Source: a virus
Virus record (IMG/VR): IMGVR_UViG_3300047560_000810
Location: 1-50,779 of that record
Length of the DNA: 50,779 bases
Strand: one strand, 5' to 3'
Below are positions 1 through 50,779 of this stretch, piece after piece (the stretch's first letter is position 1; every line of letters begins with the position of its first letter). The notes beneath the pieces were generated by a model. The model was not told the DNA's origin. It ran no database searches and saw nothing but the letters and a program-made list of their open reading frames with translations. Both the position numbers and the translations under genes were made by a program.

Positions 1-186
1 AAGGCAACCAAGACTAAGGTTGTGAACGTTAAGGCTAAGGCTCCTGCCAAAGCTACTAAGACTGTCGTCTCTAAAGAGAAGATGGAAGAATCGCGTCTGC
101 AAAAGATTATCGATGACTCCACTCCTGTCGATGACGAAGTCGAAGACTTCAACCAGATCCTTCGCGACAATGGCATTGAAGTCTAA
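1..186 (+). CDS. C-terminal fragment of a Lys/Ala-rich protein with acidic tail
   Basis: The frame is open from the window edge and ends at TAA 184-186, giving a 61-residue tail. It has a Lys/Ala-rich stretch and then an acidic end containing DDSTPVDDEVEDF. A basic linker followed by an acidic C-terminus is the layout of phage ssDNA-binding proteins (gp32 type), and a DsbA-like gene lies 2 kb downstream as in T4. The conserved core is outside the window, so this identity is only a guess. A terminator follows directly. Confidence 0.75.
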   Translation, partial: KATKTKVVNVKAKAPAKATKTVVSKEKMEESRLQKIIDDSTPVDDEVEDFNQILRDNGIEV

Positions 187-206
187 TAGAGAATAATTAT
201 TTTTCT

Positions 207-246
207 GGGCTGTTGAGGGTGCCATCCCCTCAACGGCTCTTTTTTG
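207..246 (+). terminator. Rho-independent terminator
   Basis: GTTGAGGG (212-219) pairs with CCCTCAAC (227-234) around a 7-nt loop, followed by CTCTTTTTTG. It closes the transcript of the truncated gene at the window start. Confidence 0.85.
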
Positions 247-272
247 TATGATGGTTTTATAATGGAGAAACT

Positions 273-536
273 ATGTCTCGACAAGCTAAATTACTTTCCC
301 ACCTGCAATCTGGCGCTGAAGTTACTGCACGCCAAATCCACGGTTCTTTCGGTTTGAAGAATCCCCACGATGCGATCCACCAATTGCGTTCACAGGGTCA
401 TTGCATCTATTCTAACCGCGCAAAACTTGCTGATGGTACTGCAACTACTAAGTACCGTATTGGTAAGCCAAGCAAGCGCATGGTCCAACTTGCCAACGCT
501 GTTCTCGGCGCACAGGCTTTCACTGCACAACGCTAA
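273..536 (+). CDS. Small helix-turn-helix DNA-binding protein
   Basis: 87 residues. The first 60 fit a winged HTH of the kind common in phage early regions: helix (QAKLLSHLQSG), helix (TARQIHGSFG), and recognition helix (NPHDAIHQLRSQGHCI), then a short beta hairpin ending TKYRIG. The C-terminal tail is basic (KPSKR). GGAGAAACT precedes the ATG. It probably binds DNA as a regulator, but the target is unknown. It is the first gene after a terminator. Confidence 0.6.
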   Translation: MSRQAKLLSHLQSGAEVTARQIHGSFGLKNPHDAIHQLRSQGHCIYSNRAKLADGTATTKYRIGKPSKRMVQLANAVLGAQAFTAQR

Positions 537-548
537 GCAGTGAAACGT

Positions 549-577
549 TAATGGGTATTCGGGCTGAGTGCCCATTA
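549..577 (+). terminator. Hairpin, possible weak terminator or attenuator
   Basis: TAATGGG (549-555) pairs with CCCATTA (571-577). A nested GGGC/GCCC pairing is an alternative fold. The following tract (ccattttc) is only weakly T-rich. It lies between the HTH gene and the pyrophosphohydrolase gene, just upstream of the latter's ribosome binding site. Confidence 0.4.
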
Positions 578-597
578 CCATTTTCACTGGAGGAATA

Positions 598-930
598 ATG
601 GCAACTTTAGAAGAAGTTAAAGCATCCCAAAAAGCTACCACTGGCGGTAGAAAATTCGATGGCGGTAAACTACAATATGGTCTACTACCACCCCTAGCAT
701 TGGCAGAGACCGTTAAGGTTCTGACCTTTGGAGCAGAGAAGTATGAGCCAGACAATTGGAAACAAGTACCTGATTCCAAACGTCGTTACTTCGATGCGAT
801 GCAACGTCACCTGTGGGCTTATAAAGCAGGTGAGGAAATGGATCCAGAATCTGGCATCCACCATCTGGCTCACGCAATGTGTTGCCTGATGTTTCTTTAT
901 GAACACGATGTGAAATATAGTAAGGAGTGA
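598..930 (+). CDS. dATP/dGTP diphosphohydrolase-like domain protein (DUF5664 type)
   Basis: 110 residues, starting at ATG 598 behind GGAGGAATA; an in-frame ATG at 568 has no such site. The pattern GGRKFDGGKLQYGLLPP near the N-terminus, then LTFGAEKYEPDNW, RHLWAYKAGEE and SGIHHLAHAMCC is that of the phage all-alpha dNTP pyrophosphohydrolase-like domain (MazZ/DUF5664). Such enzymes cleave dNTPs to dNMP and pyrophosphate and trim unwanted nucleotides from the pool. The acidic and His residues in GEEMDPESGIHHLAHA would be the metal-binding face. Activity is inferred from family resemblance only. Confidence 0.7.
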   Translation: MATLEEVKASQKATTGGRKFDGGKLQYGLLPPLALAETVKVLTFGAEKYEPDNWKQVPDSKRRYFDAMQRHLWAYKAGEEMDPESGIHHLAHAMCCLMFLYEHDVKYSKE

Positions 931-931
931 T

Positions 932-1318
932 ATGTTTTTCGGTAATAAACTCGATAAACAACTCGATCGTGAGATCGAAAAGACTAAGCGAGAACTTGAT
1001 AGCCTAGTCAGCGAGAATGCCAACCTCGTTGCTCGTATCAAGGAACTCACTGACCGTCTTGATGACGAATACTCTAAAGCTACATACGCCATTGACTGGA
1101 AAGAGATGAATGCTTTCTCCATCGAGCGTATGAAAGAGAACAACATCCCCAAGACGGTCATCGGTTATATCTTGACAGAGCCAGTTGTTTCTACTGACAG
1201 CGATAATGTTACCTACAAGGACATCGTCCGCGAGTGGACTCTCTACTGCTCACACGAAGAACACCAACGTCTGGTGAAACAATTCGAACAATACAAGAAG
1301 GACAAGTATGCAAATTGA
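932..1318 (+). CDS. Unknown coiled-coil protein
   Basis: 128 residues, one base after the preceding stop, behind TAAGGAG. Residues 5-45 form a clear heptad coiled coil (KLDKQLDREIEKTKRELD onward). The rest is mixed and charged with no recognised motif. The last bases overlap the next gene, so translation is likely coupled. Function unknown. Confidence 0.6.
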   Translation: MFFGNKLDKQLDREIEKTKRELDSLVSENANLVARIKELTDRLDDEYSKATYAIDWKEMNAFSIERMKENNIPKTVIGYILTEPVVSTDSDNVTYKDIVREWTLYCSHEEHQRLVKQFEQYKKDKYAN

Positions 1319-1817
1319 TATCCTTTGGTTAGTTGTTTTTGCAGTCGGCGGTCTCATTGTACTCGCTGCTGCATACTCTGCACGTAAGTCCTACCTTCTG
1401 AAGAAGAAAGAAATGGAACGTGCCATCGCTTCCTATCGTCTGATGGAAGAACGTGCTGATGCGGCTCGTCGTGCTGCTCGAGCAGAGCGTATGACATATG
1501 AGCGCATTTCAACACCAGTCCAAAAGGCTCCTACTGTTACGTCTAAGACTACCACCCGTAGATCTGAACCGACATATTCTCGTAGCGTTGCCACCGACTC
1601 TGATGAAGTGGCGAATATGATTATGATGAACAATATGGTTGCAGCGATGGATACTACTCCATCCTATTCGTACAGTTCTTCATCATCCGATGACAGTTGT
1701 TCGCGTAGTAGTTATGAGAGCAGTTCTTCTTCCAGCTACTCGTCTTACTCTTCTTCTGATAGTTCTTCGAGCTATAGCTCTTCTGATTCTGGGAGCAGCA
1801 GTTCAGGCTGCGATTGA
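1308..1817 (+). CDS. Membrane-anchored protein with long serine-rich tail
   Basis: 169 residues. One hydrophobic helix (about 5-27) is followed by a charged Lys/Arg/Glu helix (30-70), a Thr/Arg-rich linker, and a C-terminal run from about residue 118 made mostly of Ser with Tyr and Asp (SSSSSDDSCSRSSYESSS and on), ending GCD. The tail is low-complexity and probably disordered. The start overlaps the previous gene by 11 bases. No family recognised. Confidence 0.6.
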   Translation: MQIDILWLVVFAVGGLIVLAAAYSARKSYLLKKKEMERAIASYRLMEERADAARRAARAERMTYERISTPVQKAPTVTSKTTTRRSEPTYSRSVATDSDEVANMIMMNNMVAAMDTTPSYSYSSSSSDDSCSRSSYESSSSSSYSSYSSSDSSSSYSSSDSGSSSSGCD

Positions 1818-1843
1818 TTATGTTAGATATTAAAAGGAATGTT

Positions 1844-2200
1844 ATGAATTCAGTTAAGATGCAACGCGATGAGTTGCTGAATATTGTTCGCGAGAACAAA
1901 GAAAAGCACATTGCTGCTTACAAAGAGTCTGTCGAAGACTATAAGGTTGCTGTTATTAAGATCGCTTCTGCGAACCTAAAAATGGCGAAGACTGCTGACC
2001 TAAGCAAATTCGATTTCAAGAAGTTTCCTTCTGTTCCAATGTCCTACGAAGATAACTACAGCCGTGCAATTCGTATGCTTGAGTTGTCTGTTGAGAGTGT
2101 TATCGAAATCGAAGAACATATTTTTAATCAACTCGTCCTCGACGAATGGGGTTGGAAACAACAATTCGTTGCAGCTGGCGCACTTTACAAGAGTATCTAA
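1844..2200 (+). CDS. Conserved phage protein of unknown function
   Basis: 118 residues. ATG 1844 was chosen because AGGA (1835-1838) sits 5 bases upstream; the in-frame ATG at 1820 has no such site. Helical and charged. The start (MNSVKMQRDELLNIVRENK) and the block RAIRMLELSVESVIEIEEH..FNQLVLDEWGWKQ..ALYKS form a pattern I recognise from many T4-like phages, always without a function. The stop abuts the ATG of the DsbA-like gene. Confidence 0.65.
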   Translation: MNSVKMQRDELLNIVRENKEKHIAAYKESVEDYKVAVIKIASANLKMAKTADLSKFDFKKFPSVPMSYEDNYSRAIRMLELSVESVIEIEEHIFNQLVLDEWGWKQQFVAAGALYKSI

Positions 2201-2449
2201 ATGACCATTATTTCAGATCAAGACAAGAAAGACTTCCACAAAGTTATCGTGGAGATTAGCAACTCAATGACTCGCACTGAAGGTGAGCGCGACTACGTCA
2301 AAGAGGCTGTCAAGGAATTGTCCGACAAATACCAGATCCCTAAGAAGACTGTAAGTAAGATTGCCAAGACTTACCACAAACAAAACTTCCAACAGGCTCA
2401 GCAAGAGAACGAAGAGTTCGAAGAGATCTACGAAAAGATCACAAAATAA
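2201..2449 (+). CDS. dsbA: DsbA-like double-stranded DNA-binding protein
   Basis: 82 residues (T4 DsbA is 89). The second half, with VKELSDKYQIPKKTV, then ..IAKTYHKQN and a C-terminal acidic helix EEFEEIYEKI, matches the layout of T4 DsbA (KDELGVDGK..LLALYHKDN..EEVVELYDTVF). T4 DsbA binds dsDNA and enhances late transcription. The gene is followed by a promoter and the clamp gene, which in T4 also works in late transcription. Confidence 0.65.
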   Translation: MTIISDQDKKDFHKVIVEISNSMTRTEGERDYVKEAVKELSDKYQIPKKTVSKIAKTYHKQNFQQAQQENEEFEEIYEKITK

Positions 2450-2451
2450 AT

Positions 2452-2480
2452 TTGTCATTTACCCCTCTTTGGGGTAAAAT
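2452..2480 (+). promoter_or_regulatory. Sigma-70-type promoter for the clamp gene, with hairpin in spacer
   Basis: TTGTCA (2452-2457), 17 bp, TAAAAT (2475-2480). An 8-bp inverted repeat, TTTACCCC (2458-2465) and GGGGTAAA (2471-2478), fills the spacer and runs into the -10 box. In read-through RNA this hairpin could act as a weak terminator. Confidence 0.7.
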
Positions 2481-2519
2481 ACTTTATACATAGTAATGTA
2501 ACTATTGATTGGAGAAAAT

Positions 2520-3176
2520 ATGAAACTAAGTAAAGAGACCGTCGGTCTGATCAAGAACTTCGCTGGTATCAACAGCAACCTTCTTTTGAAGAGCGGTAAT
2601 AAGCTGGCTACCATCAGCGCACAGAAAAACGTTATGGCAGACGCAACTGTCACTGAGACTTTCCCAGACTTCGGTATCTATGACTTGAATGAGTTCTTGG
2701 GTGCGATGTCTTTGTTCGAGGATCCAGAGTTGGACTTCGACACCAAGTATGTTACCATCAAGCAAGGTAATATGAGCATCAAGTATTTCGCTGCTGATGC
2801 ATCTGTTTTGACTGCTCCACAGAAGAGCATCACTTTCCCTCAGGCAGAGATCGAATTCAATATGACTGCAGCGATGTTGAATATGGTTCATCGTACTGCG
2901 TCTGTCCTTCGCGCGACTGACCTATCCATTGTCGGTGATGGCGAGACTATCACTGCAGTCGTCGGCGACAAGAAGAACGCGACTGGTAACTCTTTCAGCG
3001 AACCTGTTGGAACTACCGACAAGACTTTCCGTGTTAACCTGAAGGTCGAAAACCTAAAAATGCTTCCAGGCGATTACACTGTGAGTATCTCTAGCAAGAA
3101 AATCTCCCGTTTCAAGGGTGCTGGCGACTTGGTTTACTACGTCGCAGTTGAGGCTGACTCTACATTTGATTTCTAA
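2520..3176 (+). CDS. 45: Sliding clamp (DNA polymerase processivity factor), gp45-like
   Basis: 218 residues (T4 gp45 is 228). ATG 2520 follows GGAGAAAAT. The start MKLSKETVGLIKNFAGIN, the block FGIYDLNEFLGAMSLF, the central FPQAEIEFNMT and the end YYVAVEADSTFDF match gp45 closely; T4 ends in VVALEADSTHDF. The trimeric ring tethers DNA polymerase and, in T4, activates late promoters. It has its own promoter and is followed by a hairpin containing a second promoter for the clamp loader. Confidence 0.95.
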   Translation: MKLSKETVGLIKNFAGINSNLLLKSGNKLATISAQKNVMADATVTETFPDFGIYDLNEFLGAMSLFEDPELDFDTKYVTIKQGNMSIKYFAADASVLTAPQKSITFPQAEIEFNMTAAMLNMVHRTASVLRATDLSIVGDGETITAVVGDKKNATGNSFSEPVGTTDKTFRVNLKVENLKMLPGDYTVSISSKKISRFKGAGDLVYYVAVEADSTFDF

Positions 3177-3194
3177 AACGAGAGGGAGTATAAT
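3166..3194 (+). promoter_or_regulatory. Sigma-70-type promoter with -10 box inside a hairpin loop
   Basis: TTGATT (3166-3171), 17 bp, TATAAT (3189-3194). The -10 box is the exact loop of the inverted repeat GAGGGAG/CTCCCTC. The -35 lies in the last codons of the clamp gene. Expected start near 3201, which gives a leader of about 27 nt to the clamp-loader ATG. Confidence 0.65.
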
Positions 3195-3206
3195 CTCCCT
3201 CTTCTT
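3182..3206 (+). terminator. Hairpin terminator overlapping the promoter
   Basis: GAGGGAG (3182-3188) and CTCCCTC (3195-3201) flank TATAAT, followed by TTCTTATTTG. It can terminate or attenuate read-through from the clamp gene, while transcripts starting at the internal promoter lack its 5' arm. Confidence 0.6.
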
Positions 3207-3227
3207 ATTTGTTATGAAGGATTGCTA

Positions 3228-4178
3228 ATGGATATTCGTAATGACCAGTTTCTGTGGGTTGAGAAGTACCGTCCACAGAAGATTGATGATTGTATTCTTC
3301 CCGAGTCTCTGAAAAAGACTTTTAAGGACTATGTGGCACAGGGTGAACTGCCTCATATGATTTTGTGTGGTACCGCTGGTGTGGGTAAGACCACAATCGC
3401 TAAGGCTCTATGTAATGAGATCGGCGCAGAGTATATCGTTCTTAACGGCTCTGACACTGGTGGTCATATCGACACACTTCGTGACCTCGTTAAAGGTTTC
3501 GCTACCTCTGTTTCGTTGACTGACGCCAAGAAAGTCATCATTATGGATGAGGCTGACTATATGCAGGCAAACTCTACGCAACCAGCTTTGCGTAACTATA
3601 TGGAAGAGTTTTCTGCGAACTGCCGATTCATCTTCACCTGTAACTACAAACAGAAGATCATCGAACCTCTCCATAGCCGATGCGCTGTTATCGAGTTTAA
3701 GATTGACGCTGCAGATAAGGCTAAGATTGCAGCTTCGTTCTATCGTCGTGCCGTGGACATTCTAACTGCAGAAAAGATTGAATTCGATTCTAAGGTTGTA
3801 GCAGAACTGATCACTAAACACTTCCCAGACTGGCGTCGAGTTCTGAACGAACTTCAGCGTTACTCTGTTTCTGGTAAGATTGATAGCGGTCTTCTTGTGA
3901 ATATGTCAGAAGAGTCTCTGAAGTCTTTGATCCGAATGATGAAGGCTAAGGACTATCCTGAAGTTCGTAAGTGGGTTGGAAAGAACACTGATGTCGATAC
4001 GACTGCTTTGTTCCGAGATCTGTACGATACTGCCACCGAAACTATCGACGCATCTACAATCCCTAATCTGGTTCTGATTCTTGCAGACTATCAGTACAAA
4101 GCTGCTTTTGTGGCAGACCACGAACTGAACATCATGGCTGCTCTAACAGAAATTATGGTCCAATGTAAATTCAAGTGA
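3228..4178 (+). CDS. 44: Clamp loader large subunit (AAA+ ATPase), gp44-like
   Basis: 316 residues (T4 gp44 is 319). ATG 3228 has AAGGA 6 bases upstream. Walker A is GTAGVGKTT (48-56), Walker B IIMDEAD (104-110), sensor 1 FTCN (136-139), and the SRC motif HSRC (149-152) carries the arginine finger. N-terminal WVEKYRPQKIDD is typical of clamp loaders. With gp62 it opens the gp45 ring and loads it at primer junctions using ATP. The clamp gene lies just upstream and the gp62 gene one ORF downstream. Confidence 0.96.
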   Translation: MDIRNDQFLWVEKYRPQKIDDCILPESLKKTFKDYVAQGELPHMILCGTAGVGKTTIAKALCNEIGAEYIVLNGSDTGGHIDTLRDLVKGFATSVSLTDAKKVIIMDEADYMQANSTQPALRNYMEEFSANCRFIFTCNYKQKIIEPLHSRCAVIEFKIDAADKAKIAASFYRRAVDILTAEKIEFDSKVVAELITKHFPDWRRVLNELQRYSVSGKIDSGLLVNMSEESLKSLIRMMKAKDYPEVRKWVGKNTDVDTTALFRDLYDTATETIDASTIPNLVLILADYQYKAAFVADHELNIMAALTEIMVQCKFK

Positions 4179-4185
4179 GGATGCT

Positions 4186-4506
4186 ATGGAACAATTCGTT
4201 ATTATCTTTTTGATTTTTGTAGCAGGGTTTATCTTCGGTTGGGAGTCGCGTGAACGTGCGGCTAAGAAGACTGTTGAGCGTTTACTCGATCAGATGGAAG
4301 ATGAACTAGATAAGGAAAAGCAGAACGGTATCAATATCAAGATTGAGCGTAACGGCGATTTCCTTTATGTGTTCGATAGCAATACTGATGCGTTCATGGG
4401 TCAGGCTACAAACAGAATGGATCTTGAGAAGGTTCTTGGAGAGAAATTTCCTGGAAAAAGATTCTTCGCTACGTCAGACAATCTGAAAGAAGTTGGTTTC
4501 AAATGA
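4186..4506 (+). CDS. Small membrane-anchored protein of unknown function
   Basis: 106 residues, with RBS GAGGATGCT. N-terminal hydrophobic helix (3-18, FVIIFLIFVAGFIFGW), then a charged helix, then a compact domain with IKIERNGDFLYVFDSNTDAFMGQA. It sits between the two clamp-loader genes. The C-terminal half looks like a small globular cytoplasmic domain. No family recognised. Confidence 0.6.
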   Translation: MEQFVIIFLIFVAGFIFGWESRERAAKKTVERLLDQMEDELDKEKQNGINIKIERNGDFLYVFDSNTDAFMGQATNRMDLEKVLGEKFPGKRFFATSDNLKEVGFK

Positions 4507-4889
4507 GCCCATTTGATTTTGTTAATGCGATCAACCTTACAAAGAAAGATTTGCTCGCAGAAGATCCTCAGAACGAAAAGGAATACAACAAGACTAAATT
4601 TATCGTAAACAGAGCATTAGGTTATTTCCCCGACACTGTCCTTCCTGCGAATGCAATGAATATGCATTCAGATATTCCAGCGAAGTGGCAATTCCAGTTT
4701 TTCCTAAATACTATTTCTAAGAAGAAGCGATTTAGCAAGTGGGTTGAGAAAGAACCCAAAACTGAATCGTTACAACTCGTAAAAGAGTATTTTGGCTATT
4801 CAAGTGAGAAGGCGAGAGAAGCGTTGACGGTTCTTTCAGACGAAGACTTGATGATGATAAAAGAAAAACTATTCAAAGGTGGAAAATAA
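4503..4889 (+). CDS. 62: Clamp loader small subunit, gp62-like
   Basis: 128 residues, shorter than T4 gp62 (187). It overlaps the preceding gene by 4 bases. FIVNRALGYFPDTVLPANAMN followed by KKKRFSKWVEK corresponds to the conserved gp62 core (MVENALSQFPECMPAVYAMN..RGKRYGKWAK); the C-terminal helices (EYFGYSSEKAREALTVLSDEDL) also fit. It would be the delta-like subunit pairing with gp44. Its position between the gp44 and RegA genes matches the T4 order 45-44-62-regA. Confidence 0.8.
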   Translation: MSPFDFVNAINLTKKDLLAEDPQNEKEYNKTKFIVNRALGYFPDTVLPANAMNMHSDIPAKWQFQFFLNTISKKKRFSKWVEKEPKTESLQLVKEYFGYSSEKAREALTVLSDEDLMMIKEKLFKGGK

Positions 4890-5308
4890 TGTCTGTAGAG
4901 ATGATTTACTACGACTGGACTCCCGAGTCTATGCTTGAAGTGACACTGCCAGAACCTGATAACTTCTTAAAGGTTCGAGAGACTCTTACTCGCATCGGCA
5001 TCGCATCCAGAAAAGAAAACAAGTTGTATCAATCTTGCCACATCCTACATAAGCAAGGTAGATACTTCATTGTCCATTTCAAAGAACTGTTTGCATTGGA
5101 CGGCAAAGAATCGAACATCACCAGTGGTGATATCGAGAGACGAAACGCTATCGCTGGTCTGCTAGCTGATTGGGATCTGTTAAAGATACTAAATACTACG
5201 CAGTCAGAGCAAAAGGCTTCTCTGTCTCAAATTAAGGTCGTGTCTTATAAGGACAAAGACCAATGGGAACTTGTACCGAAATATAACATTGGAAAGAAAA
5301 CAAAATGA
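4889..5308 (+). CDS. regA: RegA translational repressor
   Basis: 139 residues. LPEPDNFLKVRETLTRIGIA, LYQSCHILHKQGRYFIVHF and the end WELVPKYNIG match T4 RegA (122 aa) almost word for word. RegA binds ribosome binding sites of early mRNAs, including those of clamp and clamp-loader genes, and represses translation. ATG 4889 overlaps the gp62 stop (TAATG) and has GGTGGA upstream. This adds about 14 residues to the T4 protein, and Met 15 (4931) would give the T4-like start. Confidence 0.93.
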   Translation: MSVEMIYYDWTPESMLEVTLPEPDNFLKVRETLTRIGIASRKENKLYQSCHILHKQGRYFIVHFKELFALDGKESNITSGDIERRNAIAGLLADWDLLKILNTTQSEQKASLSQIKVVSYKDKDQWELVPKYNIGKKTK

Positions 5309-5472
5309 TTAAACTTGAACTTGATGTGAATGAAGTAAACACTATTCTTCGTGTATTGGGTAAGCACCCATTCGATGAAGTCGCTAACTTGATCGTTAAG
5401 ATTAAGCAACAAGGTGACTCTCAAGTTGCTGCATTGATGGCAGCAGAGCAAGCTGAACAAACAGCTGCCTAA
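5305..5472 (+). CDS. Small conserved phage protein (55 aa)
   Basis: Begins in an ATGA overlap with the regA stop and ends at TAA 5470-5472. MIKLELDVNEVNTILRVLGK, then PFDEVANLIVKIKQQGDSQV, is a short strand-helix-helix protein of a type I recognise from many phages, without known function. The tail is Ala/Gln/Glu-rich. Coupling to regA suggests co-expression with the replication genes. Confidence 0.75.
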   Translation: MIKLELDVNEVNTILRVLGKHPFDEVANLIVKIKQQGDSQVAALMAAEQAEQTAA

Positions 5473-5609
5473 ATAATTTTATCCCTCGGGATGGGAACGT
5501 AAAGACTCTACTACCTTAGGAGCGTCTAAGGCTGGCACTACGAAAAGGTGTCCCTGTACCACAGTAAGCAGGATTGACTACGCCAAATTGGGTAGTCGCA
5601 TTTTATTTT
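5473..5609 (+). promoter_or_regulatory. Structured 5' leader upstream of hsp20
   Basis: This stretch has no ORF but several local pairings. CCTTAG (5514-5519) pairs with CTAAGG (5526-5531), CTGT (5554-5557) with ACAG (5561-5564), and GACTAC (5576-5581) with GTAGTC (5592-5597). The last hairpin is followed by a T-rich run (5600-5609) and looks like an intrinsic terminator. ACTACC (5510-5515) could instead pair with GGTAGT (5591-5596), giving a mutually exclusive fold. CTAAATA at 5469-5475 resembles a late promoter box. It matches no riboswitch class that I could name. Confidence 0.5.
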
Positions 5610-5632
5610 AACTCGCTTAATAGGAGAAAACC

Positions 5633-6115
5633 ATGAATAAGCAATTCGTACCTGCTTTCTTTAGTCAAGACACTTTCAAAGATATCGACAAGTTCTTTGT
5701 CGGCTTCGATGAACAATTCCGCAAGATGCAGCAACTGCACGACGACTTGACTAAGAACGTCCCAAACTACCCTCCATACAACATCCGCAAGGTTGATGAC
5801 ACTCACTACGTCATCGAGATGGCTGTCGCTGGCTTCGGTCAGAACGAACTTGACATCGAGATCGACGGTGGTAAGTTGATCGTTAAGGGTAACGTCACTA
5901 CTGACGAAACAAACGACTTCTTGTTCAAGGGTATCGCTTCTCGTGCGTTCACTCGCTCTTTCGCTCTCAACGATCAAGTTGAAGTTAAGGACGCTGAGTT
6001 GTTCAACGGTATGTTGAAGATCGCTCTGGAAAAGTTGATTCCTGAGACACAAAAGTCTAAGAAAGTACCAGTCCGTGCAAAGTCTGAAAAGACTCTTCTA
6101 AATGAAGCAGCATGA
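5633..6115 (+). CDS. hsp20: Hsp20/alpha-crystallin small heat shock protein
   Basis: 160 residues, with RBS AGGAG. The N-terminal arm (1-45) is followed by an alpha-crystallin domain: YPPYNIRKVDDTHYVIEMAVAGF, then ELDIEIDGGKLIVKG and TRSFALNDQVEVKDAELFNGMLKIALEK, with a short C-terminal extension. It is IbpA-like in layout. Hsp20 genes are frequent in T4-like phages of aquatic bacteria and probably help virion protein folding. It is preceded by a structured leader with a possible attenuator. Confidence 0.93.
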   Translation: MNKQFVPAFFSQDTFKDIDKFFVGFDEQFRKMQQLHDDLTKNVPNYPPYNIRKVDDTHYVIEMAVAGFGQNELDIEIDGGKLIVKGNVTTDETNDFLFKGIASRAFTRSFALNDQVEVKDAELFNGMLKIALEKLIPETQKSKKVPVRAKSEKTLLNEAA

Positions 6116-6183
6116 GACTACTTGCTAAACTACAATCCTTCCTAGAATCTTTTAGAAGATACAAAACAGGTAAGGTTAAGTAA
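6112..6183 (+). CDS. Very small basic protein (23 aa) coupled to hsp20
   Basis: The ATG overlaps the hsp20 stop (ATGA) and the frame ends at TAA 6181-6183. The sequence begins MRLLAKLQSFLESFRRY and could form one amphipathic helix rich in Leu and Arg/Lys. The coupled start argues that it is translated, but the length gives weak statistical support. Function unknown. Confidence 0.5.
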   Translation: MRLLAKLQSFLESFRRYKTGKVK

Positions 6184-6210
6184 AGGACAGGGGCGCAAGC
6201 CCCTTCTAAT
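6183..6210 (+). promoter_or_regulatory. Ribosome binding site bridged by a hairpin
   Basis: AAGGA (6183-6187) is 23 bases from ATG 6211, too far for normal initiation. The stable hairpin GGGGC-GCAA-GCCCC (6190-6203, stem ending CCCC with a GCAA-type loop) lies between them. Folding would bring the Shine-Dalgarno to an effective distance of about 9 bases, as described for T4 gene 38. It could also act as a weak terminator. Confidence 0.5.
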
Positions 6211-6768
6211 ATGGTAGCACGTAAACTAACAGTACTGGATAAACAGAAGATTGTTTATCATCTTCAATCCCTACAGGGTGAAGACCGACGCCTACGCTTT
6301 GGTGGAACTGTTTCTGATACATATATTCAGGAATATGTGGAAAAGTCATTCGAAGACGATTCGAAATGGTTTGGCGTAGATCATATTGGTGGTAACCTAA
6401 TTGCCGCATGCCATGCTGCAATCTATAACGGACAGGCAGAACTTGGATGTTCTGTTAATCCAGATTACCGCAATCAAGGTCTAGCACAATCAATGTTCGA
6501 TCGCGCAGTGACTTGGCTACGCACCAAAGATATCACAACAGTGTTCATGCACTGTCTGACAGAGAATCGCGCCATGCGTCATATCGCTTCTAAGAACGAT
6601 ATGGTCGTTGTTAGCGAATATGGAGAAACCGACGCAGAAGTTAAGGTTGAACCTCCTACCCCTGCCACCCACATGCGTGATGCATACATGGATAGAATCG
6701 CTTTATACGATATGTTGTATAAACAAAATTATAACGCATTTGATTTTTACTGGAGACGTAACATCTAA
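6211..6768 (+). CDS. GNAT-family acetyltransferase
   Basis: 185 residues. The central block AELGCSVNPDYRNQGLAQSMFDRAVTWL is the GNAT beta4-alpha3 region, with the acetyl-CoA pyrophosphate loop RNQGLA (87-92). FMHCLTENRAMRHIASKNDM is the following strand and helix. The C-terminal 50 residues are an unrecognised extension. The substrate is unknown; phage GNATs modify host proteins, small molecules or DNA bases. The start relies on the hairpin-bridged ribosome binding site upstream. Confidence 0.85.
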   Translation: MVARKLTVLDKQKIVYHLQSLQGEDRRLRFGGTVSDTYIQEYVEKSFEDDSKWFGVDHIGGNLIAACHAAIYNGQAELGCSVNPDYRNQGLAQSMFDRAVTWLRTKDITTVFMHCLTENRAMRHIASKNDMVVVSEYGETDAEVKVEPPTPATHMRDAYMDRIALYDMLYKQNYNAFDFYWRRNI

Positions 6769-6777
6769 ATATGTTAT

Positions 6778-6978
6778 ATGAAAGCCAAACTCTCCCCCAA
6801 TCTAATATCCTTCGTGTTGGTGCGCAGGGGAGAATGGTTTCTTAAAGTATCCGTATATAAAAACAAATACATAATGGTCGTGGCGCAGCATACATTTGAT
6901 TCTGATAAAACTATTATTAAGTTCTTTTTAGATCAAAATAAAGCAGCAGATTTTATTGAAACCCTAGTTGAGGAATAA
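6778..6978 (+). CDS. Hypothetical protein (66 aa)
   Basis: Starts 10 bases after the acetyltransferase gene with no strong ribosome binding site. Alternating hydrophobic and charged residues (ISFVLVRRGEWFLKVSVYKNKYIMVVAQH) suggest a small beta-sheet protein with a C-terminal helix (DQNKAADFIETLVEE). This stretch is noticeably AT-richer than the replication genes. No family recognised. Confidence 0.5.
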   Translation: MKAKLSPNLISFVLVRRGEWFLKVSVYKNKYIMVVAQHTFDSDKTIIKFFLDQNKAADFIETLVEE

Positions 6979-6979
6979 T

Positions 6980-7264
6980 ATGATTAAAGTGTTTAAATTG
7001 ATTAATGGTGAAGAGTTAATTTCTGAAGTTAAATCTAATTCCGATGGAACTTATACTTTAGAATCTCCTGCATCTATTATGATGCAGCAAACTGAACGTG
7101 GAATGGGTGTTGGAGTTGCTCCATACATGCCATATGCGGTCGGTAATATTACTCTTAATAATTCGGCTGTTGCAGCAGTAGCCGATGCAGACCCTAAAAT
7201 GGAAAATGAATATCGCCGTGTATTCGGTTCTGGTATTCAGATCGTCCCCGCAGGAACGATCTAA
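6980..7264 (+). CDS. Small phage protein, possible Sm-like fold
   Basis: 94 residues from ATG 6980, preceded by TTGAGGAATAAT. The start (KVFKLINGEELISEV followed by a Ser/Asp/Gly turn and YTLESPA) resembles the two-strand Sm1 pattern of LSm/Hfq-type proteins, in which an N-G-E block precedes a strand. Related short proteins occur in T4-like phages without known function. It is the last gene before a strong terminator. The fold assignment is tentative. Confidence 0.55.
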   Translation: MIKVFKLINGEELISEVKSNSDGTYTLESPASIMMQQTERGMGVGVAPYMPYAVGNITLNNSAVAAVADADPKMENEYRRVFGSGIQIVPAGTI

Positions 7265-7265
7265 A

Positions 7266-7333
7266 AAGTAAACCTAAAGTATTACTTTTAATAACCCCAC
7301 CAAGTGTGGGGTTTTGTCATTTAGGGCTTGACA
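7266..7333 (+). repeat. Intergenic terminator-promoter cassette, copy 1
   Basis: AAGTAAACCTAA, then a terminator stem identical to that at 39757, then ATTTAGGGCTTG leading into the -35 of a promoter. The second copy is at 39733-39797. The cores (AACCCCACCAAGTGTGGGG and ATTTAGGGCTTG) are identical, while the connecting bases differ. Confidence 0.8.
7293..7316 (+). terminator. Rho-independent terminator
   Basis: CCCCAC (7295-7300) pairs with GTGGGG (7306-7311) around CAAGT and is followed by TTTTG. Flanking AA/TT extends the stem by two pairs. Confidence 0.9.
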
Positions 7334-7356
7334 AAGTTGCAGGATTGATGTATAAT
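7328..7356 (+). promoter_or_regulatory. Consensus sigma-70 promoter
   Basis: TTGACA (7328-7333), 17 bp, TATAAT (7351-7356): a perfect match in both boxes with optimal spacing. It drives the small-gene and DNA ligase operon beginning at 7388. Confidence 0.9.
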
Positions 7357-7387
7357 AACTCTTATGATGAATCGAGAAGGAGTTATT

Positions 7388-7624
7388 ATGAAAGTCGGCG
7401 ACATTGTGAAGAGTCTTGATTTTAACGGTATCGACAATTGCTATATGGTCGGTCAGGTGGTTTCCATCAGCGAGATGTACGGTGATTTCCGTGCCAAGTT
7501 CATCAAGCGTGTTTGGCAAGGTGTTGAAGATAAAAAGTTCAAGACTGATTTCTTCACTGCTGCAGTCCAAGGTAATGCGTTCATGGACACTGACGCCTCT
7601 CCTCGTATTCAGGTGATCGCATGA
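7388..7624 (+). CDS. Hypothetical protein (78 aa)
   Basis: ATG 7388 follows AAGGAGTTATT; upstream in-frame ATGs lack a ribosome binding site. MKVGDIVKSLDFNG and VGQVVSISEMYGDFRAKFIKRVW suggest a small SH3-like or beta-barrel protein. First gene after the consensus promoter, coupled to the next by an ATGA overlap. Function unknown. Confidence 0.6.
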   Translation: MKVGDIVKSLDFNGIDNCYMVGQVVSISEMYGDFRAKFIKRVWQGVEDKKFKTDFFTAAVQGNAFMDTDASPRIQVIA

Positions 7625-7803
7625 GAGTCCTCCAAGAAACCACTAAAGACTGGGTTGGCACAGTCACGAATCACATCTACTACGTCACTGACGATAAAAT
7701 GAAGATGGTCGCATTCTATAACGTAAACACCAAAACAATCAAGAAGTTTAAGAAGCCCATCGGTTTCGATACTCGATACAGAACCTTTAAGGAATTGAAA
7801 TGA
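7621..7803 (+). CDS. Hypothetical protein (60 aa)
   Basis: Starts within the previous stop (ATGA). Predicted mostly beta strand (GTVTNHIYYVTDDKMKMVAFYN) with a basic end (KKFKKPIGFDTRYRTFKEL). Ends in a four-base overlap with the next gene. No family recognised; existence is supported mainly by tight packing in the operon. Confidence 0.55.
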   Translation: MRVLQETTKDWVGTVTNHIYYVTDDKMKMVAFYNVNTKTIKKFKKPIGFDTRYRTFKELK

Positions 7804-8012
7804 AGGGTGTTAAGTATAAAGATACTTTCCTCGCGTATAACAGCGAAGCATATCATCTCTGGGATACTAAGTCTTTCAAAGAACTTGATCGTCATCTAAA
7901 AGAACTTGATCAAAAAGAACAAGACCTACTACGCAGGTATACTCCAAAAACTGAAACAGAAAAGAACGTAGATTTTCTAAAACAATTGGTAAAACAAAAT
8001 GAATCTAAATGA
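7800..8012 (+). CDS. Hypothetical protein (70 aa)
   Basis: Starts in an ATGA overlap and overlaps the ligase start by 14 bases. The N-terminus reads YKDTFLAYNSEAYHLWDT. Residues 25-70 are a charged helix (FKELDRHLKELDQKEQDLLRRY) that could form a coiled coil. No family recognised. Confidence 0.55.
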   Translation: MKGVKYKDTFLAYNSEAYHLWDTKSFKELDRHLKELDQKEQDLLRRYTPKTETEKNVDFLKQLVKQNESK

Positions 8013-9288
8013 ATTTTTCGAGAACCTAGCCAGCAACGCATCCCGCAATTACAAAATCGAACAGCTGAAGAAAAACAGTGACAACGAAAACCTAAAAGAA
8101 GTTGTTCGGCTGGCTCTCGATCCTTTCACGCAATTCTATCAGCGCAAGATTCCTACGTACACCCCGAACCAAAACCCTCTCGGAGACAATCTGGATTGGG
8201 CGCTGGACCAACTGGTGACCATGCTCGCTTCTCGAAAGGTCACTGGCAATGCTGCCATCGAACATCTACAATATGTCCTCGAAAACGTGACTGCTGATAA
8301 CGCGAAGGTCGTTGAGCGTGTTATCCAGAAAGACCTCAAGTGTGGTGTCCAAGTCTCAACCGCAAACGCAGTCTGGGATAACCTTGTCCACGAATATCCT
8401 GTCATGCTCTGTTCTCCTTTCGAGCAGAAGCTGGTGGACAAAATCACATTCCCCGCCTACGTCCAACTGAAGATGGATGGTATGCGTTTCAACGCCATCG
8501 TTAAGGACGGTAAGTGCGAATTCCGTAGCCGAAACGGTAAAGAGATTCAGCTACTCGGTAATCTCGAGGAAGAGTTTATCAAGCTAGCCGATGGCACAAA
8601 CTATGTGTTTGATGGTGAGTTGCTTGTTGTTGACAAGGGTATCATCCTCGATCGTCAAACTGGTAACGGTATCCTGAATAAAGCCAACAAGGGTACGATC
8701 AAGATTGATGAGGCTCGTAAAGTCCACGCAACCATCTGGGACGTTATTCCTTATAAAGATTTTGTGAAGGGTGTGGGTGTCTTCACCTACAAATCTCGCT
8801 TCACTGTCTTGAAGGAAATGAAGATGCCGAAGAAGGTTTCTCTGGTTAAGAGTTGGGAAGTCGAGAACTACGAAACTGCAAAGGCACTATTCGAAGAAAT
8901 GCTGCAACGTGGCGAAGAAGGCATCATCTTGAAAGACATGAACGGTGTCTGGGAAGACAAACGTTCCAAAGGTCAGATTAAATTCAAAGGTGAGATGGAG
9001 TGTGACCTGAAGATTGTTGGTATCGAAGAAGGTACTGGCAAGTATGCAGGAATGCTCGGCGCTATCCTTTGCGAATCTGCCGATGGTGTTATCAAAGTCT
9101 CTGTCGGCTCGGGTTTTACCGATGACCAACGTAAGACCTACGGTAAAGAAATAATTGACAAAATCGCTGCGATCAAGTATAATATGAGAATCAAGAACAA
9201 AGCTGGAGAAGAGTCTTTGTTCCTACCGATCGTTCTCGAAATTCGCGATGATAAAGAAGTCGCAGACTCTAGTGAGGTTATTAAATGA
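7999..9288 (+). CDS. 30: ATP-dependent DNA ligase, gp30-like
   Basis: 429 residues (T4 gp30 is 487). Motif I is KMDG (158-161), with Lys158 the likely AMP-acceptor. Motif IIIa region FDGELLV (204-210), motif IV EEGIILKD (306-313), and motif V region QIKFK (326-330). The N-terminal helical domain corresponds to the DNA-binding domain of T4-type ligases and the C-terminal part to the OB fold. It seals nicks during replication and recombination. A consensus promoter for downstream genes lies inside its 3' end. Confidence 0.95.
   Translation: MNLNEFFENLASNASRNYKIEQLKKNSDNENLKEVVRLALDPFTQFYQRKIPTYTPNQNPLGDNLDWALDQLVTMLASRKVTGNAAIEHLQYVLENVTADNAKVVERVIQKDLKCGVQVSTANAVWDNLVHEYPVMLCSPFEQKLVDKITFPAYVQLKMDGMRFNAIVKDGKCEFRSRNGKEIQLLGNLEEEFIKLADGTNYVFDGELLVVDKGIILDRQTGNGILNKANKGTIKIDEARKVHATIWDVIPYKDFVKGVGVFTYKSRFTVLKEMKMPKKVSLVKSWEVENYETAKALFEEMLQRGEEGIILKDMNGVWEDKRSKGQIKFKGEMECDLKIVGIEEGTGKYAGMLGAILCESADGVIKVSVGSGFTDDQRKTYGKEIIDKIAAIKYNMRIKNKAGEESLFLPIVLEIRDDKEVADSSEVIK
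9155..9183 (+). promoter_or_regulatory. Consensus sigma-70 promoter inside the ligase gene
   Basis: TTGACA (9155-9160), 17 bp, TATAAT (9178-9183), perfect in both boxes, within the last 45 codons of the ligase gene. It would drive the zinc-finger protein, exonuclease and DNA polymerase genes beginning at 9285. Confidence 0.7.
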
Positions 9289-9812
9289 CACATGATGAAT
9301 TCCAAAAGCGTATGGAGGAGAAGCATCCCCATATGTTCAGTGGTCGCTATGGCGGTTTCGCTGTAGGTGAGGGGTGGTATCCTATTATTGAAAGTCTTTG
9401 CGCGAATATTGAACACCATATCAAGCAAGTGCGCCACCGTCGCGCTCGGGATCTTCTTCTTGATCGTGCTCGAGATCGAGGCTTGGACTACGTGGTTCAC
9501 TTTCTTGCTGGTGGTAAACCAGTTCGAGATTGGCACTACGAAGACGCAGAAATTATTATGAAGACCCCTCACGCCATCCAAGAATATGTTCCTCGAGTTA
9601 AGGTAGCGCAGATCAAAGAGAAGTTCGGTGGGCTGCGTTTCTACTACGATGGTGGCGATGATGTTGTGTATGGTATGGTCACAATGGCTGAGTCATGGGC
9701 GAGTCGTACCTGCGAGACTTGTGGCGCAAAAGGACACCAACGTGGTGGTGGATGGGTTCGTACTCTCTGTGACGAACACGAAGCCGAATATCAAAAGAGA
9801 AAGAATTCCTAA
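9285..9812 (+). CDS. Conserved phage protein with C-terminal zinc-binding motif
   Basis: 175 residues, with an ATGA-type overlap with the ligase stop. The block VAQIKEKFGGLRFYYDGGDD followed by GMVTMAESWASRTCETCGAKG and GGWVRTLCDEHEAEY is a pattern I know from many unrelated phages. CETC plus CDEH (CxxC and CxxH) probably bind zinc. The N-terminal half is charged and helical. Function unknown; it sits between the ligase and exonuclease genes. Confidence 0.7.
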   Translation: MTHDEFQKRMEEKHPHMFSGRYGGFAVGEGWYPIIESLCANIEHHIKQVRHRRARDLLLDRARDRGLDYVVHFLAGGKPVRDWHYEDAEIIMKTPHAIQEYVPRVKVAQIKEKFGGLRFYYDGGDDVVYGMVTMAESWASRTCETCGAKGHQRGGGWVRTLCDEHEAEYQKRKNS

Positions 9813-10384
9813 TGTTTATTTTTGACGTAGAAAGTTTGGGTGTTGAATCGAACGCTGTCGTTCTTTCGGCAGGTTTGATCCATTTCGATCCAAACAAAGA
9901 ACCAACCTATCAAGACCTACTTGATCAGGCGTGTTTCGTTAAGTTCAAAGCAAAGGAACAGGCGACTGTGTATGGTCGAACTGTTTCTCAATCCACTCTT
10001 GAGTGGTGGCAGAATCAACACGAGTACGTCAAGAAGGTTTCTCTTGAACCTTCTAGCGAAGATGTGACTGCCGAAGAAGGTTTAACCATCCTTCATAACT
10101 ATATGAATAAGTTTCCAAACGCAAGGAAACAAACTATGTGGGCACGAGGCTCACTTGATCAGCTAGTAATCGACTCGCTTGCCGTAAAGATCGGAGCAGT
10201 AGAGATTACAGACTACGCGCAATGGCGAGATGTCCGCACCGCAGTCGATATTATGTATGGCACTTCCAATGGATACTGTGAAGTTGACCATCCGCTATTT
10301 CAGAGGCATAATGTTATCAAGCACCACCCTGTCCACGACTGTGCGTTGGATGCTATGATGTTAATGTACGGAAAACAAGTTTAA
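9812..10384 (+). CDS. dexA: DnaQ-type 3'-5' exonuclease, DexA-like
   Basis: 190 residues (T4 DexA is 227). Exo I is FDVESLG (4-10), with the first metal-binding Asp and Glu. Exo II lies in MWARGSLDQLVID, and the Exo III motif is HHPVHDCALDAMML, of the DEDDh type with the general-base His. T4 DexA degrades ssDNA from the 3' end. It lies directly upstream of the polymerase, and the two genes share a base at the TAATG junction. Confidence 0.8.
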   Translation: MFIFDVESLGVESNAVVLSAGLIHFDPNKEPTYQDLLDQACFVKFKAKEQATVYGRTVSQSTLEWWQNQHEYVKKVSLEPSSEDVTAEEGLTILHNYMNKFPNARKQTMWARGSLDQLVIDSLAVKIGAVEITDYAQWRDVRTAVDIMYGTSNGYCEVDHPLFQRHNVIKHHPVHDCALDAMMLMYGKQV

Positions 10385-12870
10385 TGGAATTTTATACCAG
10401 TGTGCATCCTATGGGCGACAAAATGCTCGTCCGTGGATACGACAAGGGAAGAGCATATCAGCGTAAGGTGGATTTCTACCCTACGCTGTATGTCACTTCT
10501 AAGAAGCAAACTAAATGGCAAACTCTCGAAGGAACTTACGTTGATGAGGTAAAACCTGGATCAATCAAAGAGACTCGCGACTTTGTCAAACGCTATGATG
10601 GCGTAGAAGGGTTCTCAGTTTATGGCAACACTAATTACTCTTACCAATATATTAGCGATATGTATCCTGATGATATTCATTGGGATATGGATCTCTTTAA
10701 AGTTTTTACAGTTGATATTGAAACCACTACTGAAAACGGATTCCCCGATATCAAAACTGCGAACGAAGAGGTTCTTCTAATCACAGTTAAGGATCTGGCG
10801 TCCAAGCGTATCATCACGTTTGGTACTCGAGCATTCCTGCACAACCGTGACGATCTCGTTTACGTCCATGCGACCAACGAACACGATCTACTGCGTCAGT
10901 TTCTGGCGTTCTGGGAGAAGAGTTATCCCGATGCCATCACTGGCTGGAACACCGACTTCTTCGACGTACCTTATCTGATTCGTCGTATTGCTCGGGAGTT
11001 GGGCGACAAGGAAGCTGAACGTATCAGCCCATGGCGTTACATCAACGAACGTAAGACCTTCATCAAGGGTAACGAAGAGATTCACTACGACATTCTCGGT
11101 ATCAGCCAGCTTGACTATCTGGAACTCTACAAGAAGTATACCTACACTAAGCAAGAATCGTACCGACTTGATTATATCGCTGAGCAAGAACTCGGTGACA
11201 AGAAGAAGGAAAACCCTGGAACTGACTTCAAGGATTTCTACACTAACTACTGGCAACACTTTGTTGAATATAACATTCACGACGTAGAGTTGGTTGACAA
11301 GATGGAAGACAAGATGCGTTTGATCGAACTGCATCTGACCATGGCGTACAACGCGAAGATCAATCCTGAAGACGTTTACTCACAGGTTCGTATGTGGGAT
11401 ACGATCATCTATAACCACCTGCGTCAAAAGGGAATCGTGATTCCTCAGAAGACTGTTAGTGGTAAGGATGCTCAATTCGAAGGCGCATTCGTTAAAGATC
11501 CAATCATCGGTGGTCACAAGTGGGTTGCCTCGTTCGACTTGAACAGTCTGTATCCTCACCTGATTATGCAGTACAACATCAGCCCTGAGACTCTGACTTC
11601 CGAGAAGCTGAGTGTTAGTGTTGACCGTCTGCTTGGTCAAGAGATTGATACATCGTACGCTCACCAACGCGACCTAACTGTAACTGCGAACGGTTGGTGT
11701 TATCGTAAAGACATCAAAGGGTTCATGCCCGAGTTGATGGAGAAGATGTACAAGGATCGTTCCAAGTTCAAGAAGCAAATGCTTGGTGTTGAGCAACAGT
11801 ATCAGAATGATAAGTCTCAGAAGCACCTATTGAAAGAGATCTCTCGCCTCAACAACCTGCAGATGGCGATGAAGATTGCGTTGAACTCTGCTTACGGTGC
11901 GATGGGTAACCAGTACTTCCGTTACTTCGATATCCGTATGGCTGAAGGTATTACCACTTCTGGTCAGTTGTCCATTCGTTGGATGGCGAACAAACTGAAC
12001 GTCTTTATGAATAACACTCTGAAGACTAAGGATGTTGACTACGTTATCGCGATTGACACTGACTCGATCTACCTGTCTCTTGAGACTTTGGTCGAGAAGG
12101 TTGCTGGTGATAAAGATACCGCTGGTAAGATCAAGTTTATGGACAAGATCTGCGAAGACGTTTTCCAACCATTCATTGATTCAGGATACAAAGAACTGGC
12201 TCAGTATATGAATGCGTATGCTCAGAAGATGGTTATGAAGCGAGAAGTTCTCGCCGACAAGGGTATCTGGACTGCCAAGAAGCGTTACATTCTCCGTGTT
12301 CATAACTCTGAGGGTGTTCAATTCGCGAAGCCTAAGATCAAAGTCATGGGTCTTGAGATGGTTAAGTCCTCGACTCCTGCTGTTATTCGTGATACGTTGC
12401 GTAGTTCGATTGACGTTATTCTGGAAGACGACGAGAAAGAACTCCACAAGTTCGTCGCTGACTTCAAGAAGAAGTTTGATAGAATGCCTATTCAAGATAT
12501 CGCATTCCCTCGAAGCTGTAACGGTGTGAAGCAGTATGCTGGTTCTCCGATCTATCAGAAGGGTACTCCTATCCAAGTGCGCGCTGCGTTGTTGTTTAAC
12601 CACCACTGCAAACGCCATGGAGTTGATAAGAAGTATCAGGCGATTCGAGATGGCGACAAGATCAAGTTTGTTTATCTGAGAACTCCGAACCCGATTCACG
12701 AGAATGTGATTGCGTTCAGTCAGGAGTTGCCAGAGGAGCTAGGATTGAACGCATACATAGATTATGACCTGCAGTTCGAAAAGGTTTTCTTGGATGCGCT
12801 CCAGATCGTTATCGAACCGTTAGGATGGAAGACTCAAGAAGAAAGTTCATTGGAGGATTTCTTTGGATAA
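10384..12870 (+). CDS. 43: DNA polymerase, family B, gp43-like
   Basis: 828 residues (T4 gp43 is 898). The proofreading domain has Exo I DIET (111-114), Exo II TGWNTDFFDVPYL (186-198) and Exo III YNIHDVELVDKM. In the polymerase domain, motif A is FDLNSLYP (384-391, Asp385), motif B is KIALNSAYG (497-505), and motif C is DTDS (558-561). The end DFFG fits a clamp-binding tail such as that of T4 gp43. It is uninterrupted, with no intein or intron. It replicates the phage genome with the clamp and loader encoded at 2.5-4.9 kb. Confidence 0.97.
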   Translation: MEFYTSVHPMGDKMLVRGYDKGRAYQRKVDFYPTLYVTSKKQTKWQTLEGTYVDEVKPGSIKETRDFVKRYDGVEGFSVYGNTNYSYQYISDMYPDDIHWDMDLFKVFTVDIETTTENGFPDIKTANEEVLLITVKDLASKRIITFGTRAFLHNRDDLVYVHATNEHDLLRQFLAFWEKSYPDAITGWNTDFFDVPYLIRRIARELGDKEAERISPWRYINERKTFIKGNEEIHYDILGISQLDYLELYKKYTYTKQESYRLDYIAEQELGDKKKENPGTDFKDFYTNYWQHFVEYNIHDVELVDKMEDKMRLIELHLTMAYNAKINPEDVYSQVRMWDTIIYNHLRQKGIVIPQKTVSGKDAQFEGAFVKDPIIGGHKWVASFDLNSLYPHLIMQYNISPETLTSEKLSVSVDRLLGQEIDTSYAHQRDLTVTANGWCYRKDIKGFMPELMEKMYKDRSKFKKQMLGVEQQYQNDKSQKHLLKEISRLNNLQMAMKIALNSAYGAMGNQYFRYFDIRMAEGITTSGQLSIRWMANKLNVFMNNTLKTKDVDYVIAIDTDSIYLSLETLVEKVAGDKDTAGKIKFMDKICEDVFQPFIDSGYKELAQYMNAYAQKMVMKREVLADKGIWTAKKRYILRVHNSEGVQFAKPKIKVMGLEMVKSSTPAVIRDTLRSSIDVILEDDEKELHKFVADFKKKFDRMPIQDIAFPRSCNGVKQYAGSPIYQKGTPIQVRAALLFNHHCKRHGVDKKYQAIRDGDKIKFVYLRTPNPIHENVIAFSQELPEELGLNAYIDYDLQFEKVFLDALQIVIEPLGWKTQEESSLEDFFG

Positions 12871-13411
12871 TATTCGTATCATTAAGACTGGTCTTAACGT
12901 ATCGAAGATTCTAAGGCAGTTGGAGAAACATCCAGAAGATTGGGGAGTTCAGACTAGAGAGGATGGAGTAAAATCCATGCTCACCTACGGATTCCCTGAA
13001 GTTCAGGCTGGTGTTCTCCAGCTGGTCATGGGTGCAATCTCTGAGGTCGGACAGTATGTTGGTGACTCAGAAATCTGTGTACCAACTGCAGCCTATAATA
13101 GACATAACGAAGTGATTAGTTTCGTCAAACGTCACTTCAAGAAAGTCAGTCGTTGTGGTTTCCTTTCACTCCCAGTTGGTGGAGAGGTTGGAACTCATAT
13201 CGACATTGGAACTTACTACCAAACTAGGGATCGCTATCATCTGTCCATACAAGGCAGATACATATACACTGTAGGAGATGAATCTGTTACAGTGGAGCCT
13301 GGAACTCTACTTTGGTTCAACAATAAATTACCACATGGGACTAAAAACATTGGTGACAACGTTCGCGTTACATTCGTTTTCGATGTACCGCATTCGAAGA
13401 ATAATCCATAA
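12863..13411 (+). CDS. Aspartyl/asparaginyl beta-hydroxylase-like Fe(II)/2OG dioxygenase
   Basis: 182 residues, overlapping the polymerase gene by 8 bases. The jelly-roll core shows THIDIG with iron ligands His112 and Asp114, LPHGT with His158, and NVRVTFVFD with Arg168, which would bind 2-oxoglutarate. GRYIYTVGDESVTVEPGTLLWFNN between them is typical of the AspH family. Homologues hydroxylate Asp/Asn or other substrates; the target here is unknown. It is one of five such oxygenases in the window. Confidence 0.75.
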   Translation: MDNIRIIKTGLNVSKILRQLEKHPEDWGVQTREDGVKSMLTYGFPEVQAGVLQLVMGAISEVGQYVGDSEICVPTAAYNRHNEVISFVKRHFKKVSRCGFLSLPVGGEVGTHIDIGTYYQTRDRYHLSIQGRYIYTVGDESVTVEPGTLLWFNNKLPHGTKNIGDNVRVTFVFDVPHSKNNP

Positions 13412-13441
13412 TTGTCCTGCAATACTTTATAGGAGATAATA

Positions 13442-13693
13442 ATGAAACTATACAAATTTCAAGCCGAATGGTGCCAACCTTGCAAGATGCTAGGTAAAGT
13501 CATTGAGGACGCTAAGGACAAGATCACTACTGAGATCGTTTCTTTCGATATCGATCAAGAAATGATGACTGCGATTAACTATGGTGTTCGCGGTGTTCCA
13601 ACGCTAGTTCTTGTCGATGACGATGGTAAGGAAATCAAGCGCCAGTCTGGTTTGGTAAACGAGCAGCAACTACTCGACTTCTTAAAGGTTTAA
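13442..13693 (+). CDS. Thioredoxin-like protein
   Basis: 83 residues, with RBS AGGAGATAATA. Active site EWCQPCK with Cys11 and Cys14. The conserved cis-Pro is in GVRGVPTLVLVDDDGK, and the fold ends with NEQQLLDFLKV. It probably reduces the phage ribonucleotide reductase (31.9-34.7 kb) or host proteins. T4 carries the comparable gene nrdC. Confidence 0.9.
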   Translation: MKLYKFQAEWCQPCKMLGKVIEDAKDKITTEIVSFDIDQEMMTAINYGVRGVPTLVLVDDDGKEIKRQSGLVNEQQLLDFLKV

Positions 13694-13694
13694 T

Positions 13695-14762
13695 ATGAGC
13701 ATTCTTGAAAAGATTAAAAAGAACAGCACGATCAAAGACACTGCTATTCTGTCAGCGTCTAAATTCTTCACCAAGAAGGATATGGTTCCGACTAGCATTC
13801 CTGTCATCAACGTAGCGTTGAGTGGTCGTCTTGATGGCGGTCTAACTCCAGGTCTAACTATGTGGGCTGGTCCATCCAAACACTTTAAGACTGCGTTCAG
13901 TCTGCTAATGGCTAAAGCCTATCAGGACAAGTATGATGACGCTGTTGTTCTCTTTTATGATTCTGAGTTTGGTACTCCTCAGTCTTACTTTGATGCTTTC
14001 GGTATCGATACTGAGCGTGTTGTACATACTCCTATCACCGATGTTGAACAACTGAAGTTTGACATTATGCAACAGCTGAATAATATCGATCGTGGAGATC
14101 GTGTTATCATCGTTGTTGACTCCATCGGTAACTTGGCTTCTAAGAAAGAAGTTGAGGACGCATTGGAAGGTAAGTCTGCTGCCGATATGACTCGCGCTAA
14201 GCAGATGAAGTCTCTATTCCGTATGGTCACTCCTCACCTTACAATCAAGGACATCCCTATGGTTGTTGTTAACCACACCTACAAAGAGATCGGTTTGTAT
14301 CCGAAGGACATCGTTGGTGGTGGTACTGGTTCTTATTACTCAGCTGATAACATCTTCATCTTGGGTCGTCAGCAAGAGAAAGACGGTACTGAGGTTGTCG
14401 GCTACAACTTTATTATCAACGTAGAAAAATCTCGTTATGTCAAAGAAAAATCTAAAATTCCTGTCAGCGTATCTTTTGACGGCGGCATTAGCAAGTGGTC
14501 TGGTCTATTGGATCTCGCACTCGAATCAGGACATGTCATCAAACCTTCTAATGGTTGGTATCAAAAGGTAGACAAAGAAACTGGTGAAGTTGATGAGAAG
14601 AAGTATCGTATTAAGGATACTGAAACTAAGGACTTCTGGTTGTCTATTGTTACAAGCAAGTCGTTCTACGAATTCGTAAAGAACAAGTACTCTGTTGGTA
14701 ATGTTTCAATGGTTCAGTCTGACGATCTTGATAAAGCGTTGGAAGAATTAGAGCATGAGTGA
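13695..14762 (+). CDS. uvsX: RecA-like recombinase, UvsX
   Basis: 355 residues (T4 UvsX is 391). Walker A is AGPSKHFKT (58-66), very close to the T4 motif; Walker B is VIIVVDS (137-143). IPMVVVNHTYKEIG and DIVGGGTGSYYSADNIF are the conserved loop regions. It catalyses strand exchange for recombination-dependent replication and repair. The ATG follows the thioredoxin stop by one base. The acidic C-terminus (ALEELEHE) resembles that of T4. Confidence 0.95.
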   Translation: MSILEKIKKNSTIKDTAILSASKFFTKKDMVPTSIPVINVALSGRLDGGLTPGLTMWAGPSKHFKTAFSLLMAKAYQDKYDDAVVLFYDSEFGTPQSYFDAFGIDTERVVHTPITDVEQLKFDIMQQLNNIDRGDRVIIVVDSIGNLASKKEVEDALEGKSAADMTRAKQMKSLFRMVTPHLTIKDIPMVVVNHTYKEIGLYPKDIVGGGTGSYYSADNIFILGRQQEKDGTEVVGYNFIINVEKSRYVKEKSKIPVSVSFDGGISKWSGLLDLALESGHVIKPSNGWYQKVDKETGEVDEKKYRIKDTETKDFWLSIVTSKSFYEFVKNKYSVGNVSMVQSDDLDKALEELEHE

Positions 14763-15090
14763 TCATCTAGCTAAACCACCATTCGTGGTTCTGGAGAGCG
14801 CCACAACTGGCGCTTATCGACTAAAGTTGACAGAACCGCCATATGCGGGTATAATCTTTTCTTACGGTAAGGTTGCTTTTGATGAGAGTGGTGATAGCTG
14901 CAAAATGAGTTTCGAGTACGATGTACACGAAGATGCAGGTGTCACTTACATCAAAGAAGAACTTGAGCAGTACCTTGGAGATATGCTGCAGCTGATTATT
15001 TTAGAACAGCTGCAGAAGAATATGGTATCATATACAGGCGGAGTTGATGAGAATAGAACAACAGATTCTGAGCAGACTGATTTACGATGA
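14755..15090 (+). CDS. Conserved phage protein between uvsX and helicase genes
   Basis: 111 residues, overlapping uvsX by 8 bases and the helicase gene by 44. PPYAGIIFSYGKVAFDESGD..MSFEYDV is a beta-rich core, followed by a helix (YIKEELEQYLGDMLQLIILEQL). Proteins of this pattern occur at the same place in other T4-like phages without a function. A consensus promoter lies within its first third. Confidence 0.65.
   Translation: MSDHLAKPPFVVLESATTGAYRLKLTEPPYAGIIFSYGKVAFDESGDSCKMSFEYDVHEDAGVTYIKEELEQYLGDMLQLIILEQLQKNMVSYTGGVDENRTTDSEQTDLR
14827..14855 (+). promoter_or_regulatory. Consensus sigma-70 promoter inside a gene
   Basis: TTGACA (14827-14832), 17 bp, TATAAT (14850-14855). CCGC/GCGG around CATAT forms a small inverted repeat in the spacer. 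GGG precedes the -10 box, as in several promoters of this genome. It would drive the helicase gene. Confidence 0.7.
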
Positions 15091-16438
15091 GCAATATTGC
15101 CGAAAAGTAGTACCATTCATCAAACGCGATTATTTCGTTGACAAGAAAGAGGCTATCGTAGCCAACGTTGTAACTGAGTTCTTTAACAAGTACAACAAGC
15201 CTCCAACGAAAGACATTGTTTCCATTGAACTTGGAAACCGAAAAGACCTCACTGACAAAGAGTTGGCTGAGGTCAATTCCTTTGTCGATAGTCTAAGTGA
15301 TGCTCCAGTCAATGAAGACTGGATGTTGGAACATACTGAGAAGTTCTGTAAAGACCGAGCAGTCTATAACGCAATTCTTAATTCGATTAAGATCATCGAT
15401 GGGCGCGACAAGGTTCTGACGCAGGACGCTATCCCTTCCATTCTGTCTGATGCGCTAGCAGTCTCTTTTGATAGCCATGTGGGTCACGACTACTTGGAAG
15501 ACCATGAGTCTCGTTATGAGTATTACCACCGTGTCGAAGAGAAGATCGCTTTCGATCTCGAGATGTTCAACAAGATCACGAAGGGTGGTTTGTCCAAGAA
15601 GACTCTGAACATCGCGTTGGCAGGTACTGGTGTTGGTAAGTCGTTGTTTATGTGTCACGTTGCCGCAGGTTGTCTAACACAGGGTAAAAACGTCTTATAC
15701 ATAACAATGGAAATGGCAGAAGAACGTATCGCTGAACGTATCGACGCTAATCTGTTGAACCTGACGATGGACGAACTGAAGGTGATCGACCGCGACATCT
15801 ATGAGACTCGTATCAGTAAGATTACGAAAAAGACTCAAGGCAAGCTGATCATTAAAGAATATCCAACAGCTGGTGCACACTCTGGTCATTTCCGAGCATT
15901 GTTGGAAGAGTTGAAGTTGAAGCGTGATTTTGTTCCCGATATCATCTTCATTGACTACCTGAACATCTGCGCTTCTCAGCGTATGAAGCAGGGAGGCTCT
16001 GTAAACTCTTATACATATGTTAAGGCAATCGCAGAAGAACTAAGAGGTTTAGCCGTTGAATATAACGTCCCAATTGTTAGCGCAACTCAGACAACTCGAT
16101 CTGGATATACAAACTCAGATCCAGGACTTGAAGACACTTCAGAATCTTTTGGTCTACCTGCAACAGCTGACTTTATGTTCGCGCTTGTAAGCAACGAAGA
16201 ACTGGAAGCATTGAATCAAATTATTGTCAAGCAATTGAAAAACCGATATAATGATCCTAGTTACTTCAAGCGTTTTGTGGTTGGTATTGATAGAGCAAAG
16301 ATGAAACTCTACGATGTAGAAGCATCTGCGCAAGAAGGTTTGTCAGACTCTGGTCAGGATGATACTCCAGTCTTCGATAAGGGAGACTTCGGTAAGAGGG
16401 TTAATTCCGAGAACAAGTTTGATGGTTGGAAGTTTTAA
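15047..16438 (+). CDS. 41: Replicative DNA helicase, gp41-like (DnaB family)
   Basis: 463 residues (T4 gp41 is 475). ATG 15047 has GGCGGAG just upstream. The N-terminal helical domain begins RIEQQILSRLIYDEQY. RecA-type ATPase core: Walker A GTGVGKS (193-199), IIFIDYLNI as Walker B, VSATQTTRSG as the later DnaB motif. It unwinds DNA 5' to 3' ahead of the polymerase and works with the primase encoded at 30.2 kb. A promoter for the modification operon lies in its 3' end. Confidence 0.95.
   Translation: MRIEQQILSRLIYDEQYCRKVVPFIKRDYFVDKKEAIVANVVTEFFNKYNKPPTKDIVSIELGNRKDLTDKELAEVNSFVDSLSDAPVNEDWMLEHTEKFCKDRAVYNAILNSIKIIDGRDKVLTQDAIPSILSDALAVSFDSHVGHDYLEDHESRYEYYHRVEEKIAFDLEMFNKITKGGLSKKTLNIALAGTGVGKSLFMCHVAAGCLTQGKNVLYITMEMAEERIAERIDANLLNLTMDELKVIDRDIYETRISKITKKTQGKLIIKEYPTAGAHSGHFRALLEELKLKRDFVPDIIFIDYLNICASQRMKQGGSVNSYTYVKAIAEELRGLAVEYNVPIVSATQTTRSGYTNSDPGLEDTSESFGLPATADFMFALVSNEELEALNQIIVKQLKNRYNDPSYFKRFVVGIDRAKMKLYDVEASAQEGLSDSGQDDTPVFDKGDFGKRVNSENKFDGWKF
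16224..16252 (+). promoter_or_regulatory. Sigma-70-type promoter inside the helicase gene
   Basis: TTGTCA (16224-16229), 17 bp, TATAAT (16247-16252). About 190 bases upstream of the TET/JBP-like gene, it would be the promoter of the base-modification operon. Confidence 0.65.
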
Positions 16439-16448
16439 GGAGATAGAA

Positions 16449-17813
16449 ATGGTTAAGGTAATCGTAGCCAAAGAAAAATTAGACGCATCTCACTTGCTAG
16501 GTCAGTTTGTGGACGAGCGTCATTATGATGTTCTTGTTGAAGAAGATTGTGATGTATATGCACCACCAGACTGCGATCTGGGTGATCAGGCGGTTTGCAC
16601 TAGCGACTGTAACACTTGCTCTAAGGGTATGGATGAGCGCAAGATTATCTTTAAGTTTCGCAAGAACTACTTCACTAAAGAAGAACAGGATGCTGCATAT
16701 CTTGGTCTGAGAGAAGCTGCAGTTGAAACTCAGAATCGCGGTATTGCTGCTGGTCCACGTGGTGAGAAGCTAGGTAATCGTGAGTGGGTTACTGACTATG
16801 AGTATGATATCATCGACTTCTTCTCAAACCCTAAAGCCAACATTATGGGTACTGATCCAGTCGAAGAGATTAAAGCTGCTCACGCTGGTAAGGCAACTCA
16901 GCCATCTAATAAGAACAATGTCTGGGGTATTCAGGCTGTTAAGAAAGACAATTTCGTCTTCGAAGATTGGGTCGAGGCTACTCGTAAGTTAATGCCTGAT
17001 GAACAACGTGCAGAAGCTAAGCGTATCGTAAACAAGTATGTTTGCGCAACTACTTACGCTAACGGTGTGTTCTCTGGTATTGCTGGTTGGTTTGATCGTT
17101 ATCCACGTATCCCTTATGGTCGTGCGACTTCTTACACTGAGAAGAACCCAGAGAAGTTTGCGATGGCTTTCCCATTCCTACAAACTCTGGCTGCTGGTTT
17201 CAAGGATCTTCTTCCTTGGAGATACAACAACCAGATGGAAGCTGCGAAGAAGTTGGACTCTCGCTACCTAGTCCCTGGAACTCCGTTCACTACTATCACT
17301 GTGAACAAGACTTTCCGCACTGCTGCTCACTATGACGCAGGTGACTTGGACACTGGTTTGTCTAACCTTCTGGTTCTGTCCAACAACGGTAACTACAAAG
17401 GTGGCTACTTAGTTGCTCCTGAGTACCGTGTTGCTGTCAACGTTCGTCCAGGTGACCTACTGCTGATCAACAACCACGAAGTTATGCACGGTAACACTCC
17501 AATCGAAATGTTGGACGAAGAAGCAGAACGTGTTTCTTTGGTTTGCTACTTCCGTGAGAATATGCTACAGTTGGGTAGCAAAGACTACGAAGACTGCCGT
17601 TACGAATTCGTTGAAGGTCGTCGTTTGAACAAGGAACATCCAGGACATAAGAACGAAGACGGTTCTGAGCGTCATCTATGGAACGGTGTTTCATCTGGTA
17701 TGTGGGAGTCTGAAGAGTGGTATGAATATTGTGAGTCTAAACTAGGTCGCGAAAACCTATTGAAGTATCACCCAGAAGCTGAGAAGGCTAATAGCCTCGA
17801 AGGGTTCTTCTGA
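16449..17813 (+). CDS. TET/JBP-like Fe(II)/2OG dioxygenase (putative DNA pyrimidine hydroxylase)
   Basis: 454 residues. ATG 16449 follows AAGGAG; a longer in-frame extension overlaps the helicase gene and lacks a ribosome binding site. Core: AAHYDAGD with His294 and Asp296, GNYKGGYLV, GDLLLINNHEVMHGN with His347 (His343 nearby), and ERVSLVCYF with Arg361. This order and the wording match the TET/JBP clade, which oxidises 5-methylcytosine or thymine in DNA. The N-terminus has a Cys cluster (Cys34, 42, 50, 54, 57), probably metal-binding. The neighbours (kinase, amino acid:DNA transferase-like, amidotransferase, GNAT) support a role in base hypermodification. Confidence 0.7.
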   Translation: MVKVIVAKEKLDASHLLGQFVDERHYDVLVEEDCDVYAPPDCDLGDQAVCTSDCNTCSKGMDERKIIFKFRKNYFTKEEQDAAYLGLREAAVETQNRGIAAGPRGEKLGNREWVTDYEYDIIDFFSNPKANIMGTDPVEEIKAAHAGKATQPSNKNNVWGIQAVKKDNFVFEDWVEATRKLMPDEQRAEAKRIVNKYVCATTYANGVFSGIAGWFDRYPRIPYGRATSYTEKNPEKFAMAFPFLQTLAAGFKDLLPWRYNNQMEAAKKLDSRYLVPGTPFTTITVNKTFRTAAHYDAGDLDTGLSNLLVLSNNGNYKGGYLVAPEYRVAVNVRPGDLLLINNHEVMHGNTPIEMLDEEAERVSLVCYFRENMLQLGSKDYEDCRYEFVEGRRLNKEHPGHKNEDGSERHLWNGVSSGMWESEEWYEYCESKLGRENLLKYHPEAEKANSLEGFF

Positions 17814-18409
17814 TGGAAGTTCTGGAAATCTTTCCAGAGCCTTTGTATAAGGGGAAGATAACATTCAGCGATGAAGAGTTATCTTCTCTGGCTTCTATCA
17901 GAGCCAGTGGTGAGTATAGCAATACGTATGGAAACACTACATCGAACGACAGCGCTGTCTTAGATAGAGTTGATTCCCTAAGAGAAAAGGTTCAGCAACA
18001 TCTGAACACTTATCTAGATAAGGTGATGGGTGCTTCTGGAGTCTCACTGGAGATCACCCAATCGTGGATGAACTTCAATGAGTATAATACTTCTCACCAT
18101 ACACACATACACGTAAACAGCATTGTGAGTGGAGTGATTTACCTATCACCAAATCCAGCACCGTTCATGGTGTTTAGAAAGCAGGACAACTATCCGTTGC
18201 GTCCGCTGATAAGTAAGATGACACCTTACAATTCACCGATGCGTTCTATTGATGTTGAGCAGGGAGACATTATTTTGTTCCCTTCTCAAACGCCCCATGG
18301 GGTGAATGTGAATAACACCAGAGAGACTAGAATCTCTTTGGCGTTCAATACTTTTTATAAAGGTGTTTTGGGTAGCAAGAAAAACCTAACTCACTTGGAG
18401 ATTCTATAA
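17813..18409 (+). CDS. Fe(II)/2OG oxygenase of the phage TIGR02466 type
   Basis: 198 residues, sharing its first base with the preceding stop. TSHHTHIHVNSIVSGVIYL carries the first ligands (His98/His100 region), GDIILFPSQTPHGV carries His162, and TRETRISLAFN carries Arg173 for 2-oxoglutarate. The family places an H-x-H-x-N block where others have H-x-D. Homologues are common in aquatic phages; the substrate is unknown. Its place directly after the TET/JBP-like gene suggests it acts in the same pathway. Confidence 0.75.
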   Translation: MEVLEIFPEPLYKGKITFSDEELSSLASIRASGEYSNTYGNTTSNDSAVLDRVDSLREKVQQHLNTYLDKVMGASGVSLEITQSWMNFNEYNTSHHTHIHVNSIVSGVIYLSPNPAPFMVFRKQDNYPLRPLISKMTPYNSPMRSIDVEQGDIILFPSQTPHGVNVNNTRETRISLAFNTFYKGVLGSKKNLTHLEIL

Positions 18410-19125
18410 TGTGTTCTGTAATTGGCGCGATTATTCAAAAGCCAACTGTTGATGATTTCGAGATGCTTAAGCGCGTCTTCCACGAGTCTCGTATTCGTGG
18501 GATGCATGCGACAGGCATCTCCTTTTTGCCTAAGTGGTCTAAAGGAATTGAAACTATCAAAGAGCCTATCCCTGCTGATCAGTTCATTGAGAAGTTCATG
18601 CACAACGATAACCTTCGCGATATGGTCAACGAAGATGGTAACCTTTACCTAGTCGGTCACTGTCGTTACAGCACTTCTGATCTCGAGTATAACCAACCGA
18701 TCTACAACTCTTTTATTAGCGTGGTTCACAACGGTGTTATCACTCAAGAACTTCCAGAGAACTGGGAGAAGCTATACGGTTACAAGTGTGAGGGTAAGAA
18801 CGATACCGAACTCTTGCTACATACCTTCGGTCATGGTGAATCTCCTCTGTTGAAGTGGAAGGATTCTTCCCTTGCAGTCTGTATGCTTGGAAGAACCAAG
18901 TCGCTTACAGTGTTCCGTAATGGCAAGCGTCCGTTATATTTGACATCTAGACCCAATGCGTGTATAATTACCTCTACTGCCGATGTTGTAAAACGAGCAG
19001 GTATTGAAGATCCAACTACTCTAATTGCAATGAATACATACTTCAGATTCGATTCTGATTTGTGTATGATGGTTGAACAAGAAAAAATTGATGGCGCAGT
19101 CGACTTACAAAATGTTATTCATTAA
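18409..19125 (+). CDS. Class II glutamine amidotransferase (Ntn hydrolase)
   Basis: 238 residues. The protein begins MCSVIGAI, so removal of Met exposes Cys2 as the N-terminal nucleophile. GHCRYST (83-89, with the glutamine-binding Arg) and VVHNGVI (105-111, oxyanion Asn-Gly) are the conserved class II motifs. NDTELLLHTF contains the glutamine-binding Asp. No synthetase domain is attached, so ammonia must be passed to a partner or the domain transfers an amine on its own. The operon context suggests DNA-base modification. A promoter for the next genes lies at 18940. Confidence 0.8.
   Translation: MCSVIGAIIQKPTVDDFEMLKRVFHESRIRGMHATGISFLPKWSKGIETIKEPIPADQFIEKFMHNDNLRDMVNEDGNLYLVGHCRYSTSDLEYNQPIYNSFISVVHNGVITQELPENWEKLYGYKCEGKNDTELLLHTFGHGESPLLKWKDSSLAVCMLGRTKSLTVFRNGKRPLYLTSRPNACIITSTADVVKRAGIEDPTTLIAMNTYFRFDSDLCMMVEQEKIDGAVDLQNVIH
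18940..18968 (+). promoter_or_regulatory. Consensus sigma-70 promoter inside the amidotransferase gene
   Basis: TTGACA (18940-18945), 17 bp, TATAAT (18963-18968), perfect in both boxes. It would give the GNAT, transferase and kinase genes expression separate from the oxygenases. Confidence 0.7.
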
Positions 19126-19753
19126 CTCAACAAAAGTCCAACAGATTATCGATGAAAGTCCAGCTGGTAGGAACACCAAGTTCTTATCGGCTGCACATTC
19201 ATTGTGGACTAGATTTCACAACTACGAGAAAAACTTACCGATGGCTCTTGAAGACAACGGTGAGATCGTCTCATTGATCTTCGCTACATTCAATCGTGAT
19301 GGCTACGCTAACCTTTACGAGATTGTTACGGTAGAAGGAAAAGAAGGAAAAGGTTATGCGTCGAAATGCTGGGATGCGTGGATCAAATACGCAGTCGAAG
19401 AACGAAACGTCAAACGCCTCAAAATATCATGCACACCAACGTCTGTCACTTGGCACTTACGGAATGGTCTGGTGTTCTGGGCAGTTGACCCCACTGGTTC
19501 ACTCCGCAGCGACCAACCACTATTCGCTACACGCGCAGAACAGATCGCATGGCGGGACAAAGCCATCGTCTACCCACTACAATCTTTACCTCCACAAAAA
19601 GCGCGAGAGCAATTCCGACGCGAAGGATTAGAATCGTACACGTGGGGTGATAAGAAGAAAGCCAAGACTCAGGAAGCTATCGACTATGTCGGTAAGGCTT
19701 GGTTGCGTGAAGCATTGATGGAACAACCGTCACTTGAAGACTTTTTGAAATAA
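19112..19753 (+). CDS. GNAT-like acetyltransferase of the modification operon
   Basis: 213 residues from ATG 19112, the start with the smallest overlap (14 bases) with the upstream gene; ATG 19091 and a TTG at 19073 are alternatives and none has a good ribosome binding site. The core YEIVTVEGKEGKGYASKCWDAWIKYA holds the acetyl-CoA loop GKEGKGYAS (76-84), followed by VKRLKISCTPTSVTWHLRNGL. The C-terminal 90 residues are an extension ending EQPSLEDFLK. Stand-alone GNATs accompany hypermodification enzymes in other phages. Confidence 0.7.
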   Translation: MLFINSTKVQQIIDESPAGRNTKFLSAAHSLWTRFHNYEKNLPMALEDNGEIVSLIFATFNRDGYANLYEIVTVEGKEGKGYASKCWDAWIKYAVEERNVKRLKISCTPTSVTWHLRNGLVFWAVDPTGSLRSDQPLFATRAEQIAWRDKAIVYPLQSLPPQKAREQFRREGLESYTWGDKKKAKTQEAIDYVGKAWLREALMEQPSLEDFLK

Positions 19754-20772
19754 TGGATTACAGAGAAAAACAGAATCGTCGTGAGGCGTTCATTCGTTGG
19801 TATGCTTGGTCATTGAAGTATGATGATTGTGATCCAGCAGTCTGGGCTACCAACTACCTGAACAAACGCTACGAACATAACACTGAGCAGAAGCTATGGC
19901 TTTGCTGGTTGTACGGTAACACCTACTACCTGCCAACTGCTTGGGTTCTGATGAATGAATTTCCAGACTACGAACTAGCCACTGTAGATCGTATGGAGCA
20001 GTGGAACACTGCCAACTACAAACGTCTGCGCTATCAGACTGATACAAAGTGGAACAAGGGGCATCTCCCTGCAATGTTCGAGTCGTATCATAAGTTTATC
20101 GGTAACAAAACACAACGCGAGGTATTGGAGTCATATTATGGTGATACAGAAGAACAGTCATTTACCAATCTTTGGGAAGGCGTTAAAGGTAGCCTCCACA
20201 AGTTTGGTCGTTACTCTACTTGGTTTTATCTTCAGCATCTTAAGCATACCGCTGGTATTCGGATTAGCCCTACTTCACTTATGCTTGATGATTTTGATGG
20301 CTCTCGTAGCCATCGTAACGGGCTTCTTCTCGCCCTTGGAAAAGATGACAAATACGATGCGAAACTTACTGGAGCAGAGTATGTATATCTGGAGCAAGAA
20401 GCCAAGTCCATCTTGGATGAAACGAGAGCGAGATTCCCAACAATAAGTGATCAGGTAGACTTCTTCACAATGGAAACCTGCCTGTGTTCATTCAAGAAGA
20501 TTTTCCGTGAACACCATGGACGTTATCTGGGTTACTACCTAGATCGTCAGGCTGAAGAGATTATGAAGTGCGAGGGCGACGAGTGGTATGGTATCGAATG
20601 GCAGGTAATGTGGGATGCCCGAAACGAAACCATCGACCTGCGTTTGGATAATAAGAAGGGTATTGATAAGGAGAGATTCTCATCCTTTGTCAATACTGGT
20701 AAGTTAGAGAATCTGGAATGGATGTTCAATGATGAGCAACCAGTTCTAGTTGGTTTGGAAGCATTTGCTTAA
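19753..20772 (+). CDS. Putative amino acid:DNA transferase (alpha-glutamyl/putrescinyl-thymine pyrophosphorylase-like)
   Basis: 339 residues, TAATG overlap with the GNAT gene. All-helical, with conserved blocks WSLKYDDCDPAVWATNYL, NTEQKLWLCWLYGNTYYLP, TDTKWNKGHLPAMFESY, KFGRYSTWFYLQHLKHTAG and MLDDFDGSRSHRNG. These recall the phage amino acid:DNA transferase group, which replaces a pyrophosphate or phosphate on 5-hydroxymethylpyrimidine with an amino acid or polyamine. The next gene encodes a P-loop kinase, the usual partner that activates the hydroxymethyl group. Assignment is from memory of the family pattern and from context. Confidence 0.55.
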   Translation: MDYREKQNRREAFIRWYAWSLKYDDCDPAVWATNYLNKRYEHNTEQKLWLCWLYGNTYYLPTAWVLMNEFPDYELATVDRMEQWNTANYKRLRYQTDTKWNKGHLPAMFESYHKFIGNKTQREVLESYYGDTEEQSFTNLWEGVKGSLHKFGRYSTWFYLQHLKHTAGIRISPTSLMLDDFDGSRSHRNGLLLALGKDDKYDAKLTGAEYVYLEQEAKSILDETRARFPTISDQVDFFTMETCLCSFKKIFREHHGRYLGYYLDRQAEEIMKCEGDEWYGIEWQVMWDARNETIDLRLDNKKGIDKERFSSFVNTGKLENLEWMFNDEQPVLVGLEAFA

Positions 20773-20781
20773 GGATATAAA

Positions 20782-21390
20782 ATGTCATTTGTAGATAAGT
20801 TAGGCGTACAGGATCAGATCGAAGTTAAGCTGATCAAGAATACTTTGAAAACCCGTAAGATTATCGCGGTTGGTGGTCAGCCTGGAACTGGCAAGACTAC
20901 TCTCTTCCGTAAGTATATGGAAGGTAAGGACTGGATCGTTGGTGAGCCAGCCAAACTGGTTTCTGCTTCCTACAATGCAGAACGCGACCTATATGTTCTC
21001 GGTAAGTACGAGGAAGGTGAAACCTTCGCTGGAACCGACCGTCTTTCTATGGCAGTCCAGCCTCCTCTTCAAGAGTGGATCTCCTCAAATAACTGTAACA
21101 TCCTCTTCGAAGGTGACCGAGTCTTCAACCAGTCTTTCCTAGAGTTTTGTATGAGTCTCCCGAACACTGACCTTCAGGTGGTCTATTTGAAGGCTCCGAA
21201 GGATCTCCTAGAACAACGCTACAAGGAACGAGGCTCCGATCAGTCCGAGCAATTCCTAAGAGGGCGCGAGACTAAATATAGTAATCTACTATCGAATTTT
21301 GACTTGATGCCCTATATTACTGAGTTTAGTAACACTAACTTACAGGAGCAAGCGAAAGTCCTAGCCTTCTTTGATCAACATCTAGGTTGA
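20782..21390 (+). CDS. P-loop kinase, putative hydroxymethylpyrimidine DNA kinase
   Basis: 202 residues. Walker A is GQPGTGKTT (32-40). NCNILFEGDRVFN is the Walker B-like strand. LQVVYLKAPKDLLEQRYKERG and LRGRETKYSNLL supply lid and base-recognition arginines, as in small-molecule kinases. Phage 5-hydroxymethyl-dU DNA kinases are of this P-loop type and sit beside amino acid:DNA transferases. A nucleotide kinase role is an alternative. Confidence 0.65.
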   Translation: MSFVDKLGVQDQIEVKLIKNTLKTRKIIAVGGQPGTGKTTLFRKYMEGKDWIVGEPAKLVSASYNAERDLYVLGKYEEGETFAGTDRLSMAVQPPLQEWISSNNCNILFEGDRVFNQSFLEFCMSLPNTDLQVVYLKAPKDLLEQRYKERGSDQSEQFLRGRETKYSNLLSNFDLMPYITEFSNTNLQEQAKVLAFFDQHLG

Positions 21391-21412
21391 GGTTGGGGCT
21401 TTCTAGGGAGCT

Positions 21413-22105
21413 ATGAATTTCCTAGAAACAGCTAATTTCGACTGGATGGATATGCTCAATTTCTATGAGCGTCCATTTAGAGCTAAACTCATCCCTGCAA
21501 AAATCTGGAGAGACTTAGACGAGTATGAAAATGACTCGTCTGGTCTCTCAAACTATTTTAGGAAGTGGAAAACTAGAATAGAGTTTAGAGATCCTCCGAA
21601 GAAGACTTGGTCTAAATACGTGGCTGTCGGTGGGGAGTATGCTCCAGACGAACGTCAGTGCACCATCCACATCTACACAACCAACTTCGATAAATATACG
21701 TTTACTCAGAAGACTTGGGATAAGTTTAAGTATCGTGTCATCCAGACTCTGATGCACGAGATGATCCACTTTATGCAGTACGATCGTCGCTACGACGAAG
21801 ACAGTAAGTATGTCGTACCATATAAGAGAGTCGGTCATTCTCTCAAAGATGCCGAGCGTAGATACCTTTCTGAATTTGATGAGATTCAGGCATACGCCCA
21901 CTGTGTGTACCTAGACTTCAAAATGAAGAAGCCTAACATCCCAGTACAAACCCTACTATTGAGATGTAAGACCTACCGCGACTCATCCACTCTCCACTAT
22001 TTCTTGAAGACGTTCAACTACGACTTCAGAAACAACATCTCCCCTCAAAAGATCATCCAGCAGATCGCCAAGTGGGATAGAAAGTATTCTAAACGCTTGA
22101 CATAA
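21413..22105 (+). CDS. Zincin-type metallopeptidase-like protein
   Basis: 230 residues, with RBS AGGGAGCT. LMHEMIHFMQYD has HExxH (His115, Glu116, His119), and LSEFDEIQAYAH downstream offers the third ligand (Glu154 or Glu157), as in gluzincins. No signal peptide. It may process a phage or host protein, but some phage HExxH proteins are of unproven activity. The -35 of the next promoter overlaps its stop codon. Confidence 0.7.
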   Translation: MNFLETANFDWMDMLNFYERPFRAKLIPAKIWRDLDEYENDSSGLSNYFRKWKTRIEFRDPPKKTWSKYVAVGGEYAPDERQCTIHIYTTNFDKYTFTQKTWDKFKYRVIQTLMHEMIHFMQYDRRYDEDSKYVVPYKRVGHSLKDAERRYLSEFDEIQAYAHCVYLDFKMKKPNIPVQTLLLRCKTYRDSSTLHYFLKTFNYDFRNNISPQKIIQQIAKWDRKYSKRLT

Positions 22106-22124
22106 ATAGTTATTCTTGTATAAT
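22097..22124 (+). promoter_or_regulatory. Sigma-70-type promoter inside a 10-bp inverted repeat
   Basis: TTGACA (22097-22102), 16 bp, TATAAT (22119-22124). ATAGTTATTC (22106-22115) and GAATAACTAT (22126-22135) flank a 10-base loop that contains the -10 box. The right arm overlaps ATG 22134. The expected transcription start (about 22131) would give a nearly leaderless mRNA. Confidence 0.75.
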
Positions 22125-22133
22125 TGAATAACT

Positions 22134-23429
22134 ATGGCAGCGATCACTACCAGCAAACAGGCACAAAGTGCCATTATTAAGTTCTACTCTGACGGCTTGA
22201 AGAAAGCTGGAGTGGAACCTATGAAGCCATCCAGAGGTGGTCCACACCTACGTATTAGCTATGCTGGTGACGTTCTTAGGCTGCTTAACTCTATCCTTTC
22301 CTGCACGTTAAAAGAGACAGACGTTTCTATCTCTGGTACATACGTAACTCAAGAGCTAACGATCGGTAAGGGTATTGATGGGGCGAAGAAGGGTGATAAG
22401 ATCTACTTCATTCTCGCTGTGTCTTCTAAGGGTGTTCTAAAGACTAAGCAGTTAACCCCTGACAGATTAGGTTTCGGTGGTAAGAAGATTACTAAGACTA
22501 CCTTCGTCACTAACGTCAAGACAAGTATCAAGAACTCTGATGCCCCAGAGAACATTAAGGGATTCCTAAACGAATTACTAACTGCTTCAGCTGCAGCAGA
22601 CCCGAAGGTTTCCGACAAGTACATCGGCACTATCTCTGATCCAGACATTAACATCATCGCAAAAGACTTCGGTGAACTCTCTGGTGCCGTCTGGTTTATG
22701 AACCAGTTTAATAAGAAGGTTGACGCTATCAGCTACCCAACCGAGTCGAACGCAGCCCTTGTTGACTATTACGCTCACGTGGGTAAAAACAAGATCGCGG
22801 TTTCAGCTAAAGCCAACGAAGGTGCACCACCTTCTATCAATGCTATCGCCGACATCCTTAGACCTAACTCTTATCAGGTCGTTGCTAAGGAAAACGCTAG
22901 AAAGGCTATCATTGCCATTAGCGATAACAGCACGGTAGATGGTATCGTCGAAGCAGCGAAGGATCTTAAGCATCCTGGATACCTATGGTTGAAGAAGAAC
23001 CTCTTCGGTAACAAGGACTTTACTGCTGCTCAGTGCGAGACAGTTCTAGCTGGCTATAAGAGCCATACCGCCTGTCTCGCCGAACTTCAACCGTTCTACG
23101 AACTAATCGGTAGAGCAGGTTCTGATATGATCGCCAAGCGTATCTTCGACACGAAGGCTAAACGCTGGGGTCTTATCATATCCCCTCTAGGTTACTCTCT
23201 TGTCGATACCCTAAATGAAAACGAGACCTACCTTAGCGTCCTAAATGATGCAGCCAATAGCATCGTAGTCTCTCAGATCTATATTAAGATCAATAAGAGC
23301 CAGAGAACGATCAGCTATACCGTTAAAGAGTTTAGTTCTTCAGCCTTCAAATTCGAGTATAATGCTAATGCAGGACAACCTGGACTGAAGAAAATCTCGT
23401 TCAAGATGGACAAGAAAGCCACGAAATAA
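22134..23429 (+). CDS. Unknown phage protein (431 aa), possibly leaderless
   Basis: No Shine-Dalgarno precedes ATG 22134, and the promoter -10 ends 9 bases before it. The N-terminal block AQSAIIKFYSDGLKKAG..MKPSRGGPHLRISYAGD is basic. A middle segment, YYAHVGKNKIAVSAKANEGAPPS, faintly resembles a nuclease strand of the PD-(D/E)xK type (Asp..SxK), but the catalytic set is not clear. An internal start near Met 30 (MKPSRGG) is possible. I do not recognise the family with certainty; it has its own promoter and is followed by a late promoter. Confidence 0.6.
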   Translation: MAAITTSKQAQSAIIKFYSDGLKKAGVEPMKPSRGGPHLRISYAGDVLRLLNSILSCTLKETDVSISGTYVTQELTIGKGIDGAKKGDKIYFILAVSSKGVLKTKQLTPDRLGFGGKKITKTTFVTNVKTSIKNSDAPENIKGFLNELLTASAAADPKVSDKYIGTISDPDINIIAKDFGELSGAVWFMNQFNKKVDAISYPTESNAALVDYYAHVGKNKIAVSAKANEGAPPSINAIADILRPNSYQVVAKENARKAIIAISDNSTVDGIVEAAKDLKHPGYLWLKKNLFGNKDFTAAQCETVLAGYKSHTACLAELQPFYELIGRAGSDMIAKRIFDTKAKRWGLIISPLGYSLVDTLNENETYLSVLNDAANSIVVSQIYIKINKSQRTISYTVKEFSSSAFKFEYNANAGQPGLKKISFKMDKKATK

Positions 23430-23436
23430 TACGAAT

Positions 23437-23444
23437 TATAAATA
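23437..23444 (+). promoter_or_regulatory. T4-type late promoter
   Basis: TATAAATA is an exact match to the T4 late -10 consensus, in the 42-base gap before the gene at 23472. It would drive the virion-associated genes that follow. Confidence 0.75.
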
Positions 23445-23471
23445 AGTATACTACTTTATAGATGGATTACA

Positions 23472-24320
23472 ATGAAAGATTACAGACAATTTCTGAAGCA
23501 ATTACCGTCAAAGACTGTCGTTCTAGCCTGTGGGAAGTTTAACCCTCCAACACTAGGTCACGAACTCCTAGTCAAGACTGTCAAAAAACTGGCTGAGTCT
23601 AAGAACGCAGACCACGTAATCTATGCATCCAATGTAAGCGATGCGAAAAAGAATCCTCTAGTCGTAGAAAAGAAACTCCAGTATCTTGATCTGGTGTTCC
23701 CGAAAACCAACTTCAAAGAGTCTGGTGATAACATCGGGGAAATCGTCAAGAGCCTAAGAGAACATTATAAGAACATCGTTGTAGTCACTAGCTCAGACAA
23801 GGTTAACTCTCTAAAGAAGTTGAACGTTGAGGCTGTAGTTATTGGCGACAAGGATCCAGACAGCGAAGACTCTACAAGAAGTCTTGCTGCAAAGGGTTTG
23901 TATGAAGAGTTCAAGAAGAACCTTCCTACTTCCATTCGTGAATTGGATAGTCGTCGTTTGATGAACGACATTCGAGTTGGTTCTGGTATGGAGCCAATCA
24001 AAGAACAGATTAACTTGGTGAAGAACGAATTGAGAGAACAATACTTCAGAGGCGAGATCTTTAATGTGGGCGACATCGTTGAATGTGCAGGCACAGAGTA
24101 TGAGATTGTAAAGCGAGGTTCAAATCATTTGCTTTTGAAGTGCTCTGAGGGTAAACTTATCTCTAAGTGGCTCCAGGAAGTTAAGCAGGTAAAAAAGTCT
24201 CAAATTAAAATGAAGACTGGTGAGAAGTCTATCCCAGCTGAGAATGGTACAGTGCCACTCAACGGTAAGCCATTCGATCCGTTCTTCAAGGAATCCTTCA
24301 AAGAATGGAGAACAAAATAA
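23472..24320 (+). CDS. Nucleotidyltransferase with capsid-targeting-like N-terminus
   Basis: 282 residues. The cytidylyltransferase-like (HIGH) motif is GKFNPPTLGHELL (21-33), where PTLGH is the nucleotide-binding T/HxGH. VVVTSSDKVN and GDKDPDSEDSTRS continue the Rossmann-type domain. The first residues (MKDYRQFLKQ) resemble the T4 internal-protein signal MKTYQEFIAE, shared with neighbours. Residues 190-282 form a separate domain with FNVGDIVECAGTEYEIVKRG, SH3-like. It sits right after a late promoter and may be packaged in the head. Substrate unknown. Confidence 0.75.
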   Translation: MKDYRQFLKQLPSKTVVLACGKFNPPTLGHELLVKTVKKLAESKNADHVIYASNVSDAKKNPLVVEKKLQYLDLVFPKTNFKESGDNIGEIVKSLREHYKNIVVVTSSDKVNSLKKLNVEAVVIGDKDPDSEDSTRSLAAKGLYEEFKKNLPTSIRELDSRRLMNDIRVGSGMEPIKEQINLVKNELREQYFRGEIFNVGDIVECAGTEYEIVKRGSNHLLLKCSEGKLISKWLQEVKQVKKSQIKMKTGEKSIPAENGTVPLNGKPFDPFFKESFKEWRTK

Positions 24321-24757
24321 TGGATGAGTTGGTAACGTCCCTGAGAATTGCACTGGCAAATACATTCGTAATGTATTTCAAAGTGCATCAGTTTCATTGG
24401 AATGTGGAAGGCGCAGACTTTCCACAATGGCATGGTTTCCTAGGAGACCTGTATGAAGATGTGTATGGTGCAGTGGATCCTCTTGCGGAGAACATTCGTA
24501 AGTTAGATGCATATGCTCCACGTACTTTAGAAGAGATGTGGAATCATAAGACTATCCCAGAAACAACTGGTGATGTTAAAGATATCCAAGGAATTCTAAA
24601 TGAAATTCAAAAGGCTAACCTAGAAGTACTCGCAAGTCTGAAGAAGGCTTACGATCTAGGTGAGGAAAATAAAACCTACGGGCTATGTAACTTCTTGGCG
24701 GATCGTATCGATACCCACGAAAAGCATAGCTGGATGTTAAAGGCGTCAATGAAATGA
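24320..24757 (+). CDS. dps: Dps-like ferritin
   Basis: 145 residues from ATG 24320 (TAATG overlap), with GGAG 9 bases upstream. The Dps ferroxidase signature is complete: HW at 26-27, His38, Asp53 and Glu57 have exactly the 12/15/4 spacing of E. coli Dps. The dodecamer oxidises and stores iron and can shield DNA. It lies among genes for putatively packaged proteins and may protect phage DNA or control free iron during infection. Confidence 0.9.
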   Translation: MDELVTSLRIALANTFVMYFKVHQFHWNVEGADFPQWHGFLGDLYEDVYGAVDPLAENIRKLDAYAPRTLEEMWNHKTIPETTGDVKDIQGILNEIQKANLEVLASLKKAYDLGEENKTYGLCNFLADRIDTHEKHSWMLKASMK

Positions 24758-25932
24758 AGACATTTATCTCTTTCTTAAAAGAAGAAGCGGAAGCAGAAGG
24801 TGCTAAGCTAAAGCACATTCACCATGCAGAGGATCGCCCTCTAATGCATGGTCATGAAGGTTTCGAGCATGCACATGGTGCGCTAACTCAAGCCCATGAG
24901 CACATGAAAGCTGGTCACAAGTCCAGCGGTCTGACTATGAAGTACGATGGTTCTCCATCTGTTGTTTACGGTCACCACCCAGAGTCTGGTAAGTTCTTCG
25001 TTGCATCTAAGTCTGCCTTTAACAAGAACCCTAAGCTAAACTATACTCACGAAGACATTCAAAAGAACCATGGACATGCTCCAGGTCTAGTTGATAAGCT
25101 AGGTGCTGCACTAAAGCATCTACCAAAGGTTGCTCCTAAGAAGGGTGTTTATCAAGGTGACATCATGCACAGCGGTGATGTTGAACACCACAAGAGCGGT
25201 AACGTCTCTTTCAAACCAAACACTATTACCTATACAGCTAAGGGCGATCAGGCTAAGGCTCACAAGGAAGCTAAGCTAGGTGTTGTTACTCACACCAAGT
25301 ACGAAGGTAAGGACATGGCTTCTATGAAGGCTACTCCTCACGTTAGCGACTCTGAGTTCAGCAAGCACAAAGACGTTGCTCACCACACTGCTGAACACGA
25401 TACTTCTAAGATTAGCTATCCACAGAAGGCTCAGGAAACATTCCACAAGCACATGAGTGCTGCCAAAGATATCCACGATACTCATGGCGCAAAGATGTAT
25501 TCAGCTACAGAAAAGCATCGTGGTGAAAATTCCCACATGACTACTTACATCAATAGCACTGTTAAGAACGATCAGGTTCCATCTGCTAAGGGTTTCCAAG
25601 AACACATTAAGTCTCAAGGTGAGAAGGCTGCTGCTAAGGTTAAGACTGAGAAGTCTCAAACTGCAAAGCGCGCAGAAGCTGCAGAACATGTATCCCACGT
25701 AGAAGCCAACAAAGAGCACTACGGTAATCTGTTCTCAATGCACCACCACCTACAACAAGCAAAGAATACTCTAGTTAAACACCTAGAAACTCACGAAGGT
25801 GGTTATGAACACCACATTAATGACACTAAGTCTAAGCCAGAAGGTTTCGTTGTTAATCATAAGAATGAGCCAACTAAGTTGGTAAACCGATCTGAGTTCG
25901 CTAAGGCTAACTTACTAAAGGTTAAAAAGTAA
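24754..25932 (+). CDS. Covalent nucleotidyltransferase-like (ligase-fold) protein, His-rich, capsid-targeting-like N-terminus
   Basis: 392 residues, overlapping dps by 4 bases. TMKYDGSPS contains KxDG (Lys63, Asp65, Gly66), the motif I of ATP/GTP-dependent ligases. VYQGDIM (132-138) fits motif III, PEGFVV (362-367) motif IV, and TKLVN (374-378) motif V. The protein is strikingly rich in His and Lys. The N-terminus MKTFISFLKE|E resembles the T4 capsid-targeting signal with its L-x-E cut site. It may be an RNA or DNA ligase delivered with the genome. Fold inference is from motif order only. Confidence 0.6.
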   Translation: MKTFISFLKEEAEAEGAKLKHIHHAEDRPLMHGHEGFEHAHGALTQAHEHMKAGHKSSGLTMKYDGSPSVVYGHHPESGKFFVASKSAFNKNPKLNYTHEDIQKNHGHAPGLVDKLGAALKHLPKVAPKKGVYQGDIMHSGDVEHHKSGNVSFKPNTITYTAKGDQAKAHKEAKLGVVTHTKYEGKDMASMKATPHVSDSEFSKHKDVAHHTAEHDTSKISYPQKAQETFHKHMSAAKDIHDTHGAKMYSATEKHRGENSHMTTYINSTVKNDQVPSAKGFQEHIKSQGEKAAAKVKTEKSQTAKRAEAAEHVSHVEANKEHYGNLFSMHHHLQQAKNTLVKHLETHEGGYEHHINDTKSKPEGFVVNHKNEPTKLVNRSEFAKANLLKVKK

Positions 25933-26543
25933 TGTTATCATTCCTTTCATTCCTAAAAGAAAGCGCGAGCGAGAAACACGGCGTTCTCGCTTTCGGTCGT
26001 ATGAACCCACCTACTGCTGGTCATGAGCAGGTAGTCAATAAGGTTCACGAAGTTGCTAAAGAGCATGGTGGTGAACACCATGTGGTTCTTTCTCACTCTC
26101 AAGATAAGAAAAAGAATCCTCTACCAGCAGATCGTAAGGTTGAGCATGCTAAGAATGCTTTCCCTGGAACTAACATCTCTGCTGCTTCAAAAGAGAAGCC
26201 GACTATTCTGCACCATGCTGCAGATATGCACAAAGCTGGAATCAAGCACCTACACGTAGTTGCTGGTTCTGATCGCCACGAGGCAATGCACGAACTACTA
26301 CATAAATATAATGGACAAAAATCTGCTCACGGTCATTATAATTTTAAGTCTATTACAGTGCACTCTTCTGGAGATCGCGATCCAGACTCTGAAGGAACAA
26401 GCGGTGTCTCTGGAACTAAGATGCGTGAACATGCCGCAGCAGGAAACAAAGAAGAATTCCACAAACATCTCCCGTCCAAAATGAAGGGAGAGCACAGAGA
26501 TGCTTTGTTCCACGATTTACGTAAGCATATGGGGCATGACTAA
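25932..26543 (+). CDS. NMN/nicotinate adenylyltransferase-like nucleotidyltransferase with capsid-targeting-like N-terminus
   Basis: 203 residues, TAATG overlap. GRMNPPTAGHEQVV (22-35) is the HIGH-type motif, VVAGSDRHEAM lies in the middle, and GTSGVSGTKMREH is the ISxTxxR-like motif that binds phosphates. This matches small NMNAT/NadM-like enzymes making NAD or a related dinucleotide. The N-terminus MLSFLSFLKE|S resembles the T4 head-targeting signal and is not needed for the fold. It may be packaged and act on NAD metabolism early in infection. Confidence 0.7.
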   Translation: MLSFLSFLKESASEKHGVLAFGRMNPPTAGHEQVVNKVHEVAKEHGGEHHVVLSHSQDKKKNPLPADRKVEHAKNAFPGTNISAASKEKPTILHHAADMHKAGIKHLHVVAGSDRHEAMHELLHKYNGQKSAHGHYNFKSITVHSSGDRDPDSEGTSGVSGTKMREHAAAGNKEEFHKHLPSKMKGEHRDALFHDLRKHMGHD

Positions 26544-27955
26544 TGAAATCCTATAAACAATTTACTGAAGGTACTATCCAGCCAAATGGAACCGATAAAA
26601 TCGATCCCGCTTGTGTTGAGGTAGCACCAAAGAAGAAAACGGAAAAAGAGATGGAAGACCAACAAAACGAATCTTTTACATTCGACTCTGCTGCTCTAGC
26701 AAAGCAAGAACTTGCTGATGCTAAGAACAGAAAGCACCGCAAGCGTGGTAAGGTAGCTAACCTTCTACGTAAGCTAGGCATGAGAGAGGGTTTAGATATC
26801 TCTACAGAAGATAACAAGGAAGGAACACCTATGAATGATAAAGAAGTTGTGCAAATCGACGAGTTGACAACTGGTCTTTTGATGCGCTATAAAGGCGGAG
26901 TTGGCAAGAAACTTCTTAACCCAGAAACTAGAGATGCAGCACAGGCATCTCCTCAACACCAAGTTGGTGTTCGTAGAGCTAACAAGCGAATTGTTAAGAA
27001 CGAGCACGAAAAGAACTTTGGTAAGAGAAATGAAGAAGTTGAATTGACAGCCGAAGCTGCAGTTGTAGATAAAGCTAAAACTGCAGCAGCTGCTCGTTCT
27101 AAATCTGATTCTCCTGGCTTCCAAGCATACCTAGCTGCTCAACGTAAGAAGCGCGCAGAAGCAGCTGCATCAAAACCAGCTACACCGCCAGCAGTTAAAG
27201 AAGAAGTCGAACAGATTGATGAGATTTCTGCAGAAACTGAACACAGCTATTTCAAAGCACGATATGCTCAGCAACCTGACCGCACAAAGAGATCGAAGAA
27301 GGTTCGTCAAGGTATGGACAGAGTCACCAACCGTGCATTGAAGCGTAATACGATGAGTACTGATGGAGCTTCTCAAGATTTTGCAGATCAAGAAAAGAAA
27401 CGTGGCGTTGGTCATGTCCGTGATCACGTTGAACTAGAAGGTAACCAACTCGACGAACGTAACCAAGAAAACGCATTGAAGCGTAAGTCTATGGATGCTT
27501 CTCGTGGTGCGCGTTATAAGGCTGCTGGCAACCCAGTTCCAGAAGCTGGCGCAGAACACAAGACTGCTCAACAACACAACAAGGCTATCGGGCGTGCACT
27601 ACGCAACGAAGGAACTAAGAGCCTTCGTGAATTTATCGAGACTCTATCTGAAGCTAAGCCAGTTAATGTTGACAAGGTTAATGCTGCTGGTCAGGCACCA
27701 CACGAAGAGAAGTGGGAGAATGCTAAGAAGCCAGCTGTCAAGAAAGAATCCTTCACAGCCGACCAACTTCTAGTCGCGTTGAAAGAAGGTATGTGGCCAG
27801 GTACTCCTGAGTACAAAGCTAAGTTTGAGAACCAAGCTAAGCAAGGTGGTGGCTCTGGTGTTAAGAAGGGATCTCGTTACGGCGGTTCTCTACAGAAGCC
27901 TGATAATGATAATGACTCTGACGATGCAAAGCCAGAGACTAAGAAGAATAAATAA
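26543..27955 (+). CDS. Charged low-complexity protein, possible prohead core/internal protein
   Basis: 470 residues, TAATG overlap. It starts MKSYKQFTE|G, again like the T4 internal-protein targeting sequence. The body is rich in Lys, Glu, Ala and Arg without a clear fold. Short repeated patterns VVQIDELTTG, EVEQIDEIS, NQLDERN, ELTAEA and TLSEA contain (L/I)-x-E sites, the cut consensus of T4 prohead protease gp21. This suggests a scaffold or internal protein that is cleaved and packaged, but no homologue is recognised. Confidence 0.5.
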   Translation: MKSYKQFTEGTIQPNGTDKIDPACVEVAPKKKTEKEMEDQQNESFTFDSAALAKQELADAKNRKHRKRGKVANLLRKLGMREGLDISTEDNKEGTPMNDKEVVQIDELTTGLLMRYKGGVGKKLLNPETRDAAQASPQHQVGVRRANKRIVKNEHEKNFGKRNEEVELTAEAAVVDKAKTAAAARSKSDSPGFQAYLAAQRKKRAEAAASKPATPPAVKEEVEQIDEISAETEHSYFKARYAQQPDRTKRSKKVRQGMDRVTNRALKRNTMSTDGASQDFADQEKKRGVGHVRDHVELEGNQLDERNQENALKRKSMDASRGARYKAAGNPVPEAGAEHKTAQQHNKAIGRALRNEGTKSLREFIETLSEAKPVNVDKVNAAGQAPHEEKWENAKKPAVKKESFTADQLLVALKEGMWPGTPEYKAKFENQAKQGGGSGVKKGSRYGGSLQKPDNDNDSDDAKPETKKNK

Positions 27956-27985
27956 GTTACAGCCTTACAATCAAGGAGATTAAAA

Positions 27986-28276
27986 ATGGCACTATGGGGA
28001 AATACTGACAACGCTGGCAGCAAGCCAAAGTTCGTCTCTCAAGACGCTAACGGTTCTATCGGTGGAACTGCTGGTGTAGCAATCACTTACGGCGTTGACG
28101 CTGTAGAAGAAAACGTTGCTTCCAACAAAGCTAAAGGTATGCAACACGCAGGATGGGTTCGTCGCCTATCTTATACTGATGCTCAAGGTAACGTCCGTAA
28201 CAAGACTGAAACATTGGTCGCTATGGGTTCCATTACTGGTGACAATGGCGACGACTCAGTCGTTGCTGATGCCTAA
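27986..28276 (+). CDS. Conserved small virion-type phage protein
   Basis: 96 residues, with RBS AAGGAG. It begins MALWGNTDNAGSKPKFV and continues NKAKGMQHAGWVRRLSYTDAQGNVRNKTETLVAMGSI, a pattern I recognise from T4-like aquatic phages where it is listed as a structural protein. Gly-rich and beta-like. Its place after the core-like gene supports a virion role. Function unproven. Confidence 0.6.
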   Translation: MALWGNTDNAGSKPKFVSQDANGSIGGTAGVAITYGVDAVEENVASNKAKGMQHAGWVRRLSYTDAQGNVRNKTETLVAMGSITGDNGDDSVVADA

Positions 28277-28312
28277 TTAGAATCTGGAGGGTGAAAATCC
28301 CTCTACTTCATT

Positions 28313-28690
28313 ATGCTAGAGAAACTGACTGAAAATAACTTCCTTGTTTATGCGATGCATCACTATGATAATCCACAATGTCATAGCCTAGATGAGTTCG
28401 AAGAAGATCTGAAGAAGATCCTATATCTAAAGAAGTTATTATCTCGTTACAAAAATAATGGTGAGTTGAGAGAACGTCTAATTCTCAATCATATTATCGT
28501 ACTTTATAATATCTTTGGAGAAGCAGCAACTAACATGCTCTTCTACAAAATTGAAAAGTCTAATTGGGATGTACTGATTACGTTTTTGGTTTACTTAGAA
28601 AGAATGCCAGAGACGATACCGCAGTATGGAATACAACTCTCTCAAGTACAATTGGATGAGAGAGTGATAGCAACGTTAAGGAATATCTAA
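28313..28690 (+). CDS. Conserved phage protein of unknown function
   Basis: 125 residues, all-helical (FEEDLKKILYLKKLLSRYKNNGELRERLILNHIIVLYNIFG..ATNMLFYKIEKSNWDVLITFLVYL). The pattern recurs in T4-like phages beside structural genes. A hairpin (GAGGG 28287-28291 with CCCTC 28299-28303) covers the GGAGG ribosome binding site, so translation may depend on coupling or RNA refolding. Confidence 0.6.
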   Translation: MLEKLTENNFLVYAMHHYDNPQCHSLDEFEEDLKKILYLKKLLSRYKNNGELRERLILNHIIVLYNIFGEAATNMLFYKIEKSNWDVLITFLVYLERMPETIPQYGIQLSQVQLDERVIATLRNI

Positions 28691-29229
28691 TGAGTCGTAT
28701 CGTAGATAACGTAGTAGCGATGAAAATTGTTCGAATGCTTGTCACTAACTTCAGTGACACGAAGGCGTTCAAACTAGGTATCATTGATGCTCACGGTAAC
28801 ACTCTTAAGCCAGCAAGCACTCTTCGCACTGCAGAAGAGAAGGAAGCCTTCACGTATCTAGATCGTCTAGTCTTCAATATGAAGAAGATCATCAACCGTC
28901 TTCCAGGTGGTGAGAGCACTCTAAAGAGTCTAGTCAGTGCATTATGGTTAGTCAAAGAATACTATGAGAGTGGTTCAAGAACCACATCTCTTATGGAAGA
29001 ACGATACAAAGAAGTCATGCGTATCGTTAATAGCAATGTCGTCCTAGCTGAAGAACAACTTGTTGTATCTAAGGTTCTAGCTGAGGAAGGTATGGGCGCT
29101 GGTGCTGTTGGTGGTGCACCAACAAATAATACTAGCGGTCCAGTTGCTACACAAGAACCAAAGATCGGTAAGAAAGACATCAAGAAGTATCAAGTGATGG
29201 CTCGCCGTCCAGCGCCAGTGAATAAATAA
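28690..29229 (+). CDS. Conserved phage protein, probably virion-associated
   Basis: 179 residues, sharing a base with the previous stop. MSRIVDNVVAMKIVRMLVTNF..TKAFKLGIIDAHG..LKPASTLRTAEEKEAFTYLDRLVFNMKKIINRLPGG is a conserved block of T4-like phages, found beside the preceding family. The C-terminal part is Gly/Ala/Pro-rich and ends basic. Function unknown. Confidence 0.65.
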   Translation: MSRIVDNVVAMKIVRMLVTNFSDTKAFKLGIIDAHGNTLKPASTLRTAEEKEAFTYLDRLVFNMKKIINRLPGGESTLKSLVSALWLVKEYYESGSRTTSLMEERYKEVMRIVNSNVVLAEEQLVVSKVLAEEGMGAGAVGGAPTNNTSGPVATQEPKIGKKDIKKYQVMARRPAPVNK

Positions 29230-29231
29230 TC

Positions 29232-29822
29232 ATGTGGATTCTTGATCTTTTACCCTTCTGGATATTTCACCTAATTTTATTTGCTGGTGTTGCGGGTGCA
29301 GCACTAGCTTTTTTATTTGGCAATGTCCCATTTGTTTCCAAGTATGTCCTGCCGATGAAGATAATTTCCATCTTCGTCATTATCTGTGGACTATGGATGG
29401 AAGGTGGAATCTCTAATCAAGAGCGTTGGGAAGCTAAGGTTGCTGACGCTAAATTAGAAATGGCCAAGAAGGATACTGCTTCAGCTGAAGCAACCACAAA
29501 AGTTGTAACAAAGTATGTAACCAAAGTTGAAGTCGTTAAGGAGAAGGGTGATGCAATCATCAAAGAAGTGCCAAAATATATTACTAAAGCTGATGACACT
29601 CAGTGCGTTATCCCTAATGGTTTCGTCCTGCTCCACGACAGTGCCAGTCGCAATGAAGTTCCCGACTCCACCAGAAGTGTTGATGGTGGAGCCTCCGATG
29701 TTAAACTCTCTGGGGTCGCAACAACAGTCACAGAAAACTACACCACCTACCACAAAGTCGCAGAACAACTAAAGGCTTTACAGAATTGGGTGAAAGAACA
29801 ACAACAGATCTACAATAAGTAA
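29232..29822 (+). CDS. Membrane protein, possible i-spanin (Rz-like)
   Basis: 196 residues. Two hydrophobic segments (about 7-29 and 40-57) are followed by an Ala/Lys/Thr-rich coiled-coil stretch (60-105) and a domain with CVIPNGFVLLHDSASRNEVPDS. This last phrase resembles periplasmic parts of Rz-like proteins in phages of proteobacteria. A role in outer-membrane disruption at lysis is plausible. No overlapping Rz1-like lipoprotein frame was confirmed. Confidence 0.45.
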   Translation: MWILDLLPFWIFHLILFAGVAGAALAFLFGNVPFVSKYVLPMKIISIFVIICGLWMEGGISNQERWEAKVADAKLEMAKKDTASAEATTKVVTKYVTKVEVVKEKGDAIIKEVPKYITKADDTQCVIPNGFVLLHDSASRNEVPDSTRSVDGGASDVKLSGVATTVTENYTTYHKVAEQLKALQNWVKEQQQIYNK

Positions 29823-29826
29823 AGCC

Positions 29827-30183
29827 ATGGAAACAGAAAGAATCGCCAAATTGGAAGCACAAGTCGAAGCAATGAAAGATGACGTTGCCGAACTTAAGGG
29901 TGACGTTAAGGAAATCCATTCTCGCATTACTACTGGTAACCGTGAGATTGTGGATAAGATTGACCAACTGGAAACTCGTCTAGAAAATAAAATGAATGCC
30001 AGCGCGGATGCTGCAAAGAAACAACATGCAGAGATTCAGGCAGACATTAAGCAAGATGTCAAGAAAGTTACAGATCGTGTAGACGTTCTTGAAAGATGGC
30101 GCTGGATGATTGTAGGTGGCGCGATTGCAGCTGGTTATCTAGTCGGACACTTAGATCTATTCTCAAAGGTCTTTGGAAAATAA
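29827..30183 (+). CDS. Coiled-coil protein with C-terminal membrane anchor (XhlA-like)
   Basis: 118 residues, 5 bases after the previous gene. A long coiled coil (ERIAKLEAQVEAMKDDVAELKGD onward) ends in VTDRVDVLERWRWMIVGGAIAAGYLVG, a membrane segment of about 18 residues. This is the layout of XhlA-type proteins that assist phage holins. Next to the spanin-like gene it may form part of a lysis pair. Topology is seen directly; function is inferred. Confidence 0.5.
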   Translation: METERIAKLEAQVEAMKDDVAELKGDVKEIHSRITTGNREIVDKIDQLETRLENKMNASADAAKKQHAEIQADIKQDVKKVTDRVDVLERWRWMIVGGAIAAGYLVGHLDLFSKVFGK

Positions 30184-30186
30184 ATT

Positions 30187-30215
30187 TTGCTTTGCAACCA
30201 CGTGTAGGGTATAAT
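30187..30215 (+). promoter_or_regulatory. Sigma-70-type promoter with -10 box in a hairpin loop
   Basis: TTGCTT (30187-30192), 17 bp, TATAAT (30210-30215). CCACGTGTAG (30198-30207) and CTACACGTGG (30222-30231) form a perfect 10-bp inverted repeat around the -10 box. The right arm contains part of the GTGGAG ribosome binding site of the primase gene. Read-through RNA would hide this site; RNA starting near 30222 would not. Confidence 0.75.
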
Positions 30216-30238
30216 TACTCTCTACACGTGGAGTTATA

Positions 30239-31270
30239 ATGTTATACATTGATGCAAAGTATGCACTACTACTAGGCAGTCGCCTACGAAATTTCAAACA
30301 AAAGAAAGATTACAATTGGAACTTTTCGTGTCCATTTTGTGGGGATAGCACAACCAACAAATTGAAGGCGCGTGGATACCTTTATCGTTCCAAAGCAGAT
30401 CTTCTCTACAAATGCCATAACTGTGGTAAGGGTACTAACGTAGGCAACCTTATCAAGTATGTGGACTCTAAACTTTATGATGAGTATGTTCTTGAACGCT
30501 ACAAAGCTGGCGCTACAAGATACAATGATCACAAAGACGTTAAAGAAACTAGCGTCATTCTAGAATCTCCCAAAGAAGAATTGCTCGAGGATGATATCCT
30601 TTCCTCTCTAACGAGAATGGATAAGTTACCACTCACCCATCCTGCTTTGAAGTATCTGATTGATCGTAAGTTGCCTAGAGATAAGTGGAAGCTACTTTAC
30701 TTCGCTCCTAAATTTAAACAGTACACTAACACAGTCACTCCTAAGTTTCAAGAGCCGATTGAAGGTGAACACCCTCGACTAATCATCCCTTACTTTACTG
30801 CAGCGGGTAAGTGTTTCGCTTATCAGGCTAGAGCGTTTGGTGATGAACAGCCGAAGTATTACATGATCAAAGTGGATGATAATGAGGAGAAAGTATATGG
30901 ACTCGACAGAGTTGACTTCAGTAAACGAATCTACGTGGTGGAAGGACCAATTGACTCTTTGTTCCTCCCGAACTGCGTGGCTGTATCAGGAAGCAGTTTT
31001 GATACCCCTAGTGTTCGTAGGATCCTTGCTAATGCTACGTTAGTGATGGATAATGAGCCTCGCTCAAAAGAAATAACCAAATTGCTTGCCAAGAATATCA
31101 AGGCTGGTTATAGTGTTTGTATGTTCCCTGAACATATCGAACAAAAAGATATCAATGATATGATTAGGGACGGTGGAATGTCGGTGGACCAGATAATGGA
31201 AACGATAAATACAAATACCTTTTCAGGGATTGAAGCGGAATTAAGATTTAGCACATGGAAGAAAGTATGA
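30239..31270 (+). CDS. 61: DNA primase, gp61-like
   Basis: 343 residues (T4 gp61 is 342). The N-terminal zinc-binding domain is SCPFCGDST (Cys31, Cys34) and YKCHNCGKG (Cys59, Cys62). The TOPRIM part shows RIYVVEGPIDSLFLPN, with the catalytic Glu, and LVMDNEPRS, with the metal-binding acidic residues. It makes RNA primers for lagging strands with the gp41 helicase. It has its own promoter with a hairpin that may control translation. Confidence 0.93.
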   Translation: MLYIDAKYALLLGSRLRNFKQKKDYNWNFSCPFCGDSTTNKLKARGYLYRSKADLLYKCHNCGKGTNVGNLIKYVDSKLYDEYVLERYKAGATRYNDHKDVKETSVILESPKEELLEDDILSSLTRMDKLPLTHPALKYLIDRKLPRDKWKLLYFAPKFKQYTNTVTPKFQEPIEGEHPRLIIPYFTAAGKCFAYQARAFGDEQPKYYMIKVDDNEEKVYGLDRVDFSKRIYVVEGPIDSLFLPNCVAVSGSSFDTPSVRRILANATLVMDNEPRSKEITKLLAKNIKAGYSVCMFPEHIEQKDINDMIRDGGMSVDQIMETINTNTFSGIEAELRFSTWKKV

Positions 31271-31950
31271 AAGTAAAATTGATTAGTTATAGCAAACCAT
31301 CTCGTGAAATGTACGATGAAGGTTTGATGGATGCGCAGGAGTTAGTTGCGTTCTGCGCCCGAGTGAGCAATCCCAGCAACCAGTTCAACACCGACACAGC
31401 AGACAAGCTAATTCGCTACTTGATCAAGAACAAGCACTGGTCTCCTCTCGAGATGGTTAGCGTTTGTCTCGAAATCGAAACCACACGTGATATCGCTCGT
31501 CAGATTTTACGTCATCGCTCTTTTTCATTCCAAGAATTCTCCCAACGTTACGCAGACCCAACTAAGGATCTTGCCTTTGTCGTGCGCGAAGCCCGACTAC
31601 AAGATAGCAAGAACCGCCAGAACTCTACAAAGTTAGACCTATCGCGAGATGATCATCGCCAACTAGCGTATCAATGGGAAAATCTGCAGCAAAACCTAAT
31701 CAACCAAGCACGTGAAACCTACGCATGGGCTGTTGAGCATGGTATTGCTAAAGAGCAAGCGCGAGCAGTTTTGCCAGAAGGTAACACTGTTAGCCGTATG
31801 TACATGAACGGCACACTCCGCAGCTGGGTTCATTATATTGAACTGCGCAGAGAAAACGGCACACAAGAAGAACACAGAGACATCGCTGTCGCATGCGCTA
31901 AGGTTATCGCCGAAGCGTTCCCAATGGCTGATGATCTTTTCAATAATTAA
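31267..31950 (+). CDS. thyX: Flavin-dependent thymidylate synthase ThyX
   Basis: 227 residues from ATG 31267, in an ATGA overlap with the primase stop and preceded by GGAAGAAAGT; ATG 31255 is an alternative. The ThyX signature RHRx7S is present (Arg82, His83, Arg84, Ser92) in RHRSFSFQEFSQRY. EARLQDSKNRQNS and LPEGNTVSRMYMNGTLRSW..LR complete the dUMP and FAD sites. It converts dUMP to dTMP. Phages with base-modified DNA often carry their own thymidylate enzyme; this one makes plain dTMP. Confidence 0.95.
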   Translation: MKVKLISYSKPSREMYDEGLMDAQELVAFCARVSNPSNQFNTDTADKLIRYLIKNKHWSPLEMVSVCLEIETTRDIARQILRHRSFSFQEFSQRYADPTKDLAFVVREARLQDSKNRQNSTKLDLSRDDHRQLAYQWENLQQNLINQARETYAWAVEHGIAKEQARAVLPEGNTVSRMYMNGTLRSWVHYIELRRENGTQEEHRDIAVACAKVIAEAFPMADDLFNN

Positions 31951-31966
31951 AAGATAAGAGGTGTAT

Positions 31967-33760
31967 ATGGATGTCATCGATGGCATCACGGTTGACTATT
32001 CCCGTGATAATCTATTTGACGAACTTGGTAAAATTCGATTAAAAGAAAGTTATATGAGGGATGAAGAAACATCCCCACAACAGAGATTCGCTTATGTCAG
32101 CAAGGCTTTTGGTTCTAATCCTGCTCACGCTCAACGCTTGTACGATTATTCGTCAAAACATTGGTTGTCATACTCAACCCCAATCCTCTCATTCGGCAGA
32201 TCTAAAAGAGGTTTGCCTATCAGTTGCTTTCTAAACTACATCGAAGATACAGCGGAGGGTCTAGTTGATAACCTTAGCGAAACTAACTGGCTTTCTATGC
32301 TTGGGGGTGGCGTTGGGATTGGTTTTGGTATTCGTAGCGCTGATGACAAATCTACTGGTGTTATGCCCCACCTTAAGATGTATGATGCGTCCTCTCTGGC
32401 TTACCGTCAGGGTCGCACTCGTCGTGGATCTTATGCTGCTTATCTTGACATTTCTCACCCTGATGTTCTGATCTTCCTTGAGATGCGTAAGCCAACAGGC
32501 GACCAGAACATGCGTTGTCTGAACCTACATCACGGTATCAACATCCCTGACGCCTTCATGGAAATCATCGAGCGTTGTATGGTTGATAACGAAGCCGACG
32601 ACTCTTGGGAATTAAAAGACCCACACAGCGGTGAAGTCCGTGAAGTTGTTTCTGCCAAGGAACTCTGGCAGAAGATTCTCGAGATGCGCATGCAGACAGG
32701 CGAGCCATACCTACACTTCATTGATGAATCTAATCGTAAGCTACCACATTGGTTGAAGGACAGAGGGTTAAAGGTTCACCAGTCTAATCTCTGCTCTGAG
32801 ATTATTCTCCCAACAAATGAAGAGCGTACTGCGGTTTGTTGTTTGTCCTCTTTGAATTTGGAGTACTATGATGAGTGGAAAGATGATCCTCTATTTCTTC
32901 GTGATATTGCTGAAATGCTTGACAATGTTCTTCAGTATTTTATCGATAATGCTCCTTCCGCCATTGAGCGTGCACGGTATTCTGCCGTTCGTGAGCGCAG
33001 CATTGGTATCGGTGCTTTGGGCTTCCATGCTCTTCTACAACGAAAGAACGTGCCATGGGAATCGTCAATGGCAGTCGGACTCAACAAAGCAATCTTCGCA
33101 TTAGTCAGAGGTAAATTAGATGTCGCTAATAAAGAATTGGGTGCCGAGCGAGGTGAGGCTCCTGATGCAGCTGGTACTGGGAATCGTTTTAGTCATCTTA
33201 TGGCTATCGCTCCCAATGCTTCTTCTTCCATTCTCATGGGGAATACTTCTCCTAGTATTGAACCTTATCGTGCCAACGCTTATCGCCAAGACACTCTATC
33301 GGGTTCTCACCTAAACAAGAATCGTTATCTAGATAAAGTAATTCAGAAGGAAGCTGAACAGCATCCAGAGGGATGGGCAGATGAAGTGTGGCGTAGCATT
33401 ATTGCGAACGATGGTTCGGTTCAGCACATCGATTGGATGGACGACTGGACAAAAGATGTTTTCAAGACGTCTATGGAAATTGACCAGCGCTGGGTCGTAC
33501 AACACGCCGCAGACAGGCAAGTACATGTAGACCAAGCACAGTCTTTGAATGTGTTCTTCAGACCAGACAGTCATATCAAGTACATCCACGCAGTCCACTT
33601 CCAAGCATGGAAGCAGGGATTGAAGACTATGTACTACTGCCGTTCTGACAAGATCGCTAAGGCTGATAAGGTCGCTAAGAAAATTGAGCGTGAAGTTATC
33701 AAGGAGATCAACCTACACGATCTCGCACAAGGTAACGAATGCTTGGCATGTGAAGGATAA
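31967..33760 (+). CDS. nrdA: Class I ribonucleotide reductase large subunit, short form
   Basis: 597 residues from ATG 31967 (AAGAGG upstream). Redox Cys87 is in PISCFLN; the active site has Asn274, Cys276 and Glu278 in SNLCSEI; the second redox Cys is in AVCCLSSLNLE. The C-terminal electron-shuttle pair is ECLAC (Cys592, Cys595). It is shorter than E. coli NrdA (761) and lacks the N-terminal ATP-cone, so dATP feedback inhibition is probably lost. It pairs with NrdB encoded downstream; the phage thioredoxin may be the reductant. Confidence 0.95.
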   Translation: MDVIDGITVDYSRDNLFDELGKIRLKESYMRDEETSPQQRFAYVSKAFGSNPAHAQRLYDYSSKHWLSYSTPILSFGRSKRGLPISCFLNYIEDTAEGLVDNLSETNWLSMLGGGVGIGFGIRSADDKSTGVMPHLKMYDASSLAYRQGRTRRGSYAAYLDISHPDVLIFLEMRKPTGDQNMRCLNLHHGINIPDAFMEIIERCMVDNEADDSWELKDPHSGEVREVVSAKELWQKILEMRMQTGEPYLHFIDESNRKLPHWLKDRGLKVHQSNLCSEIILPTNEERTAVCCLSSLNLEYYDEWKDDPLFLRDIAEMLDNVLQYFIDNAPSAIERARYSAVRERSIGIGALGFHALLQRKNVPWESSMAVGLNKAIFALVRGKLDVANKELGAERGEAPDAAGTGNRFSHLMAIAPNASSSILMGNTSPSIEPYRANAYRQDTLSGSHLNKNRYLDKVIQKEAEQHPEGWADEVWRSIIANDGSVQHIDWMDDWTKDVFKTSMEIDQRWVVQHAADRQVHVDQAQSLNVFFRPDSHIKYIHAVHFQAWKQGLKTMYYCRSDKIAKADKVAKKIEREVIKEINLHDLAQGNECLACEG

Positions 33761-33763
33761 TAA

Positions 33764-34753
33764 ATGGTTAAGAAACACGGTAAACTAACAGATGAACGCA
33801 CCTACTTTAAGCCGTTCAACTACCCATGGGCTTATGAGGCATGGTTAAAACACGAACAGGCGCATTGGTTACACACCGAAGTGCCTATGATGGAAGACGT
33901 TAAAGATTGGAAAAAGAAGTTAAGCAAAGATGAAAAGAAGTTTCTTACAAATATATTCCGCTTCTTCACACAGGGTGATATTGACGTGGCTGGTGGTTAT
34001 GTACGCAATTATCTTCCTTATTTTCCTCAGCCTGAAATTCGGATGATGTTGTCTGGCTTTGCTGCTCGCGAAGCCCTACACATCGCTGCATACTCTCACC
34101 TGATCGAGACTCTAGGTATGCCTGAGTCTACATACAATGAGTTCTTGGAGTACCAAGAGATGAAAGATAAGCATGACTACGTCATGGATCTATCTTCTCG
34201 TAACGGTACAGTTGCTTCAACTGCAGAACACATCGCTGTGTTCTCTGCCTTCACTGAAGGTATGCAGTTGTTCTCTTCGTTCATCATGCTCTTGAACTTC
34301 CCTCGTCATGGCTTGATGAAGGGTATGGGTCAGATCGTTACTTGGTCTATCGTTGACGAAACGATGCATGCCGAGTCCATGATTAAGCTATTCAAAGAGT
34401 ACGTCAAAGAAAACCCAGAGATCTGGAACGACGAACTCAAGAGCAAAATCTACACCATCGCTGAAAAGATGGTGGAGTTGGAAGACAAATTTATTGACTT
34501 GTCTTTCGCTGGTAATGAAATGCGTGATCTTAAACCAGAAGACGTCAAACAATACATCCGCTACATTGCAGACCGCCGTTTGATTTCTATGGGTATGAAG
34601 GGTATTTTCAAAGTTAAAAAGAACCCACTACCATGGGTAGAAGAAATGATCAACGCGCCAGTACACGGTAACTTCTTTGAGAACCGAGTCACTGACTACG
34701 CTAAAGGTGCTCTATCTGGTAGCTGGGACGACGTATGGGGGAAAGCAGCGTAA
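33764..34753 (+). CDS. nrdB: Class I ribonucleotide reductase small subunit
   Basis: 329 residues. The di-iron ligands include AREALHIAAY, with Glu103, His106 and the radical Tyr110 (ExxHxxxY spacing as in E. coli NrdB). VDETMHAESM supplies the C-terminal Glu and His ligands. It generates the tyrosyl radical used by NrdA. Four bases separate it from nrdA, and its stop overlaps the next small gene. Confidence 0.95.
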   Translation: MVKKHGKLTDERTYFKPFNYPWAYEAWLKHEQAHWLHTEVPMMEDVKDWKKKLSKDEKKFLTNIFRFFTQGDIDVAGGYVRNYLPYFPQPEIRMMLSGFAAREALHIAAYSHLIETLGMPESTYNEFLEYQEMKDKHDYVMDLSSRNGTVASTAEHIAVFSAFTEGMQLFSSFIMLLNFPRHGLMKGMGQIVTWSIVDETMHAESMIKLFKEYVKENPEIWNDELKSKIYTIAEKMVELEDKFIDLSFAGNEMRDLKPEDVKQYIRYIADRRLISMGMKGIFKVKKNPLPWVEEMINAPVHGNFFENRVTDYAKGALSGSWDDVWGKAA

Positions 34754-34905
34754 TGGCAACAACTAAATACTTTGAGTGTGATGAATGCGGAGCAAGAGGC
34801 AAGATCACCCTCAAAGGAGACGACCACGGAACGGAAGATTTAGTATACTGTCCAGTCTGTTCGGCTGACATCTATGAGGAGGAAGATCTAGATGAACAAG
34901 AATGA
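34753..34905 (+). CDS. Small zinc-ribbon protein (50 aa)
   Basis: TAATG overlap with nrdB; ends at TGA 34903-34905, overlapping the next gene by ATGA. YFECDECGARGKI and YCPVCSADIY give a CxxC-x(n)-CxxC zinc ribbon, with an acidic tail (YEEEDLDEQE). Tight packing on both sides supports translation. Possible regulator or RNR-associated protein; function unknown. Confidence 0.7.
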   Translation: MATTKYFECDECGARGKITLKGDDHGTEDLVYCPVCSADIYEEEDLDEQE

Positions 34906-35330
34906 CTTGGTATTACAAAAATCAACCAGTACTAGAACTAACTGAAGATTGTGTCGGGTTTGTATATCTAATTACAAACCTGACCAATCAACGTAAATAT
35001 ATCGGTAAGAAACTCGCCAAGTTCTCAAAGACGACCTACAAGATGGTTACCTTAAAGAATGGCACTAAGAAGAGAAAAAAGATCAAAGGCAAGATCGACT
35101 CCGATTGGCTAGACTACTATGGGTCTTCCATAGAACTAAATAAAGATGTAGCATCTCTCGGTAAGGGTAACTTTACACGAGAGATTTTGTTCTTCTGCAA
35201 ATCAAAAGCAGAGTGTTCTTATATCGAAGCGAGGGAACAATTTTCTAGAAAGGTTCTGGAATCTGACGACTACTACAACGGGCAGATCTCTGTTCGAGTC
35301 CACGGATCCCATATCAAAAACAAGTTATGA
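34902..35330 (+). CDS. GIY-YIG-like endonuclease domain protein
   Basis: 142 residues. CVGFVYLITNLTNQRKYIGKKL is the GIY-YIG core (VYLI..KYIG), with WLDYYGSS and FTREILFFC following and Glu in SYIEAREQF as the likely metal ligand. This is the Seg-like or single-domain phage GIY-YIG type. It might be a free-standing homing endonuclease or a repair nuclease. It replaces no gene and is coupled to both neighbours, which argues for a phage function. Confidence 0.7.
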   Translation: MTWYYKNQPVLELTEDCVGFVYLITNLTNQRKYIGKKLAKFSKTTYKMVTLKNGTKKRKKIKGKIDSDWLDYYGSSIELNKDVASLGKGNFTREILFFCKSKAECSYIEAREQFSRKVLESDDYYNGQISVRVHGSHIKNKL

Positions 35331-36409
35331 CATACTTACTCTTAGTCATCGCCCTATCTCTTTCAGCCGTAGCTGAGTGGTATGCCATCGTCGGTTTGAT
35401 GGCTATCTTCGCTGCAGCCTCTACACCTATCATGGTCATGGGGATTCTGCTGGGTGCGGCTAAGCTAGTCGTGGCTTCTTGGTTATACCGAAACTGGAAA
35501 GAGATTCCAATCCTTCTTAAAACTTACTTCACAGCAGCTTTGATCATCCTGATGTTCTTGACATCGATGGGTATCTTCGGCTTCTTGAGTAAAGCCCACT
35601 TGGATCAGGCTATTCCAACTGGTGACATCGCAGCTAAAGTTAGTCTATATGATGAGAAAGTTAAGATAGCAAAGGATAATATCGATGCGAACCGCAAAGC
35701 TCTTAAACAACTTGATGAGTCGGTGGATCAGGTCATGGCACGCAGCGCAGATGAAAAGGGTGCCGATAAAGCAGTTGCTATCAGAAGATCTCAGGCTAAA
35801 GAGCGCACCCGTCTCTTGGGTGAGATCCAAACCGAACAGGCGACAGTTAGTAAACTTATGGAAGAGTCAGCACCGATTCGCGCTGAGGCTCGTAAGGTTG
35901 AAGCCGAAGTTGGACCAATCAAGTACATCGCAGCTGTAATCTACGAAGACAACGCTAACGCAGACGTCTTAGAGAAGGCTGTTCGTTTCGTCACTATGAT
36001 GATCGTTTCTGTTTTCGACCCATTGGCAGTTCTATTGCTTATCGCTGCTAACTGGAATATGAAGAGAAACGCCCAACCAAACTGGACAGAGTTCTTCAAT
36101 AAGAAGCCCGAGGAAGAAGAAAGCATTAAACCTGATGCTTGGGTAGCAGATGTCGGTGAACCACCTACACCAGAAGAACTTGAAGAGGATATTCAAGTAG
36201 AGGAAGAACCAGTCCCGACTGAGTGGTCTTCAGAACTATACCTCAGAGATCGTCAAATTCCAGAGTCTGACAAGGCTAGATCATTCCTAAGTAAAGTAAA
36301 CGAATCTATCGGCGTTAAGTCAATCGAACAAGAAGTCGAAGAGATTCAAGTCAACGATAAGGGTAAGGTCGTTGAGTATGATTCAGCGGGGCGTCGAGTA
36401 ACCCCGTAA
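35327..36409 (+). CDS. Multi-span membrane protein with coiled-coil domain
   Basis: 360 residues. Three or so N-terminal membrane helices (about 3-23, 28-50 and 64-88), a long coiled-coil region (100-190), a fourth segment (MIVSVFDPLAVLLLIAANW, about 220-240), and an acidic cytoplasmic tail (PEEEESIKP, EELEEDIQVEEE). Similar proteins occur in T4-like aquatic phages with no known role; membrane remodelling or lysis control is a guess. A weak CGGGG/CCCCG hairpin overlaps the stop. Confidence 0.6.
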   Translation: MTYLLLVIALSLSAVAEWYAIVGLMAIFAAASTPIMVMGILLGAAKLVVASWLYRNWKEIPILLKTYFTAALIILMFLTSMGIFGFLSKAHLDQAIPTGDIAAKVSLYDEKVKIAKDNIDANRKALKQLDESVDQVMARSADEKGADKAVAIRRSQAKERTRLLGEIQTEQATVSKLMEESAPIRAEARKVEAEVGPIKYIAAVIYEDNANADVLEKAVRFVTMMIVSVFDPLAVLLLIAANWNMKRNAQPNWTEFFNKKPEEEESIKPDAWVADVGEPPTPEELEEDIQVEEEPVPTEWSSELYLRDRQIPESDKARSFLSKVNESIGVKSIEQEVEEIQVNDKGKVVEYDSAGRRVTP

Positions 36410-36463
36410 GAATTTGCAACCCCTAAATAAAAGTGTTCTTAATACTTTTACAAAGGGAACCAA

Positions 36464-36940
36464 ATGAACAAAAAGTTCGGCACGATGCTGCTTTTTGTCA
36501 TGTTTACATCTTCAGCGATGGCTATTGACCCCATCGTTACTGACTCGACTTCTAATAGCACATCTTATTCTAAAACAGACAGCACTACTACAGTGAAGTC
36601 TCCTCCACCAACAGCGGTGGCTCCAGCAATTACAGTTATTAACTCCGATGTTTGTGCAGTCGGAGCATCAGCTGCTGTCCAAACGCAAATTCTAGGTATT
36701 TCCATGGGTGGTACTACCACCGATAAAAACTGCGAACGCTTGAAGTTAGCTCGTGGTGTTTATGACATGGGTATGAAGGTTGCCGCAGTCGCGATCATGT
36801 GCCAAGACGAACGTGTATTTACTGCTATGATGAACGCAGGAACTCCATGTCCAGTCGATGGTAAGATCGGCGAACAAGCTAAGGCAATCTGGGAAGAAAA
36901 TCCAGACCGTAAGCCACAAAAAGTCAAGAGTGCTGACTAA
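36464..36940 (+). CDS. Secreted/periplasmic phage protein of unknown function
   Basis: 158 residues, with RBS AAAGGGAACC. Signal peptide MNKKFGTMLLFVMFTSSAMA with cleavage after AMA. The mature part has a Ser/Thr-rich stretch, SPPPTAVAPAITVINSDVCAVG, AVQTQILGIS, NCERLKLARGVYDMGMKVAAVAIMCQDERVF and PCPVDGKIG; four Cys may form disulfides. The pattern is familiar from T4-like phages. A CTAAATA box at 36423 may be its late promoter. Confidence 0.65.
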   Translation: MNKKFGTMLLFVMFTSSAMAIDPIVTDSTSNSTSYSKTDSTTTVKSPPPTAVAPAITVINSDVCAVGASAAVQTQILGISMGGTTTDKNCERLKLARGVYDMGMKVAAVAIMCQDERVFTAMMNAGTPCPVDGKIGEQAKAIWEENPDRKPQKVKSAD

Positions 36941-38634
36941 TGAAGTTAGTAGCAGTAATCCTTTCTGCATTGGTTGCAGGATTGATCTGCAACGCACACG
37001 CGCAATCTGTTTCTCCTAACCTAATCGGACCAAATAACCTAACAGGTACAGTAGCCACCACCTCAACTGGTGGTGGTCTTACTGGTGGTTCACCTCCTGG
37101 ATACAACTCATCCACGAACACGATTATGTTCGGTTATACGCAGGCAAGCGTGGCGTATACATACGCCTTCAGTACAGCGCTACAGAATAGTGGTATGACT
37201 ATCCTTGGGTATAACTACTCTTGGCAGTACTTGAATCAGGGAATGACAAGTGGTAACCTAACAGCAGCAGTAAACTTCTCTGCTAATAATGGGTCATCTC
37301 TACACTATAAGTCTTGGGCTCTTGGTACAACTACTGACTGGACAACATTCAGTGGAACAGAAACCTTCACTAGTCCAGGTCTTCTAGCAGCAGACATCGC
37401 TAACTTCTCTCTTAAGTTTAGTGGTAAGGATAGCCGTTACTGGGCTGGTTACTATGGTCCACAGGTTAGAAACCCTTCTCTGACTCTAAACTATACATTT
37501 GACCAGTGCTCAGCTAATCCTCTGTCTAGTCCTAACTGCCCAGGATACGCTGCAGCTTACCTGACTCAACAGTGTACTGCTAACCCTCTATACTCTACTC
37601 AGTGTTCTGGGTATGCAGCAGCATATCAAACTCAACAGTGCACGATCAATCCGCTTTACTCTCCTGACTGTCCAGGATACGCTAATGCGTATCTAAACTA
37701 TCAGTGCTCTACCAACCCACTCTATTCTACCACATGTGAGGGATATGAACAAGCGTACTTCAATCAGCAATGCACAGCGAATCCACTCTACAACACTCGT
37801 TGTACAGGATATGCTGAAGCGTATGCAACACAACAATGCACTATTAATCCACTTTCATCAACAACTTGTTCTGGTTATGCTAGCGCCTACTTTGATCAAC
37901 AATGTAGACTGAATGCTCTGTACGATTCGAAGTGTCCAGACTACGCTGTAGCATATGCCAAGAAGATGGTTCTTGAGCAGCAGGGGATTGCTGGAACAGT
38001 AGCAACTGCAGGTGTAATCGCTCAGACTGCTCCAACAACTACTGCCACTGTTGACTCTTCTGGAACTGTTAGCACATCAACAACTGGTTCTGCTGTAGTC
38101 GATAAGGCTCTTCCACCTCCAGCAACATCTGCTAACTCTGCTGCAGCGCCAGCTGCTCCAGTCCAGTTGGTTCAACCACCCCCACCACCTAGTGCTCCAC
38201 AACAGGGTCAGCAGGACAAGAAACCTGAAGGTCCAAAACCAGAAGGTGGTCCGCAGGGACAACCGCCACAAGGTGGACCACAGGGTGGTGAGAAGCCACA
38301 ACCAACTGCTCGTCAGGCTCTAGCTGAACGCAGACAAGAAGCTGCTAAGCGCGATGCTGTTGAGAAGGGTAAGAATCTAGCTAAAGAGATGGGTAAAGCT
38401 ACCGATCTAGAAGCACAGAAGCAGGTACAAAATGTAGTTATTCAAGCAATGGGTTTCACTCCAGGCTTTGACAACTACGGTAAAACTTTCATGCCCGATG
38501 GAATCGGGTATAAACCATTCACGGTCTACAATAATCAAGTAAACGTAGACAATAGAAGACTCGGTCGTGGGTTGTTTGGTCCGACCGATACACTACACAA
38601 TGAATTGGTAGAATCTCAATACAAAGGAAACTAA
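36940..38634 (+). CDS. Secreted Cys-repeat protein, possibly virion or envelope-associated
   Basis: 564 residues. N-terminal signal peptide (cleavage near AHA). Residues 20-185 are Ser/Thr/Gly-rich and beta-like. Seven tandem 22-residue repeats follow (about 189-342), of the form QC-x2-NPLYS-x2-C-x-GYA-x-AY-x2-Q, each with two Cys. Then a Thr/Ser segment, a Pro/Gln/Gly-rich linker and a charged helix. It shares a base with the previous gene, and both are exported. Repeat proteins of this kind occur in phages of aquatic bacteria; function unknown. Confidence 0.65.
   Translation: MKLVAVILSALVAGLICNAHAQSVSPNLIGPNNLTGTVATTSTGGGLTGGSPPGYNSSTNTIMFGYTQASVAYTYAFSTALQNSGMTILGYNYSWQYLNQGMTSGNLTAAVNFSANNGSSLHYKSWALGTTTDWTTFSGTETFTSPGLLAADIANFSLKFSGKDSRYWAGYYGPQVRNPSLTLNYTFDQCSANPLSSPNCPGYAAAYLTQQCTANPLYSTQCSGYAAAYQTQQCTINPLYSPDCPGYANAYLNYQCSTNPLYSTTCEGYEQAYFNQQCTANPLYNTRCTGYAEAYATQQCTINPLSSTTCSGYASAYFDQQCRLNALYDSKCPDYAVAYAKKMVLEQQGIAGTVATAGVIAQTAPTTTATVDSSGTVSTSTTGSAVVDKALPPPATSANSAAAPAAPVQLVQPPPPPSAPQQGQQDKKPEGPKPEGGPQGQPPQGGPQGGEKPQPTARQALAERRQEAAKRDAVEKGKNLAKEMGKATDLEAQKQVQNVVIQAMGFTPGFDNYGKTFMPDGIGYKPFTVYNNQVNVDNRRLGRGLFGPTDTLHNELVESQYKGN
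37504..37965 (+). repeat. Seven tandem 66-bp protein-coding repeats
   Basis: Each unit encodes 22 residues with the invariant frame C-x9-C and GYA..AY. Units differ considerably at the DNA level, so this is an old protein repeat, not a recent DNA duplication. Confidence 0.8.
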
Positions 38635-38635
38635 A

Positions 38636-39145
38636 ATGGGAGAAGAAATTAAAGACGTCAACGCTAAGGTTGACCAGTTAGAAGAAGCAGCGAAGAAGTA
38701 CGCTAGCAAGGACACTGTTATTAGTATCGGTGGGTATGAGTTCACACCTGCCAAACTAATGGTAGCGTTCACTATCGTCTCTTCTACTCTTGGTGGCTTG
38801 TACGGTGCTTTCGAAGTCTACAAAGACTATCAAAGTATGAAGAAGCGTATCACTGAGTATGTTGCTCCAGATCTTTCTGAACTAAATAAAAAGATGGAAA
38901 TCACTATGCAGAACAGCGAAAAGTCTGTTCAGTATACACAGGACATCAAGAACGATCTTAAGGGTGACATCCGTCGTCTAGAGACTGTTGTTGATAACGT
39001 TGAGCGTTCGACTAAACAGTCACAGCGCGAAACTGATCAAGAACTACGTTCAGTCCGTCAGTCTACAGAGCGTGAGATCAAAGAGATCAAGAAAGAAGTC
39101 GATTCCAAGATCCAGAAGGCTCTTGACAATCCATTAGCAAAGTAA
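38636..39145 (+). CDS. Membrane protein with coiled-coil tail
   Basis: 169 residues. One hydrophobic segment (about 40-60, LMVAFTIVSSTLGGLYGAF) after a short helix, then a long coiled coil (75-165) with LNKKMEITMQNSEKSVQYTQ and repeated Glu/Lys/Arg heptads. The layout fits a membrane-tethered spacer or lysis accessory. It is part of a run of membrane or exported proteins. No family recognised. Confidence 0.6.
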   Translation: MGEEIKDVNAKVDQLEEAAKKYASKDTVISIGGYEFTPAKLMVAFTIVSSTLGGLYGAFEVYKDYQSMKKRITEYVAPDLSELNKKMEITMQNSEKSVQYTQDIKNDLKGDIRRLETVVDNVERSTKQSQRETDQELRSVRQSTEREIKEIKKEVDSKIQKALDNPLAK

Positions 39146-39154
39146 GGAAGTGAA

Positions 39155-39694
39155 ATGGCAGAAGAAGTAAAGAAAGCCCCAACTCGTAGCGAACGCGAAG
39201 CTGCGATTAAAGACAAAGCAGGATTGGTAATTGTTGTAATGGCATTGTTGCTAGCAATCAATACTTACTTCTCCAATAGTTTCAGCGGTGCAGCGATGAC
39301 TAACCTACTGAAAGCATCCAACACATACGGATTCTATCAGTCTAAGTCTATCAAGCAATCTATCGCTGAAGGTCAACTTGAAGAAGCTAAGAAGATGGGC
39401 GACAAGGCTCGTGTTGAAAAGCTACAATCTAAAATTGACCGCTATGAATCTGATCCAAAATCTGGAGAAGGAAAGAAAGAGTTGCTTGACAAGGCTCGTG
39501 CCCAAGAAGCTGCTCGTGATGAGGCTCGTGTTCACAGCCCATGGTTGACTTTCTCTGGTATGTTGTTCCAACTTGCAATCGTGTTGCTATCTGCTTCTAT
39601 TATTGCAGTTGACATGCGTATGTACTACGCCTCTTGGGGTGTTGGTGCTCTTGGTATCATCCTATTATTGCAAGGAGTTTTCCTATGGGTCTAA
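39155..39694 (+). CDS. DUF4337-type membrane protein
   Basis: 179 residues. Membrane helices at about 22-40 and two near the C-terminus (LFQLAIVLLSASIIAVDM; GALGIILLLQGVFLWV). The segment AMTNLLKASNTYGFYQSKSIKQS is the N-x-x-K-A-x-x-x-x-x-x-Y-Q-x-K-S-I-K signature of DUF4337 proteins, found in bacteria and T4-like phages. Function unknown. Its end overlaps a tiny zinc-knuckle ORF. Confidence 0.7.
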   Translation: MAEEVKKAPTRSEREAAIKDKAGLVIVVMALLLAINTYFSNSFSGAAMTNLLKASNTYGFYQSKSIKQSIAEGQLEEAKKMGDKARVEKLQSKIDRYESDPKSGEGKKELLDKARAQEAARDEARVHSPWLTFSGMLFQLAIVLLSASIIAVDMRMYYASWGVGALGIILLLQGVFLWV

Positions 39695-39738
39695 TCGAAG
39701 AATGTCCAGTTTGCGGTGGTAAACACCCAAAGAAGTAA
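39685..39738 (+). CDS. 17-residue zinc-knuckle peptide
   Basis: ATG 39685 is preceded by AAGGAG at an ideal 7 bases, and the frame ends at TAA 39736-39738. The peptide contains EECPVCGGKH, a half zinc knuckle (CxxC with a nearby His). Overlap with the upstream gene and a strong ribosome binding site argue for translation; a terminator follows. Confidence 0.55.
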   Translation: MGLIEECPVCGGKHPKK

Positions 39739-39797
39739 ACCTAAGTGTTACAAAGAAACCCCACCAAGTGTGGGGTTTTGCAATTTAGGGCTTGTCT
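39733..39797 (+). repeat. Intergenic terminator-promoter cassette, copy 2
   Basis: Shares AAGTAAACCTAA, the whole terminator stem-loop and ATTTAGGGCTTG with 7266-7333. The following promoters differ in detail (TTGTCT/TATACT here, TTGACA/TATAAT there). Confidence 0.8.
39757..39780 (+). terminator. Rho-independent terminator
   Basis: CCCCAC (39759-39764) and GTGGGG (39770-39775) around CAAGT, followed by TTTTG; identical to the terminator at 7293. Confidence 0.9.
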
Positions 39798-39820
39798 TGC
39801 ATTTGACTTGAGGGTATACT
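39792..39820 (+). promoter_or_regulatory. Sigma-70-type promoter
   Basis: TTGTCT (39792-39797), 17 bp, TATACT (39815-39820), with GGG before the -10 box. It drives the small-gene operon from 39850. Confidence 0.7.
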
Positions 39821-39849
39821 AACGGTGTTAGGGTTGATGAGGAATTATC

Positions 39850-40011
39850 ATGGAACTTAATGAGATTAATCTGGAACTGCAAGAGGCTTCTGACGAGATT
39901 CGTCAAGAGGTGATCGATCTGCAATATGAAGACTTTCTGGAAGAGATGTATTACATCTTCCAGTGTGATGAGTGGGAACTAGAAATGGAATTGTATAATG
40001 AACTCGGCTGA
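39850..40011 (+). CDS. Small acidic protein (53 aa)
   Basis: ATG 39850 behind GATGAGGAATTATC, ending at TGA 40009-40011. Very acidic helix (ELNEINLELQEASDEIRQEV, then FLEEMYYIFQCDEWELEMEL). First gene after a promoter and overlaps the MazG-like gene by 14 bases. Strong negative charge is reminiscent of DNA-mimic or anti-host factors, but nothing specific is recognised. Confidence 0.6.
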   Translation: MELNEINLELQEASDEIRQEVIDLQYEDFLEEMYYIFQCDEWELEMELYNELG

Positions 40012-40267
40012 ACAAGAGATTTTGCGAATTGCACAGGAAGAATGCGCTGAAGTAACACAGGCTATCAGTAAGGTATTCCGATTCGGTATTGACGGTGAAC
40101 ACAATGGTGCGACTAATCGTGCTCGACTAACCGAAGAAGTTGGTGATTTGGTTTGTATGATCGAACTAATGATCGAGCACAAACTTATTGACGCTGTAGA
40201 AGTTGCAAAGGCTGGTGTAAATAAGAAAGAGAAACTTGCAAAATGGTCTAACATTGGAGCTAAATAA
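39998..40267 (+). CDS. MazG-like NTP pyrophosphohydrolase
   Basis: 89 residues. AQEECAEVTQAISKVFRFG supplies the ExxE part, and RLTEEVGDLVCMIEL the ExxD part of the all-alpha MazG fold. One small domain; it probably forms dimers or tetramers. It hydrolyses (d)NTPs to monophosphates, for example to remove unwanted nucleotides or alarmones. It is the second such domain in the window (see 598-930). Confidence 0.8.
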   Translation: MNSAEQEILRIAQEECAEVTQAISKVFRFGIDGEHNGATNRARLTEEVGDLVCMIELMIEHKLIDAVEVAKAGVNKKEKLAKWSNIGAK

Positions 40268-40488
40268 TGATTCAGCTTAACGGACTTTCGCAATATCAGG
40301 TAGAAATGCTTGATATGATGTGGTCACTGGATACCTTTGATGAGTATAACCAGTGGTGGCAGAGTCTTGGTCGTGAAGACCAAATTCTGGCGGATGCCCT
40401 GCAACAAATGCTTATTGCAGAGGCTTTGGAAGAAGATCTAGGAGAATTCAAAGAGGCAAAATCGTTGCTTTCTAAATTTGCTTTGTAA
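40267..40488 (+). CDS. Hypothetical small phage protein
   Basis: 73 residues, sharing a base with the previous stop. LNGLSQYQVEMLDMMWSLDT..EYNQWWQSLGREDQILADALQQMLIAEALEEDLGEFKEA is a helical pattern seen in several phages without known role. A -35 box for the next promoter lies in its last codons. Confidence 0.65.
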   Translation: MIQLNGLSQYQVEMLDMMWSLDTFDEYNQWWQSLGREDQILADALQQMLIAEALEEDLGEFKEAKSLLSKFAL

Positions 40489-40506
40489 GAGGATGTGATG
40501 TATAAT
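40478..40506 (+). promoter_or_regulatory. Sigma-70-type promoter overlapping a start codon
   Basis: TTGCTT (40478-40483), 17 bp, TATAAT (40501-40506). The -10 box lies in codons 2 and 3 of the 40498 gene, so this promoter would serve the genes from 40625 on. Confidence 0.5.
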
Positions 40507-40635
40507 AAACCTTCGAAACCGAAAAACTTGGTCGCAAAAGACTTGCGCACCCCGAAGTACCGCATGCGTGTGGTAGAGTCGAAGGTCAAGTACACTCGCA
40601 ACCCAAAGCACCGAAAGGCAACTGATGAATTATGA
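40498..40635 (+). CDS. Small basic conserved protein (45 aa)
   Basis: ATG 40498 with AGAGGATGTG upstream; ends at TGA 40633-40635. KPKNLVAKDLRTPKYRMRVV, followed by a Lys/Arg-rich tail, is a short conserved phage protein pattern; the strong positive charge suggests nucleic acid binding. Overlaps the next gene by 11 bases. Confidence 0.65.
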   Translation: MYNKPSKPKNLVAKDLRTPKYRMRVVESKVKYTRNPKHRKATDEL

Positions 40636-40852
40636 ATGGGAAATTTGCCGTAATGGATTTACTACACTGTTTTCAGTGAAGGAAGTCGCTTACGACAACA
40701 TCGAGGTAACTTATGGTTACCGTCTTGAGGATCCTACCCTAAAGGGTGAGATCGCTAACAAGATCCAAACGTTCTACTCTCGTAAAGAGTTTGTAGAGTT
40801 TTTTGAACCAATCGTGAACACCCTTAAAAAGGAAATTGATAATGGAAACTAA
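40625..40852 (+). CDS. Hypothetical protein (75 aa)
   Basis: Mixed alpha/beta (EICRNGFTTLFSVKEVAYDNIEVTYGYRLED then a helix YSRKEFVEFFEPIVNTLKKEI). Packed with overlaps on both sides. No family recognised. Confidence 0.6.
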   Translation: MNYEWEICRNGFTTLFSVKEVAYDNIEVTYGYRLEDPTLKGEIANKIQTFYSRKEFVEFFEPIVNTLKKEIDNGN

Positions 40853-41099
40853 TCTGGAGCCTCTGAAAGAAGATGTCCTCAAAACTTTGCGCGCTGGTGA
40901 GACCACTGTCCGATTTACAAAAGTTGATGGGAGCGAACGCGAAATGCGATGCACGCTCTCAGACGTCCACATCCCAACCGACAAACACCCAAAGACGAGC
41001 CAATCTAGCAGCACTGCTGGATCCGCTATCCGCGTATTCGATCTCGACAAAAGTGAATGGCGCAGTTTCCGTCTCGAATCCCTAATTTCTTACAAGTGA
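40842..41099 (+). CDS. WYL_2/SH3-like phage protein
   Basis: 85 residues from ATG 40842 behind AAAAAGGAAATTGATA. LRAGETTVRFTKVDGSEREMRCTL, a linker with Thr/Ser, then AIRVFDLDKSEWRSFRLESL is the typical pattern of the short phage WYL_2 (DUF2693) family, a small beta-barrel thought to bind nucleic acids or ligands. Confidence 0.75.
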   Translation: METNLEPLKEDVLKTLRAGETTVRFTKVDGSEREMRCTLSDVHIPTDKHPKTSQSSSTAGSAIRVFDLDKSEWRSFRLESLISYK

Positions 41100-41104
41100 T
41101 TATT

Positions 41105-41290
41105 ATGAAAATTCTTTTTTACGTTTTCCTCGCTCTGTTCATCGTAGTGATGGCACCCTTCTGTTCAATCTGGGCATTGAACACTTTGTTCCCTGTACTG
41201 GCAATCCCATACACTTTTGATACTTGGCTGGCTTCTCTGCTGTTGAGTGGTGCTGTTGGTGGTTCTGGTCTACGTTTCAACCGAAGCTGA
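41105..41290 (+). CDS. Small membrane protein (61 aa)
   Basis: ATG 41105. Two hydrophobic helices (MKILFYVFLALFIVVMAPFC and a second around FDTWLASLLLSGAVGG) joined by WALNTLFPVLAIPYT, a phrase I recognise from small membrane proteins of many phages. Stop overlaps the next ATG (TGATG). Function unknown. Confidence 0.7.
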   Translation: MKILFYVFLALFIVVMAPFCSIWALNTLFPVLAIPYTFDTWLASLLLSGAVGGSGLRFNRS

Positions 41291-42114
41291 TGCTAGATTT
41301 TCCTGCCTACCACAACGGCAGTTTCTGTAAAGTCCGAGATCTACAGGTATCCATCCTAGATCTCGGCTTTATTCATTCTGACGCAACCTACGACGTAATC
41401 GCCATCAAAGATGGTGAATTCGTTAATCTTGAAGCGCACCTAAATCGTTTCATTAGAAGTTGCGAAGGATGGCGTATTCCTTTGGGATACACTGCCAAAG
41501 ATCTAGAAGCAATCCTGAAAGTCCTTCACGTTAAGGCTCCACTTGACCAGAAGGATTGTTTAGTGTGGATCGCTGTCACTCGTGGAATTCCATCCTCTGG
41601 TAATCCTCGCGACTTAGTTTCTTGCACACCTAACTTCTACGCATACATTAAACCTTATTTCGGTTTTAATAAGTCTAACACTGCCAATGTCTGTCTCGCT
41701 AAACAAAAGCGCAACGAAGCCATTGATCAGACAATGAAGAACTTTGCTTGGAATGACCTGACGCTTGCTCAGTGGGAAGCCATTGACCGTCATTATGATA
41801 CTGCGATTCTGACAGACCGTAGAGGTTACGTCACTGAAGGTCCAGGATTCAATGTCGGGATGATTCAAGGTGGGGTTGTTTATGCTCCGAAATTCAATCG
41901 TCTGCAAGGCACGGTTATGGATAAGGTGAAAGAGTATTGCGACCAGAACGGTATTACTTTTAAGTATACTGATCTTAAACCAGAATCATTTATACATTAT
42001 GCTGATGCGATGTTTCTGACTTCTACTGCAGGTAATGTTATTGAAGTAGAAATGTTTGAGGGTCGTGTATACATGCCAAATGATTTATTGAAATGTATTC
42101 AGAGTTATTTCTAA
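41290..42114 (+). CDS. Class IV PLP-dependent aminotransferase
   Basis: 274 residues from ATG 41290 (TGATG); the longer frame from 41224 overlaps the membrane protein and is not used. Fold-type IV features: Lys150 in QTMKNFAWNDL as the PLP Schiff-base residue and Glu183 in YVTEGPGFNVG, with the family's usual spacing of about 33; FNRLQGTVMDKV is the phosphate-binding loop. Homologues are branched-chain or D-amino acid aminotransferases and aminodeoxychorismate lyase. Rare in phages; paired with the hydrolase that follows. Substrate unknown. Confidence 0.8.
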   Translation: MLDFPAYHNGSFCKVRDLQVSILDLGFIHSDATYDVIAIKDGEFVNLEAHLNRFIRSCEGWRIPLGYTAKDLEAILKVLHVKAPLDQKDCLVWIAVTRGIPSSGNPRDLVSCTPNFYAYIKPYFGFNKSNTANVCLAKQKRNEAIDQTMKNFAWNDLTLAQWEAIDRHYDTAILTDRRGYVTEGPGFNVGMIQGGVVYAPKFNRLQGTVMDKVKEYCDQNGITFKYTDLKPESFIHYADAMFLTSTAGNVIEVEMFEGRVYMPNDLLKCIQSYF

Positions 42115-42911
42115 AAGAAACTTATATTAAGTATTATTCTGCCGAAGGTAATAAAGACCTATTATTCTTATTACCTGGACAGAGTTTATCTCCCAGAGTT
42201 TTCTGGGATTATCCTACTGAAGAGGGAACACATGCGCAGTGGTTTCTCTCTCAGGGGATAGATGTAGCATTATTTGATCCAGTTGGATATGGTAATAGTA
42301 AGGCTTTTTATCCATATGATCGGCTTGGTTATGCTCAGCAGATTTTAGAAGCAGCGAGATCTCTACCGAAGAAATATCGTAACAAAACTATATTCGGATT
42401 CTCCACTTCAACTGCTCCAGCATTAATCGCTTCATCACATTTCTTTAATAAGGTTATTATTCATAGCCCTGTTCTGCGTCAAGACCCGAAATACTTTGTT
42501 CCTCATGGAGAAGTTCTTGATGTTTCAATTGATAAACTAATTACAAATAGAATCGCTAATATTAGTGATAAACTAATTCCAAAACCAAATAGGGTTGATA
42601 ATTGGAAGGAAAAGATTCTCTCTGTTATCGGTAAAACAGAATGGAAAGTTCCTGCCAAAGTTGTTTATGATGTGGGTAATTATTATCCAAAGAATAGCAG
42701 GAATGGATTTAATGTTGATTTCGTTCCACCAATATTATGTATTGTCGGTCAATATGATTATGAAGTAACCACTGGTGGTTATGATTTATTCAAAAAGTAT
42801 TTCACTGAGACTAAAGAAGTCATCATTCCTAATTCCACCCACTTCTCTATGTGGGAAAATGAGTATAAAATAACCCTACAAGCTGTAAGGGATTACGCGA
42901 AGGGGACTTGA
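42093..42911 (+). CDS. Alpha/beta hydrolase
   Basis: 272 residues, overlapping the aminotransferase gene by 22 bases. LLFLLPGQSLSPRVFW is the first strand and oxyanion region, GFSTST (Ser104) the nucleophile elbow, IVGQYD the Asp strand, and NSTHFSMWE the catalytic His, so the full Ser-Asp-His triad is visible. The gene is clearly AT-richer than its neighbours, suggesting later acquisition. Ester, thioester or lactone substrates are possible. Confidence 0.8.
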   Translation: MYSELFLKETYIKYYSAEGNKDLLFLLPGQSLSPRVFWDYPTEEGTHAQWFLSQGIDVALFDPVGYGNSKAFYPYDRLGYAQQILEAARSLPKKYRNKTIFGFSTSTAPALIASSHFFNKVIIHSPVLRQDPKYFVPHGEVLDVSIDKLITNRIANISDKLIPKPNRVDNWKEKILSVIGKTEWKVPAKVVYDVGNYYPKNSRNGFNVDFVPPILCIVGQYDYEVTTGGYDLFKKYFTETKEVIIPNSTHFSMWENEYKITLQAVRDYAKGT

Positions 42912-42936
42912 CAAATCCTGCATATTAGGGTATAAT
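42908..42936 (+). promoter_or_regulatory. Consensus sigma-70 promoter
   Basis: TTGACA (42908-42913; its TGA is the hydrolase stop), 17 bp, TATAAT (42931-42936), with GGG before the -10 box. It drives the RNase H operon. Confidence 0.85.
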
Positions 42937-42964
42937 AGATACTTGAAATGGAGGTAATTTACCT

Positions 42965-44065
42965 ATGGCAACTACTGCTAAAAAACGCGCAAAGGCTCAC
43001 GCTGCACTCAACCGTACCGTGGATGAGCCGATGCTGGATCAAGATAACTACGTTGTTTCTATCACGCAAGCACTGCAATGGTACTCGCTCAATGTTGATG
43101 AGAAACGCCACCGCAAATACGCACTAGAGTATTTTGCGAAACTCGGTAAGAAAGCCGAAGTCATCGCTATCAGTAAGGCGTCTGACTTTGATGTGCGCCA
43201 ACTCGGCATTCTCTGTCGTCTAGTCACCAATGGAAATACTCTGCGTGCCGAGCATGTGGAGAAGATTCAGTCCATGGTCAGCGACATTATGACTAAAGTA
43301 GGTAAGCCATCTAGAACCAAACCTGCAGAACAGAAAGACACTGCACCACAACCTTCCATCCAAGAACGTATGGATGAGAAAGCCCACGAACTTGCTGGCG
43401 AGATCGAAGGAGCCATCGATGATTTCATCATCAACAAGGAATCTAGTTTCTCGGCGAAGAATTATCTTCTGGCAAACAATGTCTCTGCGCCGATCGCAAA
43501 GCGAATCGGTGACCTGTTCGTTAATCGAATCGGAGAGATCGGTGACGCCATCGAAGGAGACGACAAGTATCTCGTCGAAGGATACTCAAACTTCACCAAG
43601 CGAGAACTGAAGAAGCTGCTGGCATTCATCGAAGGTATCATCGTTGATTGTACTCAGATGGTTCAGACCGCGAAGGCTACTCGTGCGCCTCGTGCTCGTA
43701 AGACTGCTTCTCCTACCAAGCAAGTCTCTAAGATGAAGTATATGAAAGAGTTTGCCGAACTCAAGTTGAAGTCGTGTAAAGCCGAAGACATTATCGGTGC
43801 CACTGAGTTGTGGGTCTATAACACGAAGTACCGTAAGGTGCAGGTCTATAAGGCTGAAGGTTCTCTGTCCGTTAAGGGTACTACTGTACTGGGCTTTGAT
43901 GTGAAAGAGTCTAAGTCAATGACCCTACGTAAACCCGAAGAATTCTTCAAGGGTCTGTCCATCGGTAAGCGAGCATTGAACGGTGCTCTGAAGAAACTTA
44001 CCACTAAACCAACCACTCCGAATGGTCGAATCAATGAAGAGTGTATTTTGCTCGGAGCATTTTAA
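42965..44065 (+). CDS. Conserved phage protein upstream of RNase H, basic
   Basis: 366 residues, with RBS GGAGGTAATTTACCT. The N-terminal helical part has ITQALQWYSLNVDEKRHRKYALEYFAKLGK. A middle domain includes VSAPIAKRIGDLFVNRI. A basic hinge (TRAPRARKTASPTKQVSKMKYMKEF) is followed by a beta-rich end with IIGATELWVYNTKYRKVQVYKAEG. T4-like phages carry such a protein beside rnh; a DNA-binding or replication role is likely but unproven. Confidence 0.6.
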   Translation: MATTAKKRAKAHAALNRTVDEPMLDQDNYVVSITQALQWYSLNVDEKRHRKYALEYFAKLGKKAEVIAISKASDFDVRQLGILCRLVTNGNTLRAEHVEKIQSMVSDIMTKVGKPSRTKPAEQKDTAPQPSIQERMDEKAHELAGEIEGAIDDFIINKESSFSAKNYLLANNVSAPIAKRIGDLFVNRIGEIGDAIEGDDKYLVEGYSNFTKRELKKLLAFIEGIIVDCTQMVQTAKATRAPRARKTASPTKQVSKMKYMKEFAELKLKSCKAEDIIGATELWVYNTKYRKVQVYKAEGSLSVKGTTVLGFDVKESKSMTLRKPEEFFKGLSIGKRALNGALKKLTTKPTTPNGRINEECILLGAF

Positions 44066-44970
44066 TGATTCTAGTCGATTATAGTCAGGTGGCACTCAGT
44101 GCCATCCTTACCTTCCAACGCGAGTTGAAGGGTACTGAAAGTGAAGTGAAGAATCTGATTCGACACGTAACCCTATCCACAATCAAGTCATACAAGAAGA
44201 AGTATGGTAAGGAATATGGAGAGATTGTTATTGCCTGCGACGGTCGTAAGTACTGGCGCAGAGATATCTTCCAACACTACAAAGCCAGCCGAAAGAAGAA
44301 CCGCGAAGCCAGTGACCTCGACTGGACTTTGATCTTTGACACTCTCACAGAAATGCGAGAGGACTTGTCCAAGTATTTCCCTTACCGTGTCATCCATGTG
44401 GATCGTGCCGAAGCTGATGACATCATTGCTGTTCTGACTGAGTGGTGTCAGACCAATGCATTGATCCAAGACGGATTGATGGAAGAGCCACAACAAGTTC
44501 TGATCCTTTCTTCTGACAAGGACTTCAAGCAACTGCAATTGGCTCCCTTCTCGAGCAACAACGTGCGCCAGTGGTCACCGATGCAGAAGAAGTATGTCAC
44601 TGCATCGAAGCAGGAGATTCTGGACTTCACCATTGAGCACATCGCAAAGGGTGATACTGGTGACGGTATCCCAAACATTCTTTCTGCTGATGATGTCTTT
44701 GTTAAGGGTGAACGCCAGAAGCCAGTTAGTGCGAAACGTCTCGCTGAGTTTATCGAGAAGGGTCGTGATGCCTGTCGTACCGATGAAGAGAAACGCAACT
44801 GGGATCGTAATGTGAGATTGGTCGCCTTTGATAATATTCCAAAGGATGTTAAAGAAGAGATCACTCAGGCATACCTAAATACTAAACCCACGAACGATAA
44901 GATGGCAATTATGAACTACTTGATTCAAAACAAGTGCCGTCTGCTACTAGATGAGATTGAGGAATTTTGA
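44065..44970 (+). CDS. rnh: RNase H (FEN-1 family), T4 Rnh-like
   Basis: 301 residues (T4 Rnh is 305). ATG 44065 overlaps the previous stop (TAATG). Metal-binding acids are in MILVDYSQ (Asp5), IVIACDGRKYWRRDIF, RAEADDIIAVL, SSDKDFKQL and GDTGDGIPN, the order seen in T4 RNase H and other 5' nucleases. It removes RNA primers and flaps. The end DEIEEF may touch partner proteins. Confidence 0.95.
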   Translation: MILVDYSQVALSAILTFQRELKGTESEVKNLIRHVTLSTIKSYKKKYGKEYGEIVIACDGRKYWRRDIFQHYKASRKKNREASDLDWTLIFDTLTEMREDLSKYFPYRVIHVDRAEADDIIAVLTEWCQTNALIQDGLMEEPQQVLILSSDKDFKQLQLAPFSSNNVRQWSPMQKKYVTASKQEILDFTIEHIAKGDTGDGIPNILSADDVFVKGERQKPVSAKRLAEFIEKGRDACRTDEEKRNWDRNVRLVAFDNIPKDVKEEITQAYLNTKPTNDKMAIMNYLIQNKCRLLLDEIEEF

Positions 44971-45413
44971 TGAGAAAATATGTTACACAGGTGTTTGAGG
45001 ATATTAACTCCAACCCTAAGTTGATCGAACAGTATGTTAAGGATCCGCTCTACAATGTCTTGCTTAAGACTATTTTAGAGTATGCGTTTGACCCTGATAA
45101 GAAATGGATTCTTCCAGAAGGAGAACCTCCATTTAAGGCAACGGCTGAACCTATGGGTATGACTCCTACCAATCTTTACGGCGAACTTCGTCGCTTCTAC
45201 GTATTCAATCGTGCGGATCTAAAGCCAGTCAAACGTGAGCAACTATTCATCTCATTGCTCGAAGGCGTACATCCCGAAGAAGCTAAACTCCTATGTGCTG
45301 TGAAAGACCAGACACTTCATAAGCTGTACCCTAAGATTACTCGTAAGTTGATCACTGATGCTGGCATTCTCCCACCTGTTGAGAAGAAAGCCAAAGAAAG
45401 TGCAGCATCTTGA
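44970..45413 (+). CDS. Conserved T4-like phage protein of unknown function
   Basis: 147 residues from ATG 44970 (TGATG with rnh). Helical: YVTQVFEDINSNPKLIEQYVKDPLYNVLLKTILEYAFDPDKKWILPEGEPPFK, then GELRRFYVFNRADLKPVKREQLFISLLEGVHPEEAKLLCAVKDQTL. This recurring pattern in T4-like phages is usually next to rnh or late genes. The C-terminus is basic. Confidence 0.65.
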   Translation: MRKYVTQVFEDINSNPKLIEQYVKDPLYNVLLKTILEYAFDPDKKWILPEGEPPFKATAEPMGMTPTNLYGELRRFYVFNRADLKPVKREQLFISLLEGVHPEEAKLLCAVKDQTLHKLYPKITRKLITDAGILPPVEKKAKESAAS

Positions 45414-45612
45414 AGACGAAGACAGAGACTTCTTACATTTCTTATTGAGCCTAGAAGAAGATGAATTTCAGATGATGTTAAATGCGATGACTGATGAAGA
45501 CGCCATGCGTGTTTTAGTTATGATTCAGCAGGCAAAAGATGAAATCTTCGACCAGTGGATTGAAGAGAACGGTGTGCCAGATGCTTTAGAGGCACTGAAG
45601 CGAGTGATGTGA
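45400..45612 (+). CDS. Small acidic helical protein
   Basis: 70 residues from GTG 45400; ATG 45358 would extend it by 14 residues deep into the previous gene. The part DEDRDFLHFLLSLEEDEFQMMLNAMTDEDAMRVLVMIQQAKDEIFDQWIEENG is acidic and helical. It ends in a TGATG overlap with the oxygenase gene. Start uncertain; no family recognised. Confidence 0.55.
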   Translation: MQHLEDEDRDFLHFLLSLEEDEFQMMLNAMTDEDAMRVLVMIQQAKDEIFDQWIEENGVPDALEALKRVM

Positions 45613-46295
45613 TGAACCCATATGTGACCAAGTTATCTCTTTCGATGCCCGAAACTGAGAGGCTTATTCGTAACGGGTTCGTCAATACCAATACTCACTT
45701 CGAGGAAGCATTCCCTCACTGGAAGAAAATGCAGATCGCTGCATTTAAGAACGTAGAGGTGGACGGTTTCGAGGGTGATGGCGAAGAAGTTGAGTGGGTG
45801 CGTAACATCTATGAGACATATGGTAAAATTTATCAGGGTCGACGCTACATTGAAACCCAATATAATGTAAAAGACCCACTACACACCAAGATTATTCAGT
45901 CACTACCTGATGTGTTTAACTCCCTGAATGTTTCGTTTAGAGCGCAGAAATTTACTGACGGTGACTACATGTTACCTCATAGAGACCATGACCGAACAAG
46001 CGGTCTTTATTTCGTCATGTCTCCTCCTGAATTTGAGACTAGGTGGTATGACCTCGTCGGAGACTTTGAAGAGCGTAGGTTGAAGTACGCTCCACCAGAA
46101 AATCTAAAGCTGGCTCACAGCGAGATTCTTCAACGTGGTTCTTGGTATCTGTTCAATAACTACTCCCACCATTCGGTTCACAAAATTGTAGGAATACCGA
46201 AGCCTACACGAAAGACATTCGTTATTCAACTTGATGGATTGAGTTACGCTCAATCGTATGATATATTCAAAGATTATGAAACAAAAATGGATTGA
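45612..46295 (+). CDS. Fe(II)/2OG-type oxygenase
   Basis: 227 residues from ATG 45612. YMLPHRDHDRTSGLYFVM gives His123 and Asp125, SWYLFNNYSHHSVHKIVG gives His186/His187, and PTRKTFVIQLDG gives Arg200. The HxD..H..R set is complete and fits a prolyl or asparaginyl hydroxylase-like fold. Substrate unknown. It lies between rnh-linked genes and dCMP deaminase. Confidence 0.75.
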   Translation: MNPYVTKLSLSMPETERLIRNGFVNTNTHFEEAFPHWKKMQIAAFKNVEVDGFEGDGEEVEWVRNIYETYGKIYQGRRYIETQYNVKDPLHTKIIQSLPDVFNSLNVSFRAQKFTDGDYMLPHRDHDRTSGLYFVMSPPEFETRWYDLVGDFEERRLKYAPPENLKLAHSEILQRGSWYLFNNYSHHSVHKIVGIPKPTRKTFVIQLDGLSYAQSYDIFKDYETKMD

Positions 46296-46722
46296 TGCCT
46301 TCATGGATACGGCTGAACGTTTTGCTCAGTTGTCGTCTGCTAAACGTCTAAAGGTTGGTGCTGTTGTCGTTAAGGACAACCGTATCATCTCTATCGGTTA
46401 CAATGGAACACCTTCTGGTTGGGACAACGAATGTGAATACATAGAGTATGATGACAATGGTGATCCACTCGGAACAAAAACCAAACCAGAAGTGATCCAT
46501 GCCGAAGCGAACGCTATCGCTAAGCTGGCTAAATCTAATGAGTCTGGTCAAGGCGCAGACATCTTCATCACCCATGCTCCATGCATTGATTGTGCCAAGA
46601 TGATCTACGGTGCAGGGATTAAGAACGTCTGGTATCGAAACTCGTATAGAAACGATGATGGGTTGCAGTTCTTACAGAAGTGTGATGTTAAAACAGGTAA
46701 AGCGACTAATGATAAGACATGA
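46276..46722 (+). CDS. cd: dCMP deaminase
   Basis: 148 residues from ATG 46276, overlapping the oxygenase gene by 20 bases. Zinc and catalytic motifs are VIHAEANAI (His75, Glu77) and HAPCIDCAKMI (Cys103, Cys106). N-terminal SAKRLKVGAVVVKDNRIISIGYNGTPSG is typical. It converts dCMP to dUMP, which ThyX then methylates. It is shorter than T4 Cd (193). Confidence 0.93.
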   Translation: MKQKWIDAFMDTAERFAQLSSAKRLKVGAVVVKDNRIISIGYNGTPSGWDNECEYIEYDDNGDPLGTKTKPEVIHAEANAIAKLAKSNESGQGADIFITHAPCIDCAKMIYGAGIKNVWYRNSYRNDDGLQFLQKCDVKTGKATNDKT

Positions 46723-47257
46723 TCTATGGGCAACGCCAGTGTGGGAAGTCCCAACTGGCTTTGACGCGAAATTTAATAATCAACTTCTAGCAGAGATCTC
46801 TAAAATTCAGGCAGTCCCTGGATCTAACTTCAATCTGTGGAACTACGCCGACAATACCGAGTGTATAAGTAAGTTACGAGAAACAATTCTCAAGGAGATC
46901 GGTGAAGCGGTTAAGGAAGACATCCCCAATGGTAAGATGGTTCTAACACGCGGATGGGTCAATCACCATAGACCTGGAACTTCTCTTGTCACACATAACC
47001 ATGGCAACACCATTATTGCCTGTACCTACTACGCCAAAGCGCCGAAGGGGTGTGGTGACTTACTTCTGATTGATCCGCGTGGTGGATCCAATTGGGGGTG
47101 GGAAGTTGAAGGTCAGATCGGTGGTGTGAAGCACAAACGCTTTACTCCAAAAGAAAGTTCTCTTGTTTTCTTTCCTGGATTCCTACTTCATTCAGTAGAA
47201 GAAAACAAGTCTAGTCAGGTGAGAGTAAGCATCTCATCTAATTTAATTTTTGCTTAA
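46709..47257 (+). CDS. Fe(II)/2OG oxygenase of the phage TIGR02466 type
   Basis: 182 residues from ATG 46709; ATG 46685 is an in-frame alternative. TSLVTHNHGNTIIACTYYAKAP holds the first ligands (His96/His98), FFPGFLLHSVEEN holds His161, and SSQVRVSISSN holds Arg172. DLLLIDPRGGSNW between them is characteristic of this family. It is the second such protein here (compare 17813-18409). Substrate unknown. Confidence 0.75.
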   Translation: MIRHDLWATPVWEVPTGFDAKFNNQLLAEISKIQAVPGSNFNLWNYADNTECISKLRETILKEIGEAVKEDIPNGKMVLTRGWVNHHRPGTSLVTHNHGNTIIACTYYAKAPKGCGDLLLIDPRGGSNWGWEVEGQIGGVKHKRFTPKESSLVFFPGFLLHSVEENKSSQVRVSISSNLIFA

Positions 47258-47265
47258 GGAAATAT

Positions 47266-47481
47266 ATGAAATTTTATGAAAAAGCGATGCGCTCTCTAGG
47301 TAAAGTTGTTACTTGGAGAATTCTTGTGACGATTACTAACTTCGTTGGTGGTTGGTTGGCATCAGGCTCTTGGGCTGTTGGTCTTGGTGTTGTCTCTTTC
47401 GCATTAGTTGTGAATAGTATCCTTTATTACTTCCACGAACGCGCTTGGAACAGAATCGCTGCGGGTAAAGAAGTTTTATAA
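47266..47481 (+). CDS. DUF2061 small membrane protein
   Basis: 71 residues. RSLGKVVTWRILVTITNFVGGWLASGSWAVG..NSILYYFHERAWNRI is the DUF2061 pattern, with two membrane helices and the conserved YYFHERAWNRI end. In bacteria DUF2061 proteins occur near sulfur and nucleotide-sulfate genes. It precedes the Fe-S assembly genes by 10 bases, with TATAAATA at its stop codon. Confidence 0.8.
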   Translation: MKFYEKAMRSLGKVVTWRILVTITNFVGGWLASGSWAVGLGVVSFALVVNSILYYFHERAWNRIAAGKEVL

Positions 47482-47490
47482 ATATGTCTT

Positions 47491-47895
47491 ATGGCATACT
47501 CAGATAAAGTTGTAGATCACTATGAGAACCCGCGCAATGTGGGTTCTTTCTCTAAAGACGAAGAAGGCATCGGCACTGGCATGGTGGGGGCACCAGCATG
47601 TGGTGACGTTATGAAACTTCAGATCAAAGTCGATAGTGACGGTATTATCCGAGATGCTAAGTTTAAGACATATGGTTGTGGTTCAGCCATCGCTAGTTCT
47701 TCTTTAGTCACAGAATGGGTTAAGGGTATGCACATCGATGATGCTGCGAAACTTAAGAACTCTGAGATTGCAGAAGAACTAGCACTTCCTCCAGTTAAGA
47801 TTCACTGTTCCATTCTAGCAGAAGATGCGATTAAGGCAGCTGTAAATGATTACCGTAACAGAGCAAGCGCAAAAGAAAATAAAGAAGCTGCTTGA
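47491..47895 (+). CDS. iscU: IscU-like Fe-S cluster scaffold
   Basis: 134 residues (E. coli IscU is 128). All key residues are present at E. coli numbering: Cys37 and Asp39 in APACGDVM, Cys63 in TYGCGSA, Lys103, His105 and Cys106 in PPVKIHCS. LPPVK (99-103) is the site bound by the Hsp70 HscA. It therefore looks fully functional and would use the host cysteine desulfurase and chaperones. No obvious Shine-Dalgarno precedes the ATG. Confidence 0.93.
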   Translation: MAYSDKVVDHYENPRNVGSFSKDEEGIGTGMVGAPACGDVMKLQIKVDSDGIIRDAKFKTYGCGSAIASSSLVTEWVKGMHIDDAAKLKNSEIAEELALPPVKIHCSILAEDAIKAAVNDYRNRASAKENKEAA

Positions 47896-48172
47896 GAAAA
47901 GAGGCAAGGGTGTTGGCATCCGTCTTGGAGTCAAGACAACTGGATGTAGCGGTCTATCCTATACTCTAGAATATGTTGATACCTACGAAGCTGAGGTTGG
48001 TGTAACTAACTTTGCTCATGCAGATCTTGTCGTTCTAGTGGACGCTAAGTCTCTGGCATACATAGATGGTATGACTGTTTCTTGGGAAAGAAATGGTCTT
48101 AACGAAGGCTTCCAATTTAGTAACCCGAATGAACGCGACCGTTGTGGTTGCGGAGAAAGTTTCCGAGTATGA
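47846..48172 (+). CDS. A-type Fe-S carrier (IscA/ErpA-like), copy 1
   Basis: 108 residues, overlapping the iscU gene by 50 bases in another frame. The start MITVTEQAQKKI matches the start of copy 2, supporting ATG 47846. The Fe-S ligands are Cys34 in TTGCSGLSY and Cys100/Cys102 in RCGCGESF, as in IscA (35, 99, 101). It carries clusters from IscU to target enzymes. Confidence 0.92.
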   Translation: MITVTEQAQKKIKKLLEKRGKGVGIRLGVKTTGCSGLSYTLEYVDTYEAEVGVTNFAHADLVVLVDAKSLAYIDGMTVSWERNGLNEGFQFSNPNERDRCGCGESFRV

Positions 48173-48471
48173 TTACAGTAACAGAAAATGCTAAGAATAA
48201 GATTGATGCTCTATTGAAAGAGAACGAAGAGACGTATCTACGAATCTCTGTTCAAGGTGGTGGTTGTGCTGGCTTCTCTTACTCGTTCGCGTTCGATGAC
48301 TTAGCCGATGACGACTTCACTTTCGAGAACGTGATCGTTGACTCAATGAGCATCCAGTACATGCAGGAAGCAACTCTCGACTATAAGGAAGATCTAATGG
48401 GTGATCAGTTTGTGATCAACAACCCGAATGCCCAGACCACATGTGGGTGTGGAAGTTCCTTCTCTGTATAA
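48169..48471 (+). CDS. A-type Fe-S carrier (ErpA-like), copy 2
   Basis: 100 residues from ATG 48169, an ATGA overlap with copy 1. Cys33 in GGGCAGFSY and Cys92/Cys94 in TTCGCGSSF are the ligands. It differs enough from copy 1 (more acidic, DDLADDDF) to suggest a different target or a separate origin. The two may act in series or as a heterodimer. A bidirectional terminator follows. Confidence 0.92.
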   Translation: MITVTENAKNKIDALLKENEETYLRISVQGGGCAGFSYSFAFDDLADDDFTFENVIVDSMSIQYMQEATLDYKEDLMGDQFVINNPNAQTTCGCGSSFSV

Positions 48472-48473
48472 AA

Positions 48474-48499
48474 CAAAACCGCCGAAAGGCGGTTTTTTT
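48474..48499. terminator. Bidirectional terminator between convergent genes
   Basis: CCGCC-GAAA-GGCGG (48479-48492) is flanked by an A-rich run on the left and seven T on the right, so it can end both the iron-sulfur transcript and the minus-strand transcript. The minus-strand stop codon lies in the T run. Confidence 0.9.
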
Positions 48500-49079
48500 A
48501 CTTTTCGATCTTAATTTCTCCGACCTTGTGGGAAAATTTGGATTTTGAAATAATCTTCGAGACTGGGATATGGTGGAAAGACTCGTACGTCTTTTCTGTG
48601 TGCTGTTCCCAGCACTGAGCATCCTTCCAGCAACCACCATCGTTGCTGTCTCTGTTTCTAGAACAGATACCCTGTGTACAAGAGTTTAGAGTCTTAACGA
48701 ACTTACCGTTGACGTCTACAACGTTAGACTGAGAACGAGAGTCGTTATCCTTAGACCATTCTTTTCTGAACTTGGTGACCGCATGTAGTTCGTTATCTAC
48801 TCGGCTGTACTCGTCAAAGAAAGTATTCCAGAATTCTTCTACACCTTCGATAGACTTGAAGTGGCCAACGCGCATTCTAAGTGCCCATGAGCCATCGTCA
48901 AGCATTAGCTTCTCTTGAGTGATTGTGATGCGTTTATTGTAGATGTGACGCTCACACTTGAGTTCTACTTCTTTTCTGAACTCTACAAACTTCTCGCTGA
49001 GATCCTCTGGGAATGTAGAAACCTCGTCGAAGAATCTATCTTCTCTACGATTGATTGTGATGTTTTCGAATAAGTACAT
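48498..49079 (-). CDS. Minus-strand paralogue 2, Cys-rich C-terminus
   Basis: 193 residues, one of two tandem minus-strand genes that share a start pattern (MYLFENITINRREDRFF here). The N-terminal 110 residues are charged and helical. The C-terminal part has VVDVNGKFVKTLNSCTQGIC and further Cys (CWKDAQCW), probably disulfides or zinc. The stop overlaps the terminator. No family recognised. It is transcribed from the late promoter at 49669. Confidence 0.75.
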   Translation of the reverse strand: MYLFENITINRREDRFFDEVSTFPEDLSEKFVEFRKEVELKCERHIYNKRITITQEKLMLDDGSWALRMRVGHFKSIEGVEEFWNTFFDEYSRVDNELHAVTKFRKEWSKDNDSRSQSNVVDVNGKFVKTLNSCTQGICSRNRDSNDGGCWKDAQCWEQHTEKTYESFHHIPVSKIISKSKFSHKVGEIKIEK

Positions 49080-49651
49080 TACTTCCTCTTTATAGATGAT
49101 ACTGAGATGTGATGTAGGGATACATCTTGTTTAACGAATGATCCCTGTTGTTGCCACAGATTCTCACAGGTGTTCTTTGGATCACACTCTCCAAAGACCA
49201 TACAGATTTTTCTAGCGCAGGAATTGATACACTTGATGAAGTTGCCCTGAGAGTCTAGGATGTTGTACTCGAAGATGATACCGTTCTCAATGATCCAACG
49301 GGTTCTTGCAAGGTTCGCTTCTTCTCTGGCTTCTGGTTTCCAGACTCGCTCTTGTAACGTTTCATCCCAGTCCCAACGAAGTCCTTCTGATACGAAGTCT
49401 TTGATGTACTGTTCTGCAGCCTTCTGGTTCTTGAAGAAGGATTTTCTGATGGTCTTGCGAAAGGTTCCATCTACCAGAGTATCGCGTTTCACTTGCATCT
49501 TCAGCTGTTGTTTGTAGATGTCCTTTGCGAATCTGTTATCGAATTGCTCGATGTAGTCTGCGTAGAAGTCCTTGTAGCGTTCAAAGGTGTCAGTGTCCTC
49601 GAAGAACTTGTTCTCCTTGGTGTTGACGTTTACAATTTCTAAGATGTACAT
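49079..49651 (-). CDS. Minus-strand paralogue 1, Cys-rich C-terminus
   Basis: 190 residues; AGGAG precedes the ATG on the minus strand. It starts MYILEIVNVNTKENKFF and ends with NILDSQGNFIKCINSCARKIC, followed by CDPKNTCENLW, in the same order as paralogue 2 (SCxxxIC, then C-x5-6-C). The genes abut, so both probably come from one late mRNA. A late promoter and unusual orientation suggest a virion or host-interaction role; unproven. Confidence 0.75.
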   Translation of the reverse strand: MYILEIVNVNTKENKFFEDTDTFERYKDFYADYIEQFDNRFAKDIYKQQLKMQVKRDTLVDGTFRKTIRKSFFKNQKAAEQYIKDFVSEGLRWDWDETLQERVWKPEAREEANLARTRWIIENGIIFEYNILDSQGNFIKCINSCARKICMVFGECDPKNTCENLWQQQGSFVKQDVSLHHISVSSIKRK

Positions 49652-49668
49652 TCGCTCTCCTATCCATG

Positions 49669-49676
49669 TATTTATA
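49669..49676 (-). promoter_or_regulatory. T4-type late promoter on the minus strand
   Basis: The minus strand reads GTATAAATACATGG, containing the exact late box TATAAATA, 18 bases upstream of the ATG at 49651 with an AGGAG site between. Confidence 0.75.
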
Positions 49677-49700
49677 CTCCAAAAAAATTTCTGAAAATAC

Positions 49701-49729
49701 TTGACAAAAAGTTCATTTTGAGCTAAAAT
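49701..49729 (+). promoter_or_regulatory. Sigma-70-type promoter, first of the right-hand array
   Basis: TTGACA (49701-49706), 17 bp, TAAAAT (49724-49729). Faces the tRNA region. A CCCTAC/GTAGGG hairpin (49764-49780) lies in its early transcript. Confidence 0.8.
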
Positions 49730-49787
49730 TTGTCCTAAATAAATCTAGAGTCTAGTGTAAAGACCCTACGTGTTGTAGGGGAATCGC

Positions 49788-49816
49788 TTGACGAAACCCG
49801 AAAGTTACTGTAGAAT
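49788..49816 (+). promoter_or_regulatory. Sigma-70-type promoter, second of the array
   Basis: TTGACG (49788-49793), 17 bp, TAGAAT (49811-49816). Predicted start at about 49823 coincides with the A of ATG 49824. Confidence 0.75.
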
Positions 49817-49823
49817 TCAATCT

Positions 49824-49946
49824 ATGAAATCTTTAGTTTGTTCCAGAATGCATAAGCAGCTACCGTTGAATAACGGCTGGACAAGCACACGCCCATCATT
49901 TGTCCGTGGATACGCGATTGAGGATACTGGGGGTTTTGGCAAGTGA
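49824..49946 (+). CDS. Possible leaderless 40-residue protein (or small RNA)
   Basis: ATG 49824 lies 7 bases after the -10 box and has no Shine-Dalgarno. The frame ends at TGA 49944-49946 and encodes a basic peptide (MKSLVCSRMHKQLPLNNGW.., ending GGFGK). The frame ends inside a long hairpin (GGTTTTGG 49932-49939 with CCAAAACC 49968-49975) followed by a terminator. A short unit of promoter, ORF and terminator could equally be a non-coding RNA; the coding call is weak. Confidence 0.4.
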   Translation: MKSLVCSRMHKQLPLNNGWTSTRPSFVRGYAIEDTGGFGK

Positions 49947-49972
49947 AGTAACACTTTAGTTTACTTACCAAA

Positions 49973-50005
49973 ACCCTCGAAGATGAAAATCTCGAGGGTT
50001 TTTTG
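49973..50005 (+). terminator. Rho-independent terminator
   Basis: ACCCTCGA (49973-49980) and TCGAGGGT (49992-49999) around an 11-base loop, followed by TTTTTG. Closes the short transcript from the first two promoters. Confidence 0.85.
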
Positions 50006-50015
50006 TTTTAGGGTG

Positions 50016-50043
50016 TTGACTTTTATCGCGAATGTGGTAGAAT
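50016..50043 (+). promoter_or_regulatory. Sigma-70-type promoter, third of the array
   Basis: TTGACT (50016-50021), 16 bp, TAGAAT (50038-50043). Begins right after the preceding terminator. Confidence 0.7.
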
Positions 50044-50111
50044 TCAATGCTCTGTTACTGAAGACGGTTCTGAGAATCCCTTACAAAGTTGAGGGTCTTT
50101 TCAGAAAGTTG

Positions 50112-50140
50112 TTGACAGTAACGCTGACATGATGTAGAAT
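50112..50140 (+). promoter_or_regulatory. Sigma-70-type promoter, fourth of the array
   Basis: TTGACA (50112-50117), 17 bp, TAGAAT (50135-50140). Its upstream part AGAAAGTTGTTGAC (50103-50116) is repeated at the next promoter. Confidence 0.8.
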
Positions 50141-50190
50141 TATGTCTTAGTTGATCGGGAAGCGATTCCTGAGATGCGAAAAGAAAGTTG

Positions 50191-50219
50191 TTGACTTACA
50201 ATCTTAATTGATGTATAAT
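50191..50219 (+). promoter_or_regulatory. Sigma-70-type promoter, fifth of the array
   Basis: TTGACT (50191-50196), 17 bp, TATAAT (50214-50219), with AGAAAGTTGTTGAC at 50182-50195. Closest promoter to the boxA-like site and tRNA genes. Confidence 0.8.
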
Positions 50220-50258
50220 TAACGACTCGGTTGATTGGCTCTTTAGCTGTCAACTTCA

Positions 50259-50269
50259 GATCTTTAACA
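50259..50269 (+). promoter_or_regulatory. boxA-like antitermination site
   Basis: GATCTTTAACA, followed by ATCTG, differs by one base from the boxA core GCTCTTTAACA of E. coli rRNA operon leaders. GGCT-CTTT-AGCT (50237-50248) upstream could form a boxB-like hairpin. It sits in the leader between the last promoter and a terminator. Confidence 0.65.
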
Positions 50270-50289
50270 ATCTGCGTACCAGTTTTAAT

Positions 50290-50330
50290 GAGTCACTAGC
50301 GAAGGTTCGCTGGTAGCTAGTGACTCTTTT
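50290..50330 (+). terminator. Terminator/attenuator just before the tRNA genes
   Basis: GAGTCACTAG (50290-50299) pairs perfectly with CTAGTGACTC (50317-50326), a CGAA/TTCG stem can form in the loop, and TTTTG follows. It lies 20 bases after the boxA-like site, so passage probably depends on antitermination or ends early transcripts. Confidence 0.8.
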
Positions 50331-50332
50331 GT

Positions 50333-50406
50333 TCCCGAGTAGTGTAGTGGTAACACACCAGACTTTGACTCTGTTATTGTAGGTTCGATTCCTACCTCGG
50401 GTGCCA
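50333..50406 (+). tRNA. tRNA-Gln (anticodon UUG)
   Basis: 74 bases with encoded CCA. Acceptor TCCCGAG/CTCGGGT pairs at 6 of 7 positions (weak 1-72 end, as usual for tRNA-Gln). D stem GTGT/ACAC, anticodon loop CTTTGAC with TTG, T stem GTAGG/CCTAC with loop TTCGATT. Confidence 0.9.
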
Positions 50407-50413
50407 AACATAA

Positions 50414-50509
50414 ACACATTGCGTGACGCCACTGTCGTAAGAGCCAGCTGGAACGAGAAGACAAAAAGCCTAAGCATGCAGATGGGCTCGCATGGCGTAA
50501 TGTGTTTTT
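50414..50509 (+). ncRNA. Candidate structured small RNA between tRNA genes
   Basis: ACACATT (50414-50420) plus ACGCCA (50426-50431) pairs with TGGCGTAATGTGT (50493-50505), a 13-bp closing stem interrupted only by the 5-base bulge GCGTG; a T run ends it. Inside, GAGCC and GGCTC form a second helix. No tRNA anticodon arm or known RNA class was recognised. T4 also has small stable RNAs of unknown function in its tRNA cluster. Confidence 0.5.
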
Positions 50510-50544
50510 GTTTGGTAACAACATTTTTGAAAAGAGAGGACGAT

Positions 50545-50565
50545 ATGAAACGTGCTAAACGTTAG
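50545..50565 (+). other. Mini-ORF of six codons in a structured segment
   Basis: AGAGGACGAT precedes ATG AAA CGT GCT AAA CGT TAG, giving the peptide MKRAKR. The frame lies in a foldable region: ACGTGC (50550-50555) with GCACGT (50598-50603), and CTCAGA (50571-50576) with TCTGAG (50589-50594). It could be a leader peptide whose translation changes RNA folding before the tRNA-Lys genes. Confidence 0.35.
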
Positions 50566-50625
50566 TGTCGCTCAGATCCCCCGTATGGTCTGAGTTGGCA
50601 CGTAAAATCAAAATAATACGTACAA

Positions 50626-50701
50626 CCACTCTAGGTGTTATTGGCAGCATTCTAGACTCTTAATCTATGAGGTCTGGGTTCGAATCCCAGAGGGTGGACC
50701 A
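50626..50701 (+). tRNA. tRNA-Lys (anticodon CUU)
   Basis: 76 bases with encoded CCA. Acceptor CCACTCT/AGGGTGG (7 pairs including one G-T), D stem GTGT/GCAT, anticodon loop CTCTTAA with CTT, T stem CTGGG/CCCAG with loop TTCGAAT. Confidence 0.88.
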
Positions 50702-50704
50702 TAT

Positions 50705-50779
50705 GGGGGTATAACTTAACGGCTAAAGTAGCTGGCTTTTAACCAGTTAATCAGAGTTCGATTCTCTGTGCCCCTACCA
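50705..50779 (+). tRNA. tRNA-Lys (anticodon UUU)
   Basis: 75 bases with encoded CCA, ending at the last base of the window. Acceptor GGGGGTA/TGCCCCT, D stem ACTT/AAGT, anticodon loop CTTTTAA with TTT, T stem CAGAG/CTCTG with loop TTCGATT. Together with the CUU tRNA it covers both Lys codons, fitting the Lys-rich phage proteins. Confidence 0.9.

Follow-up and report, generated by a model that had tools for sequence, protein, structure and literature searches.

A TET/JBP oxygenase operon with alternative tailoring cassettes, predicted to hypermodify thymine in the DNA of T4-like phages

The window analyzed here, a 50,779-nucleotide stretch of IMG/VR virus record IMGVR_UViG_3300047560_000810, derives from a T4-like environmental virus with a bacterial host. 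It carries six coupled genes, all on the same strand at positions 16449-21390, in the order TET, OG2, GAT, GNAT, ADDT, and KIN. These genes, their key residues, and a thymidylate synthase gene elsewhere in the window are as follows.

16449..17813, + strand: TET, a TET/JBP-family 2OG-Fe(II) oxygenase of 454 aa (Tet_JBP PF12851, E 1.5e-27), predicted to be a pyrimidine 5-methyl hydroxylase acting on DNA
17328..17336, + strand: TET codons H294-x-D296, encoding Fe(II) ligands that do not vary among 9 diverse phage TETs
17343..17345, + strand: TET Asp299 codon, which aligns with TET2 Asn1387 and NgTet1 Asp234
17487..17489, + strand: TET His347 codon, third Fe(II) ligand, invariant in the same nine proteins
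17529..17531, + strand: TET Arg361 codon, 2OG-binding Arg, likewise invariant in the nine
17813..18409, + strand: OG2, a second 2OG-Fe(II) oxygenase of 198 aa, accessory (2OG-FeII_Oxy_5, E 4e-18)
18409..19125, + strand: GAT, a stand-alone class II glutamine amidotransferase (glutaminase) domain (GATase_6, E 5.2e-10)
18412..18414, + strand: GAT Cys2 codon, catalytic nucleophile, at least 97% conserved
19112..19753, + strand: GNAT, type c5, 213 aa, a tailoring cassette (Acetyltransf_1, E 1.6e-5)
19753..20772, + strand: ADDT, a putative amino acid:DNA transferase of 339 aa, all-helical (PF18724, E 4.5e-22)
20782..21390, + strand: KIN, a Ploopntkinase3 P-loop kinase (PF18751, E 2.8e-8), predicted to act on hydroxymethyl-pyrimidine in DNA
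20875..20898, + strand: KIN Walker A motif GQPGTGKT, at least 97% conserved
31255..31950, + strand: ThyX thymidylate synthase (phrog_85, E 1.9e-72), outside the operon and given for context, in keeping with incorporation of ordinary thymine

A preliminary description of this DNA, made from the letters alone, had placed six open reading frames here, and an ORF check agrees with it on position and strand. Its account of the genes as adjacent and overlapping holds throughout except for a small gap ahead of KIN; at 17813, 18409, and 19753 the stop codon of one gene overlaps the start codon of the next, and the best GNAT start is the ATG at 19112, which agrees with relatives and gives a 14-nt overlap with GAT. 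AGGAG/AAGGA-like sites precede 16449 and 20782. Pfam supports each of the six family assignments made earlier, and the motifs read by eye are well conserved: the iron-binding HxD..H..R of TET (H294, D296, H347, and R361), the Cys2 nucleophile of GAT, and the Walker A of KIN. Profile searches also place the 454-aa protein in the TET/JBP family and the 339-aa all-helical protein in the ADDT family, each backed by its fold. The kinase and GNAT matches are weak, yet both lie over the curated cut-offs (KIN, 34.0 bits against 27; GNAT, 25.6 bits against 20.7). The same gene set is found again in more than 90 IMG/VR contigs, which excludes a chance origin, and the operon genes are under purifying selection, with dN/dS of 0.03-0.24 wherever computable. 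The operon has a fixed position within the replication region, next to the gp41 helicase. The lineage is abundant, with 502 encoding stretches matched in one scan.

TET scores 96.2 bits against PF12851 (cut-off, 34.9), and its AF2 model (pLDDT 87) has a TET-type fold, with TET2, NgTet1, CcTet, and CMD1 as top PDB matches at E ~1e-8 or better and the first three reaching E 5e-10. Its predicted activity is oxidation of T or 5mC in DNA. The pocket does not favor thymine: the NgTet1 counterpart of Asp299, Asp234, forms a hydrogen bond with N4 of 5mC, and the CcTet counterpart of Arg369, Arg393, makes a contact with O2 (PMC11040006). Asp is present at position 299 in nearly all of the phage TETs examined, methylase-linked or otherwise, and this position is thus not discriminating. 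At a second pocket position, equivalent to TET2 His1904, nearly all non-methylase TETs have Arg and those of the Melnitz type have Asp. The positions of TET2 Asn1387 and His1904 were tried as a joint predictor of substrate and set aside, as the former is Asp in both clades; the His1904 position was also rejected as a diagnostic for T or C, its published role being an O2 contact that does not separate the two (PMC11040006).

ADDT matches PF18724 with 79.3 bits (cut-off, 26.2) and has a homologue in phage Vi01 (27% identity over 93%). The sole confident fold match of its model is the PaMx11 5-PmdU glycinyltransferase, gp46 (8z2n/8z2m; probability 1.00, TM 0.54/0.61, 12-14% identity), and ADDT is predicted to transfer an amino acid to a 5-phosphomethyl pyrimidine. 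Bacterial and archaeal genomes were scanned for ADDT relatives and gave none, and so offer no host clue. KIN has homologues in Caulobacter phage Cr30 and in the Methylophilales phage Melnitz, and its family, Ploopntkinase3, is also represented in mycobacteriophage Fortunato (E 1e-72). Sequence searches of the PDB returned no useful relative for KIN or GAT, nor for ADDT or GNAT using either single sequences or profiles; ADDT is resolved by fold only.

GAT consists of a glutaminase domain only (238 aa), in which Cys2, Arg86, Asn108-Gly109, and Asp132 are at least 97% conserved; a fused synthetase domain, the user of the ammonia, was not found. It is part of the core of the window clade, TET-GAT-ADDT-KIN: among loci with both TET and KIN, 95/95 have ADDT and 94/95 have GAT, with none on the opposite strand. 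The segment between GAT and ADDT varies, and is occupied by a GNAT in 74 of 121 contigs and by an amidoligase in the other 47, with no contig having both or neither. The GNAT has a conserved GxG-like loop and no close PDB relative, and no recognizable ATP-dependent ligase is present in GNAT-type operons, including that of the window. The amidoligase (cassette c6 of the relatives) matches Amidoligase_2 in 12 of 13 members (best E 7.5e-9), has invariant GxExE, HxH, and EFR motifs, and is accompanied by either a second GNAT or a phosphatase. In sister phages with TETs 71-73% identical, a CTP_transf_like enzyme and a glycosyltransferase take the place of all that follows TET, with GAT lost along with ADDT and KIN; such a replacement of the second stage fits the idea that TET provides a hydroxymethyl handle. 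OG2 is an accessory found in a minority of loci, sitting between TET and GAT in 8 of ~94; with so few occurrences it is ruled out as the hydroxylating enzyme in place of TET.

We propose that the operon turns thymine in replicated phage DNA into a hypermodified base, a reading to which we assign a probability of about 0.74. Ordinary thymine, derived from the dTMP made by ThyX, would be polymerized into DNA, where TET would hydroxylate its 5-methyl group; KIN would phosphorylate the hydroxymethyl to give 5-phosphomethyl-dU, and ADDT would put an amino acid, joined through its amine, in place of the phosphate. These three steps are modeled on characterized relatives; in M6, ViI, and phiW-14, a DNA kinase phosphorylates 5hmdU before it undergoes modification (PMC6449724). 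GAT and GNAT would then finish the base, either by tailoring the attached amino acid with glutamine-derived ammonia and an acyl group, or by GAT feeding ammonia to ADDT to yield an aminomethyl base that GNAT acylates, and OG2 could hydroxylate the appendage. For the nature of the attached group, and for what GAT, GNAT, and OG2 do, the proposal goes beyond direct precedent. Most likely, the finished base protects phage DNA against restriction and CRISPR nucleases.

The choice of thymine over cytosine depends mainly on gene content. The preliminary description had seen neither a hydroxymethylase nor a cytosine methylase in the window, had taken ThyX as the source of plain dTMP, and had preferred oxidation of thymine in situ; this reading is supported, and the absence now extends to 34 window-clade contigs (metagenomic and of uncertified completeness, six of them 162-174 kb), in which profile searches found neither a PF00145 C5-methylase nor a PF00303 thymidylate synthase/hydroxymethylase, although the latter is present in Cr30 and PF00145 was detected in both Melnitz-type positive controls (2/2). 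No rival source of the hydroxymethyl group was thus found among these contigs, and seven of the eight large ones have ThyX. C5-methylase is also absent from all 159 window-clade loci; it adjoins the TET in 66 of 71 loci of a separate TET clade in which ADDT is never present (0/71), a split that corresponds to about two clades and hence few independent events. In situ oxidation of thymine is favored because the 34 contigs lack both enzymes and because the methylase-linked TETs belong to another clade, never with ADDT. On the alternative cytosine route, TET would oxidize 5mC made by the host or by an unrecognized methylase, and KIN and ADDT would act on 5-phosphomethylcytosine to give an amino-acid-bearing cytosine. 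Asp299, matching the N4-contacting NgTet1 residue (PMC11040006), would also suit 5mC, a host methylase could supply it, and the Melnitz kinase homologous to KIN (35%) lies beside a C5-methylase and a TET, showing that kinases of this family may also be found in a cytosine context. We nevertheless regard this route as improbable, given the distribution of the methylase and the fold match of ADDT to an enzyme acting on 5-phosphomethyl-dU. That the cluster modifies something besides the DNA of the phage itself, such as host DNA or a tRNA, or that it was acquired and is now decaying, is very unlikely: bacterial defense systems include a validated 5-hmdU DNA kinase domain (PMC13092281), and these families are therefore not exclusive to self-modification, but the operon has intact active sites under purifying selection and a fixed site beside the gp41 helicase, and its homologues are all DNA-acting.

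Within the thymine pathway, GAT may serve either of two roles. It could act with the GNAT or amidoligase as a tailoring unit that forms amides at the carboxylate or amine of the amino acid that ADDT has attached, which we regard as plausible at somewhat below even odds. Modules of GATase_6 with Amidoligase_2 are present in LUZ24-like phages, Ka1, and Sinorhizobium phage phiM6, and in CmoY-type enzymes the proposed ammonia supplier for DNA base amidation is a class II glutaminase domain that is fused with an AMP-forming ligase (PMC12783734); however, a carboxylate-activating step is missing in GNAT-type operons, unless their GNAT-fold protein works as an atypical ligase. Alternatively, and rather doubtfully, GAT could pass ammonia to ADDT, giving 5-aminomethyl-dU as a core product whose amine the cassettes cap with different acyl or aminoacyl groups; 5-aminomethyl-dU (5-NmdU) is a phage base according to the title of Wen et al. 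2024 (a reference in PMC11946847). Since GAT belongs to the core whereas GNAT and amidoligase strictly replace each other, the partner of GAT should be a core enzyme; GAT, ADDT, and KIN are moreover lost jointly in the glycosyltransferase-type sisters. Counting against such a transfer of ammonia, characterized ADDTs reportedly use amino acids (Lee et al. 2022), and the PaMx11 enzyme is a glycinyltransferase. LUZ24-like phages also pair GATase_6 with Amidoligase_2 and an ATP-grasp protein, without TET or ADDT, and GAT may thus serve amide formation instead.

Comparison with known systems shows that the TET-ADDT-kinase trio is not new by itself. A TET, an ADDT (aGPT-PPlase type), and a P-loop kinase are annotated side by side in Rhodococcus phage Tonitrus (PMC11955845), and the trio is also present in Fortunato and its close relatives. 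The Fortunato kinase belongs to the same Pfam family as KIN, but Fortunato is of another phage type with strongly diverged proteins (ADDTs, 27.6% identical), and the stretch examined has a ParB-like gene and no detected glutaminase, GNAT, or amidoligase. The thymidine hypermodification systems of ViI and M6/PaMx11 (5-NeOmdU, 5-NedU, glycinyl-T, 5-NmdU) likewise use a kinase followed by ADDT-type transfer on DNA, and the window ADDT is related to those of Vi01 and PaMx11 as described above; however, their 5hmdU is already formed at the nucleotide stage by a hydroxymethylase of the TS family (PMC6449724, PMC11946847), an enzyme that the 34 window-clade contigs lack, and the ViI kinase belongs to a different Pfam family, HMUD2. 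Melnitz-type phages have a homologous TET (23%), and 27 of 71 loci also encode a kinase homologous to KIN, but with an adjoining C5-methylase and neither ADDT nor glutaminase. The LUZ24-like and phiM6 modules resemble the amidoligase cassette of the relatives in combining a class II glutaminase with Amidoligase_2, with no report of an accompanying TET, ADDT, or hypermodification kinase. The CmoX/CmoY carboxymethylcytosine system resembles our proposal in forming an amino acid or ammonia amide on a base already in DNA, with a glutaminase domain in one ligase class, but its cytosine handle comes from a C5-methylase homologue using Cx-SAM, with no oxygenase (PMC12783734).

Three features appear to be new relative to the literature compared: the glutaminase inside the TET/ADDT/kinase core, the strictly alternative GNAT and amidoligase cassettes between GAT and ADDT, and the exchange of the whole second stage for a nucleotidyltransferase and a glycosyltransferase in sister phages. 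The alternation of cassettes points to a single locus at which phages swap DNA "capping" chemistries. We tentatively envisage an undescribed family of thymine derivatives, with TET hydroxylation followed by grafting of an amine or amino acid with a glutamine-hydrolyzing partner, and different final bases arising per phage from a single locus, much like serotype switching; its options might comprise GNAT, amidoligase with GNAT, amidoligase with phosphatase, and the nucleotidyltransferase-glycosyltransferase pair. If the proposed pathway is correct, a hypermodified thymine ending in an amino acid or amine graft is made from ordinary thymine in finished DNA, and the T4-like phages examined do so without a modified nucleotide pool. 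Base J synthesis in kinetoplastids likewise starts from ordinary thymine in finished DNA. The split between methylase-linked and ADDT-linked TETs makes the long-standing question of thymine or 5mC as the substrate of phage TETs directly testable, and the cassette enzymes are candidates for new DNA-tagging tools.

Cr30, a cultured T4-like phage, encodes a TET, an ADDT, and a kinase that are 50%, 27-30%, and 39% identical, respectively, to those of the window, within ~9 kb. These genes are spread out, unlike those of the window, and are without a glutaminase; Cr30 also differs in having a ThyA-type TS and a weak match to a TET-associated glycosyltransferase. Its TET returned only Cr30 when used as a query in IMG/VR, and a literature search for its DNA bases yielded nothing usable. 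With the core trio carried by a phage in culture, an experiment is feasible.

The 50,779-base window, an IMG/VR viral contig, has no end repeats and carries a T4-like replication core with a gp43 polymerase (~54% identity to cyanophage relatives), sliding clamp, clamp loaders, RegA, UvsX, gp41 helicase, gp61 primase, ThyX, and NrdA/B. The six-gene operon was correctly placed by the preliminary description in both coordinates and strand; three of its junctions have overlapping start and stop codons, and ATG 19112 is the best choice of start for the GNAT gene. Each product matches a Pfam family above the curated cut-off, a family name not being equivalent to an activity:

16449-21390, + strand: six-gene operon, immediately 3' of the helicase gene
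16449-17813, + strand: TET, a TET/JBP 2OG-Fe(II) oxygenase (Tet_JBP, E 1.5e-27)
17813-18409, + strand: OG2, a second 2OG oxygenase (2OG-FeII_Oxy_5, E 4e-18)
18409-19125, + strand: GAT, a class II glutaminase (GATase_6, E 5.2e-10)
19112-19753, + strand: GNAT, a putative acetyltransferase (Acetyltransf_1, E 1.6e-5)
19753-20772, + strand: ADDT (ADDT 'amino acid:DNA transferase', E 4.5e-22)
20782-21390, + strand: KIN, a P-loop kinase (Ploopntkinase3, E 2.8e-8)

The profile matches bear out the earlier TET/JBP-like and amino acid:DNA transferase-like calls for the first and fifth products. Just 3' of the kinase, 21413-22105 codes for a protein that contains an HExxH-like motif (LMHEMIHFM), has nothing better than sub-threshold Pfam matches (SprT-like, E 0.06), and is retained in nearly all relatives, glycosyltransferase-type ones included. 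Elsewhere in the window are another 2OG-FeII_Oxy_5 gene, of the same family as OG2 but well away from the operon (46610-47257, E 1.8e-15), and a DUF6267 protein (24754-25932) between two cytidylyltransferase-like genes (23472-24320 and 25932-26543); the right end of the contig encodes three tRNAs (Gln, Lys, Lys; 50333-50779).

The operon enzymes are present, conserved, and apparently intact. The TET iron ligands H294, D296, and H347 and Arg361 are invariant in an alignment of nine diverse phage TETs, and the kinase Walker A motif is kept. GAT has no synthetase domain, and its Cys2, Arg86, Asn108-Gly109, and Asp132 are retained by nearly every non-redundant member; these are the residues with which active glutaminases of the class II amidotransferase family carry out catalysis. 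Where computable, dN/dS of the operon genes against relatives is 0.03 to 0.24. The predicted TET model (pLDDT 87) has human TET2, Naegleria NgTet1, CcTet, and CMD1 as its top matches. Across the whole PDB, the ADDT model (pLDDT 80) matched confidently only gp46/PUGT of Pseudomonas phage PaMx11 (8z2n, 8z2m; probability 1.00; query-based TM 0.54, target-based TM about 0.61; identity 12-14%), which is a 5-phosphomethyl-2'-deoxyuridine glycinyltransferase. Sequence searches gave no link between the two, so the evidence is at the level of the fold, and it suggests that ADDT is a transferase whose substrate is a phosphomethylated pyrimidine, in particular the dU form.

Relatives were collected from IMG/VR in two scans, one taking the best 80 of 502 matching encoding stretches and the other, with ADDT as query, the best 80 loci, so the counts describe samples of contigs with uncertified completeness. 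Of 95 distinct contigs with TET and the kinase, all 95 have ADDT and 94 have GAT, with no member of this set on the opposite strand; TET-GAT-ADDT-KIN is thus the core of the clade. OG2 occurs in only 8 of about 94 loci. Two loci (L151 and L152) keep the core within flanks lacking the T4 replication genes detected in other loci, and in four (L144-L147) TET lies 3' of the kinase rather than leading; this favours a functional unit over synteny that was simply inherited. About 70 loci (for example L154, 11017-11439) have a 140-aa protein of unassigned family between ADDT and the kinase; it is found in most relatives and is absent from the window. In two others (L269, 2054-4195; L270, 6835-9003), ADDT adjoins TET and the kinase and is extended at its N terminus by a fused domain that weakly matches a PLP enzyme (PALP).

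The GAT-ADDT interval is occupied by alternative cassettes. Across 121 distinct contigs it holds either the window-type GNAT (74) or an amidoligase (47), never both and never neither. Of 13 amidoligase members, 12 match Amidoligase_2 (best E 7.5e-9), and the GxExE, HxH, and EFR motifs are invariant. The amidoligase always has one partner: in 39 contigs a second GNAT of a different type, in 8 a low-molecular-weight phosphatase, and never both together. Less often, relatives also carry a radical SAM enzyme, a TET-associated glycosyltransferase, or a ParB-like protein. Sister phages (L065, L076, and kin) with TETs 71-73% identical are missing the entire GAT-GNAT-ADDT-KIN segment; in L062, L065, and L074-L076, TET is followed instead by a CTP_transf_like nucleotidyltransferase and a group 1 glycosyltransferase, and in the TET tree L062 is nested among the window-clade sequences. 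This is most simply read as TET making a hydroxymethyl handle and phages swapping what is added to it.

By analogy with characterised relatives, TET would hydroxylate the base within DNA, and the kinase would phosphorylate the resulting 5hmdU in DNA before transfer of an amine. Phages M6, ViI, and phiW-14 likewise phosphorylate 5hmdU in DNA and then transfer an amine, starting from 5hmdUTP (PMC6449724). Roles for GAT, GNAT, and OG2 we infer with weak precedent. Two tentative readings of GAT, whose likelihoods are shares within this best explanation and overlap with it, can be offered. GAT could plausibly supply ammonia for a tailoring step that forms an amide: phages are known to pair class II GATase with Amidoligase_2 (LUZ24-like phages, Ka1, and phiM6), and a glutaminase-fused ligase has been proposed for DNA base amidation (PMC12783734). 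Somewhat less probably, GAT would deliver its ammonia directly to ADDT, and the cassettes would acylate the 5-aminomethyl-dU that results; this would fit a core GAT with alternating cassettes, but no ADDT offers a direct precedent.

Thymine is a better candidate than 5-methylcytosine for the TET substrate, because of the fold match to the 5-phosphomethyl-dU enzyme and a two-clade contrast in methylase linkage. No C5-methylase (PF00145) was found in eight large contigs of the window clade, of which six, at 162-174 kb, are T4-like in size, or in 26 further ones, while the same search matched both Melnitz-type control contigs, and PF00303, which covers dUMP/dCMP hydroxymethylases and ThyA, was absent from the same 34; ThyX is in seven of the eight. 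In a separate scan, a C5-methylase is adjacent to Melnitz-like TETs in 66/71 loci and ADDT in none, whereas window-clade loci have the methylase in 0/159 and ADDT in 137/159. The two TET types form distinct clades, so the split counts as one evolutionary observation, not 200. Oxidation of 5-methylcytosine is improbable. Counting against thymine, TET Asp299 is aligned to NgTet1 Asp234, a residue that binds N4 of 5mC, and Arg369 to CcTet Arg393, a residue that contacts O2 (PMC11040006); Asp is also at the 299 position in methylase-linked TETs and therefore does not decide the substrate. In the Methylophilales phage Melnitz (L168, 4010-8090) and about 70 IMG/VR contigs (L171-L241), the C5-methylase adjoins TET, with a homologous kinase in 27; these loci probably represent another system, one for cytosine hypermodification. 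No Pfam family matches the 427-aa neighbour in Melnitz.

The TET, ADDT, and kinase trio is of a known kind, since two phages carry it. Rhodococcus phage Tonitrus has TET-like, aGPT-PPlase2, and 5-hmU kinase genes annotated together (PMC11955845), and mycobacteriophage Fortunato has in a row a Tet_JBP-like frame (sub-threshold in Pfam at E 1.8e-5; E 4e-14 with a profile built here), ADDT, and Ploopntkinase3. A literature search that did not include Iyer 2013, Lee 2022, Burke 2021, and Wen 2024 found no report in which the trio is joined by a glutaminase or by GNAT/amidoligase cassettes that alternate, and none placing this system in T4-like phages.

The Fortunato kinase (L167, 2863-3462) is directly 3' of ADDT and matches Ploopntkinase3 at E 1e-72, despite the label 'terminase small subunit', which the hypermodification kinase also bears in PHROG 800 (phrog_800). 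The TET/JBP genes of Cr30 (L160, 12001-13329), DLP6 (L161, 12001-13347), S-CBWM1 (L163, 3729-5165), and HTVC112P (L169, 5644-6552) carry the misleading deposited label 'SNF2 DNA repair protein'. Three window-clade TETs (L092, L124, and L125) have Asn and His at two base-contact positions, like human TET2 and unlike all relatives. L092 also has the only tryptophan-halogenase homologue (10139-11614, E 7.9e-93), within a TET-GAT-amidoligase-ADDT operon and alongside a glycosyltransferase-like protein, and a halogenated base or appendage is conceivable there.

Follow-up and report, generated by a model that had tools for sequence, protein, structure and literature searches.

The N-terminal segment shared by four neighboring proteins of a T4-like phage is very probably a capsid targeting sequence of the T4 type. 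The genes encoding these proteins (Table 1) very probably form a late cargo operon whose enzymes would be delivered to the host. The genes lie in the window (a 50,779-nucleotide stretch of viral DNA), which represents a group of T4-like phages known mostly from metagenomes and in which the tagged enzyme genes adjoin one another. Judged from the sequence, the system is a T4-type capsid-targeting one that has grown into a locus for enzyme cargo. Packaging of the tagged proteins is well supported through homologs in cyanophage virions and, by analogy, these phages probably deliver ready-made enzymes to the host along with DNA.

Table 1. Features of the tagged-enzyme cluster and its anchors in the window.
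Feature	Position	Strand	Basis
gp41-like helicase, upstream anchor	15044..16438	+	synteny with S-SM1, Syn9, S-SZBM1, S-SCSM1
T4-type late promoter -10 element TATAAATA	23437..23444	+	exact match
NT1, cytidylyltransferase-like (HxGH-type) nucleotidyltransferase, tagged	23472..24320	+	Pfam CTP_transf_like; phrog_3041/395; alignment
NT1 tag MKDYRQFLKQ	23472..23501	+	profile score 18.3 bits
Dps/ferritin-like protein, untagged, within cluster	24305..24757	+	Pfam Ferritin 3e-21
LIG, DUF6267 RNA-ligase-like covalent nucleotidyltransferase, tagged	24754..25932	+	Pfam DUF6267 2e-96
LIG tag MKTFISFLKE, predicted cut after E10 (LKE/E)	24754..24783	+	score 22.7
NT2, NMNAT/NadD-like nucleotidyltransferase, tagged	25932..26543	+	Pfam CTP_transf_like; Foldseek
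NT2 tag MLSFLSFLKE, predicted cut after E10 (LKE/S)	25932..25961	+	score 20.8
CORE, low-complexity charged protein, variant tag	26543..27955	+	ORF; composition
CORE variant tag MKSYKQFTEG	26543..26572	+	score 7.8
Head-protein family member, untagged, closes cluster	27986..28276	+	phrog_613 head protein 3.5e-13
gp61-like DNA primase, downstream anchor	30239..31270	+	synteny with S-SM1, Syn9, S-SZBM1, S-SCSM1

The promoter sequence indicates that the locus is expressed late. As the preliminary description stated, an exact late promoter element stands ahead of the cluster, 27 nt 5' of the NT1 start codon, and it is one of only three exact copies in the window when both strands are counted. Of 39 unique loci, 11 have the element 25-34 nt 5' of NT1, versus 0.68 expected; it also stands 5' of the head-family gene that closes the cluster in 6 of 27 loci.

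The shared segment of about 10 residues is real. The four N-termini read as first noted, and three of the four have the glutamate then ascribed to position 9 or 10 (E10 in LIG and NT2, E9 in CORE), NT1 having Q10. An aromatic or large hydrophobic residue occupies positions 4 and 7 in all four proteins; the combination of L/I at 8 with E at 10, which makes a gp21 site (L/I-x-E), is present in LIG and NT2, and the tags of NT1 (Q10) and CORE (T8, E9) are variants. The segment is kept in NT1, LIG and NT2 across 80 related loci, and information among 95 unique tag 11-mers peaks at positions 4 (3.09 bits), 7 (2.84), 10 (2.41) and 8 (2.09). Homologs of NT1 mostly begin MK[DN]Y[RK]Q[FL][LI][RK]E, the window protein keeping Y4, F7 and L8 and having Q10 where most homologs have E. 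E10 is invariant in the 32 LIG homologs, at least 90% of which keep M1, F4 and L8; in the NT2 alignment E10 is likewise invariant, and a linker whose length varies separates it from the conserved enzyme. Homologs of CORE begin MKTFKQFSEK and MKTFKQFNEA, and the CORE tag resembles the N-terminus of T4 ipI, MKTFKEFTST (NC_000866).

The segment is largely confined to this cluster. The strict pattern M..[FY]..[FYL][LIV].E occurred once at approximately 5,500 internal methionines, and at gene starts it was found 2-4 times per near-complete relative genome, in all but one case in this cluster. The genome-wide search suggested at the outset, conducted on whole relatives of 222-264 ORFs each, recovered the same N-terminus essentially only here (3-5 tagged genes per genome, nearly all in the cluster). 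Among the other ORFs of the related loci, 55 of 117 inside the block were tagged versus 33 of 748 elsewhere, most of the latter flanking the block. It is extremely unlikely that the segment has no signal function and that the likeness merely reflects A/T-rich early codons favored for translation initiation, or common descent of the N-terminal coding segment. Although the tags start with ATGAAA or similar, and part of the likeness between NT1 and NT2, two homologous enzymes, could be inherited, the tag is missing from other genes of the same genomes and operon, namely P22134 and the Dps gene, an internal control located between tagged genes (profile score -20). Moreover, LIG, DUF6321 and other unrelated families carry the tag, E10 is invariant in LIG and NT2 while linker length varies, and the codons differ from tag to tag. 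In nucleotide sequence, the four tags agree at only 14-21 of 33 positions and specify the same residues with different codons, so they did not arise by recent DNA copying.

The tag behaves as a module on unrelated protein families of the cluster. A tag-bearing DUF6321 protein is present in 44 loci and absent from the window, and five LIG-NT2 (DUF6267-NT2) fusions carry a single tag, at the fused N-terminus. Homologs from RaK2 and Erwinia jumbo phages are untagged, the catalytic fold beginning close to their first residue, indicating that the fold is independent of the tag. Because single-linkage clustering joined families via fused proteins, tagged proteins were clustered with mutual coverage, which gave 39 groups; these still split some NT1/NT2 fusions, and the truly unrelated tagged families are fewer, roughly fifteen by eye. 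The drop in identity past residue 10 in the tagged set comes partly from the motif-based selection.

NT1 matched Pfam CTP_transf_like at 24.5 bits, over the cut-off. NT2 has invariant T28, G30 and H31 (TxGH), S160, K163 and R165, and the best Foldseek matches of its model were NadD/NMNAT (E 8.8e-5, TM about 0.5); these features suggest membership of the NMNAT/NadD adenylyltransferase superfamily (HxGH-type fold, TxGH and SxTxxR motifs), with NMN/NaMN as the putative substrate. LIG matched DUF6267 (PF19782) at 324 bits versus a cut-off of 27 and has the invariant motifs K63xD65G66, E363G364xV366 and K375xV377. When its model was compared with known structures, Foldseek alone gave no significant match; in VIA-align the model aligned to RNA ligases, the matches listed being ligases without exception, with a best Z of 9.0 over 186 residues. 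The KxDG nucleotidyl lysine, the EGxV and KxV motifs and the modelled ligase fold point to LIG as a member of the RNA/DNA ligase superfamily. PDB sequence searches with alignments returned no relevant match. The claim that the fold begins after the tag was borne out in both modelled enzymes: residues 1-20 of LIG have pLDDT <50, with the ligase fold alignable from roughly residue 15, and in NT2 a loose helix at 4-10 precedes the fold, which starts at 16.

Genetic analysis of the T4 IPIII capsid targeting sequence assigned targeting to residues 4 and 7 and processing to residues 8 and 10 (PMC9026906). The tag peaks at these same positions, which supports T4-like head targeting. T4 IPI, IPII and IPIII likewise have a ten-residue N-terminal signal with aromatic residues at 4 and 7 and, as in LIG and NT2, L/I at 8 together with E10; they are served by a prohead protease and have unrelated bodies behind similar tags. 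A profile trained on the present loci without T4 recovered five T4 proteins above 5 bits, 61.1, ipII, ipIII, td and gp24, of which td is a false positive; ipII, ipIII and gp24 are all cut after E10, gp24 losing its first 10 residues (PMC9958956). The profile misses one-residue-shifted tags such as MRFRQFIIEA of S-SZBM1, as well as T4 ipI (0.5 bits) and Alt. The best methionine within the first nine residues was chosen during training, a mild circularity that leaves the whole-genome and T4 tests unaffected. Of ten relatives searched, nine have the gp21 protease (PF03420) and gp23; the window and the record of L008 are fragments without head genes. In the relatives, gp23 and gp22 carry ALFE/A, ILAE/S and KLDE/A sites. 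Cleavage after E10 is a likely prediction for LIG and NT2; NT1, having Q10, is probably targeted yet uncut at residue 10.

The virion data are taken from published proteomics of cyanophages, not of the window phage or close relatives. Tagged cytidylyltransferases were found by mass spectrometry in S-SM1, S-CREM2, S-SCSM1 and S-SZBM1 particles. The virion proteins S-SM1 GC190, S-SCSM1 gp91 and S-SZBM1_140 begin MKKFSAFLNEA, MKSFLQFLKEAA and MRFRQFIIEA, respectively. The virion NMNAT-like/cytidylyltransferases of S-SM1, S-CBWM1, S-SCSM1, S-SZBM1 and S-CREM2 are homologous to those of the window and in most cases occupy the same genomic place; all four examined (S-SM1, S-SCSM1, S-SZBM1 and S-CREM2) are tagged. 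The cyanophages have one or a few tagged proteins, whereas the window group has three to five in one operon. The original reports left such enzymes unexplained or treated them as possible contamination. The proteomics papers examined name no targeting signal, and a literature search that left most subscription journals outside it found no targeting sequence reported for marine T4-like phages.

All four tagged ORFs of S-CREM2 (gp154, gp6, gp13 and gp14), some of which lie at a second locus far away, were detected in the virion, that is, 4 of 50 detected versus 0 of 164 undetected ORFs (Fisher p 0.0027). When a simple regular-expression pattern was applied to three proteomes, the pooled result was p 0.028 and no single proteome reached p <0.05; mapping of S-SZBM1 proteins by length overcounts. 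We consider it very unlikely that the segment docks the proteins onto a non-prohead partner (for instance the replisome or an early-infection complex) and that their detection in virions reflects co-purification. Short amphipathic helices are common docking peptides, and the authors of two of the proteomes themselves caution about co-purification, but the S-CREM2 distribution argues otherwise, as does the identity of the key positions with those of the T4 targeting sequence, the protease-site E10 included. S-SZBM1 gp136, the positional counterpart of the head-family gene, is a virion protein. Untagged proteins of the block are also found in virions (S-SCSM1 gp89, gp90 and gp92; S-SZBM1_139), indicating that the tag is not the sole way in. 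A tagged family of about 105 aa near terL was undetected in S-SCSM1 and S-SZBM1 virions, the cyanophage DUF6267 proteins examined have no tag, and that of S-SZBM1 is not among its listed virion proteins. The interpretation in the preliminary description is supported in part. Head targeting by a T4-like signal is strongly supported by the position-by-position match of the tag to the mapped T4 sequence, the single late locus, the unrelated families, the presence of gp21 and gp23 and, independently, the tagged cytidylyltransferases of four virions; packaging of LIG itself, cleavage at residue 10 and injection into the host are predictions.

The tag could also target proteins to the prohead where they act as core or assembly factors and are then degraded or left, undelivered. 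This is unlikely, although in T4 the core proteins gp22 and gp67 enter the head and are then mostly broken down by gp21, and the NT1 body has many L/IxE sites (2.5 times expectation). The enzyme domains are intact with invariant catalytic residues, tagged homologs are present in mature virions, and LIG bodies are poor in such sites (0.28), though the measure varies widely among families. With NT2 at 0.72 and non-cargo families at 0.54-1.9, site depletion was unusable as a general test of cargo.

Under the favored reading of targeting followed by delivery, late transcription from 23437 would produce the tagged proteins during prohead assembly, and the tag, a short amphipathic segment with aromatic/hydrophobic residues at 4, 7 and 8, would bind the scaffold core, so that the enzymes would be enclosed on shell closure. 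In LIG and NT2, whose sites are intact, a gp21-type protease would then cut after E10, and the mature enzymes, freed before DNA entry, would remain in the head and pass with the DNA into the next host. Before any phage gene is expressed, that host would receive an NMNAT/NadD-like nucleotidyltransferase, another nucleotidyltransferase related to it and an enzyme resembling RNA ligases, which would most likely act in NAD/nucleotide or RNA-end metabolism and possibly against host defences.

The cargo of T4 consists of small proteins encoded at ipI-ipIII, among them IPI, an inhibitor of a type IV restriction enzyme, whereas the predicted cargo of the window consists of enzymes encoded in a single operon flanked by gp41 and gp61. 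T4 Alt, a packaged and injected ADP-ribosyltransferase, is a head-carried enzyme with a short cleaved N-terminal propeptide, but its N-terminus (MELITELFDE) is off the profile (-10 bits) and its fold is unrelated. The ejection proteins of phiKZ and SPN3US are also head-packaged and cut after E by a gp21-like protease, although the phiKZ motif is S/A-x-E. The chances seem about even that T4-like phages of aquatic bacteria possess a general tag-addressed cargo compartment, into which any tagged protein is loaded and from which it is delivered, the gp41-gp61 locus being an exchangeable site that stocks unrelated effectors (NMNAT-like and RNA-ligase-like enzymes, DUF6321 and others) acting before phage transcription, with further loci elsewhere. 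The SAM hydrolase and kinase of S-CREM2 would be cargo on these same even terms, and perhaps also its Cas9, in which the tag-like segment is internal as annotated. Cyanophage proteomics has repeatedly met metabolic enzymes in virions, with the question of contamination left open, and the tag offers a mechanism. It also supplies a rule for predicting head cargo from genome sequence with no other data, including a new T4 candidate, gene 61.1. If this is true, marine T4-like phages deliver enzymes, not just genes, when they infect, with consequences for early takeover and the evasion of defences.

The description of the fourth protein as core-like was not established. CORE contains 19% K+R and 19% hydrophobic residues and had no Pfam or PHROGs match that would join it to the T4 prohead core proteins (gp22/67/68) or another family; its 8 gp21 sites versus 5.7 expected (20 versus 10.4 in T4 gp22) are no clear enrichment, and a gp22-like scaffold identity was not retained. 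However, the proteins at the CORE position in S-SCSM1 and S-SZBM1 are virion proteins.

The four ORFs singled out in the preliminary description of this T4-like phage fragment (50,779 bases, IMG/VR) are present in the window, N-termini included, exactly as claimed. Family searches identified NT1 and NT2 as cytidylyltransferase-like nucleotidyltransferases and LIG as DUF6267, and gave no match for CORE; a Dps gene without the tag, the common N-terminus of about ten residues, sits between NT1 and LIG. The exact late promoter claimed for the cluster was also found, as a T4-type element ending 27 nt 5′ of NT1, and among 39 unique homologous loci, 11 have the same element 25–34 nt 5′ of NT1, where 0.68 would be expected.

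Features of the window and of the phages compared with it
Genome	Coordinates	Strand	Feature
Window	23472-24320	+	NT1, MKDYRQFLKQ
Window	24305-24757		Dps-like ferritin, untagged, inside the cargo operon; homolog in 55/80 loci
Window	24754-25932	+	LIG, MKTFISFLKE
Window	25932-26543	+	NT2, MLSFLSFLKE
Window	26543-27955	+	CORE, MKSYKQFTEG
Window	28690-29229		Close to gp61, position like that of T4 61.1; C-terminal part AEEGMGAGAVGGAPTNNTSGPVATQEPKIGKK resembles T4 gp61.1 (Z 4.9)
Window	47491-48471		Three genes in a row resembling, by sequence, an IscU-type scaffold and two A-type Fe-S carriers
Window	50333-50779		Fragment's end: tRNA-Gln (ttg), two tRNA-Lys (ctt, ttt)
T4 (NC_000866)	18966-19130		Gene 61.1, 54 aa, uncharacterised, adjoins gp61
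S-SCSM1	10487-10696		gp93, 69-aa virion protein; tag-like C-terminus KKRTFKEFLEYIE
S-SCSM1	44203-44535		~105-aa tagged family MKxFKxFxSESVNISGDFNGNLY, near terL
S-SZBM1	122311-122640		Same ~105-aa family
S-CREM2	3837-13331		Another cargo-like locus, encoding Cas9, a SAM hydrolase, a kinase, and two small proteins; all five belong to the virion proteome and start with tag-like sequences (in Cas9 as annotated, the tag-like segment starts at residue 17)

Across 80 related viral loci, NT1, LIG, and NT2 keep the tag; Dps and the genes 5′ of the cluster do not. In LIG, E10 never varies, and M1, F4, and L8 each reach at least 90% conservation; NT2 has an invariant E10, then a linker of variable length and the conserved enzyme. 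Because the window's tags differ from one another in codons, they are maintained as protein sequence. When near-complete relatives were searched for the same N-terminus with a strict pattern (M..[FY]..[FYL][LIV].E), 2–4 of the 229–267 gene starts per genome matched, all but one inside the cluster, as did 1 internal methionine among ~5,500. Tags were carried by 55 of the 117 other ORFs in the NT1/LIG/NT2 block vs 33 of 748 elsewhere in the loci, and those 33 mostly adjoin the block.

The tag is an add-on, as had been proposed, and one that passes between proteins: in structure models it lies outside the enzyme fold, which starts after it, and the NT2 linker varies. LIG-NT2 fusions carry a single tag, at the fused N-terminus (5/5), and jumbo phage homologs (RaK2, pEa_SNUABM_12) begin almost at the catalytic fold. 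Within the same block, tags also precede unrelated bodies: DUF6321 proteins (44 loci), several small proteins, one protein bearing the HAD-like motif FDIDDT, and two families ~350–410 residues long.

The suggested likeness to the T4 internal-protein signal was upheld. A position-specific profile built from 95 unique tag sequences peaks at residues 4 (3.09 bits), 7 (2.84), 10 (2.41), and 8 (2.09), the same positions mapped genetically in the capsid targeting sequence (CTS) of T4 IPIII, where 4 and 7 affect targeting, 8 and 10 affect processing, and D10 blocks processing but keeps targeting (PMC9026906). That CTS is the first ten residues of IPIII, and the IPII propeptide is identical (PMC9026906). 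Scanning the first 150 kb of T4 (248 ORFs, threshold >5 bits) recovered ipII and ipIII (16.7 each) together with 61.1 (19.4), td (9.0), and gp24 (5.5). The td match is a false positive; the first ten residues of gp24 are removed by the same protease as those of the internal proteins (PMC9958956). Nine of the ten relatives searched have gp21, the prohead protease, and gp23; LxE↓A/S sites of matching type occur in gp23 and gp22 of relatives. By analogy with T4, the tag would bind the scaffold, LIG and NT2 would be cut after E10, and NT1, which has Q10, would stay uncut and be retained.

Behind T4's top tag, MKTFKEFIKED of gp61.1, comes a copy of the gp23 cleavage-site region (gp23 QAFGSFLTE↓AEIGGDHGYNATNIAAGQTSGAVTQIGP; local alignment Z 12.2), and the gp23 site itself has the F..FLxE↓A spacing of the tag. 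At the place of the window's 28690-29229 protein, the cyanophages S-CREM2 and S-SCSM1 encode virion proteins (gp160 and gp97, respectively) that are similar to the gp23 N-terminus of a relative.

Tagged homologs are found in cyanophage virions. The syntenic cyanophage locus comprises gp41, MazG, DUF6267, cytidylyltransferase, head protein, gp61, and nrdA. Virion proteins include T4-GC190 of S-SM1 (PMC3037559), which is SSM1_190 and starts MKKFSAFLNEA; gp91 'NMNAT' of S-SCSM1 (PMC9602691), with the tag MKSFLQFLKEAA and neighbours gp89, gp90, gp92, and gp93 annotated as virion proteins; and S-SZBM1 _140 and _139 (PMC9146016), the former starting MRFRQFIIEA. S-SZBM1_141, a DUF6267 protein without the tag, is missing from the virion list (PMC9146016). 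In S-CREM2, gp154, gp6, gp13, and gp14 were all detected (PMC10665884): the cytidylyltransferase gp154 starts MKNFSSFLTEA, and gp6 (SAM hydrolase, MKDFDSFLEEF), gp13 (MKDLHSFLTEQ), and gp14 (kinase, MKRFDAFLTEE), which are encoded at a second locus, are also tagged; their untagged neighbours gp7–gp11 were undetected. By profile, the tag occurs in 4 of the 50 S-CREM2 ORFs whose products were detected and in 0 of the 164 whose products were not (p 0.0027); a stricter pattern, with three proteomes pooled, gave p 0.028. The S-PM2 counterpart of these cytidylyltransferases sits after an untagged DUF6267 domain in a fusion protein, and GC190 is among the proteins undetected in its virions (PMC3037559), although which S-PM2 gene counts as GC190 is uncertain. 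The small tagged family near terL was undetected in S-SCSM1 and S-SZBM1 virions. S-CREM2 Cas9, which was detected, carries LRFASFMAEAA beginning at residue 17 as annotated, and the L is encoded by CTG; the annotated start of Cas9 may therefore be wrong, or the signal may be an internal one. Once packaged, the tagged proteins would probably be injected into the host.

Since a T4 review had proposed the CTS as a means for T4-like phages to take in varied proteins (PMC9026906), the principle is already known. What is new is that the window's phage group has a multi-enzyme cargo operon and that the unexplained virion enzymes of cyanophages are linked to the tag; a search of open-access literature found no statement of this. 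As to the cargo, the NT2 model resembles NadD/NMNAT and its TxGH and SGTKxR motifs are largely intact; the KxDG, EGxV, and KxV motifs of LIG are invariant. Foldseek alone gave no significant match for LIG; its model aligns with RNA ligases, headed by one from Naegleria (Z 9.0 over 186 residues), with T4 Rnl2 and Rnl1 among those ranking below it. From these motifs and models, both NT2 and LIG look catalytically competent.
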